This document shows positions 1 through 64,000 of a stretch of DNA of 64,000 bases, in pieces. The notes below the pieces were generated by a model that made no database searches, was not told the DNA's origin, and saw nothing but the letters and a program-made list of their open reading frames with translations. Positions within the stretch are counted from its first letter, which is position 1; each line of letters starts with the position of its first letter. Both the position numbers and the translations under genes were made by a program. Source of the DNA: Buxus sempervirens (Eukaryota; Streptophyta; Magnoliopsida; Buxales; Buxaceae); assembly GCA_947561395.2 (NCBI GenBank), contig OX387192.1, positions 4,154,001 to 4,218,000 of the forward strand, in the 5' to 3' direction.

Positions 1-1020
1 CTGTGGGAAGGATGAAATAAAGTTAAGAAACTGTTTCAATAAGGTAAGAGGAAAAGGAAATGGGAACAGGCAGCTTGTGGCTGATGGAAGACAAAACTAA
101 TGTGAATCATTGGGGTAAGGAAGTATTAGTTTCTATGGGAAGACTTGTGAATGGGTAATATAAAAGATAATGGGAGTTGAGAATGTCTTGGGGTTCTGAT
201 TCTGAATAGAACAAATAGAGCTTTTGAAGGCCATTGAGAAAAAGAATGACAAATAAGGGCTTGTAGTCGTATGCTTAAATCTTGATTATGGAATTGCAAA
301 AACTTGTCTGGAATATGACGGGGATGTGGAAGCAGAATAAGGTGAAGATATATTGGTTAAGAAAATGTGCATAGAAATGGTGGAATATTCTCAAGGGCAT
401 AGAAGACAGTTTGTGTAAATCCATTATGACGGGGATGCAGAAGTAGAATGAACAATTTGGCAAAAACATAGAAATGGTAGAATATTCTCAAGTAGCATGG
501 AAAGAGTAGCTCTATATTTTTGTAAGAAATTGAAGGCACTTAAGTATGGTTTGAAAAAAATGGAATAGAGGGAGTTTCAGAAAGGTCCCATAAACGAAAT
601 GCTTAGCAAGGAAGAGTTGAATGTAATATGGTTTACAATATTGTCGGCATGCTAGTGATACTTTCCAGCCGGTGCCTTTGGCGACATGATAAAAGGGGGG
701 CATATTCATCTGCCATTTTTTCTCCCTCCATGACAACCTATTAGCACATAATTCAATGTCGTCAGATGGTTCTGATGGGGGCACATGTCACTTCTCATGG
801 AGGGGAAAATTCCACATTTGTCAGTGACATGTGTGACATGTTGGCAATATATCGGTGGCATGGAAAATTATGGCTTAGATTTTTCCTTTGTTCCAGCCAT
901 ATATTGGTGTCATTCCGACAAATTTCACTAGTCACAAGGGGCAGCATGCTCCTCGGAAATGTTAATGCAATGCATGTAATATTAGAAGAAGATAAGTCAA
1001 TTAAAGGATACACTTAAATG
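1..1020. other. Intergenic or intronic sequence, no gene recognised
   Basis: No exon or conserved protein segment was found. If the BAGP1-like gene continues upstream, this is inside its intron. An imperfect direct duplication is visible: a block near 310-400 (a GACGGGGATG stretch followed by AGAAATGG and GGAATATTCTCAAG) recurs near 427-495. The short open frames here have no recognisable content. Confidence 0.5.
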
Positions 1021-1059
1021 CTGAATGCAATAAGTGGGAAACTGGAGTAAATAAGTTGG

Positions 1060-1612
1060 ATACAAGAATTGAGAGCAATGTGGTTGAAGGAAGGGGATGA
1101 TAATTCTAAATTCTTTCATTATCTGGAAAATATGACAAATATAATGGATACTTTAACCAAAATAAAATCAGGACAAAACATGTCAGATAATGAAGAGAAA
1201 TCAGCAATAACTTCAGAAATTTGTTTGAGAAAAGGAGCATAGAAGATAGTTTGCAGGCATGGAGTTCAAAACTATAATGGAAGTTTGATTAGGTGTGCCA
1301 AATCCCTTGCATGTGAGTTGAACACCTCATTCAGCCATGTGCTTAGATCAGCAAATGACGCTGCAGGTAAAATGGCTAAGGAAGAGACAAGCAGAATCGA
1401 TTTTTTATATAGGCATACCTACAGATTTTGGACACTAGCACAGTGTTCTTGCTCTTGAAGCCTTATACTTTGTCTGCTGTTAACTGTTATCTTTCTGTTG
1501 TACTTTTAGTTTATTTATTTATTTTGGACTCAGTTTTTCAGTTCTTCCTCTTGTTTTTTCTGTACATATTGCTCTCATCATATTAATACATCTTTCATCA
1601 CTGATAAAAAAA
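1060..1612 (+). mobile_element. LINE remnant (RT start, RNase H end, 3' tail)
   Basis: Translation near 1075-1130 gives the plant LINE motif WLKEGDDNSKFFH, which sits at the start of the reverse transcriptase. Near 1290-1400 the end of an RNase H domain is readable (FSHVLRSANDAAGKMAKE). A pyrimidine-rich 3' tail follows, ending TTTCATCACTGATAAAAAAAA at about 1612, typical of a retroposed LINE end. RT and RNase H lie only about 200 bp apart, so most of ORF2 is deleted. The frame is interrupted and the copy is dead. Confidence 0.7.
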
Positions 1613-1945
1613 AAAATGGAAGATGGGCTAAAGATTTTTGGAATTCCATTTTGGGTGGTGAGGGCTGAGAGAGTAGTTAGGAAGCTTAAAGTGGTTCAAA
1701 TGGCTTTACCATGGCTTTTCTCGATAAATGTTGGCATATTGTTCAAATGAGCTTTATGGTGACTTTGGCTGGCTTTGAGGAGTCCTTTGGAACAATTGGA
1801 AATGCAACTTTCACCACTCATCTCTGCAAAAGGGTAATGTCTTGGAAGTGAAGGATTATTGGCATATAAGTCTTGTGGGTGGCATGCACTCAATTTTGGA
1901 AAAATTTCTGGCAAATAGGTTGAAGTAAATCCTATTGAGCATTAT
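1613..1945 (+). mobile_element. LINE reverse transcriptase fragment
   Basis: Directly after the previous poly(A) a second LINE piece begins. The stretch near 1860-1925 reads ISLVGGMHSILEKFLANRLK, matching the RT motif around PISLVGS-YKI-AKVLANRL of plant L1-like elements. The frame is broken upstream (1613-1850). No endonuclease or RNase H is seen with it. It may be a separate insertion or a rearranged part of the same LINE. Confidence 0.65.
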
Positions 1946-2754
1946 TGCCAATGAAATTTTGAACTCCAGGCTTTCTGACGTATTCTTGGTAGCTTTTGTA
2001 TAATAGATTTGTCGACAGCTTATGAATATGTTAAAATTGTTTGGATCTTCTGTGTGCGTTCTTGTTTTGGTCTCATGCCAGAACAGAGCTCCCTTCCTCC
2101 ATATTTTTAAAGCTTGCAAGCACCCTGCTTTTTCCTCACCACAATCTTCTCTGTTTAGATTCACTTCCTTTTCCATTATAATCCCACCCATTGGCAAAGT
2201 TCTTCTTTGGGAAAATCAGTAAAATTAATCTTCTCAGGTCAGGATTGAAAAATGGATTAAAGCTAACCTACTCCTTATAGGTTAACTTTTCCATAAATGG
2301 GTTCTCTTTATTGAAAGGACTAGATTAAGGTTTACAAGAGAAGTTTCTTGGTAATGGTTTATATATATTACTTTGAAATTGGCTGGCATGGAGTCAAGAG
2401 GTAGATTTAGGTTTTTAGAGAATAAGTGGATACCGTTTTAGTTTGAATAGTTATTCTAGGCTTCTAGCAATGTGAACTTTTTTAATTATAAGAATCAGAA
2501 CCATAAACATTCAGCCCCTATATTTTCTCCATGAAGTAGTTTTTTCTTAAATCAATTATGTGCAACTGTGAATAATATTGTGTTGGATGATCAACTGATA
2601 ATTTTTCAGTGCCACACAATTTCCTACAATTTTTTATATTAGTGATGCATACTGAATTATTATTATTGTTGTTATTGTTGTTTTACCGACTATTACTTGA
2701 ATATTTTACATCAGAATGGAATCAATCTAATTGATGTTTTCTTATGTAACTCAG

Positions 2755-5700
2755 GAGAAGGCACAGTCAGCACTGCGTGCACATAGCAGCTCTATCAAAG
2801 GTAGTAGAAAGCAAGCAAACGTTGCTGCAGAAATTGTTCCCAAGTCTGGAAAATTTCAAGTTTTTATTAAAGAAGAAGTTCTTGATCGCATATACAATGT
2901 ATGTTTTGATCTTATTCTCCAATTGGTTCAGTCATCCTCATTCCATGCCCCCCACCTGACTCCCCCCTTTCAAATCATGTCTAATTAATATCTATAAAAT
3001 TTTCCCCTAGGATGTCTTCCCCAGTACAGCGGAGCAGTTCTTTAATCTATTGTTGAATGATGGTTCAGACTTTTTGAATGAGTATCGCTTATCACGAAAG
3101 GATACGAATCTCAATGTAAGTAAAATCTTGCATATGATACTTCCCGAAGTAATGATACTTTAAATTGCATATGGTTATTACTGTATCATGCATCCAATTA
3201 CTGCAGGATACTAATCTAGTATATTTAGGTGATATTCCTTTTATCTTCCTCATGGGTCATTCTTTGGGATGCCACTTTGTTGCGGTTTTCCTCTTTTGCT
3301 AGCTAAGAGATCCTACAATTTTATTTTTATAAAATTAAGGAATTTCTTACTTACAAAATTGTCTATATGCCTTTACAACATTTTCTTTTCACTCCATGTG
3401 GAAAGCTGTACTTCCTAGAGAGAAAGGTTTCATTTTCTATTTTCATATATAGTTTTTTTTTTTTGATTAGTAATGTAGATGTTTGTGTATATATATATAT
3501 GTGAGTAAAGAAAGAGAATTGTACAACGCACACAAATCCGTGCTGATGTCAACATGACCAAAAACCAACCAAAAACCTCCTATACACCAACCACAGAAAG
3601 CCCCCCAAGAAATGATTACCACCCTCTATCAATGCTCATATCTACAACGAATCTTGGCTCATTACGAAACAAGACATTCAATAATGTGCCAAGGACGACC
3701 ACCCTCCACCAGAACTACCCAACATCCCATGGTAAGTGTGAACCCAGCCCTCTTACCGAACTCCCCTCCACAGTAGATGTGGAGTAGCACCATCTATGCC
3801 ACTCCCTGACTATATCTGAAAGTGAAATATCCATAAACTCTGGAAGAACTGAAACCCATGACGCCACTGCTATCTGAATACTCCCTATCACCTGGTTCAT
3901 ACATAGTTGGACATAGTTGATCCTTCCCAGGTTTTCTAAAGCTCTGCAGTTATAAGACAATAAGCATGTGTCACTTTAAATCTTTGGTTGAATGGCTGCA
4001 TTAACCTTGCATGTGCATATCTGGGTGACATGCCAGCATGTGTAGGATCATATGATGTTAAGGATGACAGTTGAATTGACTGAGATCCAGATTTGATCCA
4101 GTCGTAGGAGGTAGGATATATTTTTCCATATCTAGATTCGAGATTCGATAGTCACGTTGAATCTGGGATCTGAATCAACCTGTGATGATCTAGTGGACAC
4201 GTATAGGGAAATGTTTTCTGGTCTGCCTCACAATGTGAGAACTTCACAGGTGCAGTATGGGGTTATCTGTGACATGGAAGGATATTTTGGCAAGGACAGC
4301 CTGTCAATCCTTCAATTTACATAAGATATTGTGGTTTGGACTCAAAATATTTGAAGGTTATCTTTAACTTTTTTTTTTTTTAACAGTTGTTAAATGTTCT
4401 AATAGGATTTTTTAAAATAGCGGAAGTACTTTTTTGGGGTGAAACTCAGAATGTGAAGACGCTGACATGGAGGGGCATGTATACCAACTGGTCTTTGCAA
4501 CCACTCAAATTTATACATAGCTGTCATTTATAACAAGTAAAAATAATTTCATACCAGGTTTTCCAAAATGGTGTATCCCACCAGTCAAACTTTTTTTTTT
4601 TTTTCTAAAGAAGAACTTCTGCTCTTTTTTAATAGATGGAAAAAGAATACAAAAGAGCGGTTTTTTTTCTAAAGAAGAACTTCTGCTCTTTTTTAATAGA
4701 TGGAAAAAGAATACAAAAGAGCGGGGGGGGGGGGGGGGGGGGGGGGGGGGCGCGGTGGCGCCGGACTTGGAGACTTACCCCTGGATAAGAAGATTAACAA
4801 ATGAATAGCACAGAAAGACTAAATTGCTATGAGAGCCAAAAAAAGTAATTTGACTGATCTAAGATAAGGAAGACCTAATCTATCCAATCTAATCAGCCCC
4901 ACAATCTCCTTTGGTAACTGAGAAGAGGAAGAGAAAAACTGATTAAGGCCAGCAGCTCCTAATTTAGCCAAGCCATCAGCCACCGAGTTGGCTTCTCTAA
5001 AGACATGAGATATCTGAAAACTTCCTGACAATAGCTGAAGTTTAAGGTGAAGAAACCAATAGTGGAGGTGCCAAGGAGGAGTTGAAGAACCCTGTAGCCA
5101 ACTGATTAAGTTCTTTGAATCTGATTCTATCAATAAATTGCTAAAGCCTACCCCTATACACACTTTCAAGCCATGGGACAATGCTTTAATTTCAGCTGTG
5201 TTATTTGTACAATTGCAGTAGGGAACAGCAATGGCCATGATGAATCTTCCATTTGAATCCTGAATGATACCACCACCACCTCCTAGACCCAGATTTCCAA
5301 GAGATGCACCATTTGTGTTCAGTTTTAAAAAAAACCAACAGGAGGCTTGTTCTATACTAGTGAGATTGATCTGGCTGGTTTAAAGCTGTAGGGAATAAGT
5401 CCCAAATTAAAAATAGAATCCTCTTTAAAAGCTAGTCAGACTGTCTAAAATGTATGTCAACATATCATATCCTAAGTTTTTATCACTTTTCTGAGCGTAA
5501 AATTTTATTCCCCCCACCCCACTGTGCGTGCGGCTCCTCTTTCTCTGTGTGGTTTTTAAGGTTCTGCACGAGTTCAAATCTCTGTTTCTCAACAAACGTC
5601 TCTCTTTTGCTCCCAATTTTATGTATTCTCGTCAGCAACCAGGTGTTTGTTTTTGTTGTTGTTGTCAGTAACTGTCTATCTTGTATTTGTATTGTTTCTT

Positions 5701-8700
5701 TGTTTTGGATGATGATCTTTTTCACCTTTTTGTCTATGTTCCAATTATTCAGAATCGGGACATATGACATTCAATTTAATCAAATTTTCTTTTCTATCTT
5801 CTTCTTCTTCTTCTAACTTTCCAGTAGTGTTTTAAGTAGTTTATATAACCCATACTATTTTGGATCAAATCAGATTGCGTATGAGCTAGGATTCTTTAAA
5901 TGATTCTATCACATTTATGTTACATAAAAGTGCTGATGGATGTTGGCTAAATTCTGGTCAATTATATGCCTAATTTAATCTACCTCAGATTCATCATGCT
6001 CCAACTGGATACAATACGATGACAGCTTTAATGATGATGACTGTGTCGATGCTTTGCCGTAAAGTATGTAGAAGTCTAATCCAATAGCAGCATAGCACTG
6101 CATTCATTTCTCATGCGTACACTGGATTCCTCCATTCAATGAGCACATGTGGATATTAGTCTGGCATACACCTGAGATTAGTAACAGTCTTACATGCTGT
6201 GCTATAATTAGGTAAGATAAAATTGAATAATCCATGAAAAAGTCCATTGATTAGGTTGTTATGAACCCTGAGTTCAAGGTGAATCCTATTGGATGTTTGA
6301 TCCCATTCCTTGCATTGATGGATGTCTAACTAGATTGTTCAACCATAAATGGTGCATTAATTTTGTCTTAGCGTTGGAATGATTTCTAGTTTCTAGGTTC
6401 TAACCTGTGTACTGTGAAATAGTCTAACCTCTATGGCATGATGTTTTATGTTTATTCTAGATTGGCCAGTGGCATGCCGCAGATGAATACGAGGGTCTTG
6501 TTAGAGAAATAACGTTTAGATCCCTGTGCAACAGTCCCATGTGTCCTCCAGATACGGCGATGACAGAGTGGCAGCATGCTGTTTTGTCAGAAGATAAGAA
6601 ATCACTGGTAAAGTGGTCATGTCAAAATGATGCTCTCATTTTCTAGGTTCCTTGTGGGGATGCTAATTATTGTTGAGATTGTTTTGATGTTTTCTTTTAG
6701 GGCATTATTGTTCGTTAGCTTGTTTAAAACATCTGCCATATATGTGCTTGTATTCAGGTGTTTGAGACTGTACAACAGGCACATGATGTTCCATTTGGTT
6801 CCTACTTTGAGGTATTATTTTGACACCAAGCCTTGCTTGAAAACTCACAGTTTCTCCTTATGTTTTGTTTTTGTTTTTTTAAATTAATCTATTCTATTAT
6901 AAATTCTTGAACTTATTTCCTGTGATTCATATACTTTCCTGTTATTCTTTCTTCTTTGTGATATGCACAACATTTTCACATGTAAAAATAAGGGAAAAAT
7001 AATGAGAGAATAACAAAATATTTTCAGAATTCATTGAGAGCAGTGGAGACTAAGTTGAATAAAGAAAAAATAAGCATGATATAATCTTGATGCGGATTTG
7101 AATGCTTCCAGAGCTTGTTGGCTATTCGTTTTCGCTTATTTTTAGGGCTACTATATTTAAGCCATTAATTACTATTCAAAAGCAAGAGACATAATTTAAC
7201 ATGCTGTAGATTTAGTTGGATAAGGTGTTGCGGTACATTGATATTTCCTTATCTTTGCTAAATGTGTACTAATTTTTGGTTAATATTTTTAAAGGAAAAG
7301 TTGTTTGATGAGGCTTTTGGACCTTAAAAAGCTTCATGTGTTAACCAAATATTTTGATGCTTAAGCCTCTTGATTGTCTATATTATATATTAATAGGATA
7401 AATAAAATGAGAAAGTAATGAGCAAAAAAACAATTAAGTATACCCAGGGTTCTTAATATTGATAAGAAAAAAAGTAATGATGCTTACATACCATTATGAA
7501 TATTGGGGCATTCAAAGACCAAAAACATTTCTATCTCCCAACTCTACATAGGCTGGAAATGTATATTAATACATGTAGTATATTTGCTGGATTTGTAGTC
7601 CATCAATGCTGTCCTTAAGATTGAGTTTCATTGCATATTGAGAGGAAGCATGAACCATGAGTTTCTTTTTGGTGGCCCAACTGCTAAATGTGGAGGATAT
7701 TCCCAAGTATGGATGAAAACATGAATTTGGATGTTAATGATAATGGTGGCAACATTATTGTTATTATTATTGATGATCATCTTCTTCATCGTCATCATAG
7801 ATTCTTGGAATCCCACTCAACAAAATCAACTGTCTCCATCTGAGCTCCATTTATTCTATAAATCAGTGTTTAATTTTCCTTTTGGTCTGTTTAGAACTAA
7901 ACCAAATGAATTTCATACGGTTAGAAGAAGGAAAAAAAACCTGTTTTTGTTGGCACTAGTGGCAAATTGTTTAGTGCTGGCTGAAACTTTGGAAGTTTTG
8001 ATGGCATAATGTACCATCAATTTCACCATATGAAAGAGAATCTCCTTTACTCTTTGTATATAGTTCAATAAAAACCATATGAACATTTTGTCTAGGTAAG
8101 AAGATTACCTTAGTTACAGATCTTCCTGGCATAAAGCGAAACTTATTTTTTAGCACTTCAATTATTTTTCTTAGTCTTTGTTCTGTCATTCTTCTGATGA
8201 TTTCATGGTATACTCATGAACTTAATTCGTGCAAAAATTCTAGATATTTCCTTTATTCTCTGTATATAGGTACCCAAATGTTCTTCCACTAAGCATTTGG
8301 CATATTTCTAGTCCTCAATAGTTCAAAACTACCTCAAATAATTTGGTCAACTAAGTTACACCACTAAGTTACACCAATCTTTCCCATGCACTTCCACACT
8401 TAAATTGGATTACCTCTTTGTACTAAGGCCTTTCCTACTTTCATTTTAGCTAAAGCCCTCATTTGGGTTAGGGCCCAGTCTTATAAATAGAACAATATTT
8501 TCTTGGTTCTCTATTAACTAAATTTGTACTTGAAATGTGGTTCACTATATCGTCACCATCTAATATTTTTGAAATTATTCTCTCATTCTTACTTTGATCT
8601 CCTCATCCTTTATTGAGACTCTTAAATCATCACATTAGTGCATCTAATGTGATTTAAATCTCTTTTCTTCTCTGTTATTCTTGCAAGTTTATATATGAAT

Positions 8701-10882
8701 TTCTCATCGTCTTTTGTACCTAGCATACATGATAGTTTAATGCTTTTAATAACTAAGTATAATTTCCTGTAATCACTAAAAAAACATGTACTCATTTATC
8801 TTATAAGTCATGAATTTAACTAAGTATAATGCTTTTAATAACTAAGAATATTTTAACATCATGGAATACTAACCTTCCAAAAAAAAAAAAAAAACTGTTG
8901 TGTCCTAATCAGGTTTGTCTGGACACTTTGGCCTCGTTTTGCATTCGTTCTTGATTGGGAATGAGTTCTGCAAATAAATTTGCAGAAGTTGAAGAAATGA
9001 TAGGTTTGATGTTTGGTGAAGGAGGATTGATTTTAGTAGAGCTTATAAATATTACAAGTTTTCCATCATTTTAAGTTAAAAGAATTTTTTTATGAATGAC
9101 AAGTCTGCCCTTGTCATATAAAAAGGTCTTTAAAACAACTTTCAAGTATATCCTTCTGAATTTACAGATATTGCAAGTATGCCACCGCACTTTTGCAAAA
9201 CTCATTTTGAAAATCTAGAAATGGGTCTTGGGGTGATTCTGGATTGTAGTGTATTTTTAAAACTCATTTTGGGAAAACCCATTCCCCGAATGGAACCAAA
9301 CACCCATTTAACCCCTCAAATTTCATTCTAACCCTTGGAATTCATTCCAAGTCTTGGAATGAGTTTCCAAGATGAATGCTAAATGACTCCTGATTGGTTC
9401 AGGTCTGGGACTACAAGAGATTACAACCCCAGAACCAGAGATGATAAGCTGCGGAGCTGTGCTTTTAAAAGGAAAAGTTCTCAGCATACCGAGAGTTGGC
9501 CTGCATATGCTGTTTTCACCCCTAGTCTTAACCTTGCTGCATGATTACCATGTTAAGAGCTACATTATTTGGACATTTCTCCTTTGCATGCTTTTTATCT
9601 TCATACCAATTGATTCCTCATTTTTCCCTGAACCTGGAAGCAGAGTTGTTTTCTAGGAAGAATGATTTATTGCATTTCATTAGTAGCTTGTCCTATTTAA
9701 TGAAATATTGACCACACAACTGTTGATCCAATCTCAGATCCACTGTAAGTGGTCTTTGGAGACCAAGTCTGAATCTTCTTGTACTGTAGATGTAAAAGTG
9801 GGTAAGTTCCTCTTTTCTTTGCCCAGTTTTTCTTAATGAGTTTACTATTCTTAAATTATTCTGCTGATTTTTTATTCATTTAAAATGGTCATCACTTTAT
9901 TTTTGGCTTCACAAGGTCATCATAAATATCAGGAGATTATTTGTATCAATCAGCTTTAGTTTGCATCTAGAACTCTTCTAACATAGTTAAGGCATCTCTT
10001 TGTCAAACATGTGGAATCATGTTTGCTTCACCAACATTATTCCATTGTTCTGGAATACCTAGTAAGAAGGGGAAAACCATTACATGAACTTGCCACATAA
10101 GGTATTCAGATGAGATCGCCTGTATAATTTGTGGCTTACAATTTATGGGGTTTAGAGTGTAACATGGTGATGCAAATCATAGGAGCATCCCCTCCTACAA
10201 AATTCATTGAAAATTTACAACCTTATTATTCTATGTTGCTGCATGGCTTGGTTGATGTACATGTCAGTTGCTGGGGCCACTTTGTATAAAAACGCAATTG
10301 TTAGGTCTGTCACCAGTCCAACCCTCCTAGGATTGTCCTAGGACCCTTCTTTGATGGAACTTACATGAGTTTATGATCCTTTATTTTTTATTTTTCCTTT
10401 TCTGGTAGGTCTTTTCTGATGTGAATTTGAAATGTCTGGAAATCTTACGTAACACTGGGCAATTTGGGAAGTTATGACATCTAAATATGTATTGAAAGGT
10501 TTTACATTTCCACAGGTGCGCATTTCAAGAAATGGTGTGTGATGCAATTTAAGATTAAGGCGGGAGCTATCAATGAGGTCTGTACATAAACAATTGGACC
10601 CTAACTTGTTGCGTCTATTAACTTCTGCATTGAGCAAACTAAGTACTCCACTGCATATTCTCATCTTTTCATTATATTTGTCCTTGTTTATTCATTGCTA
10701 TTGGTCTGGAAGATGAAGTCACTGAGTGAAGCGAAATGTCTTTTTTTCCTTTTTTTTAACAGTACAAGAAAGAAATTGAGATGATGTTAGATTCTGCACG
10801 TACTTACCTCGTGCATAGGACCTCTAATGGTGTAGTTGAAGAGGCCTTTAAAGGTCCCTCAGTAAATCAAGAAGAAAGCTAA
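2755..10882 (+). CDS. BAGP1: BAGP1-like C2/GRAM/VASt protein, 3' part
   Basis: Six exons form one open frame of 231 codons to a stop at 10880-10882: 2755-2898, 3011-3115, 6461-6607, 6758-6811, 9738-9801 and 10763-10882, with 10516-10577 between the last two (seven blocks in all). Every junction is GT-AG and the phases agree. The protein is the C-terminal VASt (lipid/sterol-binding, StART-like) domain, with [50 protein letters not shown] and [23 protein letters not shown]. The order and motifs match plant BAG-associated GRAM protein 1 (about 600 aa with an N-terminal C2 and a central GRAM domain), which acts with BAG6 processing in basal immunity. The C2 and GRAM exons are not in the window, so either they lie upstream of position 1 or the gene is 5'-truncated. 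Introns are inflated by LINE and MITE insertions. A related C2/GRAM/VASt paralogue cannot be excluded. Confidence 0.75.
3438..3970 (-). mobile_element. LINE 3'-end remnant in intron
   Basis: On the minus strand the segment ends with a poly(A) (plus-strand T run at about 3461) preceded by the TTACTAATCA motif. Similar ends (TTACCGATCAAAAAA on the minus strand) recur at 19506 and 24740, marking a common LINE 3' terminus in this genome. The open frame at 3715-3960 has no recognisable domain. The insertion lies in the BAGP1-like intron 3116-6460. Confidence 0.5.
4575..5380 (-). mobile_element. LINE 3' end with RNase H domain
   Basis: The minus-strand frame 5238-4819, readable upstream to about 5370, encodes an RNase H-like domain (RVT_3 type): a KLNTNGAS start, [30 protein letters not shown] and [19 protein letters not shown]. 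This is the C-terminal domain of plant LINE ORF2. Downstream comes a 3' UTR with a 60-bp segment tandemly duplicated (4601-4660 and 4664-4722). Next to it is a run of more than 20 G on the plus strand at 4723-4750. The duplication of the tail plus the homopolymer suggests slippage during reverse transcription or later. Confidence 0.7.
8930..9395. mobile_element. Possible MITE in intron
   Basis: The segment starts near GGCCTCGTTTTGCATTC and ends near GAATGCTAAATGACTCC. The reverse complement of the end (GGAGTCATTTAGCATTC) resembles the start, and GGAATGAGTT recurs near both ends. The inverted repeats are imperfect and no clear target duplication was found. A MITE is likely, but the family is uncertain. 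Confidence 0.35.
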
Positions 10883-11470
10883 TATCATTGGGTTTGCGGA
10901 GCAATCTGTGCTGTGCATAACGATGAGCTTCCTGGAATATCTCCTTAATTATCTTATGTCCATAGAACAGGCATTGCGCATCTCAAATGCCACTGTTCGA
11001 AAGAGGTACGGTTTCAATTCTATGTTTCAGCCTCTGTTGCCGCCCTATCTCCTCGAAACGAGAACCAGTGGTGTGTTCAAATACTTGTAATGCTTGTGTT
11101 CTACACATCTGAGATTTCTTGGAAGCATGTACAATTGTATGTAGTTTACAAAAACATCACATCAGCCTTCAATTAGGGTGGGGGTTGATATGTTTTGTTC
11201 CAATTACTTGTCTTGGGTCTTCAGGCCAGATTGTATCGCTAGGTGGGTCAGGTGGCCAGTGCTTCCTCCCCATGTAAATCTCATTCCATATTCTTATTTG
11301 CACAGAACTTGCTATGTGAAAAGGCTTCTATCACAACCTATGATGTTGCAGGGCAAGAAAAGAAGACAATGTACATGTATAAACTAATTTTACTTCTCTT
11401 CCATAGTTCCATTTCGGCTTCAAGATATTCAGTTCAGAGATGGCTTCATTATGTGTGCTGCGAGTAAAAT
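10883..11470 (+). other. BAGP1-like 3' UTR and flank
   Basis: The region follows the BAGP1-like stop codon. It has no long frame of its own. It is the source segment of an inverted partial copy at 13725-14345 and matches it across the last exon, the 3' UTR and at least to about 11465. For that reason the short open frames here are not taken as genes. Confidence 0.6.
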
Positions 11471-12017
11471 TTCCAATTAAGATTTTCAGGTCAAACTTTT
11501 TTTTCATTTAATAATTGGTTTTTCACGTTCTTTTAATTTTTCAAGTCATCGTAGGATATTATAACTATAGTATTTTTTTTAGAATAAATTGTTTTTTAGT
11601 GATACTTTTTGAAGATAACTCAGATTCAATCACCTAATTCTTAGTAATTGGAAAGTAGTGATGTTTTAAAAATATAATTAAGTGTCATTTTACTGTTTAC
11701 CAACGATTTCTTCCAAAAATGCCATTCGAAGACTTGTAAACAATTTATTTGTTATCATCTTTTAATGACATTAACAAGTCTTTTTTTAATGGTATTTTTG
11801 AAAAAAAAGAAGGACCATTAACTGTAAAATGGCACTTATTCTCAATTATTTTAAAAAAAGATCACTAAAAATCAATTTCTACTTTTTAATATTCTCAAGT
11901 GTGTAGTGAGTTATAATCGGCAAAATTTTGATAAAAAGCAAACTTGAAACTTATCCTTGCTCATTCGACCACTTATACATTAGTAACAATCTTTTAGTGT
12001 TTATGGGTTTTTCTTCT

Positions 12018-12802
12018 AGGGAAAATTATTGAAAGGATCGCATTTTTTTTAAGTATTTACAAAAATATGCTTTAAAAAAGTTAAATGTTAAAAAAGAGCA
12101 ACTTTTCCTGTGTAATTGTGTTTTAGTCCAGAATCACTGTAGTTTGATTAATCACATAATTTACAATTAATTGAAATCACTGTAACATTTTTCAAAGTTC
12201 AAAAATTGCCCATATCGTACGAAAGTACGATTAATCAAAATTGAATGAACATATGAATGTTGAATCGGGTTTTAATCGTGTGTTGATCATGCATCCATGA
12301 ATTTCGATTAATTGAATACTTTTTGATTAATTGCAAAATAACGATTTAAGATTCTGATTAATCGAAATTTCAAATCATCAAAGGATACATGTTAGATCTT
12401 TGAGGATAACAGAGGAATCATCAATGGATACAAGTATGATTTTCATGGGATAAATAATGTTAGGTTGACCATTATGGAAACAAGCATGATAATCATAGTA
12501 TATAGGTTAAATCTTCGAAAGATACAAGTTTAATAATTCATGGATACACGTTTGTTCATCGTGACTTTTCAATTAATCGAAAATACTACTCGATTAAGCG
12601 ACGAATCTCAATGTTGATTATTTGATTGGTGTAATTGAACATTTTATCGATTAATCGCAAAGTTTGTGATTAATCGAGCTACAATGATTTGGGACTGAAA
12701 CGCAATTACATGGGAAAAATTGCATGTTTTTGAACATTGGACTTTTCAAAGCATATTTTTGGAAATACTTGGGAAAATGTGGTCATTTCCATAATTTTCC
12801 CT
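12018..12802. mobile_element. Mutator-like element with long TIRs, non-autonomous
   Basis: The two ends are inverted repeats of roughly 110-130 bp. The left end begins AGGGAAAATTATTGAAAGG and the right end, reverse-complemented, AGGGAAAATTATGGAAATG. Both continue through the shared blocks AAGTATTT-CAAAAATATGCTTT and TGTAATTG-GTTT-AGTCC. The interior is non-coding and dense in ATTAATCG motifs. Long TIRs with a non-coding interior fit a Mutator-like (MULE) derivative. A clear 9-bp target duplication was not found, so the copy is old or the family is different. Confidence 0.65.
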
Positions 12803-13046
12803 AAATTAATTACCTAAAACTACAGGGCTATGAAGCTACCATCAATTTCCCCAAAATATCAAGAGAACTATTAAGCAAGGTCAATACCTATTAAATGGGG
12901 TCAATAATGATTAAGGAAATATTAGAAATCCCAAATGAGAATCGCATTATGGGGATTTTAGAGAATTTACCTTATCTTTATCAAACATAAAGTGTTAGTC
13001 ACATGGTAATTAACGGTCATGCTTTGATATGAATAACTCAATAACC

Positions 13047-13286
13047 AAAACAATCACTGTACTCAAAAGCTTAAGCTGATAAATGAAGGTGTAACTACGT
13101 ATATCAAATGCTCAAATATGATATCTCAACACTTCCCCCATGTATGACTTTGCACGGGAACATACATGGAGAAGATAAACTTCTTGCTTTGATACCATTT
13201 TAAAGAACCGTTGCACGTAAAAGTTTAAGCAGATAAGTGAAGGTATAACTATACATATCAAAAGGCTCAAATACGATATCTCAACA
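13047..13286 (-). mobile_element. TRIM-like miniature LTR element
   Basis: Two direct repeats of about 85-90 bp (about 13047-13131 and 13200-13286) begin on the minus strand with TGTTGAGATATC. The short segment between them carries a tRNA-Met-type primer site next to one repeat (TGGTATCAAAGC on the minus strand) and a purine tract (CATGGGGGAAG) directly before the other. LTRs, primer site and purine tract in about 240 bp with no coding capacity is the layout of terminal-repeat retrotransposons in miniature. The outer LTR edges are approximate. The repeats differ at many positions, so the insertion is old. Confidence 0.65.
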
Positions 13287-13340
13287 ATTTTTAATTGTTG
13301 GCATGGGTTGAACAACATCAATTATGTTCCTCTTCTCAAT

Positions 13341-13683
13341 TAGGGATGGTAATGGTTCAGTTTTGAGAAAAACAAAAATCAAACCATCAAGTTTGTTATA
13401 AAAACCAAAACCGTAATGGTTTATGGTTTAGTAATTTAAAAACCAAAACTGGTTAATTTGATTTTTCCTAAAACCGAAACCAAACCGAATTGAACCACTT
13501 GATTTTCGATTCGGTTTTAATCGGTTTTCATCACTGTGGCCTCAAATTTGAGCCTAATAAGATATCAAGCTTTGTAATTTACAAGTAAAACCGTTCAATA
13601 AACCTAAATGGAACTCAAAACCAACTCTAATAGGTTCAATTTAGTTCGATTTAGCGGTTTTAATTGAACCATTGCCATCCCTA
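13341..13683. mobile_element. hAT-type MITE with 8-bp target duplication
   Basis: The ends are inverted: TAGGGATGGTAATGG on the left and CCATTGCCATCCCTA on the right. The flanks carry an 8-bp duplication, TTCTCAAT (13333-13340) and CTCTCAAT (13684-13691), with one mismatch. The length of 343 bp, the TAGGGATGGC-type ends and the 8-bp duplication fit a hAT MITE. The interior is non-coding and rich in AACCGAAACC-like motifs. Confidence 0.8.
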
Positions 13684-13724
13684 CTCTCAATCAGTAAAAG
13701 CCCATACCTAGCTAACAATGAATC

Positions 13725-14345
13725 CGAAAATTTAAGAGAACATAATGAACTGAAAAATCTTGAAGCCAAAATGGAAGAGAACTAGAGTCAGTTTACTTGT
13801 GTATCATCTTCTTTCCTTGCCCTGCAACATTAAGAAGTTGTGATAGAAGGCTTATGCACATGGTAAATTCTGTGAAAAAATAGAGTATGGCATGGGATTT
13901 ACATGGGAAGGAAGCACTGTCCACTTGATCTACTTAGCGATACAATCTGATAGGAAAACCCTAGTCAAGTACTGGGAAGAAAACAAATCACCCCCTACCC
14001 TAATTGAGGCTGTGTTATTTCTGCAAACCACACACAAGTGTAGATGCTTCAATGAAATGTCAGAATGGCATAAAAAAAGCCTTACAAGTATTAACTGAAA
14101 CCCAAAAACCTCATTTGAACAGTGGCAATTAAGATGGTCAATGCCTGCTCTGTGGACATCAAGACGGGGAAATATTCCAGGAAGCTCATTGTTATGGACA
14201 AAACAGATCGCTCCACAATCCCAAATGGTACCATTAGCAATTCTGATTTCTGTGGGAGCTTTTGGAGGACTCTTCAACCATACCATTTGAAGTCCTTCAT
14301 GTGAGGTAAGTACGTGCAGCATCTAAAATCATTTCAAGACTGATA
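13725..14345 (-). pseudogene. Inverted partial copy of the BAGP1-like 3' end
   Basis: Read on the minus strand, 14345-14200 matches the last coding exon of the gene at 10763-10882 (shared GCTGCACGTACTTACCTC, AATGGT-T-GTTGAAGAG). Matching then continues through its 3' UTR (TGTGGAGCAATCTGT, GAGCTTCCTGGAATAT) and ends near the equivalent of 11465. Identity looks like roughly 80 percent. The upstream exons are absent and the coding part is frame-disrupted, so it is a pseudogene fragment. The apparent 130-aa frame 14322-13930 is the translated UTR of this copy and not a protein. Confidence 0.75.
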
Positions 14346-14694
14346 AAAGAGCTATCGGTGAAGGCAATTTTCAACCCAAGTCTCAAGATCTGTCCAGGAT
14401 TTTACTGGTAGAAGAAATGGCACCTTCACTAGACGTATGGCAAGCCTTGATGCTCTGCATCTACACTCATTCTTTAGTACTCCTTGACAGTTCTCTCATT
14501 GTAGCTTTAACGAATATATTTGATGCTCTCTCTTAACTTCTACTCCTAACCGAGTTGTTTCCTCATGGAAATTATGAATAAGGATCGTTTTTTTGGCCTG
14601 TATTTATTAAAACAGTCATTTAAAATCTTCTTTTTAGAAAAGGGTCATTTTTTAAAATTTAAAAAACATTGCACTCTGTCCGCAAGTCATTTTT

Positions 14695-14880
14695 CAAATA
14701 ATAATAATAATAATAAAATAGTCACTTTATTGTAACTAAAAGATTTTTGTATGCATGTATAACGCACTTGTCTCCTATGAAAGATGCGCTTGTATCCCAC
14801 GTAAGATGCGTTCGGAAGCTCGTGTCTCACATACGATGTGCTTGTGTCTCAAATAGGTTACACTCATATCCCAAGTAGCT
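14695..14880. repeat. AAT microsatellite and degenerate minisatellite
   Basis: A short AAT run (14700-14716) is followed by four degenerate units of about 22-30 bp at 14768-14870, each built on GCGCTTGT-TC-CA-A-GAT. It lies about 430 bp upstream of the HRD3A start codon. No function can be assigned. Confidence 0.5.
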
Positions 14881-15294
14881 ACTGTAAGGTGATCTTGTAG
14901 TTTAATTATTATTATTTTTTTTTGCAAATAAGGTTTTTGATAGTTTTATAAATATCGATTAAAAATTGATCCTTTCATAATTTGCCTTTTTTTTTTTTTT
15001 TTGGTTTGGTTATTGAACAATTTTGATATTCTAGGTTCATATTTAGATCTCATGCTTGTGTGTCTGTACGCGTGTCGGTGTGCGCGTGTGCTTGCTATCC
15101 ATACCTGCCTCTCGTGACTCGTGAGTTGGTCTTCGATGGAAACTTTACAATACGAAGGCAAAGCAATCGAGCAAAATCCAATTCATTTGTTCAGAAGGGG
15201 TTGGGCGGATCAAGGTCGAGGCTAACTACTGGAGGAAGCACAGAGATCAAATCGATTCCAGTTTTGAGCAACGAAACGAAGAACTCCGAAGGGA

Positions 15295-18200
15295 ATGCTT
15301 CTGCGTCTCCTTTCCGCTCTTCTTCTCTTCTCTCTTCTTCCCCTCTCTGCAACCGCTCGCCCCTTCGTTCTTGTTCTTTCCAAGGATGACCTCATAGACA
15401 ACCCTCAGTCGTCCGATGACGCTGCCGGGGACTCTTCTGATTGGGAAGAATTTGGTGACTCCGACGGCAAGACGGAAGACGAGCTTGATCCCGGTTCATG
15501 GCGTCCGATCTTCGAGCCAAACCCCTCATCCGCTCCGAAGAGCGGCAAAGAAGCCTTGTATTACTCTGGGATCAACAAGATGATCTCGTCTGTAACATCC
15601 GGCGACGCGAGATTGATGGAAGAAGCAGCATCCGAGATCAAAGCCGCGGCAGTGGATGGATTTCCTCATGCGCAGTCGGCATTAGGTTTTCTCTATGGCA
15701 CGGGGCAAATGCGGGACAGGAACGGAGCGAAGGCGTTTTTGTATCATCACTTTGCTGCCGATGGCGGTAACATGCAGTCCAAGATGGCTTTGGCTTATAC
15801 TTACTTTAGACAAGATGTATGGAAATTCTAAAACATTGAGACTAGATGATTTTTCTCCTTTGTTTATTTAATTGTGGTTTAGTTTGATTATGGTTTGTAT
15901 GGATTTGATGTTTGTTGCAGATGCACGAGAGAGCTGTAAAGCTTTATGCAGAATTAGCAGAAGCAGCAGTGTCGAGTTTCTTGATTTCGAAGGATTCTCC
16001 GGTTATTGAACCAATAAGGATCCATAATGGAGCTGAGGAGAACAAGGAGGGGTTGAGGAAGTTGCGAGGAGAAGAGGATGAGGATTTCCAGATTACGGAA
16101 TATCAAGCACAGAAAGGGAACGCGGCAGCCATGTATAAAATGGGGATTATTTACTACTTTGGATTGAGGGGAGTGAGGCGTGATCATTCGAAGGCACTGT
16201 CATGGTTTTTGAAGGCTGTGGAGAAGGGGGAACCGAGATCAATGGAGCTTTTGGGTGAGATATATGCTAGGGGAGCTGGGGTTGAGAGGAATTATACCAA
16301 GGCGCTTGAGTGGCTTAGGCTTGCATCAAAACAACAGCATTTTTCGGCATATAATGGGATGGGATATTTGTATGTTAAAGGCTATGGAGTGGAGAAGAAG
16401 AACTACACCAAAGTAAGTTTTTCTTGGTTCCCTGTTTATTTGTTTATCCATATTTTGGTTTTACTCTTGAATGTTAATTTAATATGTAGGTTGTGGGCTG
16501 GTTTGCTTGCTTATTTTCATTTTTGTTCTAAATGTTTGATTCTTTTAGTTTTCTTGTTTAGAGATAATTCTACACAAAATAGTAACTTTCATCGTTAATG
16601 GTTACCATTTGGACTCCAAAATTTTATTTCAAGTCCAAGACAATCCCTTGTCTATAGATGGGCCTTTTCTCCTCCTCCTTCAACAAGTGAAAGCAATCTA
16701 CTCCTTCTAGTTTTCAAACTCTTTTAAATCCTTCAAGCAAGACCAGAAGTTCTCAAAGCCTCAACCATCTTCAAGCTTCAATCGTAAGTCCCAAACGTAT
16801 CTTCCACGTTAAACCTATCATTCTTCTCAAAACTTCTACCTTTTTTCTATCCTCAATTGCCTTTCTTCTCTATTAATGTTTTGTTTTCATTTATGTATTT
16901 CATTTCAATTTTAATATTGTATTTTTCAATAAATGTAATTGTTTTGCTTTAATAATAGAAGCTCAAGTTTATTTCTTTAAAGTTTACACTTTGAGGCACA
17001 CATAGAAAGCACCAAGATTTAGTCGTCCAGACTCCAGACAGTAATCGCCTGAATTGTTGGTGTCGGGAGCCATAGTTCTTGATTTAATTTCAGTACTTAC
17101 TTTTAGACATTTAATTTCAAGTTCAAGAACCCGTGTTCTAATCGATATCCGCCTATACGGTCGGTGATTTGCATTATGGTTCAATTTAATACAAGTTCAA
17201 TTTGATTTTTACTTCTGTTTATTCTCTGCAAAAATATTTACTTTCATTTTTATTTAAAATTACAAAATTTATGCAATAAGAAGATCACCTGAGGCTAACA
17301 GAGTCACATGCTCCTTGTTCCCTAAACTTGGACTCCTGGGTAATTCCGATAAAGGAGTCTTGAATGAAAGTTCTTGAACAGGTTTTGTAAGGAAACCCAG
17401 AGCACTTCGTAGGTTGGGATCTTTAATTTGCCATCCTCGTACAACTCAAAATGGAATTTATGCAGCTATAACCTCAAAATCAAACCAATTAAGCATATTT
17501 ACCAGCAGACCAATTGTCTCACAACCATTCAATCAGGTGGTGAGAAAAAATTCACAAAATAAAGGAAAAGAAGTTGCAGGATCTTAAAACTTAAACAAAA
17601 TGTGGAGGTTTCTAACCCCGCAAGTTTCAAAACTGCGAATCCTTCTCAATATTTTCCATATATATATGTGGGAAATCGTGATCTGTTGTGTATATTTAGG
17701 AAATCATGATCTGTTGTGTGTATTTTGGGAGAGTGGTTATCTTAGGAATAACTACAATAGCTGTAAATCACAGTAGTTGTAAATCCCTAAGATTAAGAGA
17801 TTAGTTTAGGAAATCCCTCTGACTGAGGGATTTGATGGAATCAGTTTAGGAGGTTTCTTATTTTGAAGCTAGGACAACATGTATATAACAATACTGTGTA
17901 CACCATTCAATTTAATGAGAAAAATCACAATCTTCTCTATCTTTACTTCTATCATATATATGTATATATATAGTATTAGATTTATACATGTATACACGCA
18001 CAAATACACATTGGAATTTTTTTTTTTTTTGATTTTTTCACCATGACACAAAAAATTTAGCAGCACGAGCAGCATATCAATGAAATTCTGACAAAACAGC
18101 ACAAGAGGCAACTTGCGAAAAGGGCATCGAAACCAGCGCCGTGAACCTTGACTAAAAACATGGTTATATACAGCTTGGATGGTCATGTACTTTTCCTTTT

Positions 18201-21200
18201 TTTTTTTTTCCTTTTTCAAATCCTTGCAAGCAGCTATAGTGCCACTATTACATCTTGAGATACTAAATGCTTGCTATGGATATGGTGAGAAGATGATTTA
18301 GCCCTTTTTAGCAGAAGGATGTATTTGTTGTTGGCTATCTCATTATTTAATATAGGAGAATGGTTTAATTTAAACCAGTCTTTAAATTAATAAACAACCA
18401 TTGTCAGCTTTTCATATAGGACATTGAAACAAAAAATGAGTATTATTTGACATCCATTCAAAAAAGAATGTGAAAAGCCTCATCTATGTGTAAAACTATG
18501 GAAAATCATCTGATTCCATGCGTTTTACTTAAATTGGGAGTCACCACCATCCATGTGATCATGGTGTGTATATTCAATAAACACATAAAAAAAGGACAAA
18601 ACACTTGATCAAAACCAAATAACTAGCTAAGGAGGATTGGTTATGAGTGAAGGAAGGTGTTGAGCACCCTCGCCCATCCATATGAAGGTTTTATGTGCTC
18701 TGCAGGTCTATGATTTGTAAAGATGTCAAACATTTTAAAAACTTTGGAGACTTGCAGAAACAAATTTGAAATTTGAAACGTATCCAAATCAGGCCAATTA
18801 GGATGCTAATCATCTTGAAATAGATTTAGAAATTTAGGAATAAGTTTCTCTCAAAATATCCTGTCAGTTGAGGATTTCTGAGCAGAAAATGGTTTACATC
18901 CCTACCATCCTTGAGAAGTACCTCCATATCTCCAATGTGTTGCAATTAGTTAAAATATGAATAATCGTCCTGGAATTATTCTTCCGCATTTAGCAGATAA
19001 ATGGAGACAGAGCTAGTTATTTTCTTCTCTTTGAGTACTGTCCAAGGTACTAATTTCATAAAGCACTTTAATTCAATGGAGGCCTTAGCCTTAGGTGGTA
19101 TAGAACGCTTCCAAATCTGATGAGATGTGAAAATTGATGCAGAGGGGTAATATCCTTGCCAATTTTGAAAAAGAAGGAATAAGTAGAGAAAAATCTTATT
19201 GTCAGAAATTGAAGTATGACTATCAGGAATAAGTGAATAAGTGATCAGTGAAAGCATTCTTGATAAGCTCCAAAAAGGAAGCAAGTTCCTTTATATCAGC
19301 TGATCTGAGATCTTGCCTTAAAATCAGACTCTAGACAAAGCTTCAGATAACCATGAGATTATCAAATACAAAGGCTGCCTTAGAAGTATATACTCTGAAC
19401 AGCCATGGAAATTAGGATGACAATTTTATGGCCCTCACCAAAGATTGGACTAGAATGGGTTAGTATCAAGGAGGAGTTCAGATCGGTCCCAAAGAGTTAT
19501 ATATTTTTTGATCGGTAATCAAGGAGAATATATATTAATGTAGTAGAATATACAAAGATTGTCTTGTTGGTACATAGATTATGTACTTAAGACTACAAAA
19601 GAACGAGGAAAAACATGTATTCCTCGTAAAGAAAGAAAATACAATCCAATCACTCCTCTAGTCTGGAAACGAATCCCCAAAACAAAACTCATGGAACGGA
19701 ATATTGGAGAAGCAATTCTCCGATACTGCCCAATCATATGTCATACGTAGGATTTTTTTCTCTAGTGTTGCAGAATTTCTTTCTTGATTTCTGAAAATGG
19801 ACTAGAGTTTTCCTAGTTTAGGAAATTCTTTTATTAAGGGATTGGGTTACATTTATGTCAATGGACTAGAGTTTTCATAGTTTAGGAAATTCTTTTATCT
19901 CTTGGGGGAATTTATCTGTTTGCTGGGTTTTTCTTTTATTTCTTCTGTTTGTAGTTTAGCTTTAGTGCTGGTGGCCCCCATATCTCATGGAGCCTTGTAT
20001 TTTCATTTCCTCTTCCTCGTTTTAATATATCTTTCATTATTCATCAAAAAAAAGATTGGACTAGAAACAAACTTGTGAGTTAGAAGGGCTGGACTGAACC
20101 AAAGGATGGATCAAAGCTAAGAACTTACCTTCCTTAGTTAATGGATTAATATTCTGGCCATTTTTGTGCCCCCCACAAGGTTTACAATGTCACGACATCG
20201 CTATTTTCCAAGGTGGCGGCACGAAACCACCTTGGAAAGCAATTTTTTTCGTGGTTTCTTTGATGTTAGTGAAATGTCGCGGCAAAATGTAATCGACATT
20301 TCAATGACGTCAAGTAAAAATTATCAAAATTTCCTTGGTGTCGGCGAAATGTCAGCGACATTTAGCGAAATGTTGGCATCGCAAAATGTCAGTAATTTAC
20401 CTTTTTTAGCTTTTTTTGATGTCTGGTGATTTTTCCCTCATTTTGGTGAAATTTTGCCGATATTTCGCTAGTGACACCTGGCGAAATGTTGTTCAAAACG
20501 ACATTGTAAACCTTGGTCTTCCTATTGTATGATGACTGTATGACATAAGCTCTTATTATAATACTGAAACTCCTGAGCCATGTACCAAGCAAAGCGATGT
20601 TTTATTTTCTCTTTATTATTTATAAGAATTTAATTTATTGTAAACACAAGTGAAACTTGTTTGGTTCCCTGAAAAATGGAAATATAACAAACTGGTTAAA
20701 CATTACTTAGATAACTGCATAGAAGTAGGTTGAAGCTATATATCTAACAGGTTTTCTGAAAGTTACACTAATTTGTTGTCTTTTCAGGCAGTATTTGCTT
20801 AAAAACTCTTTTATTTATTTATTTTTTCTAATAAAGGTTGATGGAGTATTTCATCATTAATATGTCTACTTTGGAACTGAATATTTTCATTGCAGGCAAA
20901 AGAATACTTTGAAAAGGCTGCAAACAATGAGGAGGCTGGTGGGCATTACAACCTGGGGGTATTGTACCTCAAAGGGATTGGTGTGAAAAGGGATGTGAGG
21001 ACAGCATGTAAATATTTTATAATTGCAGCTAATGCGGGCCAGCCGAAGGCATTTTACCAATTGGCAAAAATGTTTCACACTGGTGTAGGGCTTAAAATGA
21101 ATGTTCCTATGGTAATTCAGACTTCTATTTTCTTAAGCTTCTATGTGTTGACAATTTTTTCCTCCATATCTGTCATGTAGCTTTTAAGATATAGTTTTCA

Positions 21201-23512
21201 AAGTTTTACGGTTCCATGTTCTTTTATTTCTTTAATTATCTTTAACTTTTTCAGAACACGTATCTGTGTATTCATATTTTTGTAGTCATGATCAATCATA
21301 CTTTGCTTTATCATTGTTGCTTCCAAAAATTTGAAAGAAATATGAGATATAATGGATATACTTCATTATCAGTCAAGCGGTAAGAATTTACTATCCATAC
21401 AATAAAACACTGGAGTTTTGATTCACCTGGCTTCTCCTGGTTTTACCGGTAATGCAAAAATTTAGTGGCACTTATTTGTTACAAAACACCTGAATTGAAG
21501 ATGAACACAAATTCATGGCATATAATGCTAGAACTTCATATGGCTCACATTATCACACTTTATGGAATGAGATGCAAGTGCATAAACTATAAATCACAGA
21601 CAACATCCTGAGAGATGCTTAACTATTAGACATCTTCTTTTTTATGTGTTATATCTATGTTTTTTTACTTCTAATTTCTTTTGGGCTCTTTGATTTGCCT
21701 TTATTGTGAATGGCCTTAATGCATGTGAATGTGTATGATTTGTTGATAGTTGGGTCATGGTATTATATAGGCAACTGCATTATACAAAATAGTTGCTGAA
21801 AGGGGACCTTGGAGTTCCCTCTCAAGATGGGCTTTGGAGTCATACCTAAAAGGTGAAGTGGGCAAATCGTTGCTGTTGTACTCAAGAATGGCAGAACTAG
21901 GGTATGAGGTGGCGCAAAGTAATGCTGCATGGATTCTTGACAAATATGGAGAGCGAAGTATGTGCATAGGTGAATCTGGATTTTGCATGGATGCAGAAAG
22001 GCATCAGCGTGCGCACTCGTTGTGGTGGCAAGCTTCAGAACAGGGTAACGAACATGCTGCTCTGCTGATTGGAGATGCATATTACTATGGTCGAGTATGT
22101 TTCTATAATATAATATACCTGTCAATGCTTTACTTTCTAGTTATAAGTAATATTGTCTTGCACATTCTGTTTATATGAATTATTTTACATTTTATGTTTA
22201 ATATAAAATTTTCCTATTGATCATTTCCTCGCAGGGTACTGAGAAAGATTATGAGCGTGCAGCGGAGGCTTACATGCATGCAAAGGCACAATCTAATGCT
22301 CAAGCCATGTTTAACCTGGGATACATGCATGAGCATGGCCAGGGTCTTCCACTGGACCTTCATCTAGCCAAGCGTTATTATGATCAAGCGCTGGAGAATG
22401 ATCCTGCAGCAAAATTGCCTGTCTCCCTGGCCCTAATGAGCTTGTGGATACGAAAAAACCATGCCAACAGTTTCCTGGTGAGCTTGATTCCCGAATTTCA
22501 GAATATATAGAAGTCACAGCCTCTGTTAAAACTGTACGATTCATTGTTTGAATTTTAGAATTTGATTCTACCTTAGCAACACCAAAAATTTCTGGTCTGA
22601 CATGTTTCCATTTTTGTTATTAAATCCTTTTTTTGTTAGAATCTAATTCACTAAAATGACTATCTACATATAGAAAAGTATAGTTTGCTTATTTTTTTAA
22701 CAATATTAAAGAAGGAAAATTTTCCTAAGAGAAATCATAAAACCGAAAAATGAAACCTTTTATTTTAATTATTTTTAATCTTGTGATTTATGATTCAAAA
22801 TTACAAATCCATTCTAAATGACGAGGTTGCTATGATTTATGACTTGATTCATGGTTCAACGACCTTTCTGACATCTTATTAGAATATCATAGTAATATTG
22901 TGTTGTATGAGACCGGTAACTTACCACTAGATTAACAATAAGGCACACCTGAACTCTTTACCTTGTTCAAAAGTCAGTATTGCTTGACAAAACAAAGTCT
23001 GGCTACTTTCCCCTCTATTCAATGATGAATCGCCATTTGCTGCTGTATTCTAACCATAGCAGCCTTCTCGTGCCACAAGAGGGGTAACATAGCACATTTA
23101 ACAGAGTAAAAAGATAAAAATTACACAAAATAAATCCATCTGTCACTGTTGGACATGAAAAAAAGATTGGGGATTTCATTTATCTTTCTAGATTTGTCCT
23201 CTTCCTGTTACAGACTAGTATTTGATTTATATAATGAACTGAAGACTGGGATATAATGTTTAAGCATTATTTCAGGTTGACATCATTGATTCACTGCCCG
23301 AAGTATATCCAAAAGTGGGAGCATGGGTGGAGAATGTGATCATGGATGAGGGCAATGTCACAATCCTTACTCTCTTTGTCTGCCTCTTGACCGTACTCTA
23401 CCTTCGTGATCGGCAGCGGAGGCAAGCTGCTGTGGCTGCTGCTGCTGCTGCTAATGGAGAGATGGCCCTTCCATTGCACCCTGTTGAACATAATGTACCC
23501 CAGGCAAATTAG
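15295..23512 (+). CDS. HRD3A: HRD3A/EBS5-like Sel1-repeat ERAD protein
   Basis: Six exons (15295-15816, 15921-16412, 20896-21111, 21771-22094, 22235-22477, 23276-23512) join in phase 0 at GT-AG borders and give 677 aa, the usual length of plant HRD3A (about 678). Residues 1-21 are a signal peptide ([21 protein letters not shown]). Sel1 repeats (AxxxLGxxYxxGxGVxxDxxKAxxWxxxAAxxG type) fill roughly residues 120-590. One hydrophobic segment at 627-642 ([17 protein letters not shown]) is followed by basic DRQRR and an alanine-rich cytosolic tail. NYTK sequons lie at residues 298 and 335. The family binds misfolded glycoproteins in the ER lumen and delivers them to the HRD1 ubiquitin ligase; in Arabidopsis this includes mutant BRI1. 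The frame is intact and the ATG opens the signal peptide. Intron 2 (16413-20895, about 4.5 kb) is swollen by transposon debris. The paralogue HRD3B is the main alternative name. Confidence 0.93.
16413..18975. other. HRD3A intron 2, first part
   Basis: No exon is seen. The part from 16600 to 17640 is AT-rich with no recognised element. A candidate solo LTR of Copia type spans about 17682-17954: it starts TGTTGTGTATATTTAGG, has a TATA-like GTATATAAC, then an AATTTAATGAGAAAAATC polyadenylation-like region, and ends TTCTATCA. No target duplication supports it, so the LTR is tentative. The minus-strand frame at 17869-18219 is low-complexity. Confidence 0.4.
18976..19560 (-). mobile_element. LINE zf-RVT domain fragment and 3' end
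   Basis: On the minus strand, 19150-19030 reads [20 protein letters not shown], the zf-RVT region found after the reverse transcriptase of plant LINEs (IWKSKAPPKVKAFVW type). A separate minus-strand tail with the TTACCGATCAAAAAATA motif ends at about 19506. The fragment is non-functional and lies in HRD3A intron 2. Confidence 0.6.
19745..20052 (+). mobile_element. LINE 3' tail, plus strand
   Basis: A T/C-rich stretch ends TATATCTTTCATTATTCATCAAAAAAAA at 20030-20052, very like the LINE end at 1580-1612. A segment of about 50 bp (ATGGACTAGAGTTTTC-TAGTTTAGGAAATTC) is duplicated at 19797 and 19859. No coding part remains. Confidence 0.55.
20176..20515. mobile_element. MITE with CAAGGTTTACAATGTC ends
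   Basis: The left end CAAGGTTTACAATGTC is exactly inverted at the right end (GACATTGTAAACCTTG). The 340-bp interior repeats short AAATGTCG/CGACATTT motifs in both orientations. It has no coding capacity; the open frame at 20166-20429 is internal to it. No clear target duplication was seen and the family was not identified. Confidence 0.65.
22478..23275 (+). other. HRD3A intron 5
   Basis: This is an AT-rich intron of 798 bp between the last Sel1 exon and the exon with the membrane anchor. It begins GTGAGC and ends TTTCAG. No element or hidden exon was recognised. Confidence 0.8.
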
Positions 23513-24730
23513 GTTTAAGACGTAGTAGCTGTCAAAGCAGTGACAGTTTTGCTGCCATCCCTGTGTTCAAAGGAAAGCAACTCTAAGGGAAACTTCAGTG
23601 AAGAGGTGATATTTTGTTGGTTTTCTTCAGGTTTAACCCAATGACCTTTATTTGAATGTGAGAATATCTAACAATGTCATTCATTAACCAGAAAAGAAAA
23701 GACTTTTACAGGCAATCCAGAAAGCTTATTTGAATTTACCGGGATATGCCAAACTTCAGTTGGGGAAGATACATACATCCGTATGATTACTTTTTATTAC
23801 TGTTAGGATTCCTTGTATAGCAGAAAAATTCATAGGCAAGTACTGTTTTATATTTTCTTTACTGCATAATACTTGAAATTTGTTTTTCTTTTTTCTTAAA
23901 GCCAGGAATATCTGAATTTTTAAATCAAGAATGGTTGCTGCGTGAAAAGCAACATTATAGCTGTTATATATATTTTTTTCTTTCTTTTTTTTGGCCCAAA
24001 TGTTCATAGTTCCTGTGTGAATTTACTGCAATCACAGTGCAATAAAGAGCCTTTGTGTCGCATGAAAAGTTTATTAATTGATAACTGAGTAAATATGATT
24101 TTATTCCTCTCTTGCTTGTGGTAGTGCAGCCAAATATATATCCATTTGTATGCATCCTTTTGTGTTTCAGACCCAAATGCATCCTGTAAGTGAAATTCGC
24201 AAACCTTCTGTCAAATAAATGCCTTAAAAACATAGAAAGAAACTTTTTGATATTATAAATGCTCCTAAGCATCACACCCACTCATGAGGCTGTGTCGTAG
24301 ACATGTTTGAGAAATATTATAAAACTCCAAAACAATTATTTATCTAATAGAAGACTCATGAATGAATGGATTTCATGAGCAACCATTAACTTCTGACACT
24401 TAATTAACTAAGTACCCGTATTCTTAATCTTTTCACAAGTTAAATACAACCCTTAAATTAAGAAATGGAAATCCTAAAATTTTCTAAAAAGAAATGAAAA
24501 GAGTTGCTCTTAAAATATTTTTATACCCACAAGCCAAAACTTTCTAAGGTTCATTAGAAAGCTTTATTTTAACTTTCTCCCTAACAAGTTGATTAACAAA
24601 CAGCCATTCTTCTTGTTCTAAACTGCCTATTCAGAGGACTCACATGAATGGTTTTCTTCCTACCAATTGCACTAACACGTTACGTAATTCCATAGCTGAG
24701 AATGATGATTTGGTGGAGAGTAATAACGAA
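23513..24730. other. HRD3A 3' flank, no gene seen
   Basis: The 3' UTR of HRD3A should start here; AATAAA-like signals occur (for example AATAAAGAG near 24041). The short frames at 23756-24281 on the minus strand show no domain. Confidence 0.5.
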
Positions 24731-24734
24731 GGAA

Positions 24735-25015
24735 AAATTTTTTTGATCGGTAAGTAGATGGTGTTGTATATATAGGCAAAAAAAAAAAAAGAAGTGTAGA
24801 AGGAACAGGTACGCAAACTGTGTATCAGAATAGGAAACTATTGGTTACATTCCACTTCTTCCTCTCCCCATGATCACTATACACTCCTCTCAGCTTCTTC
24901 CTCCCCCCATGATCACTATACACTCCGTACCAAACAAAACCCCACCCAAAATAGAAAATCAATTACAGTTTAGGAAGTCTTCTAGGGGAATTCTAGCTCC
25001 TTCCGGACAGCAAGC
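24735..25015 (-). mobile_element. LINE 3'-end remnant
   Basis: The plus strand starts TTTTTTTGATCGGTAAG at about 24738, the reverse of the common LINE terminus of this window. A tandem duplication of about 38 bp lies inside it (CTTCTTCCTC-CCCCATGATC at 24858 and 24894). No coding sequence remains. Confidence 0.5.
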
Positions 25016-25119
25016 AAACTAACTGTAAAGCATTTTCAAGATGTATTTTTCCATAATAACGAAGGAATTGTGAAGAAAGTTATACTTTTTGGATTGAAAC
25101 CTCATGTAAATTTGAAGTA

Positions 25120-25475
25120 CCTAATAAAGATTGTGGTGATACTTCGCATGCAGTTAATCATAACTCTAACGTTGGCTTCTCCCCTCCTGTTGAGGCTCCT
25201 ATGGTGGATGATACTAAAATGATCAACTTTAAGAAGAATAAGCACAAGAAGGGAAAACAGAAAATTCTTGTAGATGAAGTTTGGCATAAAAGAAGCTAAA
25301 TTGAGAAATTCCAGGTTTACTCTATGTACAGATATGATGGGGTTGATGTGGGACCAGATAAAGCCACAAACTATTAAGATTAATGTTAGAACATGAAATA
25401 TAAAGGGTCTTAATGACTAGGGTCTAAACGGTTAAATCTTTTAGATTCTATTAATTTAAAGGGTAATTCTTCTTG
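25120..25475 (+). mobile_element. LINE ORF1 end and ORF2 endonuclease start
   Basis: At 25220-25300 a lysine-rich ORF1-like C-terminus is readable (FKKNKHKKGKQKILVDEVWHKRS, then stop). At 25379-25450 the start of the endonuclease appears with NIKGLND and a downstream KRLNLL-like stretch, matching the WNIRGLND-KR motif of plant L1 elements. The frame has stops (the motif Trp codon is TGA), so the copy is dead. Confidence 0.6.
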
Positions 25476-25481
25476 TATTAC

Positions 25482-25910
25482 TCACTTTACTATTTCAAGC
25501 CTAGTTTCTTCTTGATTAAAAATAAAATTACCCAAATTAACATCACTGCTGGAAATTTGGGCTTGCCTAGGGTCTAATTGGCCATGTTTTGAAAGGAATT
25601 TCTGCAAATGCCGTTGCAAGTGGCCTGTACCACTTTTTCCTTTACAACTAAAATTTTTCTTGCAGTGGTTATAAACTGCCTTCTCTTCACTCTTTATATT
25701 TTCAATTGTAAAATTGAGCCAAACATTGGAGGTTTTACTCCTCTTGGCACTCTTAGGTGGTAGGGAAGATGATCCCATATCTTGAGAAGGCAATTCAGTT
25801 TCATGATCTTGGATGAGAGGGTCACCATATGAGGGTTGGGTTATATCATCAGAAAAGGTTGGGTCAGAAAAGGGTCTAAGAAATTTCCTTTGTTTAGTGT
25901 TAAAGAACAT
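25482..25910 (-). pseudogene. hAT transposase N-terminal BED-finger fragment
   Basis: The 142-aa frame has the SNVWLNFTIEN start and the NHCKKNFSCKGKSGTGHLQRHL stretch typical of the BED zinc finger of RICESLEEPER/DAYSLEEPER-type hAT transposases. The first zinc-binding Cys of the expected CxxC is a Tyr here (VYNHC) and the catalytic RNase H-like part and dimerisation domain are absent. It is a truncated remnant. Its flank (25911-26260) is AT-rich with repeated CAGAGTCCAATTT blocks. Confidence 0.7.
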
Positions 25911-26499
25911 AGCATGCCTAAATTTTGGGAAAAAAAATTCTTAATAAATAATATAATAATAAATTTTTGGTGATACTAATTTATAAGAAAGGTAGAAGGA
26001 GAGACTTACTTATATATATATAATATTTATACTAATTTTAAAATCGGAAAATTAAATAGAAAAATAACTCTTTAGAATGAAGCTTGAACTTTGCAGTTGA
26101 AGCCTTCAACCTTCAGAGTCCAATTTTTCACTTCTGATGCTTGAACAATTAGAAGAGAGTATCACCAATTTCCAGAGTCCAATTTCCAATTAGAATAATT
26201 AGCAAAGCAATTGTTTTTTGATAATCAATTAGAAGAGAGTAAAAGATTGTAGAAGAGGTGTGGTTTTAAGTGGGAAAGGGTAAGCCTATTTATAGAAAAT
26301 TAAAAGTGGCTTTTTACCACCTCTACCCTCCAATATTAGTGTTATTTTGCAGTTTGAAGGGTAGAAAAGGTTTTTTAATAATCAATTTTAACCATACCCC
26401 CCTAATATGGCTGTTATATAGCTGTTGGGGGGGGGGGGGGGGGATAAATGGCTAGCTCTTGGCGGGCCGGCCCGCTGTGCCCAAACGCTAGGCATGCTG

Positions 26500-26960
26500 G
26501 GTACCCCCTTTGTATAATTAGAGTACCCCCTTATATAACTAGCTAGGGTACCCCCTTTGCATAACTAAAGTACCCCTTTTATACCTAAGGTACACCCTCT
26601 TATATAGCTAAGGTACCCCTCTTATATAATTAGGGTACCCCATTTGTATAACTAGAGTACCCCCCCTTATATAACTAGGGTACCCCTTTACATAACTAAA
26701 GTATCCCTTTTATATTACTAAAGTACACCCTTTACATTACCTAGGGCACACCCCTTGTATTACCTAGAGGTATCCCTTTTTATAACTAAGGTACCCCTTC
26801 TTGTGTCGACTAAGGTACACCCCCAAGTTTACCTAAAGTATACCCCCTTAAGTAATTAAGGCAAACCCCCTTGAAACACCAAGGTACCCCCAACTTAACA
26901 CCAAGGTACCTCCTCAAATAACACTAAGGTACCTCCTAGAATACCTTAGGTACATCCTAA
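26500..26960. repeat. Degenerate GTACCCC-TTATATAACTAG tandem repeat
   Basis: About 17-18 units of 22-29 bp, each built on AAGGTACCCC(C)TT-TATAACTA, run for about 450 bp. Units toward the right end diverge (AACACCAAGGTACC). A run of 18 G lies just left of it (26426-26443). It lies at the left side of the LTR-like region. Confidence 0.8.
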
Positions 26961-27237
26961 GGTTTTAAATGAATAAAAGCTTTGTTTAGGGGCAGATTTG
27001 AAAGACCAAAACTTGGGCATATAAAAGGATGCCCTAATTTCTGTTCTAAGTGTTTTGAGAACAGTTCCTCTTGTCTTGGACGTATTAAATAAGAGAGAAA
27101 GTTGTGGGAGCTTGCTTGAAAGCTTCAAGAGGAAGGAAAAGAAGGAGAAGAAGGAGAGGAGAGCTTGAAGAGAAGTTTGCTTCTCCATTAACATGTAAAT
27201 AGCAAACCCTCCAACTAAAATGAATTTATCGAATCTT

Positions 27238-27490
27238 CGTATTTCTCCCTCCTAGGGTTTGATTAAATTGGGAAATCTCTTGCATGTTGGGTTGCGCCTC
27301 TAAAATTCGTAGGGTTTGGTTTATCTATCTATCTTGTTTAGTTTTCTATTGAATTGCCATGGATTTCGTATTTCTCTCTCCTAGGGTTTGGAAAATCTGG
27401 AAAATCACTTGTATGTGGGGTTTTGCTTTCAAAATTCATAGGGTTTGGGTTTGATAACAATATTGTGTATTTTTCTATTGATTGCCATGG
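27238..27490. repeat. 120-bp tandem duplication
   Basis: Two adjacent copies of about 120-125 bp begin CGTATTTCTC-CTCCTAGGGTTTG and end near ATTGCCATGGATTT (about 27238-27365 and 27366-27490). They lie in the leader part of the LTR-like region. Confidence 0.7.
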
Positions 27491-27714
27491 ATTTGCAATC
27501 TCTATTGGTTATATTTTAGATTAGGGTTTGAGTTGGTATCTTGAATGATATTTTATATGTTGGATTTATGTTCATGAGGATTTGGGATAGGTTCATGTGT
27601 TGGGATGTGTTATTGAACATGTTGGGATGTTTTAGAATCATCCCATTTGGTATTAGAAAGGTTAGATGTGGCTTGTATGAGTTTGGTGTTGGAAAATAAC
27701 AAAAATTTCGTAAG

Positions 27715-28015
27715 AGCTCGACTTGGCGATTAACCCTGGAATTGGGCGATTAATCCTGAGCCAAAAACACCCAAAACAGTCACTGTAAAGCTAATCGCGA
27801 ATCAGGATTAATCGCTGAGGCTAATCGCGAGCCTAAGTGCGCGAACGTTGAATTGGACGCGCGCACGTTAACCTTGATTTTCACCTGATCGCGCGAACGT
27901 CAATCCTTAGCGCACGTACGTTGGTCCTGTGTTAAGCCTAGGCACGCGCACGTTGGCCTTAACGCTCGAACGTTGGGCTAATCGCCCCTGGGCGATTAAT
28001 TGTGGACTTAATCGT
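27715..28015. repeat. GC-rich short-motif cluster in LTR-like region
   Basis: Two motif types alternate in an otherwise AT-rich stretch: GCGATTAATC-type motifs in both orientations (27726-27830, 27980-28010) and CGCGNACGTT-type motifs (27838-27975, about eight copies). They are spaced irregularly. Confidence 0.6.
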
Positions 28016-29835
28016 GGGTGCTGTTTTGACAGTTCTTCACCCTTTTCTTCCCAACCCTTTCCCAAACAACCCAAGCCTCCTACACATCACCCTTATTACA
28101 TGAAAGATATTTAAGTAAATGTCATGTGTATTTATTGTTCAATTTACTTAAGTCTGTACATGTAAATAAGGTTTTACCCCCCATTTGAAATCAATAAAAA
28201 TACTCCCAAGGCCCAATTCCCAATCAATAAAAAGTCAACTTTCCAGTTCATGCCCATATTTCCAGTTTTTCCGATTTTCATTAAAGGCCACTTTTTGAGT
28301 TTGATACCCCAACGAGTGATTTAGAAGCCCATAAAATTCCAGAAGATTTGTTTACCCTCCATTAGACTATAACCAGAAATTGAGCCCGAAACTCATTGTA
28401 GATTTTCTTAGAAAAATTGTATACCCAAAAGTCAACGTTTTTAACTAAACTTAGAATAATTTTTAGGTCTGAAACTTTTTGTCTCGGAATCCGTTGATTT
28501 TTGGTATGGTGACTTTTTTGTTGTTGTAATCTTTGGTATGGTGACTTGATTGGGGATCCTAAGATTATCCCACTTCTCAAATACGTAATTTGTGGACTTT
28601 ATGGTGTATGTATTCTACCGTGAATTGGCTTTGGATGTGAAGTGCTTATTGGTTATTTCTTGCGCATTGTGAATATTATTTGATTTTGGTAAAGATATGA
28701 TGAATTCTCTTATATGAGTTTACTAGGCACCTGGCCTAGGGAATAACAGTGGACGAGTAGTCCCACTTGGCACTTAACAGTGGATGAGTAGTCCCACCTG
28801 GCACTTGGTAGTGGATGGGGAATTCCGCTTGAATTAGACATTGAGTACACTCTCTTGGTTTGTGAAATGTGACATTGGTTCTAATAATTGATGCGGAAGG
28901 TTTGTTTTCCATTATCAGTTCTACCAGGTTTGTTTTCCATTATCTGTTCTACTAGGTTTGTTTTATTCACAATATTATATTAATTGCATAAACTGCTTCC
29001 ATTCATAATGAATATGAATTGCATGAACTGCTGTTATTCATTATTTTATATGAATTGCATCAATTGTTTCTATCCATGCATGTTTGCTGTTTACTAGGAC
29101 TTTAAGTCTCATGCGTTTTGTTTTACCGGATTTGTTTTCAGATCCTCTTGGTGAGCCACGTACTGGGGCAGATAGTGAGGGAGAGCTTGAGCACGGGCCC
29201 GAGGACTTCTACTACCCGTAGTAGGGTTCTCTTCATTTTATTGTATTTAGTTTTAGAAACTATAAATGGGATGTAATTATTCTTTTTGGATTTATAGACT
29301 CGGGAGTTATCTTTAGAATATCACCTTTGTATATGAATGCTCATGTGTGAGATAATAATGGAGAGGTCTTAGTTACCTTTTTGTACCCACAGATATTATG
29401 ATTTTGGAGTTATTACACAGATGATTTTTTATTATATGGAAAATTTTAATTCCATGTTCCTTTATCTTATGCATTCTGATGATTACATTGTAATTGTCCA
29501 CGTTAATTGTGTTTATCAGGTTCTTTTTGGCCCATAAGTAGGTCTCGGGTGCGGGTTGGTGCCGTGATAGGGCAAACCCGGAACTGGGGCGCTACATACA
29601 TGGCCCACCACATCGCACAATCTCATCATGATACCTGGCATGCAATACTTGAGGATTTGGATGTGCCATGTGTCACCATTTTAGTGACATATGACATGGC
29701 CTGGATGTGTCATGTGGCACCACATGGCACATTTATGGCATGACATAAGTGGATTGAATTGAGACAAAAAAAAAAAAAAGGATGAATGTAAAAATTCGAA
29801 AAAATAAAAATAAAAAGGTAAGCAATTAAAAAATA

Positions 29836-30041
29836 GGATTCAGATCATCTACAGTTGAACCAAAGGGTTCAACTGTAACCTATTGTTGCTAGCCACTCGG
29901 CAAGCAACACTCCTCAAAAAATGAAAAAAAAACTTTTTATTTTTTTTTTCATTTTTTGAGGAGTGTTGCTTGCCGAGTGGCAAGCAACAATAGGTTACAG
30001 TGGAACCTTTTTACAGGTTCAACTGTAGATGATCTAAATCC
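29836..30041. mobile_element. Foldback element with near-perfect 90-bp arms
   Basis: The 206-bp element is almost entirely one inverted repeat: GGATTCAGATCATCTACAG at the left pairs with CTGTAGATGATCTAAATCC at the right. The pairing continues through CCTATTGTTGCT-GCCACTCGGCAAGCAACAC to a short A/T centre. An 8-bp duplication AAAAAATA flanks it exactly (29828-29835 and 30042-30049). High arm identity suggests a recent insertion or strong gene conversion. It has no coding capacity. Confidence 0.85.
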
Positions 30042-30049
30042 AAAAAATA

Positions 30050-30914
30050 AAGAAGAAAAAAAGGGAGGGTATCTCATTGGAACAGATTTTTGAAAAGATA
30101 GAGCATGGCTTTTTGGAATTAATTTAGAAAGGAAAAGATAGAGAGAGGCTTTTTGGAGATTAATTTAGAAAGGAAAAGAGGAAGGTAGTTGGAGGATTTT
30201 TGGGGTAAAGGAAAGAGAAAAATTATGGAAGAGATTAGAGAGATTTAAGGGGAGAGATTGAGGGAGATGAGGAAAGATCTATTTAAAGGAAACTTGAGGT
30301 CATTGGGGAAGAGTTTTAGAAATTGGGAGTGCACGTCGAGATTTTGTAGAGTGACAAGTGGATCTCGGAGAGATCTTTAGGAGAGAAATAGGATTCATGG
30401 GAGAGCTTTTAAGGGACGGCTGCTAGGTTTAAGGGGATCTTTTGGAGACTTTTTGGAGAGGTTTTAGGTGAGCACGTTAAGATCTTGGGAGAGTTTTTAA
30501 GGAAGCATAGAAAGGAAAAGGGACGGAGGTTTTCTAGGATTCTCGTTGAGGGTTTTAGGGATCCTTTGGAGGCTTTGTGACTTTGAGGAATGTCTAGGAA
30601 CCTATCCTAGTCGTTCCCTCCTTTTCTCTCCTTTTTATGATACTTGTGGGTGTTGTTATGTTTGTGAGTCTTGTCAATAAAGTTGTTGGTTATCAAAACA
30701 AAAAACAAAAGAACGTCTACGAGAGAAAATGGAGATTATATAGAAATCCACATCTGTTGGAGAGTCTTGGGGATGAGAGATAAAGGAAAGCATATAGGGG
30801 ACGCCCAGATTTGAGGTTCTATACGAATAAGTTCAATGAATATTGATGAAGTTCTATATGAATTTTCTTTTCCCCGCTGTGTTTGTTTTTTTTTCTTGCA
30901 TTGATAGTCTCATC
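30050..30914. other. Purine-rich sequence, no gene seen
   Basis: The stretch 30060-30600 is very rich in GA on the plus strand with short repeated blocks (GGAAAAGATAGAG-A-GGCTTTTTGGA at 30090 and 30132). No domain is readable. It resembles a leader of an LTR element but no ends were found. Confidence 0.4.
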
Positions 30915-31277
30915 TGGGTTGCTTATCAGGCTGGGCCAGCATGGGCATGGCATAGCCCAACATGCTTAAAACGTTCCCGTGCCCAGCAAGGCCCAGTACT
31001 TATTAGTGGGCCGTACCATGCCTAGGGTATTCGGCATTGGGTCTGTCAAAGCACGGCCCACTAGGCACAATGGCCTGTTTACGAGCGTGCCATGGCCGGG
31101 CACAGCATGGCCTAGCCTTAGTCATGCCACGAGCTGGGCTGTGCCTAGGGTATTGGGTTATGGGCTAGGCATGACACGACATGACCTGTCTCCCAGGTGG
31201 GCTGTGCCGTGCTCGGCCCACCAGGCACGGGCTAAACATGCCTGTGCCATATTGGGCCGGCCTGATAAGCAACCCTA
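30915..31277. mobile_element. hAT-type MITE, GGGTTGCTTATCAGGC ends
   Basis: The left end GGGTTGCTTATCAGGCTGG is inverted at the right end (GGCCTGATAAGCAACCC). The flanks carry GTCTCATC (30907-30914) and GCCTCATC (31278-31285), an 8-bp duplication with one mismatch. The interior is rich in GGCCCA/GGCACG motifs. The overlapping open frames are internal to it. Confidence 0.8.
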
Positions 31278-32426
31278 GCCTCATCGTGAATCTTGTTTAA
31301 TATTTTATGCATTCTTAAGATGGATTGTAATTAATTTTAACCTCCCACTTTGACCAATTTTTTTGTGGTGAAATCGCTAAACTAAAATGGAGTGATTTGA
31401 GGAGCAACCATTTTGGTTACTGATATAGTCGAGCCCAAAGATTTCTAGAATTTGTTCATCAAATACAATCTTTTTCATTGTTTATCTCAGTTCGTTTACT
31501 CTGTGCTTGTTTTAGGTTTAGGTGTATTCTTCTAAATTAATTTATTAATCTTATTTTTTACTCTTATTTCACTTGCATGTTTTGTTTAGAGTTCATTCAC
31601 TCTAGGATTTTGTATGAGGTCGTGATAGCTTTAATTCGTTGTAGGTATATATAGTTCATTTTCTATTGGTTTACTTTTGGGTCCTTTGTTTATAATTGTT
31701 CATTTTCTATTGTTTAACGTTCTGGGAGCTTACTAAAATTTTTATTGGCTTAAATTTGTAGAAAGTGGCTTGATTATGTGTATGTGTGTGGATGATGCTT
31801 TATTTTCTTCTTTATTTGGATTAACATTTATTTTTCTCTCTTGATTTGAATGTATCATGGCTCCTTGGTCATATATGCATATTCCAAAAGAACATTGCAG
31901 TCGTACGGTTGATATGGATGGGAATAAGAATGTCATATTATTTGTTGAAGATCCATGATCCCTTGATTTCCATTGTACAACTCCAAAATAGTGAAAATAT
32001 GGGCATGTGCATGGATTAATTGGATAGACCCAATCCAACCCGGTTACATGGAAACCCAACCCACCATGAGGCTTGAGGCCTAAACCATCAAAAGGCTCGA
32101 TTAATTTAATAAGGAAGTTGTTGATTAGAAATGGATTGGAGCAAACCGGTCCACGCCAGTTGAACCACGGAAGGCATGAGAGTTGTTTTTGGCACGATAA
32201 ACTTAGTCCAACCATCAATTTTTGGAAACTTGCATGGTGACCTAGGGTGTCTCCGAACTTCCTTGGATCACAATTGGATCACTCAGTCGGATATTTGGAC
32301 CAGACCATTCTTAAATCGGATGACCACCTACACTCAAACTCAATAGGTTCAATAGGTGGTGGCAACTTCAAAACCTAAACCAGCTAAGACCAAGACCAAA
32401 TGAACTAGAAATTGAGAGTGAGTCGA
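31278..32426. other. No recognised gene
   Basis: The minus-strand frame 32218-31742 (158 aa) has no recognisable domain or codon structure and is not called. The segment may belong to the same Copia debris as the gag piece to its right. Confidence 0.4.
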
Positions 32427-33157
32427 TCAAGAAGATTGGCACCCACATGCTAGCGTGGCCCAAATGCACACAATAGATATCGACAGTATGGCCTTATTTG
32501 TTGCACACTTAACAGTTAGGTTTATTCTGAGATGGTGATGAATTGTGACAATCACGGCTTCTACCTCGACTGCGACCATGACTACGGAAACTACTACTGC
32601 CAACACAACCACGGTTAGAAGATCTCCACGTACAACTGCATTAACCTATGCACTAGAAAAGATTGTACCTCCTGCCTGCTTTTGAGACGCAGCTCATGGC
32701 TAAGGAGAGGTCCATAGATAAATGACAAGGGCTTAACTCGGGTTGAGACAGAAGTAAAAAAGGCATCATAAGATGAATTAGACCAGCAAAGAAATAAGAG
32801 ATAATTTCATCATCTTGAAGGGGTTGACCCATTGCAGCAAGAGTGACGACTAGTATTTTTTCTTGCTGATAAAAATTAGTAGTAGACATAGTACCCTTCT
32901 TTATATTTGAAAGTTGCTAACGGAGTGTTGAGATCCTTGCTTTGGGGTGAGATGCAAAGACTCAAAGAGAGACTCAAGAATATCTGACTTCATGAAAAGT
33001 TTGGATGCCAATGATATGAGCCATAATATTCTCAGATAACGAAGAAACTAGAATAGCAAGATGCATCTAGTCCTGTGTGCACCAAGTTTCATAATCAGAA
33101 TTGGGAAGAAGAGTAATATCGGATGAAGAAGAGGGAAGACATGGTGGAATTTGGAAC
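32427..33157 (-). mobile_element. Copia gag remnant, part 1
   Basis: Minus-strand frames show Copia gag features: DYETWCTQDQ (near 33070), LAAMGQPLQDDEIISYFFAGL (near 32830) and a degraded zinc-knuckle region near 32480-32530. The gene is broken in several places. It is the same gag whose start lies at 34339-34480, the two being separated by the LTR element at 33158-34278. Confidence 0.7.
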
Positions 33158-34278
33158 TGTTGGAATGATAAATGCATTGTTTTTGAAAAGTCAAAGATAT
33201 TGGCTATTACTTGAGTCGGTTTGTATAGGTTGGTTAGTGTCCCTAACAATGTCGGTCATAAGGTCTATAAAAAGGCATTGAGGGATCATTTTGTAGTAAT
33301 AACTAAGATATCCAAAGGGTCACATAACCCTTGGATATCAAGAGGTATCCTAAAGGTCTTTTGACCTTGGATACCATGATAGAGATACATACTTTATCAC
33401 CAGTTATGTGTGAGATACGTACTCTCACTCTATGTAAAAGAGACATGGGCTCTCACTCCCATTATTGTATGAAAGATATGGGCTCTCAATATCACTATCA
33501 ATGTCAGTTATATCAATATCAATATCAGTTCCTTTCTTTTTTTTTCTCTTAAATTTCTAACATGGAATTGGAACTAGATCGATTCCTAATGGGCGAAGTC
33601 TTCCGCACTGCGCAACTCTGATTAGGCGAGACCTTCTATACTATAGCTAAGGTCGATTCCTATCAGAAGAAGTCTACAACAATATAGCCAAGATCTTCTA
33701 CACAATCAACAAGTATTAAATTAATTAGAAGTTGTCAAAACTATAGTAAGATCAAGTTTCTACAAGCGGCATGGGTATTCAACAGAATGAGTTCTACGCA
33801 GCAAGATCGAAGTATCAGAAAAATCTCATTAAGGAGGAGTTACTACACAACAAACATGAAGCCTAAAAAAAAATTCATTTAGGAGGAGTGTTGGATTGAT
33901 AAATGCATTGTTTTTGAAAAGTCAAAGATAGTGGGTGTTACTTGAGTTGGTTTGTGTAGGTCGGTTAGTGTCCCTAACTATGTTGGTCATAATGTCTATA
34001 AAAAGGCATGGAGGGATCATTTTGTAGTAATAACTAAGATATCCATAGGGTCACATAACCCCTGGATATCAAGAGGTATCCTGAAGGTCTTTTGACCTCG
34101 GATACAATGATAGAGATACATATTCTATCACCAGTTATGTGAGAGATACATACTTTCTCTTTATGTAAGAGAGATATGGGTTCTTACCCCCGTTATTGTA
34201 TGAGAGATAGGAGCTCTCAATATCACTATCAATATCAATATCAGCTCCTTTCTTTTTTGTTCTCTTAAATTTCTAACA
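33158..34278 (+). mobile_element. Short non-coding LTR element inserted in Copia gag
   Basis: Two direct repeats (33158-33562, 405 bp; 33889-34278, 390 bp) both begin TGTTGGA and end TTTCTAACA. The internal part is only 326 bp and non-coding. A purine tract (TTAGGAGGAG) precedes the right repeat. Both LTRs hold a TATA-like TCTATAAAAAGG. The repeats look roughly 93-95 percent alike. The left and right flanks (GGAAC, AAAAC) match at three of five bases. It is a small non-autonomous element or an internally deleted Copia. Confidence 0.8.
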
Positions 34279-34338
34279 AAAACCATCAACACACCCGATT
34301 AGTTTTTGTCCCTTGAGGTATGGAACTACCTATGCTTC

Positions 34339-34496
34339 TCACAAGAGAAAATTATCTCTTGTGAGAAAAAGTGTGTTGTAGATTTGTAAAAGTTGTTGTG
34401 AGTGAAGAAACACAATTAGTATTGGAAGAAGAATTAGTGGAAGTTGAAGAAGATTCATTTGAAGCCATAATGTTAGTCTATTTGGCTCTGATACTA
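34339..34496 (-). mobile_element. Copia gag start and primer site
   Basis: Next to the LTR at 34497 the minus strand reads TAGTATCAGAGCC, a variant of the tRNA-Met primer site TGGTATCAGAGC. A gag start (MASNESSST) follows. This is the 5' internal part of a minus-strand Copia element. Confidence 0.7.
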
Positions 34497-34915
34497 TGAA
34501 GGAGAAAATGATTTGAATACTTTCCCACTCAATTAGACGTGGTCTCATTTGAAAATAACAAGATCCTACAATCTAAGACTAGCAACAAATTCCCACACTG
34601 AATGATGGGATCTAATCCTTCTGAATGTCAGGAATTTGGCCTTCCCAAATTCAATCCTTAGGATCTACCTTTATAGAATATAAGAAAATAATAGAGAAAT
34701 AACTAAACAACACAAGAAAAAAAACCCTAACTCAAGTTCTATACATTTTATAGGTAAAGTAACTAAACTTGAAATAAAACTCTTTAAAAGACATCACAAG
34801 AGTCCTACTTCAACTAAACTTTAAATAAAAACCTAAAACTAACAAACCACGTAAGCTGCTTTCACGTAGCCAACATTACCTAAATGACCGCTCCATCAAA
34901 GGAGCAATCCTAACA
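34497..34915 (-). mobile_element. Copia LTR
   Basis: On the minus strand the segment runs from TGTTAGGATTGC to CTCCTTCA, with TG/CA ends and a 419-bp length. A primer site follows on one side. On the other side lies a purine tract (AAGGTGGAGAT) that would belong to a 3' end, so this LTR is flanked by both kinds of internal sequence, as in tandem or recombined Copia copies. Confidence 0.7.
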
Positions 34916-35409
34916 ATCTCCACCTTGCGACTTTGGTTGGTCCCACAACCGCACTCCACCTCAATGAAGATTTCCATAGCTTTTGCTATCACCACTGTCT
35001 TTTACGAATAGTCATAACTCTCAATATAAGCATACACACTCAGAATAAACCAATTCTAAGCCTTTGACTTAGGCTCATGTAAAAAAACAACCTTGTCGAA
35101 AAATTATGGTGTAACTCCCATGTTTGGCTTTCCTGGAAGTTCATCAACCATTGACAAGAATTTCCACCATACACCCTGCATCAATACAAAACCAATGCTC
35201 GTGTGCAAACTTGTGGACCCGCTAACATTAACACATCCTCTATCATGGCAACTTTATGAACTAACGGCGTGCAATGAGGATGTACATACCCCTTTTCAAA
35301 GGACATCAATGTCTTCCATGGAGAGAGACACAATGTTAGCATCATTACCAGTATCTCCATTTACTGACTTGGAGCCATTTGCCAGAACCGCTCCAGCTCT
35401 TAGACAATT
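34916..35409 (-). mobile_element. Copia internal 3' remnant
   Basis: The sequence ends at the purine tract abutting the LTR at 34915. It resembles the non-coding or degraded end of a Copia internal region. No intact domain is readable. Confidence 0.4.
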
Positions 35410-36694
35410 TGTAACGCCTCGAATCCGGATCTCATATCCAAACCCGGAGTGTTAAAGTAATAGTGGCCCAAAAGCATGCTAAACCATATAATAATTAAAA
35501 TTGAATTTTATTCATAATCAGAGTGCGAAAGAAATATGAAATCTAAATAAAAGCATGGATTACATAAATCAAAGTATCCAATCATAACCACTGATCAACA
35601 ACAACTATCAATTAAAATTGTCTGGTATGGGTTTAACTACAGTACTCTAAAATAACCTATGATCAACTATTATAAATCTCCTACTCAAATGAACATCAAA
35701 ATAATAAATATCCCTAATCCTACACAGTAAGGTAATCTTCTTCTTTGTAATCAGAATAGTCCCCTTGCGAATCAGGTTCTGCAACGTCCTCACCAAGATA
35801 ATCTGAAAACAAATCCGATAAAACAATGTGAGATAATAAAATCTTAGCAAGTAGCCATATAGAAAAGAAACATTTATACAGTTCTAAATATGCAAACAAA
35901 TAATCAAATTAATCCAGCAATTCAAATCTAAAAAACAATCATTCACGATAAGACTTGCAGGACTCATGAAATAGAAAATAGAGAAATGACAAGTTATGTC
36001 AATATGCTACCTAACCGATTTACAGGTGGACCAGCCGCTGCCGGTCAAGTTATTCAACACCCAACGGAAGAACTCAACCGATACCGGAGTGAGTTAGCAC
36101 GTACGGCCCAACCAATCCAGGAATGGGTAACGTAGCAACCAACCAATCCTGGAGCAATACCATACTCGAGATGATGGAATGCCTATGACCCAGAATCCGA
36201 ACTCTAATAACATTTCACCTACTACCTACTTTATGGATCCATGTAAGAGCTAAGCCCACTCAATAGTGGCAAACAAAAAACAATCAATTTAGATACTGGA
36301 AACAATATTCGTAATCCACAAGACAACACCAAGATACATGGAGGAAATCCAAGTCTCAAACTCAAACTACATGAGTGAGAATAGCCACTTCGAGGTACAC
36401 GGAGGAAAATAATAATAATTCTGCCATAGTAATACTGAAAACATCTTTAGGTAGGTGAAATACAAGTTTACATACCAATAAAATCAAATAAAGTTTAAAA
36501 GAAAAGAGTTTTGAACGATAAACTCGAATAAAAGCTATTTCAGTAGAATGTACCCAAAATCTTTATAAAAATTCGATTTAATCAACGGCTAGTGCAAACA
36601 ATCTCTAAACACTCTAATCTTATTGGTACATATGTTGGAATACAATAAAAACAATTTTATAATTAAAAACTAGGCTAATTTCAAAAATGTCAAT

Positions 36695-36935
36695 TTACTG
36701 TCAGGAGCGCTCAAGCTCTGTCGGGCGCTCATGCAAAATCAATCTTCCCAGATTTAGCTGCTCGGGATCGCGCTCAAGCGTTCTCCCTGGCGCTTGGTTT
36801 ACCAAATTTGTTAACTCTCGGGTTTTAGAATTTAAAAAAAAAACATAGGCGGGGCTCCTTGAGTGGTGCTCAAGTGGCGACGAGCGTCCGCTCCATACAT
36901 CATGGCGCCTGGTGTGACGCTCGAGCGTCATTGCA
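36695..36935. repeat. GAGCG/CGCTC motif cluster in the Tekay-like LTR
   Basis: Eight or more short GC-rich motifs of the GCGCTCAAGCG or ACGCTCGAGCGT kind stand in an AT-rich LTR. Some are palindromic (GACGCTCGAGCGTC at 36916). Spacing is irregular. Confidence 0.55.
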
Positions 36936-38352
36936 GGCGTCCGTTGTATTTCGTAAATTTCTGGAATTCGCGATTTTTCAAATTTCAGATTTGTTTTTCC
37001 CGAATTTTAACACCTTGAATTACTTCCAAATCTTGGGTTTTTATCTTCAAAACACTTTAAACTATTCCAGATGATCAAATACATCAAACCACAAGTTTCC
37101 ATAACAAATCATTCACAAACAACCGGAAAATCTCTCGTTTAAACATGTTCATTGATAAACCAACACATATTCGTTTATGCAAGTTGCAAGGGCCTACTTA
37201 CCTCTCTTCTGAGATTAAATTCTTCTCCAAATAATCTAAAAATTAACCTCCAGTAAATCCTACGAACAAAGCAACTCCTTTATTGTTTACACCATAAGAA
37301 TATATCTTCAGAACTTAATAAATTTAACACCAAACGTAGGGAACATGGTTTGATCTATTCTTCTTACCTTAAACTCACACGAAATCACTCCTTCTTCTCC
37401 TTCTGATCTGGTTAGCAAGTACACCAAAATCAGAGCTTGGAATTCACGTATGAAAGAGACTTGCGGCTGGTTTCTTCTCTTTCTCTTTTTTTTTTCCTTC
37501 TTTCCAACGTGAATAGCAAACTTCTAATTAGGTTTTTATTTTCTTTTTATATTTTCGTCCAACACAAGTTTAACCCTAATAATCCTTCCTTAAATACTTC
37601 CTATAATATCTCAAGTGTTTTAATTCCCAATAACACCTAGTCGACTACTCTCCCTCTGTAAGCACCTCATTTTTGCGCTCCCAAAAAGCCAGAAATGTAA
37701 AAACCCGGCCGAAAAGTTAAACCCTGAGGGGTGCAAAGTTGACCTTTTAATCAGATAAAATTTAGCCACCTTGATCTATCCCATTGGATAGAGAATCCCG
37801 ACACGATTCCAGCGCAACTGGGTTTGCAGGAATCGGAGTTCGGATGAAGGTTCGAAGGGCAGTCAAACCTGAGGGAAAGTCGAGAGTTGACTTTTCCTCG
37901 AATTCCGTGCCAAATGCCTTGATTTATCCCAATGGATAAAGAATCCCGACACGGTTCCAGTGCAACTGGGTTTGCAGGAATCGGAGTCCGGATGAAGGTT
38001 CTAAGGGCAGTCAACTTAAGGGAAGGCCAAAAGTTGACTTTTCTCCGGAATCCGTGCCAAGTGCTTAGCCCCATATCATTAAGTAGAGGGCTCCGATACG
38101 AGTTCAACGCAATTGAGTTTGCTCAAATCGGAGTTCAGATGAAGGAGATATAATCTGTCGAAGTTTCCGAGTAGCAAAGCCGGAAACTGCACACGTGGTG
38201 CAGGAACTGCACACGTGGCAGCCAACGCAGCAAAATATCTTAGGGACTAAATCTTAAATATAAAAAATTCGTACGGGCGATCCGTAGATATCAAAAAAGG
38301 TCAAATCGGTCGAATCGATCAAGTCGAAGGGCAAATCCGTAATTTTTCAATT

Positions 38353-38600
38353 TGTATCCGGTCAAATATACCGGATACACTGTCTATCCTTCATGGCCGG
38401 ACTTGAAGGCCGGATACATAAAGATATTCGCGTGAAATTCACGCCACTTGGCCGACAGATTCGCAGCGGCATTAAATTTTAAAATGATTAAGTCATGTAT
38501 CCGGCCTGAGTTGCAGGATACAAAGGGAAGCCAGTGTATCCGGACTTGAAGTCCGGATACGAAGAGGCCTTAGTGTATCCGACCTGAGTTGCCGGATACA
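38353..38600. promoter_or_regulatory. Hairpin array upstream of the LTR A TATA box
   Basis: Five 27-bp hairpins of the form TGTATCCGG-N9-CCGGATACA start at 38353, 38392, 38496, 38535 and 38574; spacing within the groups is exactly 39 bp. Several are perfect, others have one to three mismatches. The last ends 11 bp before TATAAATA (38611). Position and phasing fit a U3 regulatory array. Confidence 0.85.
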
Positions 38601-39865
38601 TTAAGTTGCCTATAAATACAAATCAGCAGCTCATTTCCGAGGGGTTGGTGGATTTTGTTGTTCTTGGGCTCCCTCCTCCCATCTACTCCCCTTCGAACCT
38701 CCCTTCTTTCAACTCTCTTTGGCCTCCATAACCCCCACCCTCCTTCTTCCTTCTTCCTTTTGGCTTACAAACCAGCAAGAAGGAGAGCCAAGTTGCTGCA
38801 AAGGAGGAGCCTCTAGCTGCTGTCCAAGCTACAAGGAAGTGCCTACACCCTCCAAGGAGGCTTCATCTCTCTCAGGTATTGTTCCCCACGACCTTTTACA
38901 TCATATATATAAAAATGAGCTCTTTTGCATGATTTAGTTCTCGCTTTTATGAGAGTATGGCCTTGAGCCTGTTTTGAGCTGCCTCCATGGGATTTCCATG
39001 CCTTGATGGCTTATCTTGGCATGGGAAAATCCACAAGGAAAGGTGAGCTGTCATGTGGCTCTGAGAGGGCATGAGGGAAGAGGTCACGAGTCTTGTGAGG
39101 GAGTTCACAAGTGCAGGTCCAGCCTGCTTGTTGGTAGTCTTAGCAATAGTTTGTTCCTTTGAATGAGGGGAATGCCTCTCTCGATCAATCTAATGTACCC
39201 CGGTAATCCCCCCATTGCCCTTCTTGCTTCCTTTTGTTGTGTTGTTTTTATCATTCCCTCTCCCATTTTTTTTTCTGAGTTTCATCAGCCGGCCATGCCA
39301 CCCATGGCTTACTGCTCTTGATGATAGTCTAGCATGCTCCCTAATCCCCTTGAATGTTGCTGCTTTGCTCTTCTCTTTCTTTCTTTTTATGGCTAATGCA
39401 TGCCTCCAAATGTTGCTGTTTTGAGAGGTTTGTGTCTTCTGTCTTGCATGTTCTGAAGTATGGGCACCCCCCCATGCTAAGGTGATCGTTTGGGATGGGT
39501 GTAGCAAAGCTGTACTGCCTTGGTGTATCAACATGCCTTTTTACCTTTTTTTCTTTGACTGTTTCTTTTGTATGAGCATGATCCCCTACCTCAGTAGCCC
39601 ACTGTTGTGACTCGTGTGAGCTGCTGTTGAGAGACAACAGCAGCACCTCCAAGCCCATGTATGAAGATGGTTACTCCCCACATTGCCCAATGCCTTCCAA
39701 TGCCTTGGTCTTTGCAGGAAAAGTCCCAAAAGAGACCAAGGATGGGAATTCCTCAAACCAGAACCAAAGTGGGTCTTCCCAGGGGCCCACGGAAACTTAA
39801 AATGCCCTGGGAACCCCCTTGGAAACACCCCGAATGGCAAAAGGCCCAAAAAAGGCCATTCCAGG

Positions 39866-40009
39866 GTGATGCGACAACTCAGGCCGGATCACCTGAGGCC
39901 TTAGCATATCCGGCCATCAAGGCCGGATAACCCATAGCCACTGTGTATCCGGCCACTCTAGCCGGATCACCTGCAGACCATGTGTATCCGGCCTGAGTTG
40001 CCGGATACA
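39866..40009. repeat. Second hairpin array in LTR A
   Basis: Four more units of the same 9-9-9 hairpin start at 39866, 39905, 39944 and 39983, again exactly 39 bp apart. The last is perfect. No TATA box follows closely. Confidence 0.85.
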
Positions 40010-42671
40010 CACAGAAAGTGTATTTTGTACATTGTTTGATCCTTGACCGAATTTTTGAGTGATTTGAACCAAAACCACTGAACCAACAGGGTTTCCGGGC
40101 CACCTGGAAACCCAAGATGGGACTTGGACCAACCAGTCCAACTTGGCTCACTAGTGGGCCTTCCAACGGGGCCCACCAAGCCCAATAAACACCAAGGCAT
40201 GCTAATTAAATAGCCTAAGCAAAAGTGAATCAATTGAATCAGGCGGGCCAAACCCAATGCGGCCCACCCGAGCCTTGCCATATGTATTAATGCATAAACT
40301 GCTTGGTTTGGCCGAGACCAAGGGCTAGGGCCTGTCGGGCCCGCCAAAAGCCCGCTAACCGAACCAAGTTGGGGTGCAAGCCCTAAATTCCAAGGAGCTG
40401 GGCTTTCAAGGCCCACAGCCTGGATCATGGGCCCCAAGCCCAATGACCAGCCCACTTTGGCACAATTAAATAAAGATAAACTAAAGAACATTCTGGCAAC
40501 CTTCATGGGCCCACCTAAGGGGCCCACAAACCAATCCGGCCCACCCTTGCATAAAAGTGATTTAATAATTCAAATCTAAACCTAAGTAAAATCAACTCAT
40601 TAACCAAAGCCCACAGGGCCTCATAGGTTAGACAGAGGCCCACCCAGGGTGCATGGGCTTACCCCAAGCCCACCAAGGATACCGTGGGCCTTCCAACAGG
40701 GCCCACCCAAACAGACCCAGATCACTTAAGTTAAGCAAAGATAAAATCCACTAAAGGGACCCACACCAACCCAAGTGGTCCCGCCAAGACCTAACAAAAA
40801 AGCATGCTGGATTAGGAATCGGGTGAAGACCAAATAAAAGCTGATTCAAATCAGGGAACCCACGGGACCCGTCATCCGACGGGGTGGATTGGGGTGTCTA
40901 CGGACTTCCCCAGCCCGCAACCGAGAACCGAGACTTAGAATCTCAAAGCCGCAGACCCAAAAGCCCTAAATAGACAAGATTAGGCACCCAGGTGTCCGCC
41001 TGTACCCCATCAGGCGGTGGCGACTTCGAATTTTCCCGTGCCGCGTTTCCGACGCGCGCACACCCTCCTTAGAGTAAGATTCGGCCAATTCTAAAATATT
41101 TTCTCTCCCCTTTTTTTTAATTAATTTGATAAACAACAATATAATAATAATAGTAATACCAATAATAATAATAATAATCTCAAAACTAAAATACAACTCA
41201 CCTTATATTTAATTCTCCGAGTTCTCCGGGTCACCCTGCAACTCTCTGGGTTGAACCAATTCCTCATTCCTTGCAATATTAATAATATTGATTAATTTAT
41301 TTATTTTATCCTAATTATTTTATTAATAAAATTTAGGATTTTACATTCTCCCCTCCTAATAAAAAAATTTCATCCTCGAAATTTACCTTGTGGTTCCTCA
41401 AATAAATATGGATATTTCTTCTTCATTTCAGATTCTAACTCCCAAGTTGCTTCTTCCATAGAATGATTTTGCCATAATACTTTGACAAGTGAAATCACCT
41501 TTGTACGGAGAACTTGCTCACGTTTATCAAGTATATGTACTGGATGCTCCTCAAAAGTCAAGTCCTCACGTATCACCAATGGTTCATAATCAATAATGTG
41601 ACTAGGGTCATGCACATAACGTCGTAGCATTGACACGTGGAATACATCATGAACTGCTCCAAATGAAGCTGGCAATGCTAAACGATAAGCCATTGGTCCC
41701 ACTGTCTTAATAATCTTAAATGGTCCTACACACCTTGGAGAAAGCTTCCCTTTCTTATTGAATCTTCTAATACTACGAGAAGGAGATACTTTCAAAAATA
41801 TCTTATCACCAATATCAAATTTCAAGTCCTGTCACCTAGTATCAGCATAACTCTTCTGACGACTCTGTGCTGCCAACAAACGTTGCTTAATTAGATTCAC
41901 CTTACTAACATTGTCTTGCACAAATTAAGGGCCTAGGTACTGTCTCTCACCAACTTCTTCCCAACAAACTAGTGATTTGCATGTTCTCTCATTTAGTGCT
42001 TCATACGGTGCCATTTGAATGCTTGCTTGATAACTGTTATTATAGACAAATTCTACTAAAGGTAGGTACTTACCCCAATTACCTCCTCAATCAAGCACCC
42101 AACACCGTAACATGTCCTCAAGTGTCGAGTGGTCCTTTCTGATTGTCCATCTATCTGTGAGTGATAGCTTGTACTAAATCTTAATTCTGACCCCATGGCT
42201 TTCTGAAAAGACTCCCAAAACTGAAATGTGAATCTAGGATCACAATCGGAAACAATAGACACTGGCACTCCATGCAATTTTACAAACTCATTTACATATA
42301 ACTCCATAAGTGAATTAAGTGGCTGGTCTTTTCGAATAGGCAAAAAATGAGTTGTCTTAGTCAAACGGTCCACAATCATCCATATAGCATCATGCTTCTT
42401 TACTGTAGGTGGTAAGCCAGTCACAAAGTCCATGGTGATATGCTTCCACTTCCATTCTGGAATAGAGAGTGGCTGAAGTAAACTTGAGGGTCTCATATGC
42501 TCAGCCTTTACCTGTTGACTACAAATTCAGGTACATCTCTCTTCATACCTGACCACTAATAAACTGCTTTCAGGTTTTTTTACATCTTGGTGCTACCTGG
42601 ATATACTGCATATCTAGACTTGTGTGCCTCTGTCAAAATCACTGTCTTAATCTCCTCATCTGCTAGAACAC

Positions 42672-44439
42672 TGTAGACACCCCAAATTGCACTACAAAAT
42701 GAGAAAATAATGAAAACATATAATTGGGATTTAAAACACCGTATTGTACCTACGGGCTAAGCGCGCCCGAATTTTATATACGGGCACGCAGCGCCCGTAA
42801 TACATATACGGACACCTTTGGACCGTAAATCATTTACGGGCACATCAGACTCGTGCGAGTTCTGTTCTTCTCTCGATTTCTGAGCCTTATCTTTAGTCCA
42901 ATATCCCTTTAAATGAGCGAATTATATATTTTATTCGTGCGAAATATCTTTGTGGATAAAGGATGGGCATGATCTTGTGTTTAACTCCAACTGAAACTCT
43001 ATCTTGCCAAACCTTGGACCAACCATGCCCCTGGGTTTGCCTATAAATAGAGGGCATTTCCTCAAGCAAAAGGCCACGAAAATTTGAAGTCCAAGAAGCT
43101 CCAAGAGAAGAGAAGAATCCCTGCTGCTCTGCCTGCTCAATCCAGGTAAGTCCCTTTTCCCTTTTATTTTCTGTCTTCAATTCTAGAAGTAATAGGATCT
43201 TCTCTATTGCTGTTGAATAAGGCCATATTTTATTGTGTATTCCTAAACTTGTCTCTAAGTACCTCAAGAGTCTTTCTAGCCGTAAAACGTGAAGAGAGAG
43301 CTAGGGGAAAAGAGAACAGGTGGATCCCTAGAATAGAACCCCATATCTGTTTTTCTCCTTTTTTTTAGAATAAAGCCTTTGATTGTGTTTATGTACCCAA
43401 ACCTATCTCTAAGTACCTCAAGAATCCTCTCTAGCTGTAAAACGTGAAGAGAGAACTAGGGGAAAAGAGAACAGGTGGATCCGTAGGGTAGACCCCCATG
43501 TGCTCAAATTTGTGAGATGTGGCTGCTTTGAATATCCTGATCATGTTTTAATTGTTTTTATGTTGAATCTATGAATCTATGATGATTATGATGTTTATAG
43601 CATGAGATCCCCACTTTTTGATAAAATTTGGATTTTTCACATATTTGCACCTATAGCACTGTTTTCGTGATTTTTGTGATTTTAGGCTATGATCTTGGAT
43701 TTATCATGATCAATATGGTAGATTTGGATCCAGAAGCCTGAAAGTAACTTCTAGGGTTTCATGATATGGTTTTTGAGTTGTTTTTCATTATTGAGAGAAG
43801 ACCCTACGGTCTAAGTTCTCCCCTTTTGATGTTTTTTCATCAACGTGGGTATTTTTGGTTTTTATTTTTTGATTTAATGTGAAATTTGGGCTATATCTAT
43901 GTCCTGGACTATTCAAGTTCAAATCTGCAATATTTTATAAAAATCATATTTTTCTAGATTTCTAGAATTTAACTTGAAGCCAGATTTTTGGATTTTTCAC
44001 TTTAAATTGATTTTATTTGATTTCATCTCAATTTTGTTTTGATCATGAAACCATAGGAATGGTATGATCATATTTGAAAGTTCTGGATCAATCAGGCTAT
44101 TCGTATGAAAAAACCATACATCTGTGTCTTTTTGTGATTTTTGTGATTTTTATAGCAAGCCTTTTTCCTTTATTTTAACATGAACAATACCTGGCAACCA
44201 CCTTGTGTAAATGAATAGGGGTGCCTAACACCTTCCCCTGTTCATAATCTAATCCCCTTACCCATCTCTGGTTGTTTTTTTTAAGAGGGTTATTTTTACC
44301 CTAAAATTGCCTTTTGTGCTTATTTAATATCTTGGTGTCTATTCACACCTAAATTTAAATTGAATGGTGGCAACTCTTTGTTTAATTTAATCCCGTGTGA
44401 TGATTAGGAAGTCATTGGATTGATTTTCCATGTCTCACA
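42672..44439 (+). mobile_element. Solo LTR C, same family as the Tat element at 51209
   Basis: The 1768-bp segment runs from TGTAGACACCCC to CCATGTCTCACA and is flanked by a perfect AACAC duplication (42667-42671, 44440-44444). It sits in the Tekay-like integrase. It matches the inverse of LTR D (51209-53017) throughout. TATA box TATAAATA lies at 43042 and a candidate donor (CAATCCAG/GTAAGTCCC) at 43145. A block of about 125 bp is repeated inside it (43232-43355, 43381-43504). Confidence 0.88.
42751..42855. promoter_or_regulatory. 28-bp phased hairpin array in LTR C
   Basis: Four 21-bp units start at 42751, 42779, 42807 and 42835, exactly 28 bp apart. The unit is TACGGGC-N7-GCCCGTA; the second is perfect. 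With 7-bp arms, loops and spacers, a half-site recurs every 14 bp in alternating orientation. The array ends 187 bp before the TATA box. Confidence 0.88.
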
Positions 44440-47400
44440 AACACAGATCCGTCTTTTGAATCTCAACAAACCTTCTCGATCAGAAAAGTCCTTAGTGGTC
44501 TCAGAATCATTCCTTAATAACTCCCTAGTAACAGTCAACTTAGGATCTAACAACTGTCTCTCCCTGATCCTCTGAATCAAGTCAGGCTCTACTTGAACTC
44601 TAGCCACTCTGATAACTCCATCCCGGGGTAAACTAAACTTTCCATTCTAATCACGAACTGCTTCCACCAAACTATACTGGCCAGTCATAAACGCAGCTAA
44701 TGTGGCAATAAAAATTTCATTAATACTGCTTAAGGCATCTACAACTACATTTGCCTTGCTTGGATGAAATTATAGCGTAAACTTGTAATCCTTCAGGAGA
44801 TCCATCCATCTTCTTTGTCTTATGTTGAGATCTTTTTGTGAAAACAAATACCTCAAATTCTTACGATCTGAAAAGATCTCAAACTCAACCCCGTATAAGT
44901 AATGCCTCCATAACTTCAAAGCGAAGACTATGGCTGCCAATTCTAAATCGTGAGTGGGGTAATTCCTTTCATGAGGTTTCAACAACCTGGAAGCATATGC
45001 TACTACCCAACCTTGCTGCATTAACACACATCCCAAACCAACCTTGGATGCATCACAATACATAGAAAAAGGCTCATCCATGGAATTAAAAGGGCTTAAT
45101 AACCCAGCAGGCTTAGTGAGCTCAGCTTTATGGATGGGTAATGGACTTAATAGTCCAGCAGGCTTAGTGAACTCAACTTTATGGGCCTGACAAATCTCAC
45201 ACATCCTTATGAGATTTCGAACCCCACTCTTCATCCCCTTCGAATAAAAAGTAGCTCTTATGCGATATAAAGTTTTGTGGAGACCATCAAGTGTGTGTGA
45301 ATGGTATTCCTGTATGATGGTGGGAATTAAAGGGGAATTCTCTTTAAGATAGATGCGGTTCTTAAAGAAAATAATACCTTCTTTAAAAGCCCAAGGTCCA
45401 AGTGCTTCTCCTTCCATAATTCTCTTGACTAGTTCTTGTAGTTCGGTCTCTTGCTTTACTTCAGCTTGCATGGGTTCCACCCAATGAGGAATTGGTTGAG
45501 AGAGAGCTTTAAGTTCTCCTTCATATTTTCTTGATAGTGCATCTGCAACCAAATTCTCCTTTCCCCTTTTATATTCTATTTCAAAATCATACCCGATTAA
45601 CTTGACAAGCCACTTTTGTTGGGTTGAGGTGGTGACTGTTTGATGCAAGAGAAATTGCAAGCTTCTGTGATAAGTCCTCACTACAAATTTTGAGCCTAGC
45701 AAATATGGTTGCCATTTTTGTACAGCACTAACCAATGCCAATAACTCCATCTCATAAGTAGAAAGGGTTAAGTTTTTTTCCTTTAAGAGCTTGGTTAAAG
45801 AAGGCAATGGGCCTATCTTGTTGCATCAAAACTACCCCAAGGCCTGTGCCAGAAGCATCACACTCCACTACAAAGGGTAGAGAAAAGTTCGGTAGGGCCA
45901 AAACCGGCCCATGGGTCATTGCCTCCTTGAGTTTTTGAAATGATTCTTCAGCTGGTGGGCTCCATTTGAAAGCATCCTTCTTGAGCATTTGTGTAAGAGG
46001 TCTTGCTATCTCTCCATACCCTTTTATGAACTTTCTATAATACCCCGTGAGGCCCAAAAAACCTCTCAATCCCTTCAGATTATTGGGCTTAGGCCATAAC
46101 ACCATCGACTCAATTTTTTTAAGATCCATTTCCACCCCATTTGTTGAGATCACATGCCCCAAATAATTAACTTTATTGAGCCCAAACTGACACTTCTCTC
46201 TCTCTTTTTTTTTATAAAAAATTGATGATCATGCAGCCTTTGAAATACCCTCTCAACATGCTCCAAGTGTTCTCTCTCATTTATGCTGTAAATTAAAATG
46301 TCGTTGAAAAATACTAGCACAAACCTTCTTAAAAATTCATGACATACCTTGTTCATTGTAGATTGGAAGGTAGATGGGGTGTTGGTCAATCTGAACGGCA
46401 TGACAAGGAATTCGTAATGTCCCTGGTGAGTGTGAAAGGCCGTCTTTTCCACATCATTGGGGTGCATCCGAATTTGATGATATCTAGAGTGAAGATCTAA
46501 CTTGGTGAAGAGACATGCAGCATGCAACTCGTCCAAAAGCTCATCAATGACTGGTATTGGAAACTTGTCTTTGATTGTCACTTGATTTAAAGCACAGTAG
46601 TCAATGCATAGTTGCCAAGAGCCATCATGCTTCTTAACCATGAGCACTGGAGATGAGTAAGGGCTTGTGCTTGTCCTAATTACCCCAGATTTAAGTAGGC
46701 CATCCACAATCTTCTCAATCTCGATCTTTTGATAATGGGGGTATTTGTAAGGTCTTACATTTATTGGACCTATGTTAGGCTTCAAAGGAATTTTGTGATC
46801 TTCATTTCTCTGCGGAGGCAATCCTTTAGGCTCAGAAAATAGGCTGCTGTACTTATTTAATAGAGCATGCATGTTGGGTGTAGCTGGCCCCATGTACAAC
46901 TGATCAAGACTTAAGGAAATAGTCCTTAAGTGTAGCACGTAAGCCCTCTTTTTCTTTTTTAAACCCTTTGAACAATCATGACCTTCAGAGAACCTATCTC
47001 ATGGCCAACTTTCCCCATTCAACTCCACCATCCTTCCTCTCCAACAAAACCTCATCCACAGCTCGTTGAAGTCCCAAGTCACTGGTCCAAGTTGCTGCAG
47101 CCACAAAGTGCCTAGAACAGCATCACATCCTTCTATTGGAAGAAGGAAAAAATCAACCACAAATGGTTCCCCTTGAACCCAGATTCGAACACCCCTGCAA
47201 ATGCCTTCCCTTGAAAGTTTCTCTCCATTGGCAACGAATACTGAAAAACTTTCTTTCTCATACTTAAGTTGCATCTATTCAGAAGTTGCATCTGTTCACC
47301 CACTCAGCCATTCACTCACATCGTCTTGGGTGTGTGGGTGCCTGTAATGGCATGCAAACTGATCTCTGGCATGTCTTCCTTGTTTTCTGGTGGTACCTCT

Positions 47401-47545
47401 TCAGATTGCTCTTCATCTTCTTCATCTGGGCTGAAAATTCCTTCAATTAGAAATAATTTTTTGCACCTATGTCCTGGAGAGAACTTCTCATCATAGTTGA
47501 AGCATACCCCTCGATCTCTTTTGCCTTTAAGCTCCTCGGGGTTGA

Positions 47546-49527
47546 TGTAAGCACCTCATTTTTGTACCCCTCTTAAAAGGCAGAAAGAAAGCAAAATCCT
47601 AAAAGAAAGGCCAAAACCCTAAGGAGCAAAATGTGACTTTTAGCCTGAGCATAAATTGATTGCCATACTCTATCCCAATGAGTAGAGAATCCCGTCACGG
47701 TTCCAACGCAATTAAGTTTACAGGAATCGAGGCCCGGATGGAGAAGGTATGAGCAAAACAATCTGAGGGCAAATTAGTCAAAGTTTAAAATATCTTAATT
47801 AAACTAATTAAGATAAATGAGAAATAATAAAAAATTGAGGAGTCTAATTCATCCGAGTGGGCGGCTGAGTCACCTCAGCCGTCAACTCAACCATAATGGG
47901 GGGAGAAAAAGTTCGCGATCTCATATGGTGTGCAGTTAATTTTTTCGGCCACCGCTCGCGTGAGCCAATCAGGGCAAGTGGTGCACGAAAAGTAACTGCA
48001 CTTACAGTGCGGTTACATTTCGCGTCAGTTTGGGTCTAACCAATTTGTCCCCCTATTTAATGCTGAAAGGACGAGGCCAAACCGCACTGGATGTGCGGTT
48101 TCAACCAAACCGCACTGGATGTGCGGTTTCAACCAAACCGCACTGCATGTGCGGTTTTGTCTCTGTGTTCTATAAAAAACAAATTTGAACAGTAGACAGA
48201 GGATGGTTGATTTTCTTCTGATCTTCCTCACACTCCTCTGCATCCTCAACCTCCGAACAGTCCCTTCTTCTCCTCAGAAGCCTTTAAACCTACAAAGATC
48301 TCTCCTTTCTCCCTTCTTCCTTCATCTCCACCCATAGAAGGAACCAAAGCTACTATTGGTGCTTGGAAGTTGTGCTCCAGCCACTGTTGGAGCTTCAAGG
48401 GAGGTCATACACACCACTCCAGGGCCCTTAACCCCCAAGGTAATGTTTCTCATCACTTCTTACCTCATATATGTGAAAATGAAGGTGTTTTGATCATGTG
48501 CAAATGGTTTGTATCTCCTTGCTTAAAGGTATCCTTTAGCATGTGTTTTTTAGCTCACTTTTCTTTCATTTATGCTATATTGAGGAAATCCCATGGTAAG
48601 GGGAAGCATACGAATGGCTTCAAGGGAGGGAGAGGTCCCATTTATGCATGATTTAATGGCCTTTAGTGTACTATTTTGCTAAGTGATTTGCTCCATTCAA
48701 ATGGGAGAGTGTTCCCCCTTTGTGTGCTCATATTTTGTATCCCACATTAATCTCCCTCTCTTTCCCTTCTTTGAATAGCCTTGTTCATGTGATCATGTGA
48801 TCCAAGAGCGGATCGTATAAGCCATTGAGGGTTAATTCTGAATCCCACAACAAGTCACCGAGATTGCTGGAAGCTAGGTGAGCAGGCCCCAGTAGCAGAT
48901 TTGGCCGTTTTGGACTTTTGGGTCGGAACCGCATACACAGAGCGGTTCAGGCCCGACCGCAGTTGTTCCGCAGTTAAACCTCAGCAAGCATAAAAAATCC
49001 TTTTTCTCGACCCAAGCCTGTCCGGTTCGATCCAATTTTTATTAATTCAAACCATTTTGAACTTTTGGGTCAACCCAAGTCTTTTTCTGGGGGCTTGGGC
49101 CCAATAGTGCTTTGTTGGCCTTCCAATGAGGCCCATATCAGACCAACATCACTTGGATAAAAAGATAAAATCAAATAAAAAGAAAGGAACCCACACCACT
49201 TTGGTGGTCCCCACCTAGACCTGAAATGAGTGTGCATGCTGGCTTAGGAAACCAGATGAAATAGCATTGAGCTGACTCATAACCAAGAAGACCCATGGGA
49301 CTCGTCACCCGACGAGGTGGACCGGGGTGTTTACGGAGTTCCCTGGACCGTAACTGAGACCCTACTTAGAATCTCAAGCCTCAGACCAAATTAGACAAGC
49401 TTAGGCACCTAGGTGTCCGCCTACACCCCATAAGGTGGTGGCGACTCCAACCTTTCCCATTTTACCCTTTCCTGAGGCACGCGCGCTCCCGCGCGCCTCG
49501 TCCATGCGGCGTTCCGACGTGCGCACA
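47546..49527 (+). mobile_element. Solo LTR B, Tat-like (TGTAAGCACCTC family)
   Basis: The 1982-bp segment runs from TGTAAGCACCTCATTTTTG to GACGTGCGCACA, flanked by a perfect GTTGA duplication (47541-47545, 49528-49532). TATA-like TATAAAAA lies at 48171, a hairpin array just upstream, and a candidate donor (CCCAAG/GTAATG) at 48439. Ends match solo LTR A, but the U3 hairpins differ in sequence. It is inserted in the gag of the chromovirus-like element. Confidence 0.87.
48079..48157. promoter_or_regulatory. 28-bp phased hairpin array in LTR B
   Basis: Three 23-bp hairpins AAACCGCAC-N5-GTGCGGTTT start at 48079, 48107 and 48135, exactly 28 bp apart and almost identical. The last ends 14 bp before TATAAAAA. 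A related GCACTTACAGTGCGGTT lies further upstream at 47999. Confidence 0.88.
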
Positions 49528-49860
49528 GTTGAGACAACGGATTATCAGTGTCTTAGCTCGTGAGAGAGATGGAGATGGTAATGGTGGTCCGCCACTTGGG
49601 AGTGCAGGTCCTCTCGAATCAGATAATGGGGGAACGACGCTGTAGATTGCTTCTTGATTCATACAACTGTGCAAGGCCAACAACAGCAGAGAGGGTGGTG
49701 GGGTTAGCAGTTTGAACATCCACTCGTAGATGCTCATTCAGGCCACTAATAAATCCTCCAATTTTCTGCTTTACAATTTGTTTTGAGTTGAAATCTTCTG
49801 TGATGTGTATATGTTGCGATCTCTCTGACGCATGCTTATCAACCAACACGTGTCCCGAGA

Positions 49861-51208
49861 GTTCATCTCCACTTCAACGATGTTAACGTTGAACGAGGTT
49901 AACACTACCTTTACATAAGCAATAAAATATCATTTTTTTCGGATGCTTTTCAACCCAATCGCGCATTTACCAAGGAAAGATTGTTTGGCAGGCGAAAGAG
50001 AGAAGGTGTTGTCTTCTCTTGGTAGACGAAAAGAAGAGAAGGTCTTCTCTTCTCTGCAAGTGATTTTTCAGTGACTAGTTTTAAGTTTCTTCACTCAATA
50101 AACCCTCTCTTTTTGTCTCTCTCTGTATCCCGGTTCTCCCGTCCTCCTATTTCTTCAGGCTTGATCTAGGCTCTCTCAATCGTCTCCAAAAGGTTGAAGT
50201 TGTGTTGTTCACTTTCCCTTCTCCCTACCCCTTTCTTAATCGAAATGATCAAAGAGCAGAAAAGAAAAATTTACAAAGCTTAGAGGACGAACCTCCATCT
50301 CCACTTTCCTTTGCCCCTTTTCAAAGCTTCTTCAAAGCTTTTGCTTCGCCAGCCTTTGATGGTGATGGGATTTGTGAAAGTCAAGTTTAATGTATATAAA
50401 GGGAGTCATCGGTCTGAGTAGGTAGAGGAAGGTGACCTCTTATGCAGTATCCTGATAATGGTAGCTAAGCATGCGTTACATCATCTTTCTTCTTCGCTTA
50501 CTGCTCCTTGCAAGTTCAAAACTAGAGATTGCACTCAACACCCACCATGGCTCCAAAGTGCAAGGTACAAGAGACTGTTGGTCCATCTTCCCTTGCACGA
50601 GCCTCTCTCATTTGCCTCTATTTTTGCTGATCTCCAAGACGCTCCTCTATTTCTTTGGCTGAGACCGTAGGCCATTTCGTGGCCGCTACTACACTTACTG
50701 TGCTCATATTGATATATCTTTATCATAGACCATTTATGAGATGGTTTTGTTCTGATTAGAAGTGCAAAGATTACCTTGATTGATTAAGGCTTGAAGGGAT
50801 AATGATTCCGAGTAGGGGCCAAGCCGTATTGCTCACTTTCTGGTTCTGCCCATGCTTTAGCCTAGCAAGTGTTGCACTTGTTCTTACCATTACTATTTTA
50901 GAAATAGGCAATTGATGGTACTGGCTCATCATCTTTAGCCCATTAGCATAAGTGTTTTGATGAGAGGAATTCCACTCATTAGGAGGTCATATTATGAGAT
51001 ATAATTGCTGATACATATTTGGGCTTGTGAATGCTACATAAACAGGAGAATATACAACAAAAGCGAGCATCGAGAAAGGAGCAAATTAAGGTCAAATTGA
51101 TACTTGCAGAGGATGGGACTCTCTTAGAGATCGTAGTAGTCCAAGGATACCATCAACAAGTAGAAGAATTGGGGAAGGAGCTTCAGTTAAGTGAGTAAGG
51201 CATGGTGT
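49861..51208. other. No gene recognised
   Basis: The sequence lies between the chromovirus-like gag and LTR D and could include the gag start and leader of the former. Short frames at 50202-50726 have no domain. Confidence 0.45.
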
Positions 51209-53017
51209 TGTGAGACATGGGAAAAATCAATTTAATGATTTCCTCAATCATCACACGGGATTAAATAAAACAAAGAGTCGCCACCATTCAATCTAGGTGT
51301 GAATGGACACCAAAATATCAAATAAGCACAAAAGGCAAATTTTAGGGCAAAATATCCCTCCAAAAAAAAAAAACAACCAGAGATGGGAAAGGGGATTAAG
51401 TTATGAACAGGGGAAGGTGTTAGGCACCCCTATTCATCCACACAAGGTGGTTGCCAGGTATTGTTCATGTTTAAAATAAAGGAAAAAGCTTGCTATAAAA
51501 ATCACAAAAAAGGCAAAAATATATGGTTTTTTTTCATATGAATAGTCTGATTGATCCAGAACTATCAAACATGATCATACCATTCCTAGGGTTTCATGAT
51601 CAAAACAAAATTGAGATAAAATCAAATAAAATCAATTTAAAGTGAAAAATCCAAAAATCTGGCTTCAAGTCAAATTCTAGAAATCTAGAAAAATATGATT
51701 TTTATAAAATATTTCAAAATTGAACTTGAATAGTCCAGGACATAGATATAGCCCAAATTTCACATTAAATCTGAAAATCAAAACCAAAAATACCCACGTT
51801 GATGAAAAACACCAAAAGGGGAGAATTTAGACCGTAGGGTCTTCGCTCAATAATGAAAAACAATTTAAAAACAATTTCATGAAACCCTAGAATTTACTTT
51901 CAGGCTTCTGGATTCAGATCTACCATATTGATCATGATAAATCCAAGATCATAGCCTAAAACCACAAAAATCACGAAAACAGTGCTGTAGGTGCAAATAT
52001 GTGGAAAATCCAAATTTTATCAAAAAGTGGGGATCTCATGCTATAAACATCATAGATTCATGTTATTCATTCAGATATATCATAAAAAGCATTAAAACAT
52101 GATCAGGATATTCAAAATAGCCACATCTCACAAATTAGAGCACATGGGGGTCTACCCTACGGATCCACCTGTTCTCTTTTCCCCTAGTTCTCTCTTCACG
52201 TTTTACGGCTAGAGAGACTCTTGAGGTACTTGGAGATAGGTTTGGTTACACAAACACAATCATAGGCCTTATTCTATGAAACAAAGAAAAAAACAGATAT
52301 GGGGTTCTATTCTAGGGATCCACCTGTTCCCCTTTCCCCTAGTTCTCTCTTCACGTTTTACGGCTAGAGAGACTGTTGAGGTACTTAGAGACAAGTTTAG
52401 GAATACAAAAACAGATATGGCCTTATTCTACAGCAATAGAGATGATCCTATTACTTCTAGAATTAAAGACAAAATACAAAGGGATAGGGGACTTACCTGG
52501 ATTGAGCAGGCAGGCAGCAGGAGTTCTTTCTCTTCTCTTGGAGCTTCTTAGAATTCCTTGGACTCAAAATTTCGTGGCCCTTAGCTAGAGGAGAGAGCCT
52601 CTATTTATAGACACACCTAGGGGCAAGGCTGGTCCAGAAGGATATGGCCTGGTCTTTAAGATAGAGTGAAATACAGAGATAATGCCCATCCATAGCCAAC
52701 CAAGGTGGCTTCAGCGAATAAAATATTTAATTCGCTCATTTAAAGATATATTGGACTAAAGATAAAGCTCGGAAATCGAGAGAAGGACAAAACTCGCACG
52801 TGTCTTTAGTGACCGTAAATGCACTACGGTCCAACGGTGACTGTATAGTTGCTACGGGCGCGCCTGACCGTAGATTGATTTCGGGCGTGACCGGCCCGTG
52901 AATAGAATACGGGCAAAGCCTGTTTATTCATTTTTTATGCATTTTTGACCTGTTTTAAGCTCTAATTACATGTTTTTATTATTTTCTCATTTTGTAGTGC
53001 AATTTGGGGTGTCTACA
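51209..53017 (-). repeat. LTR D, 3' LTR of the Tat element
   Basis: On the minus strand it runs from TGTAGACACCCC to CCATGTCTCACA, 1809 bp, and aligns with solo LTR C. TATA box (minus strand TATAAATA, 52609-52602) and a candidate leader donor (CCAG/GTAAGTC, exon end 52497) hold the same relative positions as in LTR C. The internal duplicated block of about 120 bp is also present (near 52145-52262 and 52300-52420). Confidence 0.87.
52797..52928. promoter_or_regulatory. 28-bp phased hairpin array in LTR D
   Basis: Units start at 52797, 52825, 52853, 52880 and 52908, 27-28 bp apart, each of the TACGGNC-N6/7-GNCCGTA form; the outer ones have one degenerate arm. The array ends 188 bp upstream of the TATA box, one base different from LTR C. 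Confidence 0.85.
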
Positions 53018-53355
53018 GCTGCCCCCTCTTTGCTGGTAATTGGAACCAATTACAAGCAGAGAGCGAAAAGACCCATCAATTGCACTTTCTGAGATTTTTG
53101 TATAATCAATTGCACTTTGCAAGGATTAAATGGATGATTTTTGAAAAAAAGAATTGATTGTGGAAGATTTGCTAAGAAATCCCTCAGCTTAAGGGTCAAA
53201 TCTTCCTCTCTCCTCTCACTGAGCACTTGTGGGCTATGAAGTGAGATTTGAGACAAAATTTTTTAAACAAAAGTGGGTAAGGTGGCAATCCTTGCAACTT
53301 ACAACTAATATAAACATTAATCTCTTGAAAAAATTGAGAAAATAACAAAAATATG

Positions 53356-53473
53356 CTATTTTTGGCTTCGCCCGTATTTTGCTTACGGACAGATACTGCC
53401 TGTATGTTGTTCACGGGCGACCGGGTCCGTATTGCTTTCACGGGCGTGTGATGCCCGTATTGATGTTACGGAT
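53356..53473 (+). promoter_or_regulatory. 28-bp phased hairpin array before antisense gene 1
   Basis: Units start at about 53356 (right arm only, GCCCGTA), 53384, 53412, 53439 and 53467 (left arm only), with the LTR family's heptamers and 28-bp phase. It precedes the probable 5' UTR exon of the gene at 54883. No canonical TATA box is evident downstream. Confidence 0.8.
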
Positions 53474-54882
53474 TTTATTCTCCTTTTTAAGACCGCGATC
53501 GCGAATTTTCTTCTTCTGCTCGCATTTTGCCCTAAAATCCTCTACTCCCGCACTCTTCTTTCCGGTTCCTGCTTCTTCTTCCCCAAGCGTCCGACTTCAT
53601 CTCCGACGAGCTTCTGTGACTTCACCGGCGACCACTGTTCATTCCGGCAACTCCTATCATCTCCGGTGATTACTATTTTTCTGACGAGCCATCCTATCTC
53701 CAGCGACTGTTCCTGGATTGAGCATTGCCGTGGCTGTGACCAAGTCATTGGAGTGCTTCCTCTTCTCTCAATCGACTGTAATCATCCCTTGAGGTTTAAC
53801 AACATTTCCTATTTCGATCGAAACAGGTAAGTGACCGAACCTTAGTTCATGCAAAACAGTGATATAATCTGGACGAATCTGGTTTATGCACGAACTTTGA
53901 CTTGCTGTTTGTGGTTTGAAAATAATCCCCAATTCTTCATTTAGTATCTGGAAATCTGTATCTGCAACCAGAAATGAATCTTTACTTAACTTGTTTCCTC
54001 TGGTTTTTCTGTTTGGCCAATACTTATTCCCAGGCTATCAATTTTGATCCGGGGTTCCTTGGTGAACAATTTCTCAAACTTTTTTTTTTTCTGTTACATA
54101 ACACTGAATGATTCTTTGACTCTGAATATATGATGGTTTTTCTGGTTTGTCCTCTGCAAATGCTCAATTCATGTTCAATTTTCTGCATTCTTCAGTTTTT
54201 AGGACTGTTGTGCTGCCTTACCATGAAATGCTGATATGGAGCAATCATGTTTTTATTGGTGCTGTATTTTGCATGATAGCAGACTTTTGTATGATCAAGT
54301 CCAACTTCCGGGCTATTGCTTGAAACTTTACTTTGGCCATGGGCTACTAGATAATTGCTCACCCATGCATCTTTAGAAACTTGATTTTGACTTGCTTGGA
54401 TCTATACTTTAGGAGCTGCTAGGCCAATGATTTTGACTCCATCAAGCCGATCCTCAATCCAACTGACAACCATTATAGATTTCTGAATCTATAACCGAAT
54501 AAGCCTAAACTTAATGAGTATTGATGTTATCACAACCCCAACTTAAATAGGCTTTATGTCCTGAAAACAAAAGAGAAAATTAAAATCAGTCCTTAACCTC
54601 TTTATTCACATTTTTTCTTTCTTTTTTTTTTCATATAAAGAGAATATACAAGAAGCCTAAAACTTCCTATATATAATTTTTATATATTTTCCTAATTGAG
54701 GTAAATATCACACTAAAATTTCTCCAAACAGAAAATTAAACTCCTTAGTTGACTTCTGATTTGATTGGGAATTTTTGAAGTGCCTTCTTTCCTGCTAATC
54801 AATTAAACTTGGTTAAAATAAAGATTAAGCAATTAAAAATTTTAACAAGAATAATTAACCAACTCCCTGGTTTAAACCGTAG
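53474..54882 (+). other. 5' UTR exon and leader intron of antisense gene 1
   Basis: An exon-like stretch ends CGAAACAG/GTAAGT at 53826/53827. The next acceptor, AAACCGTAG, ends at 54882 directly before an ATG. The 1.06-kb intron is T-rich near its 3' part. The open frames at 53379-53830 have no known domain and are taken as untranslated. Confidence 0.5.
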
Positions 54883-57719
54883 ATGGCCCGTCTTCGATCA
54901 GCTTCCCGAGATCCTGCAGATGAGCCTTCCTCTTCGAGGGTTAGGCGAGATCCTGCTGATGTGGCCTCGTCTTCGAGGGCCGAGAGGGATTCGGATTCTG
55001 ATGTCCCTGATCTTCCTTCTGGGGATTCGCGTGAGGCGACCCCAGAGGTATACTCTAACCTTTCTGAAATTTCATATCCTTTCCCAAAATACACCTTCCT
55101 GATTCTTTCCTCTCTTTAATTATTTTCTTTTAGCCGGCTGTTGAGGCTTCTGGCAGAGATAGGAGCCGTAGCAGGCGTCGAGCTGGAGGCAGAGATGGAG
55201 GCCTTGATGAGGGCCATAGAGGAGGCCGTAGAGGGGGCCGTGGCAGAGATGAGGCCAGGACCAGAGTTGAGATCCCTGAGGAGGTGGCTGCCCAGATTAG
55301 GGATACCGATCTTTTGCATGGCTTGAGGAGTCATCCCTCAGCATGTATTAGGGCGGATATCCCTTTGGAGTATCCTATGTCCCACTATAGAGGGAGCTGG
55401 GCTAGCTTCATTAGATTTTTGGGAGCTTACAGTTCGGCCTATCGTAGGGAGCTAGGCTTGTATGGATTTGGCATATTTATTACCATCCCGGACGTTCGCT
55501 TGGATCGAGCCCTCATTGCCGCATTGCTTGAGAGATTCTTCCCGGAGACTTTGAGCTTCCACTTCCCTGATATTGAGATTGGGATCCGGCCTTCTGATTT
55601 CACGCTCATCACCGGGATTAGGATGATCGGTGATGTTATTCCTGAGATGGCGATGCCAGAGGCTGATGAGGTTGCAGCTTATCTTGGATATATTGTGCTG
55701 CCTCCTGAGGCATGGGATCAGGGGAGAGCGAGATTGTCTCTGACATGGTTGAGAGAGACTTTCAGGAGAAGGCAGTTTGGCCAGCTTGCTGCCGGTGATC
55801 ATGTTTTCCCCTTCGCCTTCTGATTCCTTTTTCTGTATATGATGGGATCTTGTTTCTTCCCGGAGGACACGACTTCAGTTAGTCCTCATTTCCTGAGCTT
55901 ACTGGGAGATCTTCAGCGGGCGAGGAGGTATGCATGGGGTCCACTCATTTTTGGTACTATTTTGGCCGACCTTCGCCGATCAGTGAGCGGCCTCTCTACT
56001 TCCAGAGGGGCTGGAGTTGGGTGCAGATTTTCTGTCCTTTTCTGCAGGTGAAATGTCTATTTCCCTTCTCTTTCTTTCTCTTTCTCTTTTTTTTTTTATC
56101 TCTCATTTTCTATTCCTCTAACTCTTTTCTTCTTTTTGCAGTTTTTTGCTAGGGTTTATATACCCTATTTCCGTCCTACCTCTACGATGCCTGAAGAACG
56201 TATCCTATGGCACGTAGATGGTGTCATGTAGAGCACGACTCTGAAAAGAGTCGTCCCAGGTCCGCCCGGGCCCACTTGGACAGGCTATACCGGTCTGAGG
56301 TAATCTTCTATAATTTCTTTACTTTCTTCTTTTCTTTTCTTCTTGAGTTACATATCTGATGTCTTGTTCTGTTTTTCAGCTATTTGTCCCCAGGATGGAG
56401 GACATTCATGAGGTGCTGGCCCTGCAGGCAGCCAGAGATGATGCATTTGTCCCTGACCAGAGACGACAGAGATACCAGTTCTTTATTGGTCAGCTGGGCA
56501 GCATCTGGTACTGCGGCGAGCGCTTCTTCTTTCAGCATGTGGGAGAGCCGCGGATTCCTGCCATCCCGCCAGATACTACTCCTTTCTATCCTCCTATGCC
56601 TGTTGATCCTGCTCAGTTCCTAGATTGGACTGAGGCAGAGACATTATTGGAGGAGGGTGACTATGATGCCTGGTTCAGTCGAGATTCAGTTGGGTGCCTC
56701 ATGCCACCTATGCCTGTCCGTGGCGGAGTCACTGAGATTGGAGGGGTAGTGATTAGGGCTTATGACACTACGGTATGCCTTCTTCCTTTTCACCTTTCCA
56801 TTTTCATTTCATCTGAATTTAGCATTTTTCTGACTTCTTTCTTTTCTATTTCAGGAGGCCCAGTTGGCAGAGATCCAGTCTCGATATGCTGATCTAGAGC
56901 GCCAGCGAGATGCTGCGATCGCCGAGCGGGATGCCCTCTATATTACCATTTTAGACCTCCGGGGGCAGCTAGCCAGAGCACAGGGCCAGGAAGGTCCATC
57001 TGATGCACAGGACCAGGCGGGTCCATCTTATACTCAGGTTAATTTCTTCTTTTATTTCCATTCCTGCTCTTGTATTTGTTTGTCTTGTTCTGACTGAATT
57101 TTTCTCTTAGTTTCAGGAGGACACAGCCGGCCCTTCTTCACCTACTTCACCCGTGCCTATGCATTTCCGGGATGAGGTATTTTCTGTGGTGCGGGTGGAG
57201 TTCGTGACTTCTCCCAGTCCAGTAGAGGTTCCTGCAGCAGAGCCCGACGTCGAGGCTGATATTGTACCTGCTGCTGAGGATGTGCCAGAGTCTGCCCCAG
57301 TAGCTGAGACTGCTCCTGCTGCATCTGCTGATGTAGATATGGATTCGGCTATGGACGCTGCTGTGGTTGGGCCTACCGTGGAGGCTGTGGTGATGGAGGA
57401 GGCTACAGCTGATCCTGTAGAGTCCGGTCCTGATGCTAATGTACCTGAGATCTCTGCTCCTGCTAGTCCTGCTATGGAGGATGCCGAGGAGACGCATGCT
57501 GCTGTTGATACGTCAGTGGATTCTTCCCGTACTGATTCTGATGTAGATACTTCAGGGTACGTCCCTCCTGATCATCCCACTGCTGGCCTTGTGCCTTTAT
57601 ATATGTGGCATGATATTCAGTCTGTTTTGAGCAGGATGACGCGTAGCACAGCCCGCAATGTTGTGCGGCATGTCTTTGAGCGCAGGCGATCTTCAGGTCG
57701 TGGTCGAGGCAGAGGATGA
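54883..57719 (+). pseudogene. Antisense gene 1: plant-mobile-domain-like protein
   Basis: This gene is carried by the Tat element on the strand opposite to pol. Exon-like blocks with GT-AG borders and T-rich introns are 54883-55047, 55134-56047, 56142-56299, 56380-56772, 56855-57037 and 57117-57719. In order they hold an RS/RGG-rich N-terminus, a plant mobile domain-like region (SWASFIRFLGAYSSAYRREL, LLERFFPETLSFHFPDIEIG, FTLITGIRMIG), a coiled coil (56855-57000), a long Ala/Glu/Asp-rich acidic region and an RG-rich tail. Plant mobile domains occur in MAIN-type host proteins and in transposon-borne genes. The copy looks mildly degraded, with about one or two breaks. Its function is unknown; nucleic-acid binding by the RG-rich ends is a guess. 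Confidence 0.65.
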
Positions 57720-58223
57720 GGCCGTGGCCGTAGGGGTGGACCTGCATAGACATTAGATTAGGATTCTTCCATGTACATTTGTATTTTTTTGGCAAAAGTG
57801 ATGTAAACATTCATATATATATATAAAAGAAGTTTGATTTATTTCCATTTGTGTTCTTTTCTTCTTTATTTTCAGTATTTATTACCTGATGAATGTTAAA
57901 ACAGGGACACGTGAAGCTTAGGGAAACAAAGAAATTAAAACTTCCCACTTTTTTTGCATTTTTTCGAAGGAACCGTACTTAGACTACGAGCAAGCCGTGC
58001 CCATAAAGTTACTACGGGCGCACTCTGCCCGTGAAGTTTCCACGGTCAAGGGTGTCCGTAGTTCTTATACGGGCGAGCTTTGACCGTAGTATAATTACGG
58101 AATTTACTGCCTTACGATTTTTTCTATATAAACTCCTAGGGAACGTCATTGTGACACTTTTATTGGTTGGAAAACTCCCTGAGCACGTCTTTTCTCACTT
58201 TCCTTGGCTTCTTTGGCGCTTCC
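57720..58223 (+). promoter_or_regulatory. Intergenic promoter of antisense gene 2
   Basis: After gene 1 comes a hairpin array: units start at 57985, 58013, 58041, 58068 and 58096 (last one a half unit), 27-28 bp apart, with TACGGGC/GCCCGTA arms. A TATA box TATATAAA lies at 58125-58132, about 25-35 bp after the array, and the first in-frame ATG at 58224. The layout is that of a complete promoter. Confidence 0.82.
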
Positions 58224-60001
58224 ATGGCTTCCCCTATGCCGCTTTCTCCTGCCGTTGAATCTCCTCCTGCAAGACAACCTATTAGATCAAAACCTCCTAA
58301 TCTCACCAGGTATAACATTGTGGACTCTTTCTATGACAGGTGGGTTAACTCCATGACCCTTGATGAGGAGATTCGTTGGGATTCCATCCACTTAGGGCAT
58401 ATCCTACACCTCCCTAAAATTCCCTTTAAGTGGGAAATTATTGAAGCTTTGATTGGACACTGGGTACCTGAACTGAACCTTTTTCGGTTTGATGATAAAG
58501 AGATGACTCCTACCATAGAAGAAATTGAAACCATCCTTGGCCTAAGATTTTCTAAAAAAGTTGTGAACCCCCCCCCCCCCCTAAAGCTTAGTTATAAAAA
58601 AGAGGCTTCCACTTTCTTGGGTATAGGGAAGAAGGACCTAGGAAATTCTGATGCACTATTGACCTTGTCCAAGACCTTTTTGACTGAAAAACTTCTGAGG
58701 AGTGAAGACAAGGACGCTAGGTTTAATGCATTGACCCTAGTAGTGGTCAATCAGCTGCTTTTTCCACGGGGTGATGACCAGGTTGATTTGGCTCTCATCT
58801 CAGTCATCTGCCAGGTTAGGGAACGTAAGAGATTGGCCCCTATGATCCTAGCAGAGATATACCAGGCCCTTACTGACTGCTATTTCAGGAAGAAGAAGCG
58901 CTTCCTTGCCTGCGCCCTATCCTACAGGTAAAAATATACATATATATATTTTTTTCTTTTCTTCTTCTCTTTTTTTTTTCTCTTCTTCTTCTTTTTTTTT
59001 TTTTCTTCTTTTTCCTTTTTCTTTCTCTCTCTTTTTTTTTCTTTCTTTTTTTTTCTCTTCTTTTTTTTTTCTTTTTGGAAATAACTTGAAATACCCCTTT
59101 TCTGCAGCTTTGGTTGCTTGACCACCTTAGCCAGGTTGAAGAAATAAGTCGCCGCTTCTTTCCAAGATTGAAAGTTCCTGTTTTGATGAGCAATAGAGGA
59201 TGTCCTAACATCCAAGGTGGCAAGCAAGGATGGTTCACTTTCTTGGGTACTCTCCAGGATGATCAAGTGAGATGGCCTGGCACTTATCAGCCCACTCCAG
59301 AGACAGTGATCAGCTTTAGAGATAAAAACTTTTTGGTCCTAGCAGGCTTGAAATCTGCTGTTCTCTATCTTCCTTTGAGGGTTCTTCGGCAGTTTAGAGC
59401 GATCCAGGGGATTATGATCCCTACTGGATATGAGAAGCTTTTAGGGCCACTTACACCAGCCTCCATGGGGCTAACTGCTCAATTAATGAAAGAGTGGTCC
59501 TATGTCCGTTTTCTGCAGGGTCCTGTCTTTTCAGAGTCCCATGTGAAGGACTATCACTTCTGGATCAAAGAACAGGTGCAGAGTCATGCCCCAGTACCAG
59601 AGGATCCTCCTGCAGTTCTTCCTCCTACCTATGAAGATATTCTGGAGTCAGAAAGGGCAACCCATAAGCGGCTTCAACAAATATGGGTACGGGAGGCTCA
59701 AGAACTTAGGATAAAAGTCCTTGTTCTGGAGAGGAAGCTTGAAGAGCAGAAGTTTGGCCGCATTGCCATGGAGAAGAAACCTGAAGAACAAAGGCAGGCT
59801 CGTCGCTTTGAAGTCCGAGTGATGCGGAAGAAGTATCAGGATTCCTTGGCCGACCTTAGGGCGTTGAAGATTAAGCTTTCTTTTTCAGATGAGGTCATCT
59901 CCTTTTTGAGTGATCCTGATGCAGAGGGTGCTTCTGGAATCATTGCAACTCAGGCAGCTAGGATTAGGGAGCTTGAGGAGCAGTTAGGGAGTAGGGATTA
60001 G
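58224..60001 (+). CDS. Antisense gene 2: DUF7745-like, coiled-coil protein
   Basis: Two exons (58224-58928 and 59108-60001) with a T-rich GT-AG intron give an open frame of 532 codons that looks whole. The ATG at 58224 (MASPMPLSP) is the first in frame after the TATA box at 58125. The first half resembles the DUF7745 region of plant transposon-linked proteins (LHLPKIPFKWEIIEALIGHW, PTIEEIETILGL). The last 110 residues are a charged coiled coil (EERATHKR to RIRELEEQLGSRD). The protein has no signal peptide or membrane segment. It belongs to the Tat element and lies antisense to its pol. A role in regulating the element is possible but unproved. Confidence 0.7.
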
Positions 60002-60927
60002 ATTCTTTTATCTCTTTTTTTTTTTTCATTCATTTTTTTTCTTACTTTTATACAAAAGCAAACTCCATTAATGGAAAGACAATAGATTTAATTCAAAAAT
60101 AGGTTTTATATTATTGGCCTCAGAATTCTCAGATGCTTATAAAAACAGAAGTTTTATGAAAAAGTATTTGATTTTTCATCACTGGCCAAAGTATAGTTTT
60201 TTTTTTGAAAGCTGATCCAAAACACTTAATCACATATAATTAAAGGAATTAAAATCATGTTGAATAATGAAAAGGGTAGTCCAAACAATAGGGAGAGACC
60301 AAATATGTCTACCCCGCGACCTTTAGAATCATCCCCTAATGGTTTTTCCTTCATGATGGACCCTGCTAATCTGCTCAGTTTCCAGTGCTCATGCTGATTT
60401 GAAACTTAGACCACATGATCAACTCAACCCTTGATTCTTTTTTTTTTTGCTGCCCTTCTTGCCCCTAGTGCCAATTACGGTTTTCACTAGGGTTGGCCTC
60501 TGCATTCCGTCATCACCAATCTTACTCTGAAAGTTGAATGAATATACTAAAATCACCGAGGGCTTAATAATAGGACGAAACAAAGGCTAAGCTCGGTTTA
60601 TGAAAGAAAATGTATTAAAGGCTCAATAATTTTCTAAGTGTGAAAAAATGGGTCAACTGGACTTACAGTCATGGTGAATTCGATACCATTCCTCTTCTTT
60701 TGTATTTGGCTTTCATTTGCCCTTATATATTTTTTTTCTCTTTTTTTTTCTCATTTTTTTCTTTTGCCCCTATTGGCCTTGCCCTTATTGGCTTTGCCCC
60801 CGTATAAGACTGTAGGTCCAGTTTAGGTTTAACAAAAAGACGGACAGGCTCAAATTGGCTTGACTAGGGATATAAATTTTGGGATATAAGGAAAAATGGC
60901 CTCAGATCATTTCCTAGTAATATTCAT
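60002..60927. other. Spacer between antisense gene 2 and pol
   Basis: The two converge here: gene 2 ends at 60001 and pol at 60928 from the other side. The stretch is T-rich with no frame; a CCTATTGGCCTTGCCC-like short repeat lies at 60766-60800. It probably holds both 3' ends. Confidence 0.6.
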
Positions 60928-62889
60928 TCATGGGAAATATCTTTTTACTGCATCAGAGTTAATTGGCTCAGGAAAATCCTTCCCATCCATTTCTGTTAAG
61001 ATGAGAGCACCCCCTGATAGGACCTTATTGACTATATAAGGCCCTTCCCAATTTGGTTTGAACTTTCCACGAGGATCTTCCAAAAAGGGTAAAATCTTCT
61101 TTAATACCAAATTTCCTTCTTGGAAAGTTCTGGGCTTCACCTTTTTATTGTAAGCCCTGGCCATCCTCTTCCGATACAATTGGCCATGACTAAGTGCCTT
61201 CAAACGCTTTTCTTCTATTAAATTGAGTTGATCATGCCTGGACTGTATCCATTCAGCTTCTTCTAATTCAGCTTCCATTAGCACTCTTAGTGAAGGTATT
61301 TCCACTTCCACTGGTAAAACTGCTTCCATTCCATAGACTAGGGAATATGGGGTTGCCCCTGTAGAAGTTCGAATCGAGGTTCTGTAAGCATGTAGAGCAA
61401 GTGGCAGCATTTCATGCCAATCTTTAAAACTCACCACCATCTTTTGAATAATCTTCTTTATATTCTTATTCGCTGCTTCCACTGCCCCATTCATCTTTGG
61501 TCTGTAAGGCGCTGACTTGTGGTGGGTAATCTGAAATTGTTCACACATCTTCCTCATGTCTTTGTTCTTAAGTTTTGAAGCATTGTCTGTTACTATGGCA
61601 CTTGGCAAACCATAGCGACAAATGATGTTGTGCTTTAAAAACTTAAGAACATGGCTACTCGTAATGTTTGCATAAGAAGCCACTTCTACCCACTTGGTGA
61701 AGTAATCGATTGCTACAAGTATAAACCTGTGTCCATTTGATGCCTTTGGAGAGATCATTCCAATGACATCTATACCCCACATGGAGAAGGGCCATGGAGA
61801 TGTCATACTATGTAATTCACTTGGCGGTGCATTCTTGTTATCCGCGTACACTTGGCATAAATGACACCTTTTGACGTGTATATAGCAATCGTGCTCCATA
61901 GTCGACCAGTAATATCCCAATCGCAGAATCTTCTTGGCAAGCATATGCCCATTCATATGGGGTCCACATACTCCTCCATGTACCGTTTCAACTATCCTTT
62001 CTGACTCAGTCTTTGCAACACATCTGAGTAGGATATCGTTATGTGATCTTTTGTACAACTGCCCACCACTTAATAAGAATTGACCGGCTAATCTTTGTAT
62101 TGTTCTTTTCTCTGTAGAGGTGACATTTTCTGGCAGGCTTCGATCATTTAGGAAGTTCTTAATGTCTTGAAACCATGGTACTTCTTCTTCTGGGGTTTCT
62201 TCTAGAACAAGGCAGTAAGCCGGTTCATCCCTGACTTCAATTTCCAATGGTCTAATATCAACACCTTCTGGCATACTGACCATTGAAGCCAATGTGGCTA
62301 AAGCATCTGCAAACTGGTTTTTGGCCCTTGGCATATAATTGAAGGAAATTCGAGTAAACTTGGTGCTTATTTCTTCCAAATACTGGTGATAAGGGATCAA
62401 TTTATGATCCTTGGTTTTCCATTCACCAGTTGTTTGGAAGATGATAAGACTCGAATCCCCATATACGTCAAGTTCCCCTACTTCATGGTCTAAGGCAGCT
62501 TGCAACCCAATTATACATGCCTCATACTCTGCTATATTGTTCGTGCATTGAAACCTTAGTTTTACTGCGATCGGGAGATGTGCCCCATCTGGCTTGATCA
62601 GAATAGCCCCTATTCCATTTCCATTCATATTGGCGGCCCCATCAAAAAACATTTGCCATGAGCTTTCACCTTCTTCCTCTTCAGCAAACAGGATTGCCTC
62701 ATCAGGGAAGTTGGTCTTTAAGGGTTGGTATTCTAGTAAAGGGTGTGCAGCTAAGTAATCTGCAATGGCTTGACCCTTAATGGCCTTCTGTGTGATATAG
62801 GTGAGGTCAAATTCAGAGAGTAACAACTGCCACTTTGCTGTTCTGCCAGTTAAAGCTGGTTTCTCAAATAGATACTTCAAAGGGTCCAT
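60928..62889 (-). mobile_element. Tat pol: second RNase H and integrase
   Basis: One open frame of 653 codons. From its start: the end of the RT-linked RNase H (WQLLLSEFDLTYITQKAIKGQAIADYLA), a second RNase H (MFFDGAANMNGNGIGAILI, CTNNIAEYEACIIGL, YGDSSLII, ADALATLAS), the integrase zinc-binding region (HVKRCHLCQ), the catalytic core (GIDVIGMISP, IVTDNA, PKMNGAVEAANK) and a C-terminal end. The paired RNase H domains are characteristic of Tat/Ogre elements. Confidence 0.88.
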
Positions 62890-63988
62890 TCGGGATATCA
62901 GTAAGGTGGAATGACTAAGGAAATAGTGCCTTAGTCTCTGAGTTGCCCATACTAAAGCACAACAAGTCTTTTCTAGAGGGGAATATTTTGCTTCATATTC
63001 TGTAAATTTCTTATTCAGGTAGTAAATCGCCCTCTCCTTTCTGCCTGTATCGTCATGCTATCCTAAGACACACCCCATTGACGTCTCTAAAACAGACAAG
63101 TATAAAATCAATGGTCTTCCTGGAGTTGGTGGTACTAGCACAGGTGGGTTCAATAAATACTCCTTTATTGTGTCAAAGGCTACTTGGCAATCATCATTCC
63201 AGACTGTCGGGTTATTATTTCTTAAAAGTTTGAAAATTGGTTCACAGATAGCGGTGAGCTATGCTATGAACCGGCTTATGTACTGAATCCTTCCAAGAAA
63301 ACCACAAACTTCCTTCCCCGTTTTGGGTGATGGCATTTCAATGATTGCTCTGGCTTTAGCTGAGTCAATCTCAATTCCCTTTCTGCTTACTATAAAGCCC
63401 AACAATTTTCCTGATGTAGCCCCAAAGACACATTTCGCAAGGTTAAGTCTTAGACTGTATTTCCTAAGCCGGTTAAACACCTTCTTCAAATTGATCAAGT
63501 GGTCTTCTTCTTCACATGACTTGGCTATCATGTCATCCACATAAACCTCCATCTCCTTATGGATCATATCATGGAATAAGGCTGTCATAGCCCTCTAGTA
63601 GGTTGCCCCAGCGTTCTTAAGTCCAAATGGCATGACAGTATAGTGGAAGGTACCCCAAGGTGTAATGAAAGCCGTTTGGACTTGCCTTATTCAAGTCTCT
63701 GTAATCTACGCACATTCTGACCTTTCCATCCTTCTTCGGCACTGCTACTATATTTGCAAGCCATTCAGGGTATGTGGAGACTGCTAAGAATCCTGCTTGG
63801 AACTGCTTAACTACTTCATCTTTGACCTTTAAAGTCCATTCCGGTTTCAACCTTCTCAGTTTCTGCTTAACTAGCTTGGCATCTGGTAGAATAGGTAGCC
63901 TGTGCACCACCATATCTGTGTCTAACCCCAGCATATCCCGATACGACCATGCCAACACATCATTATAATTAGCCAAGAATCGTATCAT
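62890..63988 (-). mobile_element. Tat pol: reverse transcriptase, partial
   Basis: The RT is readable in two frames (63988-63617 and 63588-63259), with VRMCVDYRDLNKASP and EVYVDDMIAKS, the latter holding the YVDD catalytic motif. The frame continues toward RNase H at 62890. It is broken in a few places, and the 5' end is beyond the window. Confidence 0.85.
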
Positions 63989-64000
63989 TTCTTCCCGCTG

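Follow-up and report, generated by a model that had tools for sequence, protein, structure and literature searches.

Phased arrays of inverted half-sites at the LTR and both antisense-gene promoters of a Tat-like retrotransposon in Buxus sempervirens

The window analysed here is a 64-kb stretch of Buxus sempervirens DNA (contig OX387192.1, positions 4,154,001 to 4,218,000), to which all coordinates refer; published work is cited from excerpts of the sources. The segment 51209–64000 carries a retrotransposon, element A, whose 5′ LTR and gag fall outside the window. Its 3′ LTR (51209–53017, minus strand, 1809 bp, TGTAGACACC...ATGTCTCACA) adjoins a polypurine tract, CAGCAAAGAGGGGGCAGC (53018–53035, minus strand). 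The pol region (60928–64000) consists of three separate ORFs, all on the minus strand, covering RT, an RNase H-like domain and integrase. The ORF at 60928–62889 contains, in this order, Pfam matches to RVT_3 (residues 82–200), H2C2 and the integrase core, and that at 63259–63588 matches RT. The third (63617–64000) comes from the ORF list, and Pfam returned nothing for its part 63617–63988 at an E limit of 1. RVT_3 places an additional RNase H ahead of integrase. An extra domain of this type, located between RH and integrase, marks the Tat/Ogre lineage (PMC6317226); no separate Pfam match to the original RH domain was obtained ahead of RVT_3 in this pol. The element also has extra ORFs with a plant mobile domain (PMD) instead of TRP28, the scanned pieces of these genes having no hit to PF04195 with an E of 1 or below. 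In the survey excerpted, the PMD occurs in 57% of Ogre and TRP28 in 23% of Retand elements (PMC6317226). On these characters, element A appears to be a gypsy element of the Tat/Ogre type that lies on the minus strand. Relatives of the main pol ORF were not found in viral_contigs or genome_contigs. Family A, to which this element belongs, is also represented by a solo LTR (42672–44439, plus strand), which is flanked by the target-site duplication AACAC and sits inside another gypsy element. This solo LTR is 88% identical to the 3′ LTR over a 1714-column alignment.

A preliminary description of this DNA had placed two genes opposite to pol in the element. We confirmed both; they lie on the plus strand and match plant mobile domain families. 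Gene 1 (54883–57719) has several exons, with limits set by eye, and is preceded by a likely 5′-UTR intron (53827–54882). The PMD (PF10536) was detected in 55284–55823 with an E of 1.1e-8 and 35.1 bits, just over the cut-off of 34.9; a longer piece scored 34.3, and the piece 55824–56048 (E 1.2e-5) also stayed below cut-off. In the first exon and other scanned pieces of gene 1 the PMD was the only match apart from a few weak ones, which with an E of at least 0.1 fell well short of the cut-off. The protein has arginine/glycine-rich stretches. This copy of gene 1 carries in-frame stops at 55821 and 56229, and therefore only gene 2 is still open in this copy of the element. Gene 2 (58224–60001) encodes a DUF7745/PMD protein by Pfam: in exon 1 both DUF7745 (E 1e-18) and the PMD (E 1.1e-9) exceed the cut-off, while DUF7745 in exon 2 (E 0.028) falls below it. 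Its single intron starts at 58928, and four in-frame acceptors among those tried give proteins of 504–524 aa with a charged C-terminal part, in which a coiled coil was judged by eye only.

PMD and DUF7745 were the only families to exceed the Pfam cut-off in the antisense proteins, and Pfam and NCBIfam revealed no known DNA-binding domain in the scanned pieces of either protein; the latter, a prokaryote library, returned nothing for five antisense pieces. Exon 1 of gene 2, the sole piece searched against solved structures by sequence, had no relative there, nor were relatives of it found in viral_contigs. Its single-sequence AlphaFold model (mean pLDDT 38.3) was unusable and was discarded. No paper on DUF7745 was found in the open-licence literature.

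Half-sites of the TACGGGC type, each without exception opposite in orientation to its neighbours, follow a 14-bp lattice in the 3′ LTR, in both gene promoters and in the solo LTR of family A. Called with up to two mismatches per half-site, the arrays comprise eight half-sites (four units) in the U3 of the 3′ LTR (52811–52914; 7/8 under a stricter rule), eight (four units) before gene 1 (53370–53473), ten (five units) before gene 2 (57971–58102) and eight (four units) in the solo LTR (42737–42841). The strand switches at every step and the spacing is 13–14 bp. Within units it is 14 bp in 17/17 cases; between units it is 14 in 10/13 and 13 in 3/13. This difference (Fisher P = 0.07) suggests a dyad unit, GCCCGTA-N7-TACGGGC, of 21 bp. 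The preliminary description had spoken of one array common to the LTR and both gene promoters. The array type is indeed the same at all three places; the arrays themselves are separate. A TATA-like box of the LTR promoter, CTATAAATAG (52604–52609, minus strand, first base 52609), lies about 200 bp from its array, and that of gene 2 (58125–58132, plus strand) 23 bp beyond the array. None was found for gene 1 in 53360–53700. In the solo LTR the TATA-like pattern had further matches, at 42775 and 42923.

The half-site arrays proved more striking than the preliminary description had stated, with strict strand alternation and runs far longer than in shuffled sequence. In 300 dinucleotide shuffles of 51209–64000 the longest half-site chain was 1–3, versus 8, 8, 8 and 10 observed, and in 60 shuffles of the whole window it was 2–3. 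Among 58 control contigs from viral_contigs, chosen for holding one TACGGGCN7GCCCGTA palindrome each, the longest chain was 2 in 47, 3 in 9 and 4 in 2. A general array detector scored the arrays described here, including those of two further LTR families below, at 35–43, against best scores of 24, 26 and 27 in three block-shuffled controls, the only controls of this kind; chance estimates for family A therefore rely on the shuffles above. Other repeats also scored above these controls: a GGTACC tandem repeat at 26500–26822 (up to 32), 26814–26955 (29) and 27841 (28).

Across the family A arrays, half-sites hold 10.5 bits of information, a figure that stems partly from selection since half-sites were placed by the lattice, and spacers 0.7 bits (28/31 spacers used, three 6-bp ones dropped). 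Between the solo LTR and the 3′ LTR, half-sites differ at 7/56 positions and spacers at 20/42 (P = 2e-4; six of the seven spacer pairs used, one being left out on account of its length), and it is because of these spacers that the array region diverges more than the remaining LTR. CpG retention gave no signal, being 9/14 inside and 14/20 outside the LTR array, with LTR ends accurate to 3 bases. In four of the five comparisons excluding the LTR pair, spacers of different arrays were no more alike than shuffles; the fifth, 3′ LTR versus gene 2, was borderline (52/1000 shuffles). Such a pattern bears on the idea that the arrays are functionless products of tandem-repeat expansion, spread within the element by recombination. 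The three copies of family B are 98% alike, as expansion would produce; the arrays of family A have little in common beyond half-sites and spacing, and neutral decay would not spare the half-sites. We consider this origin very improbable.

Every array is made of inverted repeats, and the U3 of the 3′ LTR is part of the genomic RNA. Both points would suit a role in DNA or RNA structure, whether through RNA hairpins that arise from transcribed inverted repeats and serve siRNA production or packaging, or through cruciforms or nucleosome positioning at the level of DNA. Mismatches between neighbouring family A half-sites numbered 25 within units, against a mean of 24.7 for random pairing, and 17 between units, against 19.0. 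Neighbours are no more complementary than random pairs, and therefore base pairing is not what is kept. In family A the arms measure 7 nt and the dyad recurs at 14-bp intervals; families B and C have longer arms. We rejected an RNA hairpin as the main reading, as neighbouring family A half-sites do not covary, and regard structural roles in general as improbable.

New in this analysis is a related geometry in two more LTR families, both known here from solo LTRs alone. The solo LTR of family B (47546–49527, plus strand, target-site duplication GTTGA) has six alternating half-sites, AACCGCA/TGCGGTT, on a 14-bp lattice (48080–48156), followed by a TATA-like box at 48171. That of family C (37657–41062, plus strand, target-site duplication CCCTC) has TGTATCCGG/CCGGATACA palindromes of period 39 with six half-sites (38496–38600), a TATA-like box at 38611, and further copies at 38350–38420 and 39880–40010. 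A TACGGGC match at 38272 in the same LTR was taken as chance. The TATA-like boxes of gene 2 and of LTRs B and C lie 11–23 bp beyond their arrays. All three families have in common the dyad unit CCG-N11-CGG, with different flanking bases (TACGGGC, TGCGGTT and CCGGATACA). This unit, chosen after inspection of the arrays, occurs 26 times in the window: 13 in the family A arrays, 5 in LTR B, 8 in LTR C and none elsewhere. Two of the 26, at 38167 and 49309, are without the family flanks and may be chance. Other spacings are enriched as well, namely CCG-N39-CGG (13), CCG-N37-CGG (10), CGG-N11-CCG (13) and CGG-N35-CCG (13); as the array periods predict, most of these fall in the same arrays or LTRs (11/13, 9/10, 12/13 and 11/13, respectively). 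The six main arrays have even half-site numbers. Two features of family C count against the dyad reading: the number of CCGG cores in the cluster at 39880–40010 is odd (seven), and the main array begins, at 38496, with a unit that departs from CCG-N11-CGG.

The sharing of one unit by three LTR families within a single window could mean that a host transcription factor dimerises on CCG-N11-CGG and that the element spread sites for it to its promoters, so that all respond to the same host signal. Plant LTRs with repeats for host factors, such as ONSEN and Tnt1, are well known. The host factor is a serious rival because CGG-CCG palindromes have been published for Sireviruses, elements of another superfamily, in the LTR and before the extra gene: in 13 listed elements repeated palindromes occur in LTRs, and before ENV where that gene is present (PMC2829016). 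Comparison of the Sirevirus motifs with databases mainly recovered sites of stress factors, with no single common factor (PMC2829016). The likeness to element A extends further, as 12/13 of the Sirevirus palindromes have a CGG-CCG core with flanks varying between elements, and they cluster upstream of the LTR TATA box and of ENV when present (PMC2829016). Here too a palindrome with CGG and CCG cores stands upstream of the LTR TATA-like box and of extra genes; no such box was found for gene 1. Palindromes are also found in the LTRs of four Sirevirus elements without ENV (PMC2829016).

The resemblance has limits. Sirevirus is Copia and its extra gene is ENV (PMC2829016), whereas the domain order and Tat-type RNase H of element A make it gypsy, and its extra genes are of PMD type. 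Sirevirus cores run from CGG to CCG, 4–6 bp apart by our own reading of the printed consensuses, and not as CCG-N11-CGG, whose cores are 11 bp apart; the 14-bp alternating lattice is a feature of element A, and the excerpts on Sirevirus describe none (PMC2829016). Moreover, the flanks differ between families, yet within families A and C they are mostly conserved, and a host factor of fixed specificity needs neither. The remaining 58 kb of the window, a host gene included, is a small sample in which CCG-N11-CGG is absent. A host binder for the arrays is, in our judgement, almost as credible as a protein of the element, and this account as a whole has a good deal to recommend it without being the one we favour.

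The reading that we favour is that the arrays would serve as operator (UAS-like) sites for a dimeric, probably cooperative, CGG-reading protein, with CCG-N11-CGG as the binding unit and flanks specific to the family. Because the U3 of the LTR and the promoters of both antisense genes carry the same array type, we infer that a single protein may co-regulate the gag-pol promoter and both accessory-gene promoters. We further conjecture that the binder is most likely one of the two PMD proteins of element A, and that it would be an autoregulatory activator or anti-silencing factor; the protein of gene 2, being the open gene here, is the better candidate. Arrays bound by the element's own PMD protein and co-regulating three promoters are, we suggest tentatively, the best explanation as a whole. 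A self-regulatory loop of this kind had been put forward in the preliminary description. As anatomy, the shared-operator, autoregulatory layout is well supported, since the same lattice occurs at the LTR and both gene promoters and half-sites are kept while spacers diverge. Counting against the favoured reading are the absence of a recognised DNA-binding domain from the scanned pieces of both antisense proteins, the interrupted gene 1 of this copy, the roughly 200 bp between the LTR TATA-like box and its array, the failure to find such a box for gene 1, and the Sirevirus palindromes in LTRs of elements without ENV.

Element-encoded regulators of comparable logic exist. TnpA of the CACTA DNA transposon Spm/En binds repeated CCG-containing motifs, direct and inverted, next to its own promoter, on which it has both activating and repressing effects; it is a different protein from the PMD proteins of element A. 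The VANC proteins of VANDAL elements likewise form an element-encoded family that reads short, family-specific motifs, tandemly repeated in non-coding parts and diverging fast between related elements (PMC5735166, PMC10398659). In element A, short motifs specific to the family are repeated in the non-coding parts at three promoters, and their flanks differ in families B and C. VANDAL, however, is a DNA transposon, VANC motifs (YAGTATTAY, AGTTGTCC/AC) lack the CGG dyad, and VANC21 binding was demonstrated by ChIP and EMSA (PMC5735166, PMC10398659), whereas binding here is predicted from sequence. The comparison is one of logic, not of homology.

Within the Tat lineage, Ogre and Retand elements also have a long internal region with extra ORFs, and a regulatory role was earlier suggested for the TRP28 proteins of Retand (PMC6317226, PMC11963269, PMC7264820). 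Element A differs in having two PMD-type genes in place of TRP28 and in its shared phased array in the LTR and before each gene, a trait that the excerpts on Ogre and Retand do not mention (PMC6317226, PMC11963269, PMC7264820). Nor, among the open-licence papers listed, did we find a description of phased arrays at an LTR and both accessory-gene promoters. The host proteins MAIN and MAIL1 belong to the same plant mobile domain family and affect transcription and transposon silencing; a promoter motif, DOWN, is enriched in the genes that depend on them, and an anti-silencing use of captured transposon PMDs has been speculated upon (PMC7156037, PMC5418596). They are host genes, for which the excerpts report no direct DNA binding (PMC7156037, PMC5418596). 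In the work cited, no molecular function is assigned to the Tat antisense genes (PMC7264820) or to the plant mobile domain (PMC5418596).

It is possible, if doubtful, that PMD proteins of Tat/Ogre retrotransposons in general regulate their own elements as dimers that bind specific DNA sequences, docking on CCG-N11-CGG with family-diverged flanks that co-evolve with the protein as a lock-and-key code. The 21-bp site at the LTR and both accessory promoters offers a direct and cheap test of DNA binding by a PMD protein, and could likewise show whether LTR retrotransposons themselves encode a regulator specific to their sequence, as VANDAL transposons do. Because three LTR families carry CCG-N11-CGG in differently flanked forms, genomes can be compared to test whether site and protein have co-evolved. 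The Sirevirus palindromes, so far without explanation, gain through the arrays a link to a second superfamily. If true, DNA binding by PMD proteins would give a function to a domain that occurs throughout the flowering plants, with MAIN/MAIL1 among its host members, and would account for the part that PMD relatives play in transposon silencing.

The window contains 11 copies of the heptamer TACGGGC where 1.2 would be expected. Half-sites of this type stand in rows of alternating orientation on a 14-bp lattice, and when such arrays were called with at most two mismatches per half-site plus the lattice, four were found in family A, the family of a minus-strand gypsy retrotransposon (element A) at the right end of the window. 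Three belong to element A itself: eight half-sites in the U3 of its LTR (52811-52914), eight before gene 1 (53370-53473) and ten before gene 2 (57971-58102). The fourth, again of eight (42737-42841), lies in a solo LTR flanked by the target-site duplication AACAC. In the preliminary description the LTR and both gene promoters shared one array; it is the array type that recurs at all three places, as separate arrays. Half-site orientation flips at every step in all four, with a spacing of 14 bp and rarely 13. Among 300 dinucleotide shuffles of 51209-64000 the longest chain was 1 in 16, 2 in 276 and 3 in 8, and 60 shuffles of the whole window gave 2 in 57 and 3 in 3. The alternating-array scan also placed above control a set of 22/45-bp tandem repeats with a GGTACC core (26500-26955), different in kind from the CGG arrays.

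Gene families restricted to plants, along with retrotransposons, mark the window as plant-type DNA. Among the ORFs inspected, the most evident host gene has Sel1-repeat exons at 15295-16598 and is presumably HRD3/SEL1L-like. A 206-bp stretch (29836-30041) matches its own reverse complement at ∼90% and is a possible foldback or MITE-like element. A second gypsy pol (41370-46938, minus strand) is broken by the family A solo LTR, which is nested in it and bounded by a clean duplication of 5 bp; domain matches on the minus strand place its Tf2-1-like SH3 at 41370-41825, with a chromodomain match just below the cut-off, and its reverse transcriptase and RNase H at 44770-46938.

Only the 3′ part of element A falls within the window. 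An ORF and Pfam scan resolved its pol into three separate minus-strand ORFs (60928-64000), one combining an RNase H-like RVT_3 domain with zinc-binding and integrase core domains, another containing the reverse transcriptase and the third without a Pfam match. Between pol and the polypurine tract (53018-53035, minus strand), an 8-kb region holds two plus-strand genes; the 3′ LTR, likewise delimited by sequence, spans 51209-53017 on the minus strand. The description of the Tat/Ogre group (PMC6317226) includes an RNase H-like domain preceding integrase as well as plant mobile domain (PMD) genes, and the sequence of element A, with both features, is consistent with membership. Both LTR A copies carry a 115-bp direct duplication downstream of the promoter (52144-52258 and 52299-52413; 43228-43344 and 43378-43499), its copies ∼150 bp apart, which, because it is found in both, is probably older than their split.

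The proposal that the element carries two genes opposite to pol was borne out by gene 1 (54883-57719) and gene 2 (58224-60001), both on the plus strand. Gene 1 matches PMD in two adjoining pieces, the first with E 1.1e-8 and 35.1 bits against a cut-off of 34.9 (34.3 bits for a longer piece) and the second below cut-off (E 1.2e-5). In this copy its frame is interrupted by stops at 55821 and 56229. Gene 2 matches DUF7745 (E 1e-18) and PMD (E 1.1e-9) in exon 1 and, weakly, DUF7745 in exon 2 (E 0.028); its reading frame stays open when one intron is spliced out, and four of the acceptors tried keep the frame. A run of 14 C inside exon 1 (58568-58581), like runs of 28 G (4723-4750) and 17 G (26427-26443) elsewhere, is a possible trouble spot for assembly or slippage. 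The PMD regions of the two genes show only a distant similarity (25% across a 77-residue stretch; E 2e-5 for this single comparison). PMC5418596 describes two clades of PMD, A1 and A2, as confined to gypsy elements, and our guess is that genes 1 and 2 represent them. Antisense ORFs in Tat elements and PMD in Ogre are already in print; a regulatory role has been suggested for Retand TRP28 proteins (PMC11963269), and an anti-silencing action speculated for captured transposon PMDs (PMC5418596).

Conservation within the family A arrays is concentrated in the half-sites. Over 35 lattice positions (including 58110, off-motif but retained) the half-site carries 10.5 bits, against 0.7 for the spacer (three of 31 spacers, of 6 bp, excluded), part of the half-site information being built in since positions were picked by lattice. 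This effect weighs less on the comparison of the two LTR copies. Each half-site of the solo LTR has its counterpart in the 3′ LTR, with differences at 7/56 positions, against 20/42 in the spacers (P = 2e-4, leaving out one spacer pair of the seven because its members are of unequal length). Downstream of the array the copies are 88% identical (1395/1582 aligned positions), which puts half-site divergence close to that of the LTR and spacer divergence far above it; spacers (42737-42841 versus 52811-52914) differ at about half of positions and the surrounding LTR at ∼12%. Between different arrays, the two LTR copies excepted, spacers showed no likeness above chance in four of five comparisons, the 3′ LTR and gene 2 arrays being borderline (52/1000 shuffles). 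The arrays of the element thus have half-site and phase in common, and little else.

Arrays are also present in solo LTRs of two other families, B (47546-49527, target-site duplication GTTGA) and C (37657-41062, CCCTC). In family B, six AACCGCA/TGCGGTT half-sites follow the 14-bp lattice seen in family A, and in family C palindromes TGTATCCGG...CCGGATACA recur with period 39. Near their 3′ ends the B and C LTRs share stretches of ∼189 bp at 79% identity, while their half-sites differ. A GGTGGCGACT stretch was seen by eye near the LTR 3′ ends, the solo A copy being one base off (GGTGGCAACT); this stretch and the 5-bp duplications are the basis on which families B and C may be Tat-like too.

Spacing inside GCCCGTA-N7-TACGGGC pairs was 14 in 17/17 and between such pairs 14 in 10/13 and 13 in 3/13 (within versus between, Fisher P = 0.07). 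All six main arrays have even numbers of half-sites (8, 8, 8, 10, 6 and 6), a rule against which a further family C cluster with seven CCGG cores (39880-40010) counts. Thirteen of the 17 family A units are exactly CCG-N11-CGG, which we take to be the putative binding unit, occupied by a dimer, with units side by side. When CCG-Nk-CGG was counted across the window, k = 11 ranked highest with 26 matches, for a pattern selected after the arrays had been inspected: the A arrays account for 13, LTR B for 5 and LTR C for 8, and the other 58 kb, which average 1.7 matches per spacing k, have none. Other prominent spacings (CCG-N39-CGG, 13; CCG-N37-CGG, 10; CGG-N11-CCG, 13; CGG-N35-CCG, 13) lie mostly within the same arrays or LTRs. 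Shuffling each LTR 300 times yielded a mean of 0.17 CCG-N11-CGG matches (largest 2) for LTR B and 0.34 (largest 3) for LTR C.

Read from CGG, the flanks are TA-CGG-NC in A, TG-CGG-TT in B and C-CGG-ATACA in C; two of the 26 matches (38167 and 49309) are without family flanks. Seven C units retain their flanks, some with changes, around a variable inside, and the main B copies, as near-identical tandem repeats, are less informative on this point. This common geometry with family-specific flanks goes beyond the preliminary description. In the open-licence literature searched we found no report of a phased array common to LTR and antisense genes, or of several LTR families sharing a CCG-N11-CGG unit.

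TATA-like boxes follow the arrays of LTR B, LTR C and gene 2 at a distance of 11-23 bp, and the best such box of LTR A lies ∼200 bp downstream of its array; for gene 1 none was found in 53360-53700. Neighbouring family A half-sites were no more complementary than shuffled pairs, so that protein recognition of double-stranded DNA is the natural reading. On that reading a single protein could control the gag-pol promoter jointly with those of the two accessory genes. A host factor as the binder is only slightly less likely than an element protein, with a precedent in Copia Sireviruses: in the account given in PMC2829016, 13 elements have palindromes, with a CGG-CCG core in 12. The nine elements with ENV carry them both in the LTRs and before that gene, and the four without ENV carry them in their LTRs all the same. 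We tentatively predict an element-encoded binder, because the layout is autoregulatory and flanks differ by family as in VANC systems, whose motifs are described as family-specific (PMC5735166, PMC10398659); that the element's proteins have no recognised DNA-binding domain counts against it, as does the Sirevirus precedent.
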